Shown here: one piece after another, positions 1 to 44,239 of the stretch
Layout of the letters: each line of letters starts with the position of its first letter
Position numbering within the stretch: the first letter of the stretch is position 1
From: Methanobacteriota archaeon
GTDB taxonomy: Archaea; Thermoplasmatota; Thermoplasmata; RBG-16-68-12; SOIM01
Length of the DNA: 44,239 nt
Assembly (NCBI GenBank): GCA_020345725.1
Contig: CP070767.1
Span: 1,635,139 to 1,679,377, forward strand
Direction: 5' to 3'
Program-made: the position numbers and the translations under genes
Notes under the pieces: model-generated
The model's database searches: none
What the model was told of the DNA's origin: nothing
The model's input: only the letters and a program-made list of their open reading frames with translations

Positions 1-2539
1 CGTCAGCAGTGTTGTCTCGGTCCATAGTGATTTCGGTGTCGGACAGGGCCATCGTGACCGATCCCACTCCTGTGATATCATCACCAGCATATGGAGAACG
101 ACCCATGTTCTGGCCACTCGCTGGCTGCACAGAAGCGAACGCCACCGAACGATCGACATCCACAGACACTGGAAGACGCACAGTCTCCTGATTCATGCCT
201 GAACGGATGTTCTGACTTCCTGCCAGGACACTGCTTCCGTCCTTGAGTTCCACTACCTGCCAGTTGATTTCGGTTATGTTGTTCGGAGATCCAGAGAGAC
301 ACCGGTCTATCATCACAGTCGTGGAATCAACCAACTGAGCACGAAGCATATTGGCGCCAACAATCGGACCGCCACCACTCATTCGGAAACCAACCAACAC
401 AAATGACTTATTCACATCAACAGGAACGCTGAGAGTTGCATTTACAGAGGTGGTTGGACCCGTCATTGTGAAGATGGATCCTTTCTGGACGTTGATGAGT
501 GCAGGATCTGTGAATTCCACAACTTGCCACCAGATTGCGTGGCCCGAGTTCGCCCCCTGGACTCTGAACTGGAGATTTGAAGTGTTTGTCAGTTCGCCGA
601 CTACAGGGTCGTCTGAACTCCAGTTCACATCGGTACTTGTAGGTGTCTTGGACCACGTGACGAATGCTTGCTGAACTGCCGTGATTTGGCTTATTGGCAA
701 GTTGAACATGGTCGAGTTCATAGAGGGTATCTCTCCACGTTGTACTCTCACACCAGAATAGTACTCAACAACATACCAATGTACGGAGATGGGCGATGGT
801 ATGCCTTCATCCGTTGATCTGGCGAATTCCAGTGAAGTGGGTGTCGCGATTCTTCCAGAGAGTTCTGAACTTACTGGACGGTTACCGTTGTGTCTCGTGT
901 TGAATATCAGGAAGGCTTTGGACATGTCCACCTGGGTGATGTTGACGGTAATAGTGCCACTTGCCATGCTGACCGCTGTGCCGCTTTGTACGGATTCTAT
1001 TCTTGTCCCGATGTTGACATTCGTGGGGGGATTGGATATCACTGTGTTTCCATAGTGAACGTAGTATCCTCTTTCAGTTGTAGAGCTCTCTATTCCTCGA
1101 TACAATGCGAACCACACTCTGGTTGAATTGCTGTTCCATGAGGATGCTGGGTCCAGGATTCGGTCTATTTCCACCCATTCTGTTGTGTTCCAGTAGAACA
1201 TCCTGACGTCATCACCGTCTGCCTGAGACTTACCAGCCGCCACCAGAGAAGCATGATCCAAGTCTATGGAAACCGTGTATCCTGGTGGAAGACTCGAGGA
1301 ACCTGCCGTGATTGTGATTCCCCTTATGTACTGGAACTGCAATTGTGCCTTTCCGAAAGAAACAAAGGTGTCTGTCATTGAACTATACTGGGCGGCGTTC
1401 CAATCGGGTGAGTGAACAGCCGACGAAACGCGAATCTCGTCCATCATACCATCGAGGTAATCTCTTACTGGGAAACTTAGGCTGAGAATCTCGAAATGTC
1501 CATATCGTGTTGGAATGAACCTACCAGATGTACTCCAAGCAGAACCTAGATCGCTATCCACCAGTGTTCCATCCAGGTAGAGGAACAAGTTCCCGTTGAG
1601 GATGTCCCAGGAAAACACAAGATGGTGCCAGTCATTGTCAAGAACTCCTCCTCCGATCACTCGTGAGGTGAACGCCCCTGTGTTCATCCCTGCACGGAAC
1701 TGGCCTCCCTCGGTCCAAATCGCCCTGTCCCTGTTCTCCTCAGTGCTGAAGATGCTCCGTGTCGATGCGGTATTGTCGAGTTTTACCCATAGCTCAATAG
1801 TCCCCTGGAACTCGCTCGCGTCCATTTCATCTCCATTGCTGTCGAGATAATCATTGTTACCGTCGAAGTTATCGGCTCCACCTATGAATCCCGGTACGCT
1901 CATGTTGATTTCGTTCATTACTGCTTCCAGATGGTTGCCATTTGAGGTTGAATCCAGATGGTCGTTATTGCTTCCAGTCGTCCTGTTCGCTTCATTCATA
2001 TGCTGCACCATAAGGTAGTTAGAATCCCACACATTTGACGGATTCTGCCCATCCAGAACGGTTTGGTTCCCATAATACATCCAGATGTGGTCGGTAGTGG
2101 ACAACCGATCGATGAGTGGCACTCTAACCCAGACAAGCGATGTTCCGGATTCATTCCATCTCTCAATCTCGTGGTCCAACACAGTGGTTCCATCAGCATC
2201 CACAAATCGAATGTCTTCACCTGCGTTCTGGGTATTGGTATAATCGATTCTGCTGTCATTGAGCTTAATCAGAACTGGGAAATCGGGGAGGTCTTCATTG
2301 ATGGATTGTGTGTCGAAACTCAGTTTCTGTCGAATCGTCCAACTACTGTTCCACCAGTCTCCTCCCAGCCACGGTTTTGGAAGCTCTTCGAAGTACATAT
2401 TGAGGGTGTATGGTCCTGTACCGAAGTTGGCTGTTCCCTTGCCAGTTGGCCAGGACGGAACAACTAAGAGCAACATAAGGAGTGCGGCCACCAAGGTGGT
2501 GGCTCTTACTCGATGGGATTCCTTAGCTCTCTGCCTCAT
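1..2539 (-). CDS. Giant surface protein C, DUF2341 + LamG-like (C-terminus beyond window)
   Basis: The reading frame is open from an ATG at 2539 to the left edge (846 codons, no stop), so the 3' end is missing. Residues about 12-30 are a hydrophobic signal segment. A DUF2341-type domain follows (about 62-160, starting WWNSSW and ending near the HIWMYYGN motif). A LamG/concanavalin-like jellyroll follows at about 170-385, with the typical DWHHLVFSWD and YLDGMMDEIRVS motifs. The rest is beta-rich and unassigned. The ATG overlaps the TGA of the preceding giant gene (ATGA, 2536-2539) and has GGAGG 8 nt upstream, so translation is probably coupled. This family typically binds glycans or makes surface contacts. 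By analogy with its neighbours it may end in a membrane helix, which cannot be seen here. Confidence 0.88.
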   Translation of the reverse strand, partial: MRQRAKESHRVRATTLVAALLMLLLVVPSWPTGKGTANFGTGPYTLNMYFEELPKPWLGGDWWNSSWTIRQKLSFDTQSINEDLPDFPVLIKLNDSRIDYTNTQNAGEDIRFVDADGTTVLDHEIERWNESGTSLVWVRVPLIDRLSTTDHIWMYYGNQTVLDGQNPSNVWDSNYLMVQHMNEANRTTGSNNDHLDSTSNGNHLEAVMNEINMSVPGFIGGADNFDGNNDYLDSNGDEMDASEFQGTIELWVKLDNTASTRSIFSTEENRDRAIWTEGGQFRAGMNTGAFTSRVIGGGVLDNDWHHLVFSWDILNGNLFLYLDGTLVDSDLGSAWSTSGRFIPTRYGHFEILSLSFPVRDYLDGMMDEIRVSSAVHSPDWNAAQYSSMTDTFVSFGKAQLQFQYIRGITITAGSSSLPPGYTVSIDLDHASLVAAGKSQADGDDVRMFYWNTTEWVEIDRILDPASSWNSNSTRVWFALYRGIESSTTERGYYVHYGNTVISNPPTNVNIGTRIESVQSGTAVSMASGTITVNITQVDMSKAFLIFNTRHNGNRPVSSELSGRIATPTSLEFARSTDEGIPSPISVHWYVVEYYSGVRVQRGEIPSMNSTMFNLPISQITAVQQAFVTWSKTPTSTDVNWSSDDPVVGELTNTSNLQFRVQGANSGHAIWWQVVEFTDPALINVQKGSIFTMTGPTTSVNATLSVPVDVNKSFVLVGFRMSGGGPIVGANMLRAQLVDSTTVMIDRCLSGSPNNITEINWQVVELKDGSSVLAGSQNIRSGMNQETVRLPVSVDVDRSVAFASVQPASGQNMGRSPYAGDDITGVGSVTMALSDTEITMDRDNTAD

Positions 2540-5500
2540 TTCATCGCCTCCTCTATGCTTTGTTCCTCTGTAGGCCCAGATTCTGTGGTTTTTGGTGGCT
2601 GTCTTGGCTGACCCTTGTCTCCTTTCCGCGGCCTCTTAGGTTGATTCTTCGTATTGAGTTCTCCAAGGTGCTTGCGAATGACGTTCTCCACGCCTGAGAA
2701 TCTGAACAGAAAACCGTCCCAGCTTTCCAATTCCTTCTTGTACTCCCTCTCAATTTCCGCGGTTGCATCTACTATCGGCTGCAAATTCCTCTTTGTTTCG
2801 TGACCGTTGTACACGACCGCGAGGTACACCATTTCGCCTCTCTCAATCATTATCTTCTGTTTCCCAAATTCGATCTTCTTGACTGGCGCATCCTCCACCC
2901 CTCTGAAAGAGTCTCTGATGAACTCCTGGATAGCGGTCAGCATATTGGAGAATATGTCTTCATCGATCTCGCTCTCCCTCTCAATAACGCAGTGGCTGAT
3001 GAGACTTCCATTCTTGTAGATGAGAAACGCCTCGTCAATCTGGATCCTGGCGAAGAACCATCGGGCAAAGATGATGAGAATCGCAATTGCAAGCAGGGCT
3101 GTGATCAAGGACCATGGCCAGTAAATCTGATCCCAGATGGAAGGAGGTGCTGGACCGATAATCCTTACATGGATTATTCTATTAACAGTCTCGTCACCAT
3201 CGCTGACCTCAAGATACACATGGTCTTCCCCCTCTACCGAGTAGCTGAAGATAAGGATGGAACCAGCAAGCGTGGGTGTTTTGGTGTAGTTGCCGAATGC
3301 TCTTATGGTCAGGTCAGAGAAACTGTCGTCGACATCGTAGACATATTCTCTCAAGTCCAGAGTGAGAACTTGGTCTGTTCTCACTGTGAGATCCAGTATC
3401 TCCAGGATTACCGGAGCATCGTTGACAGGAAGAACTGTCACCTTCACTGTCTGCTCTATCAAGGCCCCGTTCGGATCTGTTGCTCTGAAAGTGACGTACT
3501 CCACTCCAAACCAATCCTGTGTTGAGTTTAGTGTCACCCTCGAGGTTGGGTCTATCGATATCAAGACATTTGTAGATAGACTTGAGAAGGTGAGTTCTTC
3601 TCCATCTGGGTCGATGAAGAATTGGCCCAACCGAAATGCGTTGGGGAGAGTGGTGTCCTCATAGAAAGAAACATCTGGGATTGTCTCATAATTCTCAGGA
3701 GGCCAGTTGTCAACTATCGTTACATATATTTCTTGCCAATCGGAAGATAGGCCGTCACTCACTGTTATTCTGACAACAATCGTTTGTCCATTCATGAACT
3801 GCGGGTAGTGTAAGTCCATCACGGTGTTGTGGCCGTCGTAGAAGAAGATGTGAGTTGGGTCGTCAGTGCTTATCACCAATTCCGATGTGTCGTTGTCCAC
3901 ATCATACACATATGGAGCCAAGTCAAAGGTGAAGTTGTAGTCAGGAAAAGCAGGGTCGTCGTAACGAACCACAAGATCTGGTACACCAGAGATGACAGGT
4001 GGATCGTTGACCGGAGTAACGGTTATCAGAACGATGTCCTCTGCTCTGGCATTGTGAGGGTCAATCGCTCTGAATGACACAGTCTCTGTTCCAGACCAGT
4101 CAACTGGGGCTTTGAAGTCAACTGTGTGGTCATCATTGATAGTAATGTCAACATGCACGTTTCCGCTTGAATAGAACAAACTATCTTGATCCGGGTCTTC
4201 GAAGTAATCGTCCAAATCGAAGTAGCCGAGTATTTCCTGCCCTTCTTGCAGGAAGACATCTGGCAACTCCAAAATCAGCTCAGGTACGAAATCATCCGAT
4301 ACGGTGACTGCAATCACCGTGGACATCTCCCCTCCATGCTCGTCGTGTACTGTTACTATAGGATAGACAGTGAGACCATCGAACTCCTGTGGATACGTGA
4401 ATGTCCCCCATAGTCCGTTGAAGGATATGTAGTCGGGTTCAGTGCTGTCTAGCGTGAGGTTCTCCTTTGTCGTCTCCACGTCCGATACGTAGTCGTAGAA
4501 GTAATAGCCATAAGGCACGTCATAGTGCAGGGTGAAGGGCGTTATGCTCTGAATGGTGGGGTTGTCATTCATTTGTGTGATATTGATGTAGAGCGTCTGG
4601 CTGTCGGTGTAGCCGTCCATGTCCCTTAGCCATATTGTGAGCTCATCACTTCCGTATGCGTTGGTGACTGTGGTGAACGTTATCAGATGGTTTCCGATGA
4701 CGTTGTCGCCAGTTATTGTGGTCAGAGTGCTATCGTGGTTTGTGAAATACCAAGTGAGATTCCAGGTTGGATCTTGAGGATCGCTCGCAAAAGAGGAAAG
4801 GTCCAGATCCCATGAACCATAGTCTTCTGGTCTGAGTTGATCTGGTATGGTTCCCAGAATTGTGGGTTTCACGTTAGTGACTACTACAGATACATTTGCG
4901 CTGCCGGTTATGTTGTTCTGCAATATGGCGGTTACATTGATCCATCCGCTCAGCAATTCTGTGTCAAGGGCTTCCAAGCTTGCCATCTCGGCCGATGAAG
5001 AGGTTATTGTCCCTGCGTTCGTCTCCCAGGTCGAACTGATGATTGACACTACATTCCCATCAGAGTCATGGCCGGTCGCTGTGAAGTTCTGGGTCTCCAA
5101 GTGTTCCACAATCACTGGATTTGGCAGGACTGTGATGCTGTCCAATGCTCCTGCTGTTACGGTGATTTGGTCTGTTGTGTTGGCGTGACCAAGTCCATCG
5201 TTTATTGAGACCGTTCCTGTTCCGACTGTTGTGGCGTCAAAGGTCGCATTCTCTGAGGGTCCTGGAGGAATGGTCCCAATACCTCCGTTGACGGTCCAGT
5301 TAACCGTCACAGTGCCAATTTGGTTGTCATCACTATCGTATTCGTATGCTGTAAAATTCCCAATGTCATCGGCTGTAAGTGTTCCAGGACTCCACGGTTC
5401 TATGCCAACTCGGAATCGCGAGCCAGATATGACTTGAATGATGTTAGTCGTATTTGAGTGTCCCAAACCATCGTTTGCAGTCACAGCTCCAAAACCAGGT

Positions 5501-7479
5501 TGCATTGGATCGAACAGGGCGAATGAACTTGGACCGGGAGATATGGATCCTATTCCACCTGCCACGCTCCAGTTCGCAACGATAGGTCCCAATGGATTTC
5601 CTCTCCAATCGTGCCCTGTGACATTGAACAGAGTGTTGTCGTCAGTCGTCAGAATCCCTGGTTCCCATGGGTCGATTGCTATTCTTGACGTGCCTCCAGC
5701 CAGAACATTGACGACAGTGTAGTTCGAAACCGAGTCGTCCGAGTTGTTGCAATATACTCTCCAAGCCCCTACCATTCCGGGAAGATATACGCCAGAGGAA
5801 TTGACAGAGCCCCAAGGATCATCTGTTTCCCATTTCTCAGTAAAGGGTGTGTTGTGATGGAAAGAATCGTGTCCAGTGGCATTCAGGTCAACCCATTCGT
5901 CAGTCGTTCCAGTCCACGTTGCTGCGGACATGTGGATGTGGTCCAAGCTTCCGAAGAATTGATAGGTTATTCTCATATCAAGCAGGATTGGAGTTTGTAT
6001 GGTGTTCGAAGCTGTCAGATTCGCTCTGAACCTGATCGTCTGGGAACCAACGGACTGAAGTGACTCTCCTCTGAAGATTTCAGTCCATGATGCTCCAGAG
6101 GTAGTTGAATACCAGTATGTGATGTTAGTTTGAGGCTGAAGTATGGAAGTAGCGTTGAATTGCTCCCAGCTCACCCAGTTGATTGGTGTCAAATCCTCGG
6201 TTTCCAAACTTCCACTAGGTTCATATCTCCAGCAGTCAATCCTCACATCTTCCAGTATGGGCCTCTTTGTCCTGTTGAGAGTTTCCATTTCGGCTTTGTA
6301 TTGTATGCATCGATTCGGGGGAGATCTGATTTGAGAGCCTGTTGGGGTTGTGTACGCCGGTGACCAGCCGCTCCAGATTCCAGAACAGTCCCCAGTACGA
6401 GTATGGATCGACATATTGGTTTGACTGGGTATGGTGGAGTTCCAGCTTATGTTACCCCAATTTGTGATTGACTGGCCGTCCATTGTTCTGGAGACGTAGG
6501 TTCCATTGGCAAGTCCTCCTTCCGTGGAGATGTAGTTGACTCGAACTTTTGGTCGATTGCCGGGAACAGCAGAATGAATGCTATCGAACCTCTTCTCCTC
6601 CACCACGACGGCAGAGCTATACGGAATGAGAATCACACCATAGTTCGGCACCGTTCCGTTGATCCACTCACTCAGAAGCTGTGTGATATCCCATGAGTAC
6701 CAAGTTGTCTGATCTCGTATGTCGGTCACGACATCCTCTGGGACAACGTTGAAATCTCCTCCATCGGTCGCCCAGGTGTTTACTGCATCCCTATCTTGCC
6801 ATGTGACGCCATCAACCATTGGATTGTCATTCCCAACTCCTTCCTTCCATGACGCAGTCACTTTATGCAGTGAGATGTTTACTGGCATAGCAGAATCAGC
6901 GCTTCCCAGACTCAACCTGAGGCTCGATGCAGTTAACAAGTCGAGGTCTTGGAACTGAGTTATGTTGAACTGGACAAGTATCCTCTTCTCATCCACGATC
7001 CTCGCATCGAGTGTTGGTGATAATCCGAAGTTTCTGTTGAGCGGGGCTGTGCCACGGATATGTGCGTCTCCTCCCCCTATTGTTCCAATCGGATACTCAA
7101 GGACCTGAAGTATGCCAGCAGAAACGGTATCATTCAAAGTCACATTGCCAGGGTCAAGACTGACATTTACATTGAAGAAGAATGTTCCCCGTTGGAAATC
7201 CGCCAAGGATGTGTCTAGGAACTGTGAGCTTACCACGCCAAGGGTCACATTGTTTGGCAAAACGCTGAGATTCTGATATGTGTAATTGGAGGAGTTCTGA
7301 AATGACCAAGTGGCTGTCATCGTTCCATCCAGATTGTCCTGCAATGTTGGATCTGCACTCGGATCATTGACAAAGATCAACAGGTTCGATGTAAGTGTGA
7401 ATACGACTAGAAGAATCAGGAAGAATCTCCTGCCCTCCATGGGTTTGGCTACTCTTGTTCTCTTGATCTGGGCTCTCAA
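2536..7479 (-). CDS. Giant single-pass surface protein B: cadherin-like stalk with cytoplasmic longin/roadblock-like domain
   Basis: A protein of 1647 residues. Its start is a TTG with GGAGGG 5 nt upstream (7485-7490); the nearby ATG at 7483 is out of frame. Order of parts: basic N-terminus and signal helix (about 16-36); DNRLRE-type domain (about 120-320); beta domains; Ig-like repeats (about 595-870) sharing a GGIG[ST]I.PGPS motif; cadherin-like repeats (about 870-1440) with VNDPP/VNDAP linkers and acidic Ca-binding-type motifs such as DVDND; transmembrane helix about 1454-1476; cytoplasmic domain about 1480-1595; and a Lys/Pro-rich tail. Many N-x-S/T sequons suggest a glycosylated exterior. 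The inside domain reads beta-beta-helix-three beta-helix, the order of longin/profilin-like folds. It lies between a Ras-like GTPase gene and surface protein C, with which it overlaps 4 nt. A sensor or adhesin signalling through the GTPase is inference. Confidence 0.93.
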   Translation of the reverse strand: MRAQIKRTRVAKPMEGRRFFLILLVVFTLTSNLLIFVNDPSADPTLQDNLDGTMTATWSFQNSSNYTYQNLSVLPNNVTLGVVSSQFLDTSLADFQRGTFFFNVNVSLDPGNVTLNDTVSAGILQVLEYPIGTIGGGDAHIRGTAPLNRNFGLSPTLDARIVDEKRILVQFNITQFQDLDLLTASSLRLSLGSADSAMPVNISLHKVTASWKEGVGNDNPMVDGVTWQDRDAVNTWATDGGDFNVVPEDVVTDIRDQTTWYSWDITQLLSEWINGTVPNYGVILIPYSSAVVVEEKRFDSIHSAVPGNRPKVRVNYISTEGGLANGTYVSRTMDGQSITNWGNISWNSTIPSQTNMSIHTRTGDCSGIWSGWSPAYTTPTGSQIRSPPNRCIQYKAEMETLNRTKRPILEDVRIDCWRYEPSGSLETEDLTPINWVSWEQFNATSILQPQTNITYWYSTTSGASWTEIFRGESLQSVGSQTIRFRANLTASNTIQTPILLDMRITYQFFGSLDHIHMSAATWTGTTDEWVDLNATGHDSFHHNTPFTEKWETDDPWGSVNSSGVYLPGMVGAWRVYCNNSDDSVSNYTVVNVLAGGTSRIAIDPWEPGILTTDDNTLFNVTGHDWRGNPLGPIVANWSVAGGIGSISPGPSSFALFDPMQPGFGAVTANDGLGHSNTTNIIQVISGSRFRVGIEPWSPGTLTADDIGNFTAYEYDSDDNQIGTVTVNWTVNGGIGTIPPGPSENATFDATTVGTGTVSINDGLGHANTTDQITVTAGALDSITVLPNPVIVEHLETQNFTATGHDSDGNVVSIISSTWETNAGTITSSSAEMASLEALDTELLSGWINVTAILQNNITGSANVSVVVTNVKPTILGTIPDQLRPEDYGSWDLDLSSFASDPQDPTWNLTWYFTNHDSTLTTITGDNVIGNHLITFTTVTNAYGSDELTIWLRDMDGYTDSQTLYINITQMNDNPTIQSITPFTLHYDVPYGYYFYDYVSDVETTKENLTLDSTEPDYISFNGLWGTFTYPQEFDGLTVYPIVTVHDEHGGEMSTVIAVTVSDDFVPELILELPDVFLQEGQEILGYFDLDDYFEDPDQDSLFYSSGNVHVDITINDDHTVDFKAPVDWSGTETVSFRAIDPHNARAEDIVLITVTPVNDPPVISGVPDLVVRYDDPAFPDYNFTFDLAPYVYDVDNDTSELVISTDDPTHIFFYDGHNTVMDLHYPQFMNGQTIVVRITVSDGLSSDWQEIYVTIVDNWPPENYETIPDVSFYEDTTLPNAFRLGQFFIDPDGEELTFSSLSTNVLISIDPTSRVTLNSTQDWFGVEYVTFRATDPNGALIEQTVKVTVLPVNDAPVILEILDLTVRTDQVLTLDLREYVYDVDDSFSDLTIRAFGNYTKTPTLAGSILIFSYSVEGEDHVYLEVSDGDETVNRIIHVRIIGPAPPSIWDQIYWPWSLITALLAIAILIIFARWFFARIQIDEAFLIYKNGSLISHCVIERESEIDEDIFSNMLTAIQEFIRDSFRGVEDAPVKKIEFGKQKIMIERGEMVYLAVVYNGHETKRNLQPIVDATAEIEREYKKELESWDGFLFRFSGVENVIRKHLGELNTKNQPKRPRKGDKGQPRQPPKTTESGPTEEQSIEEAMK

Positions 7480-7534
7480 GCATACCCTCCAATAACGAGG
7501 CTTCTTCAGCTCTCTCTCAGAAATCTCTTAGTTT

Positions 7535-7546
7535 GAATATATACAT
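7535..7546 (-). promoter_or_regulatory. Putative TATA box for giant protein B
   Basis: The minus strand reads TATGTATATATTC about 60 nt upstream of the TTG at 7479, an archaeal TATA-like element. It would allow transcription of proteins B and C separately from the GTPase gene that ends at 7589. Confidence 0.45.
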
Positions 7547-7588
7547 AGCTTCGAGAATACCTCTAATGAAAATCACTGATGATAATGG

Positions 7589-8191
7589 CTAGGGACTGGC
7601 TGCAGTTGGTAGAGGTCCCGATAGTACTCCAGCACCCAACTTCTCCAGAGGGTGAGTCTTGAGTATACGCTCAACCACCTTCACAAATGCGATTTCCACA
7701 TTCTCCCCAGTCTTTGCACTTGTGAGTAGGTATGATGTACCATGCCCATCTCCCAGTTTTGCCAGTTCTGCCTCCTCTATCTGGATATCGTCCCGTAAGT
7801 CAGTCTTGTTTCCTATCACAAGAACTGGGATGTCTCCTGCCACTTCTCTTACGCTCCCAATCCACTCGTTCAGGCCCTGTAGGGTGTTCTCCCTTGTCAA
7901 GTCGCAAACACCCAGAACGCCCTTTGCACCTTGGAAATAAGCCTCCTGCAGCAGTTTCCTGAAACCTTTCTGGCCAATTATGTCCCATATAGTCAGGTCG
8001 ATATGAAGGTCTTCCTTTGTGTCTGGATGTTTCATGTCAATCTCCCTTTTTGTGACCTTTGTCCCCATCGTCTGTAGATACCTGTCGGAGAACTCATCGA
8101 AAACGTATCTCCTTATTAGGCTGGTCTTCCCTACAGCCCCATCACCCACCATACAAATCTTCATCTTAATCTGCAGTGGTTCCTTTTCCAT
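7589..8191 (-). CDS. Ras-like small GTPase 1
   Basis: A protein of 200 residues with all five G boxes: P-loop GDGAVGKTS (about 16-24), switch I Thr within TMGTK, G3 WDIIGQKGF, G4 NKTD, and G5 TSAKTGE. The catalytic Gln of G3 is kept, but the usual DTAGQE is DIIGQK. There is no C-terminal cysteine for lipidation, so any membrane association must come through a partner. It is a paralogue of the GTPase at 15145-15744 and, like it, lies directly upstream of a giant surface protein whose cytoplasmic domain looks like a GTPase-binding fold. The Ras/Rab-like assignment is firm; its cellular role is inferred. It ends in TAG. Confidence 0.95.
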   Translation of the reverse strand: MEKEPLQIKMKICMVGDGAVGKTSLIRRYVFDEFSDRYLQTMGTKVTKREIDMKHPDTKEDLHIDLTIWDIIGQKGFRKLLQEAYFQGAKGVLGVCDLTRENTLQGLNEWIGSVREVAGDIPVLVIGNKTDLRDDIQIEEAELAKLGDGHGTSYLLTSAKTGENVEIAFVKVVERILKTHPLEKLGAGVLSGPLPTAASP

Positions 8192-8238
8192 CCTAGCATC
8201 CCCGCTGGTGCTTTTCTAGACTCTTCCAACTTCAGAAG

Positions 8239-8247
8239 TTTATATAA
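8239..8247 (-). promoter_or_regulatory. TATA box of Ras-like GTPase 1
   Basis: The minus strand reads GTTATATAAAC about 50 nt upstream of the ATG at 8191, which predicts a leader of about 20-25 nt. It shows that this GTPase and probably protein B form a transcription unit separate from protein A. Confidence 0.6.
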
Positions 8248-8319
8248 CCGTTCTTGTGTTGTTATCAATGCTGATATTGCACCTTGACTGAATTCATGCC
8301 TCTGGGACATGCACATCTT

Positions 8320-11091
8320 TCACTCCATACTCTCCAAGGAAGAGATGACCTTGTCCTTGTCCGCACCAAAAATATCTCTCACTTCATCAGTGAGTCCATC
8401 AAGGTCTTCGAGATTCCCAGACCAATCAATCAGTTCTTCCTCGTAGTGCCTTTCTGTTCTCAGCAGAACCTCCCTGAGGGACTCGATGTTCCTCTTTGTC
8501 TCAGTGCCTGTGTAGACAACGGCTAGATACACAAACTCGCCCCTTTCGATGAGTATTCTCTTCCTTCCGAACTCCATTGTTCTGAGCCTTTCTTGACCGT
8601 CTTGAGTTATCGATCCGTCCGCGTAGTTTTTGATCGCTGTCAGCATGGCCGAGAAGACATCCTCGTCGACTTTTAGGGATTCATGTCTTGTGATATGGTC
8701 AATCAGTTTTCCGCTCTTGTAGATGACATAGGCATCTTCAATCTTCATTGCTCCAAGGTACTTCTTGGCCAGAAGGGCAGCGATTATGGAAGTCAGGATT
8801 GCAGTGATCAGGAGCCATATCCAAGACGCTGTGTCTGGCACAATATCAGATACAGGTGGGATGATTTCTACTTCGAAGCTTGCATATGACGTCCACTCAC
8901 CGTCCGAGACAGTGACCAGGACAAAGTCATGAGTAGCGTCCAGAGGATATTCAAAGACTATGATGCCTCCCACTTCGTATACGTGATTGGGATAGTTGTT
9001 AGCCAGTGTTATCTCCAGGTCTGCAAAGTCATTGTCCACATCATATGCGTACCTACTGAGGTCAAGAGTCCAAGATTGACTGCTGTTGATTATCTGCTTG
9101 GGTATGTCGTCTATTCTAGGTGCATCATTTACAGCAATTACGGTAACAGTTATCCAGCACTCAGCCAGTCCTCCGTATGGATCTGTGGCCCGAAATGTGA
9201 CTCTTTCCGAACCGAACCAATCCTGCTCAGCGGAGAATGAGACATAACCAGTGATGTTGTTGATGCTCACATGGACTTGTTGGTGGCCGTAGCTGTATAT
9301 GAGAAGGTCCCCGTCTCTGTCCCAGAAGGACAGAGATATGTTGAACGCGTCACTCAGTACTGTATCCTCGTAGAACACTCGGTCCTGGGGTGGATTCACA
9401 AGCTCTGGCGGCCAGTCTTCTGATACCGTAATCTGGATGATGTCGGTGTTCATTGACGATCCGTCAGATACTGTGATGGCAACGTCCAAAGTCACACCCT
9501 TCATGCTCTCCGGGAAGTGGATTATCATCACCAGATTGTCTGGAGGACTGAATTGTATGTACAAAGGATAGTTCGTATCGACTGTCAATTCCGAAGGAGG
9601 GTTATCAACGTCTGTAACGTATGGTGAAAGGTCAAAGGTGTACTCATAATCTGGAACACTGGGCGTATCGTAGTGAACGACAAGGTCTGGTACCCCAGAT
9701 ATCTTTGGTGGGTCGTTGACTGGCAGGACAGTCACGATTATCAGATCTTCAGCCCTGGCGTTGTGGGGGTCTATGGCCTTGAAACTTACAGTCTCGACAC
9801 CGAACCAATCACTATCGGCCCAGAAATCGACTGTGTGATCCACATCATCGATTGTGATGTTCACATGAGTATTTCCGTGGACATAGTACAGGCTGTCGTT
9901 GTCAGGATCTGAGAAATAGTCATCCAAGTCGAAGTGGTCACGTAGGATTTGGTCTTCCAATAGGGTCACGTCAGGAAGCTCCCTTTCCAGAACTGGGACA
10001 TTGTCATCCGTCACAGTGATTGCTATCAGCGTTACAGCTTCAAGACCTCCTTCGTCTCGGACTGTGACACGTGGATAAACGGTTGTTCCGAGGAATTCCT
10101 CTGGATACGTGAATGTTATCCATAGACCGTTTACGACAGTATGCTCCATGTCACTGCAAGTTAGATTGAGGTCCAATTTCGGTGTTTCTACATCAAATAC
10201 ATAATCGTAGAAGTGGTAAGGGTACGGAACATCGTAATGAAGCGAGAATGGGGTGATGCTCTCAATCACAGGCCTGTCATTATCTGGTATGATGTTGACC
10301 CAAATGAGTTGAGAGTCCACATTGCCATCACTGTCCTTCAACCATATCGAGGCCGAGTTGTTACCATAGGCATCCTGTACCGTAGTGAAGGTGATTAGAT
10401 GATTCCCGGGGACGTTCTCTCCGGTGATTTGAACTATCGATCGGTCCACTCCAATGAAGTACCAGCTCAGCTCTGTCAGATTGTCCTGCGCATCTGACGC
10501 ATAAGAGCTCAAGTCAAGGACCCAACTGCCATAGTCCTCCCTCTTCTCCTGGTTCGGTATTACTTGTGTTATCGTTGGATTCTGTGGTTCGTCCAGGACA
10601 TTCACTATGGCTGCCCCTACTACATTGCCCTGTGAAGTCGCTGTTATCCTTATCCACCCGTCACTGAGGGTGGCATTGCTCGCTTTGAGCGTGGCATCTG
10701 TCATGGTGGAGCCTATGATTGTACCCGCGTTCGTTTCCCAGCTTGAACTGACTATCGATACTGGATTACCATCCCAATCAAAACCACTTGCCTGGAAGAG
10801 CTGTTCCTGATTCACGTATAGATTGGCCAGACTTGGGGTGAGTATGATGTGATCCAATGCCCCTACTGTCACTGAGAAGTCCCTCGTATTGTTGGAATGT
10901 CCCAATCCGTCGTCACAACTCACATTGCCACTCCCGATTGTTGTGGCATCAAAAGTCCCAAATACACTTGGACCGATGGGTATGGTGCCTATCCCCCCAT
11001 TCACAAACCAGGATACGCTTGCTGGACCTATGATGTTGTCATCAGAGTCATAGTGGTAGGCATCGAAGACCATCGTGTCGTCCGCGGTCAT
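8320..11091 (-). CDS. Giant surface protein A, C-terminal part (downstream of in-frame TAG)
   Basis: This is the 923-codon segment from the first ATG after the amber codon; the frame is open back to 11313 and is the same frame as the upstream part. It carries an Ig-like repeat, cadherin-like repeats with VNDPP/VNDAP linkers, a transmembrane helix (about 757-780) and the cytoplasmic longin/roadblock-like domain (about 782-895), with motifs MEFGRKRILIERGE and EDVFSAMLTAI closely matching protein B. It has no signal peptide, so on its own it could not be exported in the expected topology. It therefore makes sense only as the C-terminal part of one 2234-codon protein starting at 15024. It ends in TGA, 128 nt before the next GTPase gene. 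Confidence 0.85.
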   Translation of the reverse strand: MTADDTMVFDAYHYDSDDNIIGPASVSWFVNGGIGTIPIGPSVFGTFDATTIGSGNVSCDDGLGHSNNTRDFSVTVGALDHIILTPSLANLYVNQEQLFQASGFDWDGNPVSIVSSSWETNAGTIIGSTMTDATLKASNATLSDGWIRITATSQGNVVGAAIVNVLDEPQNPTITQVIPNQEKREDYGSWVLDLSSYASDAQDNLTELSWYFIGVDRSIVQITGENVPGNHLITFTTVQDAYGNNSASIWLKDSDGNVDSQLIWVNIIPDNDRPVIESITPFSLHYDVPYPYHFYDYVFDVETPKLDLNLTCSDMEHTVVNGLWITFTYPEEFLGTTVYPRVTVRDEGGLEAVTLIAITVTDDNVPVLERELPDVTLLEDQILRDHFDLDDYFSDPDNDSLYYVHGNTHVNITIDDVDHTVDFWADSDWFGVETVSFKAIDPHNARAEDLIIVTVLPVNDPPKISGVPDLVVHYDTPSVPDYEYTFDLSPYVTDVDNPPSELTVDTNYPLYIQFSPPDNLVMIIHFPESMKGVTLDVAITVSDGSSMNTDIIQITVSEDWPPELVNPPQDRVFYEDTVLSDAFNISLSFWDRDGDLLIYSYGHQQVHVSINNITGYVSFSAEQDWFGSERVTFRATDPYGGLAECWITVTVIAVNDAPRIDDIPKQIINSSQSWTLDLSRYAYDVDNDFADLEITLANNYPNHVYEVGGIIVFEYPLDATHDFVLVTVSDGEWTSYASFEVEIIPPVSDIVPDTASWIWLLITAILTSIIAALLAKKYLGAMKIEDAYVIYKSGKLIDHITRHESLKVDEDVFSAMLTAIKNYADGSITQDGQERLRTMEFGRKRILIERGEFVYLAVVYTGTETKRNIESLREVLLRTERHYEEELIDWSGNLEDLDGLTDEVRDIFGADKDKVISSLESME

Positions 11092-11313
11092 TGTCCCCGG
11101 GTCCCATGGTACTATCCCGGCCCTTGAGATCGACCCGACCGTTACAATGATGTCGTCAGTCGTATTGGAGTGTCCGTTGCCATCGTCAGCCGTGACATTT
11201 CCCAGGCCTGGTGTGGTTGCCGAGAAGAGAGAGGAATCACTGGGTCCTGGATTAATCGTTCCAATCCCTCCCGAGATCGTCCAATTGACATTAACTGGCC
11301 CAACTAGATTGTT

Positions 11314-11316
11314 CTA
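11314..11316 (-). other. In-frame amber (TAG) codon splitting giant protein A
   Basis: The minus strand reads GAT TCG TAG AAC AAT. Frame and homology continue without a gap across it: the flanking residues GYDS-stop-NNLVGP align with GHDWRGNPLGP in protein B and with YDSDDN in sister repeats. Possible causes are a nonsense mutation, an assembly error, or stop-codon readthrough. Confidence 0.9.
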
Positions 11317-14300
11317 CGAATCATAGCCCGTTGCAGTGAACAGAACATCATCGTCAGTTGTCAATGGGGAAACCTGCCAAGGATTCACAGCAATCCTGCT
11401 GATCGCTCCCGGTAGAATCGTGACCGCAGTATAGTTAGAGATGGTGTTGTTAGTATTGTTACAGTAAACTCTCCAGGAACCAGCAGCTCCTGGCTCATAT
11501 AGACCAGTCGGACTGATGACTCCCATAAGATCCGTTGTCGACCAGTTCGCTTGGAAAGACATCGGTGTGTGGTCCGCAGCATGTCCGACTGCGTCCAAGT
11601 CAACCCATTCATCAGCAGTTCCTGTCCATGTATCCAGCGACATATGGATATGGTCGAGTGGTCCCGCTGTCTGAACCCAGTATAGAAGCTTCATCTCTGA
11701 AAGCTCTGGAGAGACAGATCCATTGTCCGTTCCTAGAATTGCCTTGAACCTTATCTTAGGTATTGGCACGAGACTCAGATTCTCGCCAGGCATTGTGCTG
11801 GTCCATAATCCTCCTGAGTCTGTTGAATAGAAGAATTCTATGGATGTGTTGTCTTGGGTGGTCGCATTTGCATCGAACACATCCCAAACGGTGATGTTTG
11901 TTGGAATGAAGTCAATTGTCTCTACCTCCCCATTCTTGTAGTGATGCCAGTATGAGATGCTGACGTCCGAGACTGAAGGATTGTTTGCTGGAATCGTTGT
12001 GACGAGATAAACCTTGTATTGGAGGTACTGTGCCACAGGGCTTTGAATTGGTTCTCCTGAAGCAATGGAATAAGGCGACCATGATGACCAATTACCGTCA
12101 ATAGCAGGCGTTGAACCACTTCTAGTTCCGATAGCTACGATCGTCCCTGGCGGTTCTGCAGCGCTCCAGCTGATATCCCCCCAGATGACGGTGTGGGTAG
12201 CATCGTAGATTTCCGAATGGAATATTCCGTTTGCCCAGTCTTGAGCTGTCCCCCACATTGTGACATTGTCAAGCAGAAGAACCAGCTTTGAGGGGCCAGT
12301 TGTGTTTGTCCCAAGGTGTAGCTGGAAACTGATATTGTGAATCCCAGGATCAACCAGATGCTTGCTGACGTTCGCTTTTTCCATCTTCCACGCGACGACA
12401 GACAGATTGAACCTGGTCCACACCGGAACTGAATCGATGACAACGGTTAGATCGACAACCGTGAGGCCATCCTGGCCTTCAATCCAATTGTCAAATGTCA
12501 GTTGGATATCTCTCCAACTCACGCAGATGTCTGATAGGATTGGTGTTTCACCTGGATCATTAGTATTCAGAATGACCCTGTATTGGATGTAGGGTGCAGG
12601 GGAAGATTTAATCAGTTGACCCGATGAGTTCGTGTAGGAGATTGCAGGTTTCCAGGACTCCCACTGGTCAGGATTTAGAATCGGGTCAGGATCCGTTCCA
12701 GTTCTTGTCTGAATGATTAGGTCGGTTACACTGGGTTGGATTGTCCCGGTCCACTGGATATAAGCATCAAGCTTATCTGGATTGTAATACTCCACAGAAG
12801 AAAGGTAGGTCCCGGTCAGTTGATAGACTCTCGCGCTCACATTCAGCAGGAGTTCTGGCCAGTCGGCAGGATTGAGCGAATCGCTGCTGGCAAATCTGTA
12901 TGGGGACTGGTTGTCTCCTCCCACTGCCCTCAGCAGCAATCCATAGTTCGGATAATCACCGTCCACCCATCCTTGTACGAGTTCGGTGATGTTCCATTCC
13001 ACCCAGCCGAGATTGCCCGACAGGATCGTTATGGTATCATAGGGCCAGAGGTTGACGTCCCCACCTTCTCTTGTCCAGCGTTGACCAATCATCCTCTCAT
13101 TCCAAGTGGCGGTCATCTCATCCCAGGGACTGAGTAGCCTGTAAACTGTGACGGTTAAATCTGACATCCCAAAGTCCTGGAAGAAGTAGAGTCTCAACAA
13201 AGCTGAGTTCACCGAGACTATTGGAAGTGATCTAAGGTTGAAGTCCAGTATAGCCCTTGATTCTACCCCCATAATCGGATCATAGCTCAGCTCAAGAAAC
13301 GGAGAAATACCGAAGTTCTGGTCGGGCAAGTTCTCAATCAGAGTAGTATCCTTCATGATCAACGGGTCGGGTTTGAATGGTATGGTCCTTGTATCGGACA
13401 TACTTTGGAGAACCACATCCCCTGGGCTGAGGTCGATATCCACTGTCGAGACGTTCCCTCGCTTGAAGTCATCCTGAGTCGTGTCAAAGAACCCTGTCCT
13501 GATGCTCTTGGAGAACGTCTGGTTGAGGTAGGCGGTCTCACTGAAAGACTCCAACTCTATTGTGATCCATACCCTATCGAATGCCACGAACCTATTTCTT
13601 GCGATATCATCGTTCATGAAGAATATCTGTATTGTTGTAACATCAAGCCAGGTCCAAGAATCGCATGCACTTGTAATGTCGTAGGACTTGTTCGTATCCA
13701 TAATCTCGAATGGAAGTGGCTGTATCTCTGTGACCCTTCTTATCCCCCAGCAGTCAATGTATTCGATAGCGTTGTATCCGTGATAGTCCGGAGCTTCAAC
13801 CATGTATTTTGCATTGAGAGTGACCTTCTCAATGTTGCCAGAAAGACCTGCCGTGTCAAAGGTGTCAATGAACATGTCCTGTGTAGGTCGGACTACAAAT
13901 CTGAAACCATCGTCCCATCTAGTCTCATCAACGGGATCTCCATCTCCTCCCGTTCCTCCACCACTCCTGGGGAGAGCTTCCGCGCTTGAATTCGGATGGG
14001 AATCGGCTGTATGCTCAAACAGCACGTTCTGTTCGAGTGGGTTCCAGCCAACCATGATGCTTGGACTTCGGTCATAAGTCCAATTCAAATCAGTGGAGAA
14101 TGCTCCGTTCTGGACTAGGTCCAAAGACGAGAAGTTCACAATGAGCCTGGGATGTCTGTCTGGGAATCCTGCATCATCACTGCTGTAGAAGGCAGGATCG
14201 ACTCCAGAATCAGTTGAATCGTTAACTTGTTTCAGCAGTAGGCCGAGATTGGCATAACTTCCATCTAACCAGGATTGCAGAAGCGGAGTGACATCCCAGC

Positions 14301-15024
14301 TGATCCATCCAAAAACCCCGTCTTGGAGAGTTTGGACATCATAATTGAAAGGATCGAAATCCCCTCCCGCTGTTGTCCATGGATGGGTGCCATCATAGTC
14401 GTTGTATGTTAGGCCCATCTCGGACCACCAGTGTGTGGTCCTGTGAACGCTGACACTGGTGGGGTTTCCAGCAATGCTCTGATAGTAATACAGCTGGAGG
14501 GTAGCTTGGGAAATCGTCGAAGTAGGAGGCAGAGAAGATAGGTTGAATTGGATGAAGCTTCTCTTGATGATATTCGGGGCCCCACCCACAAGCCGAAGCT
14601 GATTGGAAGTCCCGTAGTTCATATTCTGACCTCCACCGCTCATTATGTAGGAATCCTTGATATCGAGAGGGCCTGGCTGTATTATCCGGGTAAGAGTGGT
14701 CGGTGTGGAAGTGTTTTCTAGCCTAATCTCTCCGGGTTGCGTTGTTGTGTCTATGTTAATTGTCTGGGTAGCACTCTCAAAATCAGATTGGGAGGTCTGG
14801 TTCCACCATTCAACGCCTGAGTCAAGTAGTACCGAATTATTGCTCACTGTGGTGTTTGTGAACGTATAGTTTGTGACATTCTGGAAGTCCCAGACGGATT
14901 CGAACAACCCACTGCCATGATCCAGGATTCTCGGATCACCTTGAGAATCTTCGGTCATTCTAACGGCGGATGACAAGATCATCAGTGCGATTAGAAACAG
15001 TATTTGAAACCTGGTCTTCGGCAT
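11314..15024 (-). CDS. Giant surface protein A, N-terminal part (ends at in-frame TAG)
   Basis: The ATG at 15024 is preferred over the in-frame ATG at 15054 because it has GGTGA 7 nt upstream and gives a compact signal peptide starting MPKTRFQILFLIALMI. The 1236 codons contain a DNRLRE-type domain (about 120-300), a beta domain, a second DNRLRE-type domain (about 555-730, with the typical WDEMTATWNER and GDYPNYGLLL motifs), fibronectin-like segments with WGDISW/GWSP motifs, and the beginning of the Ig-like repeats. The frame then meets TAG, so as written it is a secreted fragment without an anchor. DNRLRE domains are common in archaeal surface proteins. The gene lies 120 nt after Ras-like GTPase 2 and may be co-transcribed with it. 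Confidence 0.88.
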   Translation of the reverse strand: MPKTRFQILFLIALMILSSAVRMTEDSQGDPRILDHGSGLFESVWDFQNVTNYTFTNTTVSNNSVLLDSGVEWWNQTSQSDFESATQTINIDTTTQPGEIRLENTSTPTTLTRIIQPGPLDIKDSYIMSGGGQNMNYGTSNQLRLVGGAPNIIKRSFIQFNLSSLPPTSTISQATLQLYYYQSIAGNPTSVSVHRTTHWWSEMGLTYNDYDGTHPWTTAGGDFDPFNYDVQTLQDGVFGWISWDVTPLLQSWLDGSYANLGLLLKQVNDSTDSGVDPAFYSSDDAGFPDRHPRLIVNFSSLDLVQNGAFSTDLNWTYDRSPSIMVGWNPLEQNVLFEHTADSHPNSSAEALPRSGGGTGGDGDPVDETRWDDGFRFVVRPTQDMFIDTFDTAGLSGNIEKVTLNAKYMVEAPDYHGYNAIEYIDCWGIRRVTEIQPLPFEIMDTNKSYDITSACDSWTWLDVTTIQIFFMNDDIARNRFVAFDRVWITIELESFSETAYLNQTFSKSIRTGFFDTTQDDFKRGNVSTVDIDLSPGDVVLQSMSDTRTIPFKPDPLIMKDTTLIENLPDQNFGISPFLELSYDPIMGVESRAILDFNLRSLPIVSVNSALLRLYFFQDFGMSDLTVTVYRLLSPWDEMTATWNERMIGQRWTREGGDVNLWPYDTITILSGNLGWVEWNITELVQGWVDGDYPNYGLLLRAVGGDNQSPYRFASSDSLNPADWPELLLNVSARVYQLTGTYLSSVEYYNPDKLDAYIQWTGTIQPSVTDLIIQTRTGTDPDPILNPDQWESWKPAISYTNSSGQLIKSSPAPYIQYRVILNTNDPGETPILSDICVSWRDIQLTFDNWIEGQDGLTVVDLTVVIDSVPVWTRFNLSVVAWKMEKANVSKHLVDPGIHNISFQLHLGTNTTGPSKLVLLLDNVTMWGTAQDWANGIFHSEIYDATHTVIWGDISWSAAEPPGTIVAIGTRSGSTPAIDGNWSSWSPYSIASGEPIQSPVAQYLQYKVYLVTTIPANNPSVSDVSISYWHHYKNGEVETIDFIPTNITVWDVFDANATTQDNTSIEFFYSTDSGGLWTSTMPGENLSLVPIPKIRFKAILGTDNGSVSPELSEMKLLYWVQTAGPLDHIHMSLDTWTGTADEWVDLDAVGHAADHTPMSFQANWSTTDLMGVISPTGLYEPGAAGSWRVYCNNTNNTISNYTAVTILPGAISRIAVNPWQVSPLTTDDDVLFTATGYDS

Positions 15025-15144
15025 CGCCGATTCACCTGTGCATCCTGAATTCATTGCTGTCTCACATTCCTTTCTCAGAATCGGATATTTGTAGTCCAGA
15101 AGCGTTGAAATAACTGCGTTCGCTATTATCGAAAATGAAAATTA

Positions 15145-15744
15145 TCACGATTCTTCGGCTACCGCTCTTGAAGGAACCTTCTGCTGTGCTTTCATGGCTT
15201 TTCGATGTTCCACGATCGTCTTTGCCAGATAATCAAAGAGATCCTCTACATTCTCCCCAGTCTTTGCACTTGTGAAAACAATCTCTGCGTTGTACTTCTC
15301 CATAAGTTCCTTCAGGTCGGGTTCCTTCACTGTTATGCTGGTCTGTAAGTCATTCTTGTTAGCCGCTGCAACGACTGGCACAGTACCTGCAATTTCTTGA
15401 ACTCTCTCTAGCCAGTCCTGCAGTCCTTTCACTGTTTCTTCCCTTGTCAAGTCGCAGACAGCGATTATTCCGTCCACACCGAAGAAGTAAGCCTCCTGTA
15501 ACAACCTTCGGAAACCATGCTGACCCATTATGTCCCAAATCGCCATGTCGATTTCAGTATCATATCCACCTTCAGAACCCGGTATTTTCATTTCCTTTTT
15601 GGAGATCTTGGTGCCAATGGTTGTGAGATACTTGTCGCTGAACTCATCAAACAAGAATTTCCTGACTAGGCTGGTCTTCCCCACAGCACCGTCTCCCACG
15701 AGACAGATTTTCAGTTTGAGCCGGTTTCCATATTCTATAGGCAT
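15145..15744 (-). CDS. Ras-like small GTPase 2
   Basis: A protein of 199 residues from the ATG at 15744. A longer TTG start at 15786 is rejected because it lies upstream of the transcription start predicted from the TATA box at 15789-15797. G boxes: GDGAVGKTS, switch I TIGTK, G3 WDIMGQHGF, G4 NKND, G5 TSAKTGE. As in its paralogue at 7589, the catalytic Gln is kept, the residue after it is altered (His), and the protein ends without a cysteine. It is followed on the same strand by giant surface protein A. It is probably a molecular switch acting at the membrane through the cytoplasmic domain of that protein (inference). Both GTPases share the switch II motif GF-R-LLQEAYF. Confidence 0.94.
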   Translation of the reverse strand: MPIEYGNRLKLKICLVGDGAVGKTSLVRKFLFDEFSDKYLTTIGTKISKKEMKIPGSEGGYDTEIDMAIWDIMGQHGFRRLLQEAYFFGVDGIIAVCDLTREETVKGLQDWLERVQEIAGTVPVVAAANKNDLQTSITVKEPDLKELMEKYNAEIVFTSAKTGENVEDLFDYLAKTIVEHRKAMKAQQKVPSRAVAEES

Positions 15745-15788
15745 ATTCTCTACATTCCTTGGAACTTGAGTGATAACCCTTTTCAAAA

Positions 15789-15797
15789 CCTTATAAC
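15789..15797 (-). promoter_or_regulatory. TATA box of Ras-like GTPase 2
   Basis: The minus strand reads AAGCGTTATAAGG, a good BRE/TATA pair. Transcription would start near 15767, leaving a leader of about 23 nt before the ATG at 15744. This decides the start codon of the gene. Confidence 0.65.
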
Positions 15798-15863
15798 GCT
15801 TTTCTCGGAGTTATCATGTTTGATAACCGATGGCCATCTCACTGGTGTTCATTTCCCAATAAC

Positions 15864-15871
15864 TTTAATAG
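15864..15871 (+). promoter_or_regulatory. Putative TATA box of the CAU tRNA
   Basis: The sequence CTTTAATAGG lies about 60 nt upstream of the tRNA 5' end. It predicts a short 5' leader of about 30 nt to be removed by RNase P. Confidence 0.45.
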
Positions 15872-15928
15872 GCTCTTTGAGTATTGAGCGGTCGCCTGGG
15901 CTCCGACTCTGAATGGATGCTCGGGTGC

Positions 15929-16039
15929 GGGCCCGTAGCTTAGCCTGGTGGAGCGTCTGGCTCATAACCAGATGGTCGTCGGTTCGAAATGCACGTTGAC
16001 TGTTGATCGGTCCTTGCTACGAAAATCCGACCGGGCCCA
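15929..16039 (+). tRNA. tRNA with CAU anticodon (elongator Met or Ile2), T-loop intron
   Basis: The acceptor stem GGGCCCG pairs perfectly with CGGGCCC (16032-16038), with discriminator A at 16039. The D arm is 15938-15954. The anticodon stem TCTGG/CCAGA encloses CTCATAA, with CAT at 15963-15965. The T stem GTCGG/CCGAC spans 15978-15982 and 16027-16031. A 37-nt intron (15989-16025) lies in the T loop; its removal restores the standard loop TTCGAAT and a 74-nt tRNA without encoded CCA. G1-C72 and the absence of the GGG/CCC anticodon stem argue against initiator tRNA. Whether it is elongator Met or Ile2 (the TiaS substrate) cannot be decided here. Confidence 0.92.
15989..16025 (+). other. 37-nt tRNA intron at position 59/60
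   Basis: The junctions form a clean bulge-helix-bulge: outer helix is the T stem, the 3-nt bulge AAT (16024-16026) precedes exon 2, the 4-bp helix is TTCG (15983-15986) with CGAA (16020-16023), and the 3-nt bulge AAA (15987-15989) follows exon 1. Cutting after the second base of each bulge gives this intron. An internal hairpin GACTG/CGGTC fits inside. The splicing endonuclease EndA is the expected enzyme. Confidence 0.85.
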
Positions 16040-16042
16040 TTT

Positions 16043-17380
16043 CTACTTCCCTGTTACCGACAATCTACTTATCTTGATGTGAGGAAGGGTGAAGCTCAGA
16101 ATCGTTTCTCTCTCCTCGGACACGGACTCGATTTCCTTCATTATCTCGAAAACGTTTCCCGAAATCAGGGTATCAGTAACGGGCTGGATGATTTCTCCAT
16201 TTTCGATAAGGAATCCACCCTTCACCACGGCAGAGAAATCTCCACTCACAGTTTCTGGAAAACCTGAAAGACTTCTTACAACTATGCCATGCTTTGTTTC
16301 GCTCACCATTTCCTCAAAGCTCGACTCACCGCCCTTCATTATGAAGTTGGTCGTTCCAACCGTCGGAGGTCGTCTGTAGTCACCCGAGGCATTTCCAGTG
16401 CTATGACTATCTCCTTTGTTTGCAGTCTTTGTGTTGTGGATGAAGGACTTCAACTTCCCCTTCTCAATTAGAGTGTTTGGACGATGAGGTAGGCCCTCTC
16501 TGTCGAAGGCCGAGGTTGAGAAGCCATCTGCCAGTAGACCATCGTCCTTTATTGTGAGGTCCGCAGAAACCACCTCCTTTTCAATCCGGTCAGCGAATTT
16601 GCTCATCCCCTTCTGCACATTATCGGAGTTGACTGCCTGGCTTACAACCGAGCCAAGAAGGGCTCTCCCCACATCCGGCCCCAGTATGGCAGGCCCTTCG
16701 AAGCTCTCGACACTTTTGGCCCCAAGCGAAGATATCACCCTTTCCGCAAAACTCTCGGCCACCTTGTTGATATCAACCTTTCCGACCTGATGAGTGAAGT
16801 CAATCGCGAAATCCAAATTGGAGACTTCCTGTCCGTCAATAGCCATTCCGAACAGATAATACAGGAAGTTGCTGGTCTTCTCCTCTGCCTCCACACCTCT
16901 CGAATTCACAATTGCTTCCTCACCCTTCGTTGCTGTGAACACACCTGACTCAATAGTTACTCTTTCATCGAAGTCTCTTGCGACGTTGAGCAACTCGGCC
17001 GCCAATCGTAGAGCATCTTCAGTCTGGAACCCCTCGCTCTCCGGGTCATACAACCCTTCAAGCCTTTTCAACGGAGCACTATCCGGCAATTCGTTCCACG
17101 GTTCAGACGGTGCATGACCTGCCAGCCGGAGAGCTCTCTCTATTGCCTTCTCGACCTCTTCCTCGTCGATGCTGTTTGTTGACGCAAAACCCAATCCGTT
17201 GTTCTTGAAGACCCTGAGACCCAATCCAGAGACTACTTCAGCGCTCCCAAGGTGTATGTCATTGTTCTCCAGAGTGACTTCAGTGTTATCCCCTTTCAAC
17301 AGAAAGATCTCTGCCTCGTCAGCGCCAAGTTCCAGCGCCCTCTTGATACCAAAATCGGCAAAGGAAAGCAGATCGCTCAT
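16043..17380 (-). CDS. pmbA: TldE/PmbA-family protease subunit
   Basis: A protein of 445 residues matching the PmbA/TldE family end to end: an N-terminal domain with the GADEAEIF motif, a central region with GPAILGPDVGRALL, and a C-terminal domain with the typical SGNVFEIMKEI and GGFLIENGEI strands. It lacks the HExxxH motif, as expected for the non-zinc partner of the TldD/TldE heterodimer, which degrades or matures peptides in the cytosol. The ATG lies 2 nt after the TAG of tldD, so the two are an operon with coupled translation. Its stop lies 4 nt from the 3' end of the convergent tRNA gene. Confidence 0.95.
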   Translation of the reverse strand: MSDLLSFADFGIKRALELGADEAEIFLLKGDNTEVTLENNDIHLGSAEVVSGLGLRVFKNNGLGFASTNSIDEEEVEKAIERALRLAGHAPSEPWNELPDSAPLKRLEGLYDPESEGFQTEDALRLAAELLNVARDFDERVTIESGVFTATKGEEAIVNSRGVEAEEKTSNFLYYLFGMAIDGQEVSNLDFAIDFTHQVGKVDINKVAESFAERVISSLGAKSVESFEGPAILGPDVGRALLGSVVSQAVNSDNVQKGMSKFADRIEKEVVSADLTIKDDGLLADGFSTSAFDREGLPHRPNTLIEKGKLKSFIHNTKTANKGDSHSTGNASGDYRRPPTVGTTNFIMKGGESSFEEMVSETKHGIVVRSLSGFPETVSGDFSAVVKGGFLIENGEIIQPVTDTLISGNVFEIMKEIESVSEERETILSFTLPHIKISRLSVTGK

Positions 17381-17382
17381 GG

Positions 17383-18780
17383 CTATCCCTCAGTTCTGCC
17401 CCCCACTAGGGCCTTGCATCTTAGATGCGGTCCTCCACCATCGACCTTCGCTGCCTGACCTTTGAAACAGAACCCGTAGCCCATGTCAAACTCGAAGTCC
17501 TGACCAACCATATCCACGCTCTTCAGAACATCAAATGCCCGGCCGCTTATCGTCACATTCTTCAACAACTTCCCTATCTCTCCATTCCTTACCTCATAGG
17601 CTTCCTCGACTGTGAACATGAACTCGGCATTTGCATCGGCCTGCCCTTCTCCACCTCCCTTGAGAAGGTACCCCTTCTTGGTCTCTTGTATGATTTCTTC
17701 CACTTTGGATTCGCCTGGCTCGATGTACGTGTTCCTCATCCTGATAACTGGCGTGTCACCATACTCGTACGCCCTGGCGTTACCGCAGGGATCCACACCC
17801 AGACTTCCCGCAATCTCCCTGCCAACAAGGTATGTCCTCAGTTCACCCCCAACTATGATTCTGGAATCCTTGCATTTCACTCCTTCATCATCAACAGGGA
17901 TGCTTCCCGCAGAGTGCTCATACATCTCCGGCATACCGCTATCAACAAGTGTCACCAATGGGCTGGCCACCATCTGACCTATCTTGTCCTTGGTGATCGA
18001 GCCTGCTGAAACCAGATCACCTTCCACGGTATGGCCAATCGCCTCGTGACATATGAGTCCGACCAGGCTGGGATGTAGAATCACTTGGGATGTGCCTCCT
18101 TCAGGATTGGATGCGTCAAGAAGCTCAAGTGCGAGTTTCGCAGCCTTCTCGGCCACTTGCTCGGGTGACTTCCTTGAGAACAGGTCCTTCCAGCCTCCTG
18201 TCACGCATACAGCTTCGTATCCCCTGTTCATATCTCCATTCCTGCCAGCCACCGCGGATACCGAGAACTCTGGCTTCACGTCCATCAATTCAACATTCGC
18301 ACCGTCGGATGTCACGATGGACTTCTCATCCATGATTTCGTAGTAAGTGCATGTAGAGCTCTTGATGTCGTTCGAGTAACTCCTAGTCCTCTTCTCTATC
18401 TCCCGTACGAGTTCCATTTTCTCTTCCAGCGAATGGTTCTCCACGGGATCATTGATCTTTGGTTTGAAGGATCCCTGGGCAAGTTCTGCCTCTGCCAAGG
18501 CCTCTACGCCATCTCTTCTGCCCTGGCTGGCTACCTTCCCGGCCTTGAAGGAATTCTCCAGGCATGCTACCAAACCCTCCCTATCCAGTCGGTTGGTGCT
18601 GCTGAATCCCCAAGCCCCATTGACCAATGTCCTTATTCCAACACCCTTGTTTGATATGGAACTGGCGGACTCCAGTTCTCCCTTCTCTATCGAGATCCGG
18701 TTTATATGCCTGGATTGATATCTTAGCTCCGTGTATTGAGCCTTGCTCCCTTCCCCAATCTTGGCCAATATGTCTATCAA
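17383..18780 (-). CDS. tldD: TldD-family metalloprotease subunit
   Basis: The zinc-binding HEAIGHTVEGD motif and the C-terminal TKKGYLLKGGGEGQADANAEF region identify TldD, the catalytic partner of TldE encoded just downstream. The frame stays open to 19341, but that part runs antisense into the helicase gene and has no TldD similarity. I place the start at the TTG at 18780, about 35 nt downstream of a TATA-like CTATTAAG (18812-18819), giving 465 residues and the usual family N-terminus. Initiation would be nearly leaderless because no Shine-Dalgarno site is visible. A TTG at 18765 is the alternative. Confidence 0.9.
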   Translation of the reverse strand: MIDILAKIGEGSKAQYTELRYQSRHINRISIEKGELESASSISNKGVGIRTLVNGAWGFSSTNRLDREGLVACLENSFKAGKVASQGRRDGVEALAEAELAQGSFKPKINDPVENHSLEEKMELVREIEKRTRSYSNDIKSSTCTYYEIMDEKSIVTSDGANVELMDVKPEFSVSAVAGRNGDMNRGYEAVCVTGGWKDLFSRKSPEQVAEKAAKLALELLDASNPEGGTSQVILHPSLVGLICHEAIGHTVEGDLVSAGSITKDKIGQMVASPLVTLVDSGMPEMYEHSAGSIPVDDEGVKCKDSRIIVGGELRTYLVGREIAGSLGVDPCGNARAYEYGDTPVIRMRNTYIEPGESKVEEIIQETKKGYLLKGGGEGQADANAEFMFTVEEAYEVRNGEIGKLLKNVTISGRAFDVLKSVDMVGQDFEFDMGYGFCFKGQAAKVDGGGPHLRCKALVGGRTEG

Positions 18781-18864
18781 TGATATCGTGTTGTGTATGG
18801 GGCATTTTGACTTAATAGCTTTCCAATTCAATTCTGAGTAAAAGGGTTTTTTAGGTGCTAGGAC

Positions 18865-21627
18865 ATGGAACCACCAATGGACATGATGAAGCAGTTGGAC
18901 ACCCGAACACAGGAATGTCTCAAAGAACTCGGAATCGAAAGACTCACAGAACTCCAGGAGAGATCCATCTCCACCATCGCGAAAGGCAAGAACGCCCTTC
19001 TGATTGCCCCTACAGGGGTGGGGAAGACAGAAGCAGCTGTCCTGCCGTTGTTTGAGAAGATAATTGACGAGAAACCTGAGAAGATCAGCCTCATCTACAT
19101 CACTCCTTTGAGGGCATTGAACAGGGACATGCTGAGAAGAATGAGCTTCTTCGAAGAGCGCCTCGGAATCGAAGTCGCAGTGAGACACGGAGACACCTCC
19201 AAAAAGGAGAGAGCGAGGCAGACCAGACATCCCCCGGACGTGCTGATAACTACGCCCGAGACGCTGCAGATTATGTTCACTGGCCGCATACTGAGATCGC
19301 ATTTGAAGAACGTTAGATGGGTAGTTGTTGACGAGATCCATGAACTTGCTGAGGATGAACGAGGAGGACAGCTTGCAGTGGGCTTGGAAAGACTGGCTTC
19401 TCTGTGCGGTAGGGACTTCCAGAGAATAGGGCTATCTGCTACCGTGGGGAACGACAAGGAGGTTGCGAACTTCCTGGGAGGCGTTGGCAGAAAGGTGGAG
19501 GTCATCAGGGTCGAGATTCCTAAGGACATGAGGAGATTGGTCGAGAGTCCGGCAAAGAAAAAGACAGATGAGAAACTTGCAGATGAATTGCATATTGTGG
19601 AGGAACTTGCTCCCGCCATCCGAAGATGCAAGTCCTTGATCGAACAGCATGTGTCCACGCTCTTCTTTGTAAATACGAGGGACAATGCTGAGTTCCTGAC
19701 ATCCAGGCTCAAGCTGTGGCAGGAGGACTTTCCGATAGGCGTTCATCATGGGTCTTTGTCCAAGAATATCAGGATTCAGATGGAGGACGAGTTCAAGAAT
19801 GGCATCCGGAAGTCTCTTGTTTGCACATCCTCGCTCGAACTTGGGATTGATGTAGGCAACGCTGACTTCGTTCTTCAGTACACCTCGCCACGACAGGTGG
19901 GAAGGCTGATACAGAGGATAGGAAGATCCGGGCATGGTGTTGGAGAGGTTTCGGACGGAACCATAATTGCTGCTGACGGGGACGATTTTGCGGAGGCCTG
20001 TGTGATAGCCAGGAAGTCATTAGCAGGTGAGCTGGAGGACGTCAAGGTGAGAGAGAACGACCTCTGTGTACTCGCAAACCAGATCATAGCATTTACAATG
20101 ACAACCTCTCGGAACGGTGTGGACGAGTCTTTTGAAATCATACGTCGTTCCTATCCCTTCAGGAGCTTGAAGAAGACATTGTTTCTTGATGTTCTGCAAC
20201 AGCTGGATGGCTTGAGGACGATAAGATTGAGGGGCGACTCTTTCTTCAGATCCAGAGGTTCCACGGAATACTTTTACGAGAACATCTCAATGATTCCGGA
20301 CGAGAAGACATATGTGGTGATAGACATCAGCTCTAGAAGACCTATCGGGACCTTGGACGAGAGCTATGTTGCATCCTATGCGGAGACAGGGACCACTTTC
20401 ATAATGCAGGGAACCACCTGGATTATCGTCGAACTGAAGGAGGATAGAATACTGGTGGAGAGATATGGAAAGGTGGGGACCATTCCAAGCTGGGTTGGAG
20501 AGGAGATTCCAGTTCCGTTTGCTGTAGCGATGGAAGTGGGTGCGATTAGGAGATCGAAGTCTCTCGAGGAATACAACTGTAACGAACACGGAAGAAAAGA
20601 GTTCAAGAAGTATTTGGAATCCCAGAAGGACTTCCCGGTTCCAACGGACAAGTTGGTGATTGTCGAGTCTGCAGGAGATGAAATGGTTGTCAATGCCTGT
20701 TTCGGGAGCAGGACGAACGAGACTCTTGGCAGGTTGATATCCGCCATGCTCTCAGCCAAGCTGGGTGAGAGTGTGGGAATACATTCAGACGCCTATAGGA
20801 TACTGATTCAACTTCCAAGGAAGATCAATCCAAGTGCAGTGAAGGAGGTTCTCGAGACTACGGATCCAGACGCCTTGGAAAGCTTCATGAAGATTGTCTT
20901 GCGAAACTCGAGCCAGTTGAGGTGGCACTTTCTCTATTCTGCGAAGAAGTTCGGAGCAGTTCGAAGAGGCCTGGACTACCGCCAGGTGAACGTAGGGAGA
21001 TTGATGAGAGCCTTTGAGGACACCCCCCTCTTCGAAGAGTCCATCGGAAAAATGATGTGGCAGAAGATGGACGTTCCAACGGCAGCAACCGCGTTGAGGA
21101 TGATTCAAAATGGGGAGATCAAGGTGGAAGTATGCCAGGGGCTCTCCAGCATCAGTCTAGCCGGATACGAGAAAGCAAGAGAGCTTGTTGCTCCCAGGTA
21201 CGCTGACAAACAGACCCTGGCCGCATTGAAGAAGAGAGTGGAGAAGCAGGAGGCTGTTCTGGCTTGCATGAAATGCCAGGGCACCAGACGAATAAGAGTG
21301 AAAGATGCTCCAGATAAAGTGAAGTGCGAGATCTGTGGGTCCCTCATGATGGCATCCTTGCATCCTTTTGACAGACCTCTAGTCAAGTTGGTGGACAAGA
21401 AGAGCTTGTCGAAGGAAGAGAAGAAGGAACTGAAAAGACTCCTCAAGAATGCCAATCTAGTCCGTGAGAAGGGAAAAAAAGCCATCTTTGCTTTGGCAGG
21501 AAGGGGCGTGGGACCAGACACAGCAGCAAGGATAGTGGCCAGGTTGCACGAGAACGAAGAAGAATTCCTGAGGGATGTGCTGGCTGCCGAGGTCAACTAT
21601 GCAAGAACGAAGAGATTCTGGGATTGA
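18865..21627 (+). CDS. lhr: Lhr-type superfamily 2 DNA/RNA helicase with zinc ribbon
   Basis: A protein of 920 residues. Motif I APTGVGKTEA (about 48-57), Ia TPLRALNRDM, II VDEIHEL, III LSATV, and VI QRIGRSGHG form the two RecA-like domains. The winged-helix and Lhr-specific core follow. A CMKC...CEIC zinc ribbon lies near 801-825, then a helical tail with GRGVGPDTAARIVARL. DEIH in motif II and this C-terminal arrangement fit archaeal Lhr proteins, which unwind forked DNA or DNA-RNA hybrids in repair. It is transcribed divergently from tldD with an upstream region of only about 85 nt. The ATG has AGGTG about 8 nt upstream. Confidence 0.93.
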   Translation: MEPPMDMMKQLDTRTQECLKELGIERLTELQERSISTIAKGKNALLIAPTGVGKTEAAVLPLFEKIIDEKPEKISLIYITPLRALNRDMLRRMSFFEERLGIEVAVRHGDTSKKERARQTRHPPDVLITTPETLQIMFTGRILRSHLKNVRWVVVDEIHELAEDERGGQLAVGLERLASLCGRDFQRIGLSATVGNDKEVANFLGGVGRKVEVIRVEIPKDMRRLVESPAKKKTDEKLADELHIVEELAPAIRRCKSLIEQHVSTLFFVNTRDNAEFLTSRLKLWQEDFPIGVHHGSLSKNIRIQMEDEFKNGIRKSLVCTSSLELGIDVGNADFVLQYTSPRQVGRLIQRIGRSGHGVGEVSDGTIIAADGDDFAEACVIARKSLAGELEDVKVRENDLCVLANQIIAFTMTTSRNGVDESFEIIRRSYPFRSLKKTLFLDVLQQLDGLRTIRLRGDSFFRSRGSTEYFYENISMIPDEKTYVVIDISSRRPIGTLDESYVASYAETGTTFIMQGTTWIIVELKEDRILVERYGKVGTIPSWVGEEIPVPFAVAMEVGAIRRSKSLEEYNCNEHGRKEFKKYLESQKDFPVPTDKLVIVESAGDEMVVNACFGSRTNETLGRLISAMLSAKLGESVGIHSDAYRILIQLPRKINPSAVKEVLETTDPDALESFMKIVLRNSSQLRWHFLYSAKKFGAVRRGLDYRQVNVGRLMRAFEDTPLFEESIGKMMWQKMDVPTAATALRMIQNGEIKVEVCQGLSSISLAGYEKARELVAPRYADKQTLAALKKRVEKQEAVLACMKCQGTRRIRVKDAPDKVKCEICGSLMMASLHPFDRPLVKLVDKKSLSKEEKKELKRLLKNANLVREKGKKAIFALAGRGVGPDTAARIVARLHENEEEFLRDVLAAEVNYARTKRFWD

Positions 21628-21673
21628 ACGATTGTTCTGTGAACTGTCCCATTGCACTGAAAGAGGTAAAGGT

Positions 21674-21682
21674 TTTATACTC
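21674..21682 (+). promoter_or_regulatory. TATA box of the radical SAM gene
   Basis: The sequence AAAGGTTTTATACTC lies about 65-70 nt upstream of the ATG at 21746. A strong Shine-Dalgarno GGGAGGGG lies in the leader 6 nt before the ATG. Confidence 0.55.
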
Positions 21683-21745
21683 TCGCTTTGTTATGACGGA
21701 ACGGATTGTACAAGCCGTTAATCCATCGAAGAAGGGAGGGGCCAC

Positions 21746-23332
21746 ATGCCCGTTCAAAATGGTGGCAAACCAATAGTACTCACCGCTTCAAGAAGTGAGA
21801 TTAGCAGATACAGTGGGGACCCTTTCGCCGCTTTCATGGCGACCTTTCCCAATAAATGGGTACCCAAGATCCTTCTCAACGAAGAATGGTTCGAAGCCGA
21901 GAACCTGAAGGATGGTCAGGCAAGATTCGTACCATATGGTCTGAGGAAGATAGAGACGATTCTCAAGGACCAATTCGGGGAGGAGAACATAGCCACTGTT
22001 CATCCCGAGAAATTGCACGAGTTTGTAGGTCCAAATACGAAGGTCGTCGGCGTCACTTCAATGGACCCCATGGGGCTGGCCTATGTTAGTATCACGTACA
22101 ACTCCATGATAGGAATAGGCGGGGCATCAGTCGATGAGGTTGAGTTCCGAAGGGTGATGGAGAACCCTGCGTTGAAGAAATACCATCCAAGGATTATTGT
22201 TGGTGGCAGTGGAGCTTGGCAGGTGAGGGACGCTGGCAAAGTGGAAGAATATGGAATAGACACACTCGTTCATGCAGAGAGCGAACTCATTGTTGCGGAC
22301 TTATTCAGGAAGGCCTTGAACGGCGAGGCTCTTCCTAGAGAGGTCGAAGGCTCACACGTTCCCTTGGAGAAGATTCCTCAAATATCTAGAGCGGCCAGCT
22401 ATGGTGTTGTGGAGATCACTCGAGGATGCGGAAGAGGTTGCCACTTCTGCTCGCCCACGACCAAGTCCAGGCACTCTGTCCCCATTGACTTCATCATGAA
22501 GGAGGTCGAAATCAACATCAAGGGGGGATCGAACTCGATCTTCACCGCCACTGAGGACATGTTCATCTACAAGTGCGGTCCTAAGTTTGTTCCGAACCGT
22601 GAAGCTGTCGTAGAGTTGTACAAATCGATTGCAGACTATCCAGGAGTCAGATATATACACCTTTCACACGCATCTGTGGCTCCCGTTGTCCATGACCCGA
22701 AGCTGGTGGAGGAACTGACACCGATACTGATGCCCAAGACGAAGTATGTGAAAGGCTTCAGAAGCTACACGAAGGACTTCGTAACGGTTCTGTTCGGCAT
22801 TGAGACTGGAAGTATCAGGTTGATGGAGAAGTACATGAAAGGCAAGGCTCTTCCGTATCATGTTAAGGACTGGCACGAGATCGTAACTCAGGGTGTCGGT
22901 ATCTTCAACGACTATGGATGGAGACCCATGTGCACCATAATCACCGGTTGGCCCGATGAGAATGAGGACGACACTCTCCAGAGCCTTGAGCTGCTGGACA
23001 AGTTGAAGGGAAGTGAAATGTTCTATGTACCATTGCTTTTCATTCCTCTTGAAGATTCGAAGTTGCGGGACGAGAAGATTATGCCCTTGGACTATATGAG
23101 TGAGGCTCAGTGGGACATAATGTCAACCTGCTGGAAGGAGAACATAAATGTCTGGGACCCTGGCAAACAACCGCTTTTCAGCATTGCGGCTATGTTCTCG
23201 TATTTTCTTTTCTACCGATGGAAACATGGCCCAAAAGCTTTCAGGCCCCTGATGAAGATTGCGGGATTCCCCGACTCCTTTTTGGGCAAGATGGACAGAA
23301 GTTGTGATCCGAAGTATTGCCAGCCTGTCTGA
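21746..23332 (+). CDS. Radical SAM protein with N-terminal B12-binding-like domain
   Basis: A protein of 528 residues. The 4Fe-4S/SAM motif is C228-x3-C232-x2-C235 in TRGCGRGCHFC. The N-terminal 200 residues have the layout of a cobalamin-binding domain (VVGVTSMDPMG, then RIIVGGSGAWQV), although the classical DxHxxG is not evident. After the radical SAM barrel comes a C-terminal extension with FSYFLFYRWKHGPKAF. Such proteins include B12-dependent methylases and the archaeal lipid enzymes GrsA/B and Tes; I cannot assign a substrate. It is a single-gene unit with its own promoter. The final CDPKYC adds two further cysteines that might bind an extra cluster. Confidence 0.88.
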   Translation: MPVQNGGKPIVLTASRSEISRYSGDPFAAFMATFPNKWVPKILLNEEWFEAENLKDGQARFVPYGLRKIETILKDQFGEENIATVHPEKLHEFVGPNTKVVGVTSMDPMGLAYVSITYNSMIGIGGASVDEVEFRRVMENPALKKYHPRIIVGGSGAWQVRDAGKVEEYGIDTLVHAESELIVADLFRKALNGEALPREVEGSHVPLEKIPQISRAASYGVVEITRGCGRGCHFCSPTTKSRHSVPIDFIMKEVEINIKGGSNSIFTATEDMFIYKCGPKFVPNREAVVELYKSIADYPGVRYIHLSHASVAPVVHDPKLVEELTPILMPKTKYVKGFRSYTKDFVTVLFGIETGSIRLMEKYMKGKALPYHVKDWHEIVTQGVGIFNDYGWRPMCTIITGWPDENEDDTLQSLELLDKLKGSEMFYVPLLFIPLEDSKLRDEKIMPLDYMSEAQWDIMSTCWKENINVWDPGKQPLFSIAAMFSYFLFYRWKHGPKAFRPLMKIAGFPDSFLGKMDRSCDPKYCQPV

Positions 23333-23367
23333 GGGCAGCAAAAAAGTAAGATGTCTTTAAGGACCGC

Positions 23368-23589
23368 CTATTGTGTGTCTGTTCTGAACCGTACATCCAT
23401 GCCCTTCAGTGTCTCAAAAATCTTGTCAGCAAGCCAGATTGCGTCCTCAACCTTCGCTTTCTTGTCCCATTCATATATGAAGTCATAATTGCCTTTTGTG
23501 GGTTTGAACCCGATTGCTACAAGTCTGTTGACCACTTCAGATGGTCTAGCACCGTCCGTGCAGAACGTAACCGTAAGATACGTTATCAT
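23368..23589 (-). CDS. Small conserved protein, 73 aa, unknown function
   Basis: A compact domain with predicted strand-helix-strand order (YLTVTF, PSEVVNRLVAIGF, YDFIYEW, EDAIWLADKIFETLKGMDVRFR), suggesting a ferredoxin-like fold. The ATG has AAAGGT just upstream, and a TATA-like TTATTATC lies near 23612-23620. It looks like a real gene because of its balanced composition and promoter. It lies between the convergent radical SAM gene and the divergent TPR gene. No function is recognised. Confidence 0.75.
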   Translation of the reverse strand: MITYLTVTFCTDGARPSEVVNRLVAIGFKPTKGNYDFIYEWDKKAKVEDAIWLADKIFETLKGMDVRFRTDTQ

Positions 23590-23715
23590 CAGACCTTTGA
23601 AGCGTGCAGAAGATAATAAGGTTTGCTATGGCATCCGAATTCACAGGTCTGCTATCCGAGAGCCACTTCGATACCTTTATATTAGAACAGTTGCTAACTT
23701 ATTCCTGGTGGCACC

Positions 23716-24870
23716 TTGGCCGAAGGGAAATCTGTTCGTTGCGCTGTATGTGGGTATCCCAATCCGCCGGGCGCGGAAGCATGCAAGGAATGCGGGACCA
23801 AATTGGTGCCCTCTGTGGAAGCAGGAATGGAAGAAGACGAGATAGACAAGCTCCTGGAGGTCTTGGGAGAAGTCGAGACCCCCACCGCAGCACCCAAAGG
23901 GAAAGCCGGGTTGGATATTGAAAAGGAGATTGTGGACGAGCTTCTTGACTCCCTTCTGGTCGAAGAGGAAAAGGAGGCTAAGGAGGTCTTTGAGTGCCCG
24001 ATGTGCGGTGCGACCCTCAATGCCGATGCAGTGGTCTGTTCTTCGTGCGGTGTTGAGTTCGAAGCTCCTGTTCCAGAGTTGGAAGTTCCACCACCACCTA
24101 CCGCGGAGGTCCCGGAGGAAATCGCAGAAGAGAAGTATGAACCATCCGTCAAGGTGGAAGTCTCTGAGGTTGATCTTCCCAAGATGCGAAGTTTGAGCGG
24201 AAGGCTCATTGATGTTGTTGTTATCATAACTGTCATTGCTTTGGTGGCTGTCTTCTTTGCCTTTGGGATGTATTCGGCAACAGACATAACGGTGGTGTCA
24301 CTGGGTGTCTTTGGAGGCATCGCAGTTGGTGGAATGATAGTCGGGCTGGCCCTTTTCAGGATAAGCACTTCAGCAATGGCGCAGGGCGACAGGTTGGTGA
24401 AGGAAGGACGGTACTCTGACGCCATCGAATACTACAATAGGGCGATCCGAATGGGGTCCAAACCTTCTGTGGCCTGGTCGAGCAAGGGAGTCGCCTTCAA
24501 GAGAATGAAGGAGTACGATGAAGCCCTGAGATGCGAAGACATCGGCATCAAGATTGACCCAAAGAACGAGTTCGCTTGGTGCAACAAAGGGGACATCTAC
24601 TTCAAGAAAGGTGAGTTCCCAGAGGCGGTGGCCTGCTATGACAAAGCGCTGGAGATTAGGCCTCGTTACGCAATCGCCTGGAACAACAAAGGAGCGGCTC
24701 TTGCCAGACTTGGAGAATTCAAGGAAGCGAAGTCCTGTCATGAGAAGGCAATCAAGCTCAGGCCCAAGTATATTGCCGCTTGGCTGAACCGCGGAGAGGT
24801 CCTTGTTCGTCTAGGTCAACGGGAAGAGGCCGAGAAATCCTTGAGAAGGGCCAAGTCCTTGGGAGCCTAG
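23716..24870 (+). CDS. Double zinc-ribbon, two-TM, TPR membrane protein
   Basis: A protein of 384 residues from a TTG start (GGTGG upstream; TATA CTTTATATTA at 23675-23684). Two zinc ribbons: C9/C12/C23/C26 and C94/C97/C108/C111. They are joined by acidic linkers. Two transmembrane helices follow (about 164-185 and 191-214), then four to five TPR repeats (about 220-380) with the A-Y---A---P consensus (AWNNKGAALARLGEFKEA). Both soluble parts are probably cytoplasmic, one on each side of the hairpin, making a membrane scaffold. Its stop codon shares CTAG with the stop of the convergent rlmE gene. Partners are unknown. Confidence 0.9.
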   Translation: MAEGKSVRCAVCGYPNPPGAEACKECGTKLVPSVEAGMEEDEIDKLLEVLGEVETPTAAPKGKAGLDIEKEIVDELLDSLLVEEEKEAKEVFECPMCGATLNADAVVCSSCGVEFEAPVPELEVPPPPTAEVPEEIAEEKYEPSVKVEVSEVDLPKMRSLSGRLIDVVVIITVIALVAVFFAFGMYSATDITVVSLGVFGGIAVGGMIVGLALFRISTSAMAQGDRLVKEGRYSDAIEYYNRAIRMGSKPSVAWSSKGVAFKRMKEYDEALRCEDIGIKIDPKNEFAWCNKGDIYFKKGEFPEAVACYDKALEIRPRYAIAWNNKGAALARLGEFKEAKSCHEKAIKLRPKYIAAWLNRGEVLVRLGQREEAEKSLRRAKSLGA

Positions 24871-25481
24871 CCACGGAAACCTTTTGCTATAACGAAGATC
24901 TCGCGACTGCTTGATGTTGATGCTTTGGGTGAGTGAGATTTGCAGAAATCGAATCTGCTGGCAACCGCCTTTTGATAATCATGAAATTGATCTCCTTGAA
25001 AAACCTTGGCAACGAAGTTCCCTCCTTTTCTCAAAATCTCTAGCGAGAAATCAAAAGCGATTTCCGCGAGGGAAATGGACTTGGCCTGATCGATGTGCCT
25101 GTTTCCGCTCAATCTGGGGGCCATATCGGATATGACTACGTCAACATCTCCTTCGGAGGCTTCCCGGATGCTCTCAAATGCTTCAGGATGGGTCAGGTCT
25201 GCTCTCACCAGTGCGACATTGTCCAGTGGCTTCATTCTCTTTCTGTCCACTGCTATCACCCTCCCTTCTTTACCAACAATCTCGGATGCGACCTGAGACC
25301 AGCTTCCAGGGGCGGCACCAAGATCCACAACAAGGTCCCCGTTCTTCATCACACTGAATTTCTCGTTGATCTGGATAAGCTTGAAGGCCGCTCTACTCCT
25401 GTATCCTATCTCCTTTGCCTTCTTATAATAGCCGTCCTCTTTCCTCTGTTTTACCCAACTCTTAGGCATTTCCCTCATCAT
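24867..25481 (-). CDS. rlmE: FtsJ/RlmE-type rRNA 2'-O-ribose methyltransferase
   Basis: A protein of 204 residues of the RrmJ/RlmE family, SAM-dependent, expected to methylate a 2'-OH in the large-subunit rRNA. The SAM-binding VVDLGAAPGSWSQV motif and the K-D-K-E catalytic set are visible: Lys in SRAAFKLIQ, Asp in VISDMAP, Lys in FVAKVFQG, Glu in SSREIFVIA. The N-terminal WVKQRKEDGYYKKAKEIGYRSRAA is typical. It overlaps the convergent TPR gene by 4 nt (CTAG). The initial MM leaves the start ambiguous by one codon. Confidence 0.96.
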   Translation of the reverse strand: MMREMPKSWVKQRKEDGYYKKAKEIGYRSRAAFKLIQINEKFSVMKNGDLVVDLGAAPGSWSQVASEIVGKEGRVIAVDRKRMKPLDNVALVRADLTHPEAFESIREASEGDVDVVISDMAPRLSGNRHIDQAKSISLAEIAFDFSLEILRKGGNFVAKVFQGDQFHDYQKAVASRFDFCKSHSPKASTSSSREIFVIAKGFRG

Positions 25482-25567
25482 CCGAAACAGGCGTATTAAC
25501 CATTGCGGTCGATACTTCTTCCCTGAAAAACATGCTGGCTACCGAAAGTATTAATATGCCAGACACC

Positions 25568-25576
25568 AAAATATAA
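25568..25576 (+). promoter_or_regulatory. TATA-like box upstream of the interrupted small ORF
   Basis: The sequence CCAAAATATAATG lies about 35 nt upstream of the ATG at 25608. With the Shine-Dalgarno GGAGGAG (25594-25600), it suggests that the following ORF is, or was, expressed. Confidence 0.5.
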
Positions 25577-25607
25577 TGATTGCACAAAAATCTGGAGGAG
25601 TGTGGAA

Positions 25608-25838
25608 ATGGTAATGACGGAGGGCGATGAGATTATTGATCTCGAGAATCGCTTGAACTGGATAATAGGCTGAAGGCCTGCAGTCAAGAGGAGGAACGCC
25701 CGCCGTCCCCTAAAACTGACAGAATATAACGTGAGAGCTTTGTTCAACATGACATCAAAGGAACTTCTCTATGCGTTGTGCAGAAAATTGGGCTATGTCG
25801 TGGTGAAGAAGAAGTCAGGCATCGAAGTGATTAGGTAG
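25608..25838 (+). pseudogene. Small ORF interrupted by in-frame TGA
   Basis: The ATG at 25608 opens 21 codons, meets TGA at 25671-25673, and the same frame then continues for 54 more codons to TAG at 25836. The part after the stop has protein-like composition (PLKLTEYNVRALFNMTSKEL, then a Lys-rich end). Promoter and ribosome-binding site are well formed. It may be a decayed 76-codon gene, a 21-residue peptide, or a sequence error. No family is recognised. Apart from this ORF I see nothing in 25482-25935 but the purM promoter region. Confidence 0.45.
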
Positions 25839-25935
25839 TTCGGGTCGGTGGGATTTTCATCCTCGTCGATTAGCGTAGTCCCTATATTTCGGGAAAAACT
25901 AAATCCTTTTTCTGCCTATCGTCGCCCGTGGTTGC

Positions 25936-26958
25936 ATGGTGAAGACCTACACTGAGGCGGGAGTTGACATAGAGAAGGAGTCAGAGTCCATTGATGCCAT
26001 TGTCAAGGAATTGAAGTACCGGAGGACCGGTCTCGGACAGATTTTGGACATTGGACGCCATTTCACGGGTCTGATAGACTTCGGAGAATATTCCCTCTCC
26101 TTGTGCACTGACGGAGTTGGAACGAAGCTCTTGGTCGCCAAGGGGATGAACAAGTGGGATACTGTGGGCATCGATTGCATCGCTTTGAACGTCAACGACA
26201 TGATCTGTGTGGGCGCTGAGCCATTGGCATTCGTTGACTACTTGGCTCTCAGCAGATATGACAAAGAGGTTGTTAGGCAGATTGGTGTAGGTCTGAACAA
26301 AGGGGCCGAGCAGGCAAATATCTCCATTATTGGTGGAGAACTCTCCACAATTCCAGAAATCGTGAAGAACTTTGACTTAGCCGGAACGTGCCTGGGTTGC
26401 GTGAGGAAGGACGAAATCATAACTGGCGCAAAGGTTAGTCCAGGCGACTCCATAATAGGTTTCAGGAGCAGCGGTATTCATTCAAATGGGCTCACATTGG
26501 CCAGGAAAGTGTTCGAGGAAGCAAATCTGTCCTATGAGGACAACCTTCCAAACGACGATCAGAAAGTGGGTGAGGCCCTCTTGGAACCCTATGAGATATA
26601 CGTACGCCCAGTGCTGGAACTCATCAAGCAGTTCGATGTCAAGGGAATGGCCAATATCACTGGGGGAGGATTTAGGAATCTTGCTAGGATGAACTCGGAT
26701 GTCGAGTTCCGGATAGAACAGCCCTTTGACCCACATCCCGTCTTTGACAGTATCCAGAGCCTGGGCGGAATAGACGACAGAGAGATGTACCAAACCTTCA
26801 ACATGGGTCTTGGATTTGCAGCGGTAGTCCCAGAGGAGGACGCGGATTCGTCCGTTGGGTTTCTAAAGGAAAAGACGACGGCTAGAGTAGTAGGTTCAGT
26901 TGAGGAAGGTCAGGGAGTATCCATTCCCGGAAAAGGCCTGCATTATGATAGGTATTAG
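25936..26958 (+). CDS. purM: Phosphoribosylformylglycinamidine cyclo-ligase (AIR synthetase)
   Basis: A protein of 340 residues of the PurM family, which closes FGAM to AIR with ATP in purine biosynthesis. The N-terminal YTEAGVDIEKE motif and the metal/ATP-binding region (SLCTDGVGTKLLVA, GIDCIALNVNDMICVGAEP) are present. So are GGELSTIPE, the domain-swap strand SSGIHSNGLTLAR and the late NITGGGFRNLARM motif. Length is normal. A TATA-like CCTATATTTC lies near 25881-25890. No other pur genes are nearby. The MBL-fold gene starts 25 nt downstream and may be co-transcribed. Confidence 0.97.
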   Translation: MVKTYTEAGVDIEKESESIDAIVKELKYRRTGLGQILDIGRHFTGLIDFGEYSLSLCTDGVGTKLLVAKGMNKWDTVGIDCIALNVNDMICVGAEPLAFVDYLALSRYDKEVVRQIGVGLNKGAEQANISIIGGELSTIPEIVKNFDLAGTCLGCVRKDEIITGAKVSPGDSIIGFRSSGIHSNGLTLARKVFEEANLSYEDNLPNDDQKVGEALLEPYEIYVRPVLELIKQFDVKGMANITGGGFRNLARMNSDVEFRIEQPFDPHPVFDSIQSLGGIDDREMYQTFNMGLGFAAVVPEEDADSSVGFLKEKTTARVVGSVEEGQGVSIPGKGLHYDRY

Positions 26959-26983
26959 GAACTGATGTTTACGAGGGTTCAAT

Positions 26984-27688
26984 ATGTCTGTGAAGGAAGT
27001 GAAGTTGCTCTCAGATGGGTACTTCAACATTGATATGGGACTGCTGGTCTATGGCAAGACCAAGTACTATGGAAAGGTCTACAAGGCGGCGCTGAAGCCC
27101 CTTCTCATTGTCTGCAATGACGAATATATCTTGGTGGATACTGGGATAGGAATCTTGCCTGAGAGGGTGAGGAAGTTCTATACTCTGGATAAGAGCAAGG
27201 ACCTGGCCACAAGCCTGAGGGAGAGTGGCTTCTCTGTTGACGATATCTCTGTGGTGATATCCACTCATCTTCATCTAGATCATGTTGGGAACAACGCTCT
27301 TTTCAAGAACGCCAAGTTCTTTGCCCAGAGAGAGGAGATCGAATACTCGAAGAAACCGCACAGATTCCAGAAACAGGCATACCTGAAGGAGTATCTTGAT
27401 AGGGTAGACTATAAGCCAATCTCAGGGAAGAAAGAGATAGTAGAAGGAGTCTGGACCATTCCAACGCCTGGCCACACACCCGGACATCAATCCATATTGG
27501 TCAAGGGGAAGGAGACATATGTCTACTGCGGGGATGTGTGCCCTCTAAAAGAGAACTACGAAATGAGGAACATCGTCGGGGTCCTCCACAATCCAGTCAA
27601 TGCCTTGGAGTCCATTGACAAACTAAAAAAGTTGGGTGGTCATCCAGTATTCTCACACGATAATGAGCAAATGAAGCTCAAGGTCTAG
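26984..27688 (+). CDS. Metallo-beta-lactamase-fold hydrolase (lactonase-like subgroup)
   Basis: A protein of 234 residues with the di-metal motif HLHLDH (H95, H97, D99, H100), the third-His motif PTPGHTPGHQSI (about 159-170), the bridging Asp in YCGDVC, and the final His in FSHDNE. The order and spacing resemble the N-acyl-homoserine-lactonase/glyoxalase II-like branch, but the substrate cannot be assigned. GAGGGTT precedes the ATG by 5 nt. It follows purM by 25 nt and is probably in the same transcript. Confidence 0.92.
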   Translation: MSVKEVKLLSDGYFNIDMGLLVYGKTKYYGKVYKAALKPLLIVCNDEYILVDTGIGILPERVRKFYTLDKSKDLATSLRESGFSVDDISVVISTHLHLDHVGNNALFKNAKFFAQREEIEYSKKPHRFQKQAYLKEYLDRVDYKPISGKKEIVEGVWTIPTPGHTPGHQSILVKGKETYVYCGDVCPLKENYEMRNIVGVLHNPVNALESIDKLKKLGGHPVFSHDNEQMKLKV

Positions 27689-27707
27689 ACGGCAGATGCT
27701 TGGGTGA

Positions 27708-27875
27708 TCATGTGCTTTTTCTCTTGGGCCTGCTGCAGACGGCGTATTCATCGCCATCGAAGAAGATGTCCTGATCGGGGTTCTTCTTCTGTAGTTCCTG
27801 TATCTTGTCTAAAACGTCCCGCAGGGTTATTGAATCGTCCCCCCTATCAATCTTGAACAGAATCTTCTTCTTCAT
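27708..27875 (-). CDS. Small conserved protein, 55 aa, unknown function
   Basis: The ATG at 27875 opens a 55-residue frame (starts MKKKILFKIDRGDDS, later NPDQDIFFDGDEYAVCSRP). It has a basic N-terminus, a central amphipathic helix (LRDVLDKIQELQKK) and a strand pair. Support for a real gene: a good TATA box (TATTTAAAG, 27904-27912) at the right distance and GGTTGAT upstream of the ATG. The single cysteine near the end is not part of a zinc motif. Function is not recognised. Confidence 0.72.
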   Translation of the reverse strand: MKKKILFKIDRGDDSITLRDVLDKIQELQKKNPDQDIFFDGDEYAVCSRPKRKST

Positions 27876-27903
27876 CAATTATCAACCTTTCCAATAGCGC
27901 TGG

Positions 27904-27912
27904 CCTTTAAAT
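27904..27912 (-). promoter_or_regulatory. TATA box of the 55-aa gene
   Basis: The minus strand reads GGGTATTTAAAGG about 30-37 nt upstream of the ATG at 27875, placing the transcription start within about 10 nt of the start codon. Confidence 0.55.
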
Positions 27913-28019
27913 ACCCATAGCTTCTGACTTGCTTTGCTGAGCATCTATGATGGCATATTAATATCTTTCTTTATCGAAAAACGATTGGGGTGTGAAAGTT
28001 ATTTATAGTTTACTAAGAA

Positions 28020-28029
28020 TATACTTTAT
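28020..28029 (+). promoter_or_regulatory. Putative TATA box of the coiled-coil gene
   Basis: AATATACTTTATC lies about 45 nt upstream of the GTG at 28070; a second candidate, TTATTTATAG, lies at 27999-28008. This AT-rich stretch (27940-28030) is otherwise non-coding. Confidence 0.45.
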
Positions 28030-28069
28030 CCATACGTGGTTCATCCTTGTAGAATAGCGGTTTCTAGAG

Positions 28070-30685
28070 GTGCCTGACTTGGTCGCCAAGGAGAAAGGGA
28101 AAGAGAAAAAGGCTACTCCTGCCAAGGTGGCTGATGGTGCTTGTCCTCAGTGCGGAAGCGCTTTGGATGCATCAGGGAATTGTCCATCCTGTAGCCCAAA
28201 GGCAGGTCCAGCAGGCAATCCAAAAAGCCCTCCCAAAGCCAATCCCAAAGGTAACCCAGCAGACAATCCCAAGAAGGCTGGGAATCCCGGCGGCGCGAAG
28301 ACAGCGGAGGCGGGCCCAAAACCGAACCAACTCAAGATACTGGCAAAGGTGGCCAATATGGCCACTGCCGAGATTTTGTACAACGCCGGATTCAAAACCA
28401 TCGAGGACCTGGACAAAGCGTCAGTGGAGGATCTTCAGGCGATAGAGGGAATCGACGGAAAGATGGCGGAGGCTGTGCAGAAGAATGCGTCCAGCATGGC
28501 CAAGAAGGGTAAGAAGAAAGAGAAGTCGGATGACGCTCTCAAGAAATGGCTCACAGGCGAGTCTGAGGAGAACGGACTGACCGTCTGGCTGGGCGGGGAT
28601 ATGACTGGTGCAAAGGGAGCCCCTGCCGCATCTCCGGCGAAAGATGATCCCACGATGACAGCTCTCAAGAAATGGCTCACTGGAGAGGAAGATGCTCTGG
28701 GTGAGTGGCTGGGCGAAGAAGCAGAGGGACCAGACGTAACAACAGAGGTTGCCGCCCCGTCCGAGGAGCTACTGGCAAGGGAAAGTGAGATCTCCCGCGG
28801 AGAGGAAGAGCTGAAGAAGGCGTCAGAAGAGTTTGAGAAGGAAAGAATCGAAGTGGAGAAGCTCAAAGAGACAATATCAATGGAACTTGAGAAGATTCAG
28901 ACTGGCGATTTCGACCCCATGCGGCTAATCGAGGAGACGGCCCAGGTTAGCAGGGATCTGCAGACCGAGATTAAGAGGCGAAAGGAACTGGAGGAAGATG
29001 TTGAGCACATCAAGAAAGGAACCTCGGCCGTTGTCAAATATCTCAAGGCCCAGTTGTTGAAAGGTGGCAGTGCGGTATCAAAGAAGAAGATTGCCGAGGA
29101 AGAGGTGAAGAGGAAGAAGCTCGAGGCCGCTCTTGAAGCTTCACATGAACAGCTCGAGACTCTCAAGGAACAGTTGGATGGCAAGATCGACGAGCTTCCA
29201 GCAGACATAAAGGAGATCAAGAGCAGGGAATTGGCACTTGTAGAGAAAGAGGCCGAACTGAAGGCAAGAGATGACGAACTGGAAGCCTTCGAGATGGCGT
29301 TAAAGAGCGGTGATATCTCAGTGGGTGGTGGAGAGTTCTCGGAGGAGGAGCTACAGTCCAGATTGCAGGAAGAGCTTCGCCAGAAAGAGAACGAGTTCTT
29401 GAAGAATGAAGATGGGCTGAAGAAGCAGATAATCCTTCTGGAGGAAGAGATACAGAAACATAAGATTGAGGAGAAACAGAGGGAAGATAGCGCCAGACTT
29501 AGGCAGATGGGCGCCCCGGAAATAGGGGAAGAGCTCTTGAACAAAGAAAAAGAGTTGCAAAGTAAAGAGAAGAGCATCCTCATCCGGGAGGACGAGATAC
29601 AGCGCCTCAAGGAAGAACTGAAGTTCAAGGAAGATGAGCTGTCGAAAGTCAAGGAACCTCTCGCCTACAAGGAAGAAGAGATACTTCGGAGGGAGGAAGA
29701 CCTTCTCTACAGAGAGAAACTAATAGTCTCTGAGAAGAGAAAGCTTGAGGAGGCCAAAAAGTCTGGATTTGGTGTCGAAGAGTCAGAAATGAAGGATCGG
29801 CTGGAATCCCTCAAGACCGAGATTCAGAGGAAAGAGGACGAAGTCCGGGCGAAGGAGAAGTATCTCAAGGCCAAGATGGAGGAACTTAGGCTCCGTGAGC
29901 AAGGACTGATCGAAGAAGAGATCGAGGCCAGAGAAGAGGAGATATCTCGGGAGCTCAAGCAGGAGAAGATAAAGACCGGCACACCGCGATTGGACGACCT
30001 GCTCCTCGGTGGCATTCCCTTTGGGTCGAACGTCCAGATATATGGACCTCCATTCGTGGGGAAGGAAATAATCGCCAACACGTTCATGGCTGAAGCCCTC
30101 AAGAAGGGCATTCCGGTAATCTGGGTGCTGACAGAGAAGACGCCCGCCGAGGTAAGGGACGAGATGTATCCCGTTGTATCTGGGTATGAGGAATATGAGA
30201 AGCTGGGTCTGGTTCATTATGTTGATGCGTACTCGAAGAGCATGGAGGCAGAGGAGGAAGATCCCTACACAACCTATCTGGAAGACCCCACGGACCACGA
30301 AGGCATCATGACGGCTGTGAACAAGGCGGCCAAGGAGTTCAAGAAGAACCACGAATACTACAGGCTTACTTTCAGATCTGTTTCTACACTTGTGGCATAC
30401 CTGGATGTCCAGACCGCTTTCAAGTTCCTTCAGTCCTTCGCAGGAAGGAGAAAGAGGGACAAGGCGGTTTCATTGTTTATGGTGGAGAAGGGAATGCATC
30501 AGGATCAGGAAATCCAGATGATGGGTTCCATGATGGATGGAATGATAGACTTCAAGGTGGAGCAGCTGAAATCCTATCTGTCCGTGCAAGGTGTCTGCGA
30601 CGTCCAGTCAAGGGCATGGATCAAGTACACCTACAGCAAACACGGTGTGAGCATAGGATCCTTCTCACTTGATCACATCAGGTGA
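28070..30685 (+). CDS. Zinc ribbon / helix-hairpin-helix / coiled-coil protein with degenerate KaiC-like domain
   Basis: A protein of 871 residues from a GTG start. Order: Lys-rich N-terminus; small zinc ribbon CPQC...CPSC (25-41); Pro/Gly/Lys linker; helix-hairpin-helix domain (about 85-145, with AGFKTIEDLDKASVEDLQAI); two copies of KKWLTGE (about 158 and 200), each followed by a WLG motif; a coiled coil of about 400 residues rich in E, K, R; and a KaiC/RecA-like domain (about 634-871) starting GTPRLDDLLLGGIPFGS. Its Walker A reads GPPFVGKE, with Glu in place of Thr/Ser, and no clear Walker B Asp follows, so ATP hydrolysis is doubtful. It may be a structural or scaffolding protein that interacts with nucleic acid; this is inference. 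Confidence 0.9.
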   Translation: MPDLVAKEKGKEKKATPAKVADGACPQCGSALDASGNCPSCSPKAGPAGNPKSPPKANPKGNPADNPKKAGNPGGAKTAEAGPKPNQLKILAKVANMATAEILYNAGFKTIEDLDKASVEDLQAIEGIDGKMAEAVQKNASSMAKKGKKKEKSDDALKKWLTGESEENGLTVWLGGDMTGAKGAPAASPAKDDPTMTALKKWLTGEEDALGEWLGEEAEGPDVTTEVAAPSEELLARESEISRGEEELKKASEEFEKERIEVEKLKETISMELEKIQTGDFDPMRLIEETAQVSRDLQTEIKRRKELEEDVEHIKKGTSAVVKYLKAQLLKGGSAVSKKKIAEEEVKRKKLEAALEASHEQLETLKEQLDGKIDELPADIKEIKSRELALVEKEAELKARDDELEAFEMALKSGDISVGGGEFSEEELQSRLQEELRQKENEFLKNEDGLKKQIILLEEEIQKHKIEEKQREDSARLRQMGAPEIGEELLNKEKELQSKEKSILIREDEIQRLKEELKFKEDELSKVKEPLAYKEEEILRREEDLLYREKLIVSEKRKLEEAKKSGFGVEESEMKDRLESLKTEIQRKEDEVRAKEKYLKAKMEELRLREQGLIEEEIEAREEEISRELKQEKIKTGTPRLDDLLLGGIPFGSNVQIYGPPFVGKEIIANTFMAEALKKGIPVIWVLTEKTPAEVRDEMYPVVSGYEEYEKLGLVHYVDAYSKSMEAEEEDPYTTYLEDPTDHEGIMTAVNKAAKEFKKNHEYYRLTFRSVSTLVAYLDVQTAFKFLQSFAGRRKRDKAVSLFMVEKGMHQDQEIQMMGSMMDGMIDFKVEQLKSYLSVQGVCDVQSRAWIKYTYSKHGVSIGSFSLDHIR

Positions 30686-30754
30686 AGAGTAAAGATTACC
30701 CTTTCAATTAAGGCACAATATGAACCACGCAAAAGTAGCGTCAGCTTTGTTTTC

Positions 30755-31177
30755 CTAGGCGACTTCTATACCAGAGGATGGTTTCCCTGTCTTCCCTTTG
30801 ATGTTGACCTTTGGCATGGGAATGGGTGGAGGGAGTCGGACGTCTCTGGCTATCATCACGGCCTCAGGGATGCAGTTGTTCATGATGGTTGTGTGTATCT
30901 CGCCAGCAACGTTGTCAGGCATCTTGCCCTCCGATGACCATTTCTTGGCCAGGGCTGGAGCATCACCCTCATAGACCATGCTCCCTTCGATTTTGATGAC
31001 TCCGAGACCGCTATATGTCGCGGTGAACCTGAAGTCCACGTTTGCCTCGCGGTCGTTCAGCTCCACTATCAGAGTGACAGTGCTGTTGTGATCTATACGG
31101 ATGTTCCTGTGCTTCTCTCCGGATTTGGAGAACCTCTTGCCATCAATCGATGTGAGCTCAAACTGCTTTATTGGCAT
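30755..31177 (-). CDS. Conserved protein, possibly SecB-like fold
   Basis: A protein of 140 residues, rich in long strands (NSTVTLIVELNDREANVDFRF, then GVIKIEGSMVYEG) followed by a helix and a Pro-rich end (LPPPIPMPKVN). The four-stranded sheet, the VYEGD turn and the terminal PPxxxxPVN-like tail recall SecB/SecB-like chaperones, but no diagnostic motif makes this certain. Real coding is supported by the clean frame and the Shine-Dalgarno-like GTGGGAAG next to the ATG. It is convergent with the coiled-coil gene and divergent from the small membrane protein gene. Confidence 0.75.
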   Translation of the reverse strand: MPIKQFELTSIDGKRFSKSGEKHRNIRIDHNSTVTLIVELNDREANVDFRFTATYSGLGVIKIEGSMVYEGDAPALAKKWSSEGKMPDNVAGEIHTTIMNNCIPEAVMIARDVRLPPPIPMPKVNIKGKTGKPSSGIEVA

Positions 31178-31303
31178 CTTCCCACTAACCTTAAGGTTTG
31201 AGGGAGAATAAAGAGTTTTCGTAGTTTGAGTCTACCCAGAAGAGAACAGCCTTTTCATACTGCGGGATTTCCATGTATCAGCGAGTTATTATCTTCATAG
31301 GAG

Positions 31304-31314
31304 TATTTATATAC
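31304..31314 (+). promoter_or_regulatory. TATA box of the small membrane protein gene
   Basis: GAGTATTTATATACAG lies 33-43 nt upstream of the ATG at 31347, a strong archaeal TATA element. Confidence 0.6.
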
Positions 31315-31346
31315 AGAAGTCCGGATTTGAATCCAAGTGATCTGAA

Positions 31347-31730
31347 ATGATTGCCAGTGGACCTCCACCGCCACATATGGCACATCCTTCTATGCGACCA
31401 CCCGTTCGGAAAACGGCCATGCCCATCGTTGGCGGCATTCTGATAATCCTTCCAGCCCTGGGTCTCGTTTTCTTCGGAATTGTGATCGCGACCATTGGAT
31501 TGAGCATCTTCGCTTTCATCATCGATATCATACCGTGGATTGCCAGTTTCGTGATGACGTGTGCCGTCATCATCCTCATTCTTGGGATAATCGCCCTAAT
31601 GGGTGGGATTTGTGCCCTAATGAGAAGATTCTGGGGATTGGCCTTAGTAGGCGGTATACTTACACTCCCCTCTTTCCTGGGCCTTATCGGTCTGATACTG
31701 GTGGCAATTTCAAGGAATGAATTCGAATAG
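31347..31730 (+). CDS. Small membrane protein, three TM helices
   Basis: A protein of 127 residues. A Pro/Met-rich N-terminus (about 1-24) is followed by three hydrophobic helices (about 25-52, 58-88 and 92-120) with a short polar loop containing MRRF. No catalytic motif is visible. It has its own strong TATA box. The product is an integral membrane protein of unknown function; DUF4064-like proteins have a similar size and layout, but I do not assign it. Confidence 0.75.
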   Translation: MIASGPPPPHMAHPSMRPPVRKTAMPIVGGILIILPALGLVFFGIVIATIGLSIFAFIIDIIPWIASFVMTCAVIILILGIIALMGGICALMRRFWGLALVGGILTLPSFLGLIGLILVAISRNEFE

Positions 31731-31804
31731 GATTATGGCCTGTTGCCCATGCCCTCCTTCTTCCCAAATAGTAATATCTACCTCGTTCCATTTTGATGCT
31801 AGCT

Positions 31805-33109
31805 ATGACGGTATATGTTGGGATTGATGACACTGATTCAAGGACCGGAATGTGCACCACATATCTGGCCTCGGAACTGATAAGGGAGTTCGAAGAGTAT
31901 GATCTCATTGGCTATCCGAGATTAGTGAGATTGAACCCCAATATACCATGGAAGACCAGGGGTAACGGTGCGATATGCCTACGCTTCGGAAAGGGAAGAG
32001 GTGGCAAGTTCCCCGTCTGCAGGATAGAGGATCAAGAATTCTTCGCATTTGAGAGAGGAGACGGTAGTCTTTCCCCGAGCGAGTTTGAAGAGGGTGTGGC
32101 CAAGGTCGTTGAGTCTCACTTCATGACAGATGATGAGAACACAAACCCTGCATTCGTTGTTTTGTCCAGGAAGCCCGCATCGTCTCTCTATTGGAGGGCA
32201 GTTAGGGATGTCGTAGCCTTGGAAGACGTCAAGAGGCTTGTGTCTGGCAATGGGCTCTATAGGGTGTATAAGAACGGACGGGGCCTCATAGGTGCGACCT
32301 CTGCCGTGTCCTGGCGACCCAGAGACCGAACATACGAAATCATCACCTATCGCCAGAGAGACAAATGGGGCACTGAGAGGGCACTGAAGAAGGGCTCTGT
32401 CATGGCCATGGATGAGAGATTTGATTCGACGTTCAACAACTTCGACTATGAGGAGGATGGAATAGCGATAGCCCCAAACTCCCCTTGTCCCGTTCTCTTC
32501 GGAATTAGAGGAGATGACCCAGAGGACCTGGTGCCAGCGATGTCGGCGATAAGGGGTGAGAAGGCACAGAGATGGACAATCTTCTTGACCAACCAGGGCA
32601 CGGACGAGCACTTGGTGAAGAGGAGGATACGCAACATAGGGAAGAATCAATCCGTCATTGTCCAAGGAAAGGTTGTCAAACCCCCCCGGAGAATCCAAGG
32701 AGGGCACCTGATCTTCCGCATTTCTGATGGCGATGAGATTGACTGCGCTGCATACGAACCATCTAAGAAGTTCAGAAAAGTGGTCTCTGAACTCCTCGAA
32801 GGAGACGAGCTTACTGTATATGGGAGCGTCAGGGACAAGCCCAGGACAGTGAACGTGGAGAAACTCCAGATAAATTCCCTTAAGGCGATCAAGGAAAAAG
32901 AAGGAAACCCTGAATGTCCCCAATGTGGGAGGAGGATGAAATCAGCTGGTTCAAACGCTGGCTACCGGTGCCGTAGATGTCACGTTCGCGCTGGGGAAGA
33001 GAAAGCAAAGAGATCTCCAGTTGCCCGACCGATATCTCCAGGATTCTATGAACCAACCGTGTCAGCTAGGCGGCATCTGAGCAAACCTCTGAAGCGTATT
33101 CAGAATTGA
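31805..33109 (+). CDS. tiaS: tRNA(Ile2) 2-agmatinylcytidine synthetase TiaS
   Basis: A protein of 434 residues. TiaS uses ATP and agmatine to convert C34 of the CAU anticodon of tRNA-Ile2 to agmatidine, so that it reads AUA. The N-terminal VGIDDTDSRTGMCTTYLA motif carries the catalytic aspartates. The central domain has PRLVRLNPNIPWKTRGN, the later part is an OB fold (VIVQGKVVKPPRRIQGGHL), and the C-terminus is a zinc ribbon (CPQC...CRRC). I choose the ATG at 31805, giving MTVYVGIDD as in the family; a TTG at 31793 would add four residues. A TATA-like TAATATC near 31771 makes the transcript nearly leaderless. Confidence 0.96.
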   Translation: MTVYVGIDDTDSRTGMCTTYLASELIREFEEYDLIGYPRLVRLNPNIPWKTRGNGAICLRFGKGRGGKFPVCRIEDQEFFAFERGDGSLSPSEFEEGVAKVVESHFMTDDENTNPAFVVLSRKPASSLYWRAVRDVVALEDVKRLVSGNGLYRVYKNGRGLIGATSAVSWRPRDRTYEIITYRQRDKWGTERALKKGSVMAMDERFDSTFNNFDYEEDGIAIAPNSPCPVLFGIRGDDPEDLVPAMSAIRGEKAQRWTIFLTNQGTDEHLVKRRIRNIGKNQSVIVQGKVVKPPRRIQGGHLIFRISDGDEIDCAAYEPSKKFRKVVSELLEGDELTVYGSVRDKPRTVNVEKLQINSLKAIKEKEGNPECPQCGRRMKSAGSNAGYRCRRCHVRAGEEKAKRSPVARPISPGFYEPTVSARRHLSKPLKRIQN

Positions 33110-33110
33110 C

Positions 33111-34445
33111 CTACCTGATGATGTCTCCCGCCTCTTTGATGATCCGCTGGATTATGTCAAGCCCATTGTCAAGATACTCTTCTTCTATGTTGAGGGGAGG
33201 AATGTACCTTACTCCGGACGCACCACATGGGAGAAGTATGACTCCATTCTTGAACGATTCTTCGACCACATAATTCCTCGGTTCCGGAGCTGGGGACTTG
33301 GTTTCCGGATCAGTCACGAACTCTGTTGCCTGCATCAGACCCAGTCCTCTGTTGTCACCCATTATTGGGTTCTCCTCTTTCATTTCATCCAGTCTCTTCC
33401 TCATGTGACTGCCCAGCTTCTCTGCCCTCTCGGTCAGATTCTCTTTCTCAATCACATCAAGGGTGGCAATTGTTGCATTGCAAGCTATCAGGTTTCCACC
33501 ATAGGTATTGGAATGAGCTCCTTGAACGCCAAAATCCAGCTCTGAATTGAAGATTGCAGCACCCACAGGTATTCCTGACCCCATTCCCTTGGCGATACAT
33601 AGGATATCTGGCACAATGTCGAAGTGCTCGATACCGAACATCTTCCCTGTCCTTCCGAATCCTGCCTGAACATCGTCATCAATGAACAGAATCCCGTTAT
33701 CCTTGCAGATCTCGTGCACCTTCTTTGGGAACTCAGGCGGAGGTACAACATACCCTCCCTCACCTTGCACAGGTTCGAAGAACAGTCCAGCCACATCACC
33801 TGGGGGAACGAACTTGTCCAGGTAGAGCTCCTGAATGGCATCGGCACACCATATGCCACAGCCAGGGTACTCCAGCTTGTATGGGCAACGGTAGCAGTAC
33901 GCATATGGAACGTGATCCACGCCTGGCATGGTAGGGAAGAACCTCTCCTGATGCTGTAGCTTCGATGCAGTCAGCGACAGAGCACCCATAGTCCTCCCAT
34001 GAAACGCGCCTATGAACGCAATGAACCTTCCTTTCTCTGATGACCATCTGGCAACCTTTATTGCTGCTTCGACCGACTCCGCCCCGCTGTTGGTGTAGAA
34101 GACCTTCTTTGCAAAGTCCCCGGGGGTCACTTCGGCCAACCTCTCCGCCAGTGAGACCTGAATGTCGTAGTAGAAATCGGTCCCAGCAAAATGCATCAGA
34201 CGGTTAGCCTGCTCGGTTATCGCCTTTACAACGGTTGGATGACAATGTCCTGTATTCACAACTCCAATGCCACTGGTGAAATCCACATAGAGGTTTCCAT
34301 CCACATCCCAGACGAGGGCTCCTTCCGCTCTCTCTGCTACCAGTTCAGAGGTCTTTGTCGACGTCGCCATTATCTTCTTGTCCCTCTGGACCAGGTCCTT
34401 ACCTCTATCACCAGGAGGAACGTCTTTCATGTCAGGTGCCTTCAC
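33111..34445 (-). CDS. Class III PLP-dependent aminotransferase/racemase
   Basis: A protein of 444 residues. The PLP lysine is K286 in CIAKGMGSG, the ring-nitrogen Asp is D257 in FIDDDVQAGFGRTG (the usual Glu of DEVQ is Asp), and TNSGAESVEAAIK and GAFHGRT mark the cofactor-phosphate region. The cysteine-containing loop CYRCPYKLEYPGCGIWC is typical of the archaeal branch that includes 4-aminobutyrate/ornithine aminotransferase-like enzymes and amino-acid racemases; the exact substrate is open. The start is GTG with GGAGG 5 nt upstream. It converges on tiaS with one base between the genes. Confidence 0.93.
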   Translation of the reverse strand: MKAPDMKDVPPGDRGKDLVQRDKKIMATSTKTSELVAERAEGALVWDVDGNLYVDFTSGIGVVNTGHCHPTVVKAITEQANRLMHFAGTDFYYDIQVSLAERLAEVTPGDFAKKVFYTNSGAESVEAAIKVARWSSEKGRFIAFIGAFHGRTMGALSLTASKLQHQERFFPTMPGVDHVPYAYCYRCPYKLEYPGCGIWCADAIQELYLDKFVPPGDVAGLFFEPVQGEGGYVVPPPEFPKKVHEICKDNGILFIDDDVQAGFGRTGKMFGIEHFDIVPDILCIAKGMGSGIPVGAAIFNSELDFGVQGAHSNTYGGNLIACNATIATLDVIEKENLTERAEKLGSHMRKRLDEMKEENPIMGDNRGLGLMQATEFVTDPETKSPAPEPRNYVVEESFKNGVILLPCGASGVRYIPPLNIEEEYLDNGLDIIQRIIKEAGDIIR

Positions 34446-34549
34446 TAAATCCTCCTCCCAAATACCTCAGTTAAATCGTACAGAGACCCAGATTGATAGT
34501 GCAAACTGGCCTGTATATCGCGTTTTCTCGAGGAAAAGCTTACCAGGGG

Positions 34550-34690
34550 CTATGCTCCAATCCTAAAGACTTTCGTTCCACATTTGGGGCATGTGCCCTT
34601 TGTGGCGGGTTTGCCATTCTTCAGGGTGACCTTCTGTGGGTTCTTGATGTCTCTCTTAGCCCTGCACTTAACACAATATGCCTTAACCAT
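34550..34690 (-). CDS. DUF5679 zinc-ribbon protein, 46 aa
   Basis: The ATG at 34690 opens a 46-residue frame with CVKC at 6-9 and CPKC at 34-37, forming one zinc site. VTLKNGKPATKGTCPKCGTK is the signature of the DUF5679 family, found in archaea and some bacteria, with unknown function. A TATA-like TTAATAAAC (about 34723-34732) and GGTGAT upstream of the ATG support expression. It is transcribed divergently from rpoK. Confidence 0.88.
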   Translation of the reverse strand: MVKAYCVKCRAKRDIKNPQKVTLKNGKPATKGTCPKCGTKVFRIGA

Positions 34691-34780
34691 CAAATCACCA
34701 AACCCTCATTCTGCTTTTCGTTTATTAAGATATCTCTCTGATTCTCCTGAGATGGACTTTCTTGGCCAGACCAATCAAAA

Positions 34781-34789
34781 GGTTTAAAT
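34781..34789 (+). promoter_or_regulatory. TATA box of the rpoK-eno-rpsB-MEMO cluster
   Basis: AAAGGTTTAAATCC is a near-consensus BRE/TATA. It lies inside the longer rpoK frame that starts at the TTG 34762, which rules out that start and points to the ATG at 34819. Confidence 0.65.
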
Positions 34790-34818
34790 CCAAACTTGCC
34801 GTATGCGACGCTTTGCCA

Positions 34819-34998
34819 ATGACCCGTTTGACACGATTTGAGGTAGCCAGGATTGTAGGAGCCAGATCCCTTCAGATTAGCATGGGAGCCCCCCTTCTAG
34901 CCTCAGCATTGAGTGCCCGTATGGACCCACTAGAGATTGCTTTCGCCGAATACGAGAAAGGAATCATACCCATTACGGTGCGGAGGGGATTGGATAGC
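34819..34998 (+). CDS. rpoK: RNA polymerase subunit K (omega/Rpb6 homologue)
   Basis: A 60-residue protein from the ATG at 34819 (stop TGA at 34999-35001). The sequence [20 protein letters not shown] and the ending [15 protein letters not shown] are diagnostic of RpoK, which helps assemble the archaeal RNA polymerase. The upstream TTG at 34762 would place the promoter TATA box inside the gene and is rejected. Its TGA overlaps the enolase start region, so the two genes are coupled. RpoN, often next to RpoK in archaea, is not in the window. Confidence 0.93.
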
Positions 34999-35002
34999 TG
35001 AT

Positions 35003-36208
35003 GTGCTCTCATCCCAGATAAGGAAGATATTGGATAGCAGAGGCAACCAGACTGTTGAGGTGGATATATCTCTTGAAGAGGGTTCAGGAACCTCGGCCGC
35101 CCCGAGTGGGGCCAGTACTGGGATTCATGAAGTGGTTTCATTCCCAGAAGGGGGGATTGACGCCTCTCTTGACATTTTCGAGAAGGAAATAACCTCTCAG
35201 ATTGTTGGTATGGATGGTCTGGATCAAGCAACATTTGATAAATGGTTGCATGAAATCGATGGAACCGACAACTTCTCACGAATTGGAGGCAGTGTGGCGA
35301 TTGCCGCTTCCCTGGCTCTGGCTAGAGCCGCTGCCGATGCGAACAATACACCTCTCTGGCGATATCTGGCAGGAATTATGCCCAAATCACTTCCCAGGCC
35401 CATGGGAAATGTCATCGGGGGAGGTGCTCACGGAGTCGGTGGTACTGACATTCAGGAGTTTCTCACGATTGCCCTTGGTCCCACTGTCCGGGAATCTGTG
35501 TTTGCCAATTCGGCAGTTCATAAATTGGTGAAGGAGAAGCTCATCGAACGATATCCGGATCACACGATCGGTAAAGGAGACGAGGGTGCCTGGCTTGCCA
35601 GTATCGGTAATGAGGAGGCTTTGGAAATACTCGTGGAATCCTGTGATGAGATTTCGCGTACAGTTGGATTCGACTGCAAACCATGCCTGGACATGGCTGC
35701 CAGCGAGATGTATAAGGACGGAATGTACAGATACAGAGAAGGCTCCATCAGTCCAGATGGACAGGTCGATTTCGTAGCAGACCTGGTCGAGTCTTTTGGG
35801 CTCTACAGTGTGGAAGATCCTTTGCAGGAGGACGATTTCGAAGGGTTTGCGCGCATGACAGAGGCCATTGGGGAAAAGTGCCTGGTTGTTGGGGATGACC
35901 TTTTTGTCACAAATATTGAAAGGCTCAGGAAAGGTGTTCAGATCAAAGCTGCTAATGCAATTCTGATAAAACCGAACCAGATAGGCACTGTGACAGATAC
36001 GATGCAGACAGTTGACCTAGCGCGGAAGAGCAACTACCAATTGATAATATCTCATAGATCGGGAGAGACAACGGACGATTCAATTGCACACCTGGGCGTT
36101 GCCTTTGGCTGCTTCGGTATCAAAACTGGTGTCGTCGGCGGGGAAAGGACAGCAAAACTTAATGAGCTCATTAGGATTGAGGAGAGCATAGAAGCGGGTG
36201 ATAGTTAA
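35003..36208 (+). CDS. eno: Enolase
   Basis: A protein of 401 residues converting 2-phosphoglycerate to phosphoenolpyruvate. The GTG at 35003 starts just beyond the rpoK stop and gives the usual N-terminus ([11 protein letters not shown]); the frame is open further upstream but has no similarity there. Substrate and Mg sites: [60 protein letters not shown] and [11 protein letters not shown]. The order rpoK-eno-rpsB-MEMO is a conserved archaeal cluster. Its TAA overlaps the ATG of rpsB (TAATG). Confidence 0.96.
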
Positions 36209-36828
36209 TGGAGCCCAAGGAAAGAGAAGAGCCGGAAGGACTACTCGTTTTAGAGGATGTCTATCTCACATCCGGTGTTCACATTGGCACTCAGCAGAAG
36301 AGTGCAGACATGAAACAGTTCATCTACAAGGTCAGGACGGACGGCCTGTACGTACTGGATATAAAGAAGACTGACAGAAGAATCAAGATGGCCGCCAAGT
36401 TCCTGTCCAATTACGATCCGAAGAGAATACTGGTGGTCGCTGCCAGACAGTATGGTCAGAAGCCCGCCAAACTATTCGCTCGGACAATTGGTGCGAACGT
36501 CTTTGCAGGACGATTTGTGCCCGGTACCCTTACCAATCCAAGTCTTCCAGAGTACATGGAACCTGATATTCTGGTGGTGACCGATCCAGCAGCGGATCAG
36601 CAGGCAGTGAGAGAGGCCCTGAAGCTTAGGATTCCGGTGATCGGTCTCTGTGATGCCAACAACGAGACAAACAGTGTCGATTTGATAATTCCCACCAACA
36701 ACAAAGGCAGAAGAGCCCTGGCAACGGTGTACTGGCTCCTTACGAGAGAGGTGCTGAGGGAAAGAGGTGAACTCCAGGCAGCTGAGGACTTCACCATGAC
36801 ACTGGAGGATTTCGAGGCAACCCTTTAG
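36208..36828 (+). CDS. rpsB: 30S ribosomal protein uS2
   Basis: A protein of 206 residues with the archaeal uS2 signature: [20 protein letters not shown] near the N-terminus, [28 protein letters not shown], and [19 protein letters not shown] followed by [10 protein letters not shown]. It binds the small subunit late in assembly. The ATG shares one base with the enolase stop, and the next gene follows after 8 nt, so it is part of the operon. Length is normal. Confidence 0.98.
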
Positions 36829-36836
36829 GTGGTCGG

Positions 36837-37652
36837 ATGAGGTATCCAGCCGTTGCAGGACAGTTCTATTCAAGTGACCCTGAGAAATTGAGAAAGCAGA
36901 TTGAGAATTGCTACATGAGTCCGATTGGTCCAGGAGAGCTTCCAGTGCTCAAGGAGGGTCCTAGGTCTATAGTAGGAGCTGTCTCCCCGCACGCTGGCTT
37001 TGTATACTCAGGCCCTGTTGCTGCTCACGTCTTCCTTGCTCTTGCAAAGGATGGATTCCCGAAGACTTTTATCGTCATAGGCCCCAATCATTCCGGGATG
37101 GGATCTATGGTTTCAGTCACGACCGAGGACTTCAGCATGCCCACGGGCGTCGTTCAGGTCGATACAGAGATTGCAGGAAGCATATGCAGAGGAATGATTT
37201 CTGAAGATAATACTGCTCACAGGTTCGAACATTCCCTGGAGGTCCAGTTGCCCTTCATCCAACAGATATCCTCTGACGTGAGGATCGTTCCAGTTTGTAT
37301 GGGAATGCAGGATTTTGATACTGCAAAGGAAGTCGGTGAGATCATCGGCGAAGAAACCCAAGGGAAGGATGTTGTGATAATCGCTTCAACTGATTTTTCC
37401 CATTACGTTCCTCAGGATACAGCTACGAAGATGGACAGAATGGCAATAGACAAGATTCTTGAGTTAGACCCCAAGGGCCTTTCAGAGGTCGTTTCCAAGA
37501 AGAGGATTTCCATGTGCGGCTATGGTCCGGTCATGGCCATGCTCTTTGCAGGCCAAGGTAGCAAATCAGAATTGCTCAAATACTCCACCTCAGGTGAAGT
37601 CTCTCCGATGAGAGAGGTTGTGGGCTATGCCGGCATGATTGTCAGGAAATAG
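36837..37652 (+). CDS. MEMO1-family protein
   Basis: A protein of 271 residues matching the MEMO family (class III extradiol dioxygenase-like fold). Family markers are RYPAVAGQFY at the N-terminus, SPHAGFVYSGPVAA, GPNHSGMG, EHSLEVQLPF, and IASTDFSHY near the metal-site region; it ends GYAGMIVRK. Metal-ligand-type histidines are visible in SPHAG, PNHSG and EHS. The biochemical role in archaea is unknown. It is the last gene of the rpoK-eno-rpsB operon; the mevalonate kinase gene that often follows in archaea is absent, and cutA converges instead. Confidence 0.96.
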   Translation: MRYPAVAGQFYSSDPEKLRKQIENCYMSPIGPGELPVLKEGPRSIVGAVSPHAGFVYSGPVAAHVFLALAKDGFPKTFIVIGPNHSGMGSMVSVTTEDFSMPTGVVQVDTEIAGSICRGMISEDNTAHRFEHSLEVQLPFIQQISSDVRIVPVCMGMQDFDTAKEVGEIIGEETQGKDVVIIASTDFSHYVPQDTATKMDRMAIDKILELDPKGLSEVVSKKRISMCGYGPVMAMLFAGQGSKSELLKYSTSGEVSPMREVVGYAGMIVRK

Positions 37653-37656
37653 TACA

Positions 37657-37974
37657 TCATTCCCTTCTTCCCGTTTCTACACCTATCCAATCAAGATATG
37701 GCTGGTATCCCGTTTTAATTTCGTAGGATACGATGCATGGAACCTCGTAGCTGTGCAGTTGTTTGATGGTTTCGATGGCTCTGTCTAGGAGCTCTGTTCT
37801 TGTCTTGAGGATCACTGCAACCTCATTGTCTTTCTCTATCTTGTCCTTCCACCAGTACCGCGAGTCTATTGGGAAGATGTTTGCACAAGCGGCAAGCCTT
37901 CTCTCCAACAACGTGTTCGATATTTTCTCCGCCTCACCGTTCGAACCGGTGGTCATGTATATGATGGAGAACAT
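37657..37974 (-). CDS. cutA: CutA1-like divalent-cation tolerance protein
   Basis: A protein of 105 residues, a complete CutA1 domain forming a trimeric ferredoxin-like fold. Motifs: SNTLLERRLAACANIFPIDS, YWWKDKIEKDNEVAVILKTR, and HSYEVPCIVSYEIKTG near the C-terminus. CutA proteins bind divalent metals and are linked to metal tolerance in bacteria; the archaeal role is uncertain. It is convergent with the MEMO gene (4 nt apart) and divergent from the DUF6015-like gene, with TATA-like sequences in the shared upstream region. Confidence 0.96.
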   Translation of the reverse strand: MFSIIYMTTGSNGEAEKISNTLLERRLAACANIFPIDSRYWWKDKIEKDNEVAVILKTRTELLDRAIETIKQLHSYEVPCIVSYEIKTGYQPYLDWIGVETGRRE

Positions 37975-38020
37975 GGCTTCGAATACTCAAAGTTGGTAAT
38001 AACGTTTGGTAATTAAGTCG

Positions 38021-38030
38021 ATATCTTTAA
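38021..38030 (+). promoter_or_regulatory. TATA-like box upstream of the DUF6015-like gene
   Basis: GATATCTTTAATC lies about 35-44 nt upstream of the GTG at 38065, consistent with a leader of roughly 10-15 nt. Confidence 0.45.
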
Positions 38031-38064
38031 TCTCGAAGCCCGACCTCATTCGTTCGGAGATAGA

Positions 38065-38439
38065 GTGCCCGTCGTGACCATGGAAGAGCTTAAGGAGGCG
38101 ATGCGAAAGACACTGGGGAGGAAGGGTCTATCAGAGAAGGAAATAGCCTCATTGGCGGAATATCTCCTATCCTTCTTCGGATTCGGGGAGGAAGTTGTTG
38201 ATAATCGTCTGGATGTGGAAGACAGGGACGTTTTCTACATGTTGGAAGAAGAGGGTCTACTCACCACCAGGCAGGAGGAGATACACTTGAAGAGAGGGAA
38301 GCTCTGGCGGATCCACTACTGGGTTCTCAGAACTGCACATATAAAGGAACTGGCCCACGCAGAAGAGGACGAGAGTGAGATTGACCATCAGCTCCTTTAC
38401 AGCAGCATATCGGAAGAGGTCTGGAGCAGGAACTTGTGA
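38065..38439 (+). CDS. DUF6015-like protein
   Basis: A protein of 124 residues from a GTG start (in-frame alternatives are GTG 38074 and ATG 38080). The sequences LAEYLLSFFGFGEEVVDNRL, DRDVFYMLEEEGLLTT and KLWRIHYWVLR match my recollection of the DUF6015 family from Thermoplasmatota. It is helical with a winged-helix-like middle part, and the C-terminal tail is acidic. Function is unknown. It lies 38 nt upstream of the site-2 protease gene on the same strand and may be co-transcribed with it. Confidence 0.85.
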   Translation: MPVVTMEELKEAMRKTLGRKGLSEKEIASLAEYLLSFFGFGEEVVDNRLDVEDRDVFYMLEEEGLLTTRQEEIHLKRGKLWRIHYWVLRTAHIKELAHAEEDESEIDHQLLYSSISEEVWSRNL

Positions 38440-38477
38440 GCAATCTTAATATACGCCATGGGTTTTCCTAAGATGGT

Positions 38478-39821
38478 ATGTCTTCCATCCTTCTTCATCC
38501 GCTTTTCATCTTTGTCTTGGTAATCTCGATATGGATTATCATAATGTACATCCTCTACAAGAAGAAGGTCTTGGAGGGGACTCCTTTTGCACTCTCAGGT
38601 CCATTTCTGCTCTGGAAGACGGAGAGGGGAAAGGAATTCATTGACAAACTATCCAAGCCTAAGAGATTCTGGAAGGTTTATGGAGATTTCTCCATTGTTG
38701 TGACTTTCGTGGTGATGTTCACCTTCCTGTTCCTCCTGATGTGGGTGGCCACATTGGTGATGAACATCCCTGAGAGCAGGGTACCGCGGCCTGAGATGAT
38801 TCTTGGAATCCCTGGATTGAACCCGATAATACCCATTTGGTACGGGATTATGGCTCTTATCATCGCCATGGTCGTCCATGAATTCGCACACGGGATTCTT
38901 ACCAGAGTGGCGAAGTCCAGGATTGAGTCCCTTGGTGTGGTCTTCTTCATTCTTCCTATCGGTGCATTTGTCGAGCCGAACGAGGATGAGCTGACAACGA
39001 TGAAGAAGAGGAAGCGGAGCCGCCTTTTTGCCGCTGGACCTACAACCAACATAATCGTTGCGCTCATATGCTCCCTGATATTCACTCAGGTGTTCATAGG
39101 CAGTGCTGAACCCAAGGCCATTGGTAATGGGATTATAGGAGTCATCGCTGATACTCCTGCAGCCAATGCAAGCCTGGAGCCTGGAATGATAATCACTTCA
39201 ATAGAGTACAACGGCACAGTCACAGACATCGACAATTCAACAGCCTTCAGTCTATTGATGAGTGGCACACGGCCCAACGAAACGATTAATATGACCTTAT
39301 TCTACAACGGCCAAATCACTCGTAAGGAAGTGATTTTAACCAGTAGAGATAACAAGACTCAAGGCCTGCTGGGAGTCTACACCATCTACACTGGAACCGG
39401 TAAGCAGATTTACTACCCAACTATCCGTTTGGATTCGCTGGATAGCACGTTATATTCACTCCTGGTGTATGTCACTCTTCCCATACGCGGTCTGTCACCC
39501 ATAGAGAAGCCCTATACAGATTTCTATGGACCAACAGGTGCAATGGCAGCCATTCCGGAATCGGCATTCTGGGTCCTGGCAAATACTTTCTATTGGGTGT
39601 TCTGGATCAACTTGATGCTTGGCCTGACGAACGCTCTTCCGGCCGTTCCCCTTGACGGAGGCTATGTATTCCGAGATGGACTGGATACCTTCTTGAGCCG
39701 TATAAGAAAGGACATGAAACCGGAAAGAAGGGAGGCAATAGTCAGGAATGTGTCCTACTTTTTGGCCTTCTTCATTCTAGCTCTTATACTTTGGCAGCTC
39801 ATTGGTCCTAGAGTTTTCTAG
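38478..39821 (+). CDS. Site-2 protease-type M50 membrane metalloprotease with PDZ domain
   Basis: A protein of 447 residues. The zinc motif HEFAHG lies in a transmembrane helix (VVHEFAHGILTRV), and the third ligand motif is NALPAVPLDGGYVF near the C-terminus. Between them is a lumenal or extracytoplasmic PDZ-like region (GVIADTPAANASLEPGMIIT). About six transmembrane helices are visible. Such enzymes cut membrane-spanning substrates after a first cleavage outside, releasing cytoplasmic or membrane-bound factors. The single-pass giant proteins at 2536-15024 would be conceivable substrates, but nothing in the sequence links them. Its stop shares CTAG with the convergent KaiC-like gene. Confidence 0.94.
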   Translation: MSSILLHPLFIFVLVISIWIIIMYILYKKKVLEGTPFALSGPFLLWKTERGKEFIDKLSKPKRFWKVYGDFSIVVTFVVMFTFLFLLMWVATLVMNIPESRVPRPEMILGIPGLNPIIPIWYGIMALIIAMVVHEFAHGILTRVAKSRIESLGVVFFILPIGAFVEPNEDELTTMKKRKRSRLFAAGPTTNIIVALICSLIFTQVFIGSAEPKAIGNGIIGVIADTPAANASLEPGMIITSIEYNGTVTDIDNSTAFSLLMSGTRPNETINMTLFYNGQITRKEVILTSRDNKTQGLLGVYTIYTGTGKQIYYPTIRLDSLDSTLYSLLVYVTLPIRGLSPIEKPYTDFYGPTGAMAAIPESAFWVLANTFYWVFWINLMLGLTNALPAVPLDGGYVFRDGLDTFLSRIRKDMKPERREAIVRNVSYFLAFFILALILWQLIGPRVF

Positions 39822-40516
39822 TGCGTCACGACTTCGAAGCCGCCTTCATCATAGATCAGTGGGAAGTAGCCTCTCTTGTGTGCTGTCTTCCTCATCTTCA
39901 CTATGCTCAAGAACAGGTTCACCACTCGGTCATCCCTTCTCAGGTCCAGATGCATGATGCCGTCCGAGAGGAAATCCTCACCGTTCAAGCAGAACTTGTT
40001 ACCATCCTGATCCATTTCCGCGATCAAGAAGGATGTTATCCCCAAATCCCTCAGCCACTCGAAGAATCTAAAGAGATCGTCCCTGGGCTCCTCGAACTTC
40101 GCCATCACTTGAAGAACGGGAAGGGAGTCCAGTACAAGAAGGTCTACGTTCATGCTGCTCTTTAGATTGTTAATGTACATCTTGAAAACTTCAATCCAGG
40201 ACTGCTTGCTCAATTGCTTGAGCTTTTTTCGTATCATAGAAAGGTCAAGAACACTCAATCTCTCATCCAGGCCATCGAGTTCCATCCCCAGTCCCGCCAT
40301 GCTGTCAACCACGGAATCCCTGGACTGCTCGAGGGTCACGTAGACCCCACTCTTCTCCTCTTCCTTCGCGTTGAGGAACAACACGTTGTAGGCAACAGAG
40401 CTTTTCATCGTTCCAGGCTTTCCCGCTATCAAAACAGTATGACCAAAGGGAATGCCACCTTGGAGATGTTCATCTAGTCCTCGGATGTATGTCTTGATCC
40501 TTTTGGTAGCCACCAT
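39818..40516 (-). CDS. KaiC-like RecA-superfamily ATPase
   Basis: A protein of 232 residues with a single KaiC-type domain: start TYIRGLDEHLQGGIPFGH, Walker A AGKPGTMKSS (about 31-40), the KaiC-typical GVYVTLEQS, Walker B VDLLVLDSLPVL (about 123-134) and the C-terminal part DGIMHLDLRR. Unlike the KaiC-like domain at the end of the coiled-coil protein (28070-30685), both Walker motifs are intact, so ATP binding is likely. Its role is unknown; single-domain archaeal KaiC homologues regulate signalling or motility in some species. The ATG has GGGAAGGGA upstream and a TATA box at 40551-40560. Confidence 0.92.
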   Translation of the reverse strand: MVATKRIKTYIRGLDEHLQGGIPFGHTVLIAGKPGTMKSSVAYNVLFLNAKEEEKSGVYVTLEQSRDSVVDSMAGLGMELDGLDERLSVLDLSMIRKKLKQLSKQSWIEVFKMYINNLKSSMNVDLLVLDSLPVLQVMAKFEEPRDDLFRFFEWLRDLGITSFLIAEMDQDGNKFCLNGEDFLSDGIMHLDLRRDDRVVNLFLSIVKMRKTAHKRGYFPLIYDEGGFEVVTH

Positions 40517-40550
40517 CTTATCCCTTCCCGCGATTCAGACGTCCCTACGC

Positions 40551-40560
40551 ATAATAAACC
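40551..40560 (-). promoter_or_regulatory. TATA box of the KaiC-like gene
   Basis: The minus strand reads AAGGTTTATTATGCG 35-44 nt upstream of the ATG at 40516. Confidence 0.55.
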
Positions 40561-40605
40561 TTGTTGGGAAGGTATCAATTTTGAGAATCTTCCACGGAAC
40601 TGTCC

Positions 40606-40623
40606 AGAGAGAAAAAAAGAGAT
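40606..40623 (-). terminator. Oligo-T terminator after the GNAT gene
   Basis: The minus strand reads CTCTTTTTTTCTCTC about 25-35 nt after the GNAT stop (seven consecutive T at 40612-40618), the usual form of an intrinsic archaeal terminator. It separates the aIF5B-GNAT unit from the KaiC-like gene. Confidence 0.55.
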
Positions 40624-40643
40624 CGCTAAGACCGTTGAATCAG

Positions 40644-41486
40644 TTAGCCTTTCTCCAGTGCACCGATTCCAAAGATTCCCTTCAAATTCATGCCATGATC
40701 TCCGGTCTCGAAGAACATTGCTGAGACTTGGAACTCCTCCTCAAATCCTTGTCTCTTCACGATCTGTATGGCCGATTCGTTATCTACGGATACAGCGATT
40801 GCTGACACCGTGTCCTCAAGAGTTGTTAGACAATCAATCAGCAGGTTCTCAGCTGTATCTGGCCTATCAGGGTCACACATCCATGGACCGATTTCGCAAG
40901 CCTTTGGGGAACAGAACCCCAGCACATAGCCCACGATATCACCGTCCTCTTCAATGCTAAAGAAAAGCTCCGGAAAGTCCTTTAGCATTCTTCCAAGCAA
41001 TCGGATCCTATCCCCTGGGAAGTACTTCTGGTCAAATCCAACCACTCTGGGCAGCGCTTCCTGATTAACTACTCTGGCTCCTCTGTTTTCCGAGACCTTT
41101 GCAATGGTGGAAAACCTAGCAACTCTGAAGCTTTCTTGAAACCCGATTCTCTCATAGAAAGCGACCGCATTCAGATATGAATAGAGTCCTATAACTCCAA
41201 CAGATTTGTCCTTCAAGTAGCGCACGGCATGTTTCACCATTTCGGATCCTATTCTCTCCTGCCTCCGATCCGACTTTGTCACAACATTCCCAATCCAACC
41301 AATGCCACCGTAACTGGTCGTTGTGAGCATTCCCACCTCAACATCATCGTCACTAGCAACAAAACACCCACTGGGTTCTAGGTCAATCAACCTCTGGAAG
41401 TCCTCCTCCATGTATCCCCAGCCCTCTTCGTCAGTGATATCGACCGCAAAGGGAACGTCCTCAGACTTCATCACCCGAATATCCAA
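40644..41486 (-). CDS. GNAT-family acetyltransferase with C-terminal GNAT-like domain
   Basis: A protein of 280 residues starting at a TTG with GGAGG 8 nt upstream. The N-terminal domain (about 1-135) is a GNAT fold: substrate-side EEGWGYMEEDFQ, then strand IGNVVTKSDRRQERIGSEMV carrying the acetyl-CoA loop (RQERIG in place of the usual Q/RxxGxG/A), and LNAVAFYERIGFQ as motif B. The second half (about 150-280) has a further GNAT-like set (VSVDNESAIQIVKRQGFEEE). Two-domain GNATs of this kind acetylate small molecules or proteins; the substrate is unknown. It is the last gene of the aIF5B transcript and is followed by a T-run. Confidence 0.92.
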   Translation of the reverse strand: MDIRVMKSEDVPFAVDITDEEGWGYMEEDFQRLIDLEPSGCFVASDDDVEVGMLTTTSYGGIGWIGNVVTKSDRRQERIGSEMVKHAVRYLKDKSVGVIGLYSYLNAVAFYERIGFQESFRVARFSTIAKVSENRGARVVNQEALPRVVGFDQKYFPGDRIRLLGRMLKDFPELFFSIEEDGDIVGYVLGFCSPKACEIGPWMCDPDRPDTAENLLIDCLTTLEDTVSAIAVSVDNESAIQIVKRQGFEEEFQVSAMFFETGDHGMNLKGIFGIGALEKG

Positions 41487-41491
41487 TCCCG

Positions 41492-41653
41492 TCAGCCTCC
41501 GACCCTGCCTTCCTCCTCGTCGCAGTCGTGCATACCATGGGTCACGTACTTCTTGTCCCCTCGCATGTGCTTGATCATGCAGGGGCCGAACTCATCGTCC
41601 TCGGCTCCGTACCATTTGTTACAGTCCTTGCACTTGAGCTCGACGACCTCCAA
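41492..41653 (-). CDS. Small zinc-binding-type protein, 53 aa
   Basis: A TTG at 41653 (partly overlapped by the aIF5B stop region) opens a frame LEVVELKCKDCNKWYGAEDD... with CxxC, a following Cys in FGPCMIKHMRGDKKYVTHG, and CDEEE near the end, plus conserved-looking histidines. This spacing of four Cys with His between suggests a zinc knuckle. It starts one base after the aIF5B stop and ends 5 nt before the GNAT start, so the three genes are packed as an operon. The GGAGG inside its end is the ribosome site of the GNAT gene. Function is not recognised. Confidence 0.72.
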   Translation of the reverse strand: MEVVELKCKDCNKWYGAEDDEFGPCMIKHMRGDKKYVTHGMHDCDEEEGRVGG

Positions 41654-41654
41654 A

Positions 41655-43400
41655 TCACATCCCCCAGAAAGGATCTTCTGCTCTCTTGATCTCTCTGACC
41701 TTCTCTAGAACTTCGTTCTCATCCGAAGTTAGATCCACCTTTTCGAGGGCCTTCGCGTGAGACTCTGGCAGATCCACGTACAATACATCCCCAACATCTA
41801 TCTGTCTTCCGTATGTGATGCCTTCAACGGCAATCGCGACCTCGGAACCAACAATCGCTTCTTTCAGACTCTGTTTTTCCGCTTGAATGCTCTTGATCTT
41901 GCCAAACACTCTCCCATCCTCTCTGAGAAGATGCTGACCAGGCCTGACTCTTCCAGCGAGGACCCTGGCGCCAAAAATGGCCGGTTTCGACACACGGAAG
42001 CAACAGTCCGGTAAGAGCAGTATCTTCCCCGGGTAGGTTATCTCCATTCTCTTCTCTGCCTCTATCTCTCTCTTCTTCTCATTGACCCAGGCCTGGTAGT
42101 CTTCCACCAGTTTGTATACCACCTTATCTTGAATCACGTGGGCACTGGAGGCCAGTATCTCATCCTTTGCGTCAGGGAGTATGTTCACATTGAACGCCAG
42201 AATGACTTTGTTGATCGGATCTTGGATCGTTGCCGCGTCCACTACGTCCCTGCGGGAAACATCTCCAACTCTTTCAGACTTAAAAGGTATCTCCGCTTGT
42301 TTCAGTTCGTAAGCCAGAGCTTCAAGGGAACCAATCGCATCCGCCTTCACTATTACCCCATCCTCCTCGGTCTCGATTTCAACAGAAGTCTCCTCAATGA
42401 TTCTCTCCTTGACTTGCTGGACATCCTTTTCGACAACAATGATGGGTGCGCCTGCGACTGCATTCTCCAAATCGCTGGCAGAGATCTTGATTCCAGCTGC
42501 TGCACTAACACTGTCAACAGAGTTGAACCTGTCTTCTGGGTCCCTTATTTCGTCCAGAGGTTTCGGCTTGAGCAGTGCTTTGACCTTTGTCTCTATGGGT
42601 TCTCCCTTGCTTCCCAGGACGATTGTGTCGCCCTTTTGAATCGTGCCTTTGAATATGATCACATCTACTGTGGGTCCCAGCCCTTTCTCTTCCTTGACTT
42701 CCAGTATCGTTCCCTCTGCCGGACCTTCTTCAGTCTCCAAACCCTCCTCCAGATATCTCTGTGCGAGACCTATCAGGATTAGGAGGGCATCTGGAATGCC
42801 GTGGTTGAATTTGGCACTGACCGGCACAATCCCCACATTGGCTGTGAAGTCCTTGATCTTGTCATACCGATCCCCCGGAAGTCCAAGCTCGTAGAGCTTA
42901 CCGACCAGCTCGTATAGAAGCTCGTCCAACCTTTCCTTGGCCGAATCTGGTTGCTTCTCCAAAGCATCCAAGAATGTGGCGTCCTTAACCTTCCTCCAAC
43001 CCTGTATGCGGTCTATCTTGTTTGCGACGATTATGAATGGGGTCTTGAACCTCTTCAGTATGTTCAAGGACTCGATGGTCTGTGGCATGAAGCCCTCGTT
43101 AATGTCAATGACTAGCAGAGCCAGGTCTGCGAGAGCGCCTCCTCTTGCACGCAGCGTAACGAAGGAATGATGCCCTGGCGTGTCGATGAATAGTAGGCCT
43201 GGAACCTTGAACTTCCTCTTGCCGACAAGCTTCTTGCACTGTTCCATTATGGTTTCCAAGGGTACCTCGGTGGCACCTATGTGCTGCGTGATGGCTCCTG
43301 CTTCCCTTTTGACAACAGCGGTGCCTCTGATCGCATCCAGAATTGTGGTTTTGCCGTGATCCACATGACCCAGCACGCTGACTATCGGCTGTCTGATCAT
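41655..43400 (-). CDS. infB: Translation initiation factor aIF5B (IF-2 type)
   Basis: A protein of 581 residues. The GTPase domain at the N-terminus has G1 GHVDHGKTT, G3 DTPGHHSF and G4 NKIDR, followed by domain II, the alpha-beta domain III and the C-terminal domain. The N-terminus begins directly at the G domain (RQPIVSVLGHVDHGKT), as in archaeal aIF5B, which promotes subunit joining and initiator tRNA placement. The TATA-like GGTTATAATATC lies at 43424-43434, giving its own promoter after ndk. It heads the unit aIF5B-zinc protein-GNAT. Confidence 0.98.
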   Translation of the reverse strand: MIRQPIVSVLGHVDHGKTTILDAIRGTAVVKREAGAITQHIGATEVPLETIMEQCKKLVGKRKFKVPGLLFIDTPGHHSFVTLRARGGALADLALLVIDINEGFMPQTIESLNILKRFKTPFIIVANKIDRIQGWRKVKDATFLDALEKQPDSAKERLDELLYELVGKLYELGLPGDRYDKIKDFTANVGIVPVSAKFNHGIPDALLILIGLAQRYLEEGLETEEGPAEGTILEVKEEKGLGPTVDVIIFKGTIQKGDTIVLGSKGEPIETKVKALLKPKPLDEIRDPEDRFNSVDSVSAAAGIKISASDLENAVAGAPIIVVEKDVQQVKERIIEETSVEIETEEDGVIVKADAIGSLEALAYELKQAEIPFKSERVGDVSRRDVVDAATIQDPINKVILAFNVNILPDAKDEILASSAHVIQDKVVYKLVEDYQAWVNEKKREIEAEKRMEITYPGKILLLPDCCFRVSKPAIFGARVLAGRVRPGQHLLREDGRVFGKIKSIQAEKQSLKEAIVGSEVAIAVEGITYGRQIDVGDVLYVDLPESHAKALEKVDLTSDENEVLEKVREIKRAEDPFWGM

Positions 43401-43423
43401 ATCAAATCACTATCGGGAAATTG

Positions 43424-43434
43424 ATATTATAACC
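43424..43434 (-). promoter_or_regulatory. TATA box of aIF5B
   Basis: The minus strand reads AAGGTTATAATATC 24-34 nt upstream of the ATG at 43400, which suggests a very short or absent leader. It lies between the ndk stop and the aIF5B start. Confidence 0.55.
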
Positions 43435-43442
43435 TTGTCGGG

Positions 43443-43901
43443 TCACTCACCATATAGCCATTGCTCGTCTATTCTCTCGAAATCCACGATTTCATTGGCC
43501 TCGAAAAACAGTGATATCTCCCTCTCTGCGGATGTGAGTGAATCGGATCCGTGGATGATGTTCCTGCCTATCTGCAGTCCGAAGTCTCCTCTAATGGTTC
43601 CTGGGTCAGCCTCTGTAGGACTCGTCTTGCCCATCATCTTCCTCACGACCTTAACGGCCTCGTCACCTTCCAGCACCATGGCGACGGAAGGACCGGATGT
43701 GATGTAGTGTATCAGTGGTTCAAAGAACGGCTTACCTATGTGTTCCGAGTAGTAGGATTTGGCGAGGTCTTCGCTGACAACTAGCGTTTTCATTGCCACT
43801 ATCTTCAGCCCTTTTGCCTCGAACCGTGAGAGAATCTCGCCGATCAACCCTCTCTGGACTCCGTACGGTTTGATGAGGGCAAACGTTCTCTCTCTTGCCA
43901 T
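43443..43901 (-). CDS. ndk: Nucleoside-diphosphate kinase
   Basis: A protein of 152 residues. The phospho-accepting histidine is in NIIHGSDS, and the loop [13 protein letters not shown] and motif [11 protein letters not shown] are typical. It transfers the gamma-phosphate of ATP to other NDPs. Near the N-terminus the nearly invariant IKPDG reads IKPYG (TAC; Asp would need only one base change, GAC). Residues around the active site are otherwise normal, so the enzyme may still work. It follows eL24 by 4 nt (stop at 43906, start at 43901), in the common archaeal order eL24-ndk-aIF5B. Confidence 0.96.
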
Positions 43902-43905
43902 TCTG

Positions 43906-44205
43906 TCACTCCTCCTTCTTGGAAGACGGTGGCTTTGCCTTCTTGGTGGTCTTCTTCCTGGCCTTCTTTCTAACCTTCTTCTTTGGGGCCTTCTTCTCCT
44001 TTTCCGGAGCGAGCCTGACCGACTTCATCTCAGCGTATCTTGAGGTCCATTGGGTTCGGTGAGGAACCCTCTTGAGCTTCAGCAGATTCTTGTGGCATTT
44101 GTTCTTGCAGAAGTAGTACACTGTCCCGTCTTTCTTGATGTACATCTTGCCTGTTCCAGGCTCAATCTCATTTCCGCAGAAAGAGCAGGTCCTCCTTTCC
44201 ATCAT
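43906..44205 (-). CDS. rpl24e: 50S ribosomal protein eL24 with basic tail
   Basis: A protein of 99 residues. The zinc ribbon [20 protein letters not shown] with C7/C10 and CKNKC (about 33-37) is diagnostic for eL24, followed by the RVPHRTQWT motif. The usual archaeal form ends after about 60 residues; here a Lys/Arg-rich tail of about 35 residues ([13 protein letters not shown]) is added. The start could be either of two adjacent ATGs. GGTAGGT lies upstream. It is co-directional with eS28 before it and with ndk after it. Confidence 0.96.
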
Positions 44206-44214
44206 TTGGAATAC

Positions 44215-44238
44215 CTACCTGATCGAAAGTTTCCTTGC
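44215..44238 (-). CDS. rps28e: C-terminal tail of an upstream gene, probably eS28 (partial)
   Basis: The minus strand at the window edge reads GCA AGG AAA CTT TCG ATC AGG TAG, i.e. ARKLSIR and stop. A short basic end fits eS28, the usual neighbour of eL24 in archaea. With only seven residues visible, the assignment rests mostly on gene order. Confidence 0.35.
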   Translation of the reverse strand, partial: ARKLSIR

Positions 44239-44239
44239 C

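Follow-up and report, generated by a model that had tools for sequence, protein, structure and literature searches.

Longin-fold inner domains of giant receptor-like proteins encoded beside Ras-like GTPases in Thermoplasmata, with relatives in bacteria

What could giant surface proteins and Ras-like GTPases be doing together when their genes stand side by side in an archaeal genome? We took up this question in a window (the whole stretch of DNA analysed here, 44,239 nucleotides) from an uncultured archaeon, in which five minus-strand genes follow one another in the order GTPase 2, giant A, GTPase 1, giant B and giant C (Table 1). A sequence-only reading of this DNA had given these five genes on one strand and in this order, all of which we recovered, and had proposed that the ectodomains sense an extracellular contact or ligand and pass it to the GTPases through a domain inside the cell. 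The source genome is a Thermoplasmata metagenome-assembled genome whose one-contig assembly is a scaffold with many 100-N gaps (e.g., L109:13040-13139); gene order across the gaps of this scaffold is not to be trusted, and the window itself is gap-free. The closest named record, E29_bin30 (G001), belongs to the same genus and was deposited as a Methanomassiliicoccales archaeon. Short intergenic distances between the GTPase and receptor genes (approximately 90-130 bp), together with a 4-bp overlap of B and C, suggest that the cluster is one transcription unit. Its neighbours in the window encode TldD/TldE-type proteins and an Lhr-type helicase, besides giant C, and no adjoining effector gene was found among the neighbouring window genes. 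The TldD-type frame (17383-19341) overlaps the start of the Lhr-type helicase gene (18865-21627) on the opposite strand, and the TldD start probably lies about 170-200 codons further in.

Table 1 Features of the receptor-GTPase cluster, in window coordinates
Feature	Coordinates	Strand	Description
GTPase 2, Ras-like	15145..15786	-	213 aa (longest frame); likely start is the first ATG, 15744
Giant A	8320..15054	-	2244 codons, one in-frame TAG; signal peptide, Ig/cadherin-like repeats
A: CBM96/DNRLRE domain 1	14188..14661	-	residues 132-289
A: DNRLRE domain 2	12847..13353	-	residues 568-736
A: in-frame TAG	11314..11316	-	codon 1247; Asp in intact orthologue L043:3713-10456
A: transmembrane helix	8767..8823	-	residues 2078-2096; from hydropathy
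A: inner longin domain (predicted)	8374..8742	-	residues 2105-2227
GTPase 1, Ras-like	7589..8191	-	200 aa
Giant B	2536..7479	-	1647 aa; signal peptide, DNRLRE domain, Ig/cadherin-like repeats, one transmembrane helix, inner longin domain (predicted)
B: DNRLRE domain	6538..7068	-	residues 138-314
B: transmembrane helix	3052..3108	-	residues 1458-1476; from hydropathy
B: inner longin domain (predicted)	2671..3039	-	residues 1481-1603; AlphaFold2 pLDDT 87, pTM 0.83
Giant C	2..2539	-	first 846 aa; signal peptide, DUF2341, laminin-G/ConA-like lectin domain

As paralogues, giants A and B share 50% identity along 1291 residues (A 941-2230, B 324-1606). Both have a signal-like helix at the N-terminus, and towards the C-terminus a single transmembrane helix is followed by an inner domain (123-136 aa, 39% identical between the two), so that the common ectodomain, single helix and homologous cytoplasmic domain ascribed to them earlier hold. 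Calling the ectodomains cadherin-like proved right in part: the Pfam match is to Big_9, with weak matches to Cadherin_4/5, but A and B also carry DNRLRE/CBM96 domains and C carries DUF2341 and a laminin-G/ConA-like lectin domain, and we downgraded cadherin as the principal ectodomain type to Ig/cadherin-like repeats plus DNRLRE/CBM96. The sequence of giant C breaks off at a 100-N scaffold gap that lies immediately beyond the window edge. Its full-length relatives (L039, L041, L112 and L113) have a C-terminal transmembrane helix and a divergent inner longin domain, which aligns to the A/B family in profile-profile comparison (94.7% probability, E 6e-8). Judging from these relatives, the cluster probably holds three longin-tailed proteins, C included, and not only the two in which the inner domain had been noted.

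Giant A is not the one open frame that it had been taken for, as a single in-frame TAG interrupts it where the same-genus orthologue (L043, SOIM01000043.1) is intact, 2247 aa long and 79% identical. A pyrrolysine reading of this codon was rejected, since TAG is an ordinary stop in this genome and ends 8 of the 17 window genes, about half. It is possible, if somewhat doubtful, that the A module is decaying in this genome, with the TAG truncating A before its membrane helix and GTPase 1, B and C left as the working unit, which would be compatible with the main explanation below. The intact orthologue and the ordinary use of TAG as a stop fit such decay, but the 997 further codons of A after the stop are open and conserved, and in a gapped metagenome scaffold the TAG may be a sequencing or assembly error.

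The inner domain of the window proteins matches no Pfam or NCBIfam model, and a sequence search of the PDB with it returned chance matches only. Its AlphaFold2 model, built on a 47-sequence alignment (pLDDT 87.1, pTM 0.83), has the bb-a-bbb-aa order of strands and helices of a longin domain (E11-19, E24-29, H38-55, E64-69, E72-78, E82-89, H94-110, H128-141). Foldseek comparison of this model with the PDB found AP-2 sigma, zeta-COP, the Sec22b longin, MglB, Asgard Roadblock2, Ragulator (LAMTOR) and TRAPP chains, with TM-scores of 0.68/0.76 for the Sec22b longin. Weak Pfam matches in line with this fold were obtained for family members, to Robl_LC7 in 7 of 47 and to Fuz_longin_1 in 5 of 47; the best of these (0.0025 for Fuz_longin_1, 0.017 for Robl_LC7) belong to relatives only, the window sequence having none. 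The predicted fold of the inner domain is thus that of a longin: the earlier proposal of a longin or roadblock domain agrees with both the model and its structural matches, and of the two folds the longin suits the predicted structure better.

Both window GTPases match the Ras family PF00071 (4e-33 and 6e-36), and PF00071 and TIGR00231 score above cut-off, which places them in the Ras superfamily of small GTPases. Their G1, G3, G4 and G5 motifs are complete in a motif scan and the switch-II Gln is kept in both (WDIMGQ and WDIIGQ). A C-terminal prenylation Cys, looked for in both, is absent (the C-termini read ...AVAEES and ...PTAASP), and no separate MglB-type roadblock gene lies beside either gene. 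An orthologue of GTPase 2 stands upstream of A in G001, G002 and G004, and in G002 and G004 this upstream gene is the only A-associated GTPase; GTPase 1 between A and B was found only in G000 and G001 and is genus-specific. The exact tandem of GTPase 2, A, GTPase 1 and B is therefore a recent local elaboration of a wider theme. It had been suggested that the duplicated arrangement marks a functional unit; the pairing of domain and GTPase does recur, but the tandem itself is local.

That pairing extends well beyond the window. Among 61 related genomes, 54 carry the inner domain, and the genomes without it mostly have no Ras-like GTPases either; in a count of co-occurrence, 24 genomes had both, none had the domain without a GTPase, two had a GTPase without the domain and five had neither (Spearman 0.87). 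Of 120 inner domains in a first set of 13 Thermoplasmata genomes, 27 had a GTPase as same-strand neighbour, against an expectation of 1.9 and a maximum of 11 over 200,000 simulation runs under a null model that assumes uniform gene placement; in another set, of 11 genomes, 11 of 77 had one, against 1.1 and a maximum of 8, again over 200,000 runs. Over the 24 Thermoplasmata genomes of both sets, 38 of 197 inner domains adjoin a GTPase on the same strand where approximately 3 are expected, and 159, double-domain giants included, have no adjoining GTPase. Most archaeal tails must either act with GTPases from other loci or do without a GTPase. Two genomes of different genera (G044 and G055) have exactly one GTPase gene and one inner-domain gene, and in both genomes the two genes are immediate neighbours. 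Within the source genome, GTPases are paired with four of the seven inner-domain genes, namely A, B, a giant of 1639 aa preceded by two GTPases (L099) and an AAA/TPR protein (L102); the giant with two GTPases recurs in G001, G002, G003, G004, G006, G007 and G058.

The sensor part varies while tail and GTPase stay together, as the tail is found in single-pass giants, a multi-helix protein of 425 aa, short two-helix proteins, OmpA proteins and an AAA-TPR protein. This last protein (L102:6112-9063, at 362-365 kb of the source genome) is soluble, with the longin domain inserted in it, and the Ras-like GTPase that adjoins it is extended at the C-terminus and has Arg at the position of the switch-II Gln. 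The multi-helix membrane proteins (425-431 aa; L074, L075, L077 and L078) bear a C-terminal longin tail and are followed by GTPases of 296-319 aa, where complete, with Ser at that position. Giants with two inner longin domains and no adjoining GTPase (L108:7070-12976, L046, L048-L058 and L060-L064) are conserved across the order, a few of them cut by contig ends. Four Ras-like GTPase genes also stand in a row on one strand at G000:C1:111201-113649 (L101:7169-9740) with no inner-domain gene beside them, and similar clusters occur in G001-G005.

Searching genomes with a profile from the inner domains of A and B alone, we found 19 bacterial loci, in Nitrospira, Accumulibacter, Lysobacterales, Bryobacterales, cyanobacteria, Caldilineaceae, Desulfobacteraceae, a gammaproteobacterium, Sphingobacteriales and Flavobacteriaceae. 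A Ras-like GTPase is the next gene in all 18 testable loci (the nineteenth, L083, is cut by a contig end), and the two genes mostly overlap or lie within 60 bp of each other. The association of GTPases with the domain, for which a neighbourhood test had been proposed, is thus significant in archaea and near-obligate in bacteria, but not universal: in the related family f2, the B-C gene pair stands without a GTPase, beside unrelated genes. Several of the bacterial partners join the inner domain to a transmembrane helix and an OmpA domain, and at several loci a helical protein of approximately 200 aa precedes and a histidine kinase-receiver, an adenylate/guanylate cyclase or a sigma-54 activator follows. 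Bacterial partner GTPases have E, S, K, R, T or Y at the switch-II Gln position. The archaeal and bacterial inner domains could be placed in one common alignment.

Neighbourhoods of Group 1 Rup GTPases were described computationally in 2014 by Wuichet and Sogaard-Andersen (PMC4316618), who reported in them a conserved domain of unknown function that matched no model and is often followed by a transmembrane helix and OmpA; no member of the Rup family had been characterised at the time of that survey (PMC4316618). Given its place before the transmembrane helix and OmpA, and its neighbourhood, the bacterial inner domain is most likely this conserved domain. The window and Group 1 Rup have in common a homologous inner domain adjoining a Ras-like GTPase. 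They differ in that the window proteins are giants with an ectodomain, a single membrane pass and the domain at their C-terminus, that the window GTPases keep the switch-II Gln whereas the bacterial partners are without this catalytic G3 residue, and that no helical protein or output gene (kinase, cyclase or c-di-GMP enzyme) adjoins the cluster in the window. Because of the difference in the catalytic Gln, the mechanism of hydrolysis may differ between the window and bacterial GTPases. The statement that no system of this design has been characterised remains true of experiments, but a bacterial relative had already been described from genomes. Our search of the open-licence literature yielded nothing on longin-tailed receptors of archaea that pair with GTPases, and as far as our searches reach, linking the Group 1 Rup domain to the longin fold and to archaeal receptors is new.

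Patristic distances of paired domains and GTPases correlate with r 0.84 over 19 archaeal pairs and r 0.95 over 18 bacterial pairs, values that none of 20,000 permutations reached. Shared species history confounds this correlation, but several of the archaeal pairs are paralogous modules of a single genome. AlphaFold2 prediction of the linked tail and GTPase 1 of L043 gave pTM 0.48 and mean pLDDT 73, from which no interface can be claimed, and a fold search with this model returned Rab GTPases only. The linked chain was obtained by reading L043 through the stops between receptor tail and GTPase 1, as a modelling device and not as a claim of read-through; two mixed alignments, in which MAFFT had matched one domain to the other, were set aside for a third, clean one.

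We consider the best reading, and a reasonably probable one, to be that a longin-tailed receptor anchors and regulates a non-lipidated Ras-like GTPase. Giants A and B, and probably C, would be single-pass receptor or adhesin proteins that sense a ligand or contact outside the cell through their ectodomain, and the DNRLRE/CBM96 and lectin-like domains make a glycan or surface polymer the probable ligand. The longin tail, probably as a dimer, would be the docking platform for the GTPase encoded next to the tail's gene; it would bring a GTPase without a lipid-anchor Cys to the membrane and make its GTP/GDP state dependent on the receptor, and the GTPase would pass the signal to an effector not encoded at the cluster. 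Two features, the fusion of the tail to membrane sensors and the missing lipid-anchor Cys, suggest recruitment of the GTPase to the membrane by the tail, which would also set the GTPase's nucleotide state. Small GTPases are well known to dock on longin and roadblock domains, as in Ragulator, TRAPP and MglB (PMC10933270). Direct binding, dimerisation, control of the nucleotide state and the type of ligand are what we infer, and the tail may be an exchange factor, a GAP or an anchor. The interpretation first put forward for this locus is plausible and better supported than when it was proposed.

It is unlikely, in our judgement, that the proteins are mainly adhesins or surface-layer components and that the GTPase, instead of receiving a signal from them, acts on them through the longin tail to control how they are delivered, placed at the pole or turned over. 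Ectodomains made of long repeat/adhesin-like arrays, closest folds that include trafficking adaptors and a cluster with no adjoining effector gene are all in keeping with such a trafficking-like role, comparable to that of AP sigma or Sec22 longins, but the output modules beside the bacterial domain-GTPase pairs argue for signalling, and short sensors without adhesin ectodomains bear the tail as well. Least probable, and indeed quite improbable, is that the tail has another purpose, such as receptor dimerisation, with the GTPases nearby through a common surface-related regulon, as the lack of an adjoining GTPase for most archaeal tails and the linked tail-GTPase 1 prediction would allow it but the unbroken bacterial pairing of close or overlapping genes, the genomes with one receptor and one GTPase side by side and the lack of any domain-positive, GTPase-negative genome count against it. 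More tentatively than for the window itself, receptor-coupled Ras-like GTPase signalling through a longin tail could be a general prokaryotic architecture, with single-pass giants as well as multi-helix and short receptors in Thermoplasmata and with OmpA-linked Rup systems across many phyla of bacteria.

Compared with known systems, this putative longin-tailed receptor and its GTPase resemble the MglA/MglB pair of Myxococcus xanthus, in which a Ras-like GTPase has a partner of roadblock/longin-type fold, and MglB is among the structural matches to the inner domain. However, MglB is a soluble roadblock GAP, whereas here the predicted longin is fused to a transmembrane receptor, and identity between the two is low, about 9-21% in structural alignment. 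The actinobacterial conservons (CvnA-D), compared here from published descriptions, likewise encode a membrane sensor together with a roadblock protein and a Ras-like GTPase, but the sensor is histidine kinase-like and the roadblock protein is separate (PMC4316618, PMC13343842). Ragulator-Rag, TRAPP and Mon1-Ccz1/Fuz-Inturned also dock and regulate small GTPases at membranes by longin/roadblock domains, and the inner domain has structural matches to LAMTOR and TRAPP chains and weak sequence matches to Fuz_longin_1; unlike the archaeal proteins, these are soluble multi-subunit platforms of internal membranes with lipid-anchored partners and no ectodomain receptor.

To our knowledge, almost no inputs are known for prokaryotic Ras-like GTPases other than MglA, and the longin tail common to archaeal receptors and bacterial OmpA proteins offers a testable input for such GTPases. 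It would also offer GTPases that have no lipid anchor a simple route to the membrane; the want of such a route has been brought up where the origin of eukaryotic trafficking GTPases is discussed (PMC4917890). The loci with one receptor and one GTPase, and the compact bacterial operons, make direct tests feasible. If it is indeed a general prokaryotic architecture, such receptor-coupled signalling would be related in principle to the longin-GTPase platforms of eukaryotes, and would account for the membrane coupling of prokaryotic Ras-like GTPases that are not lipidated.
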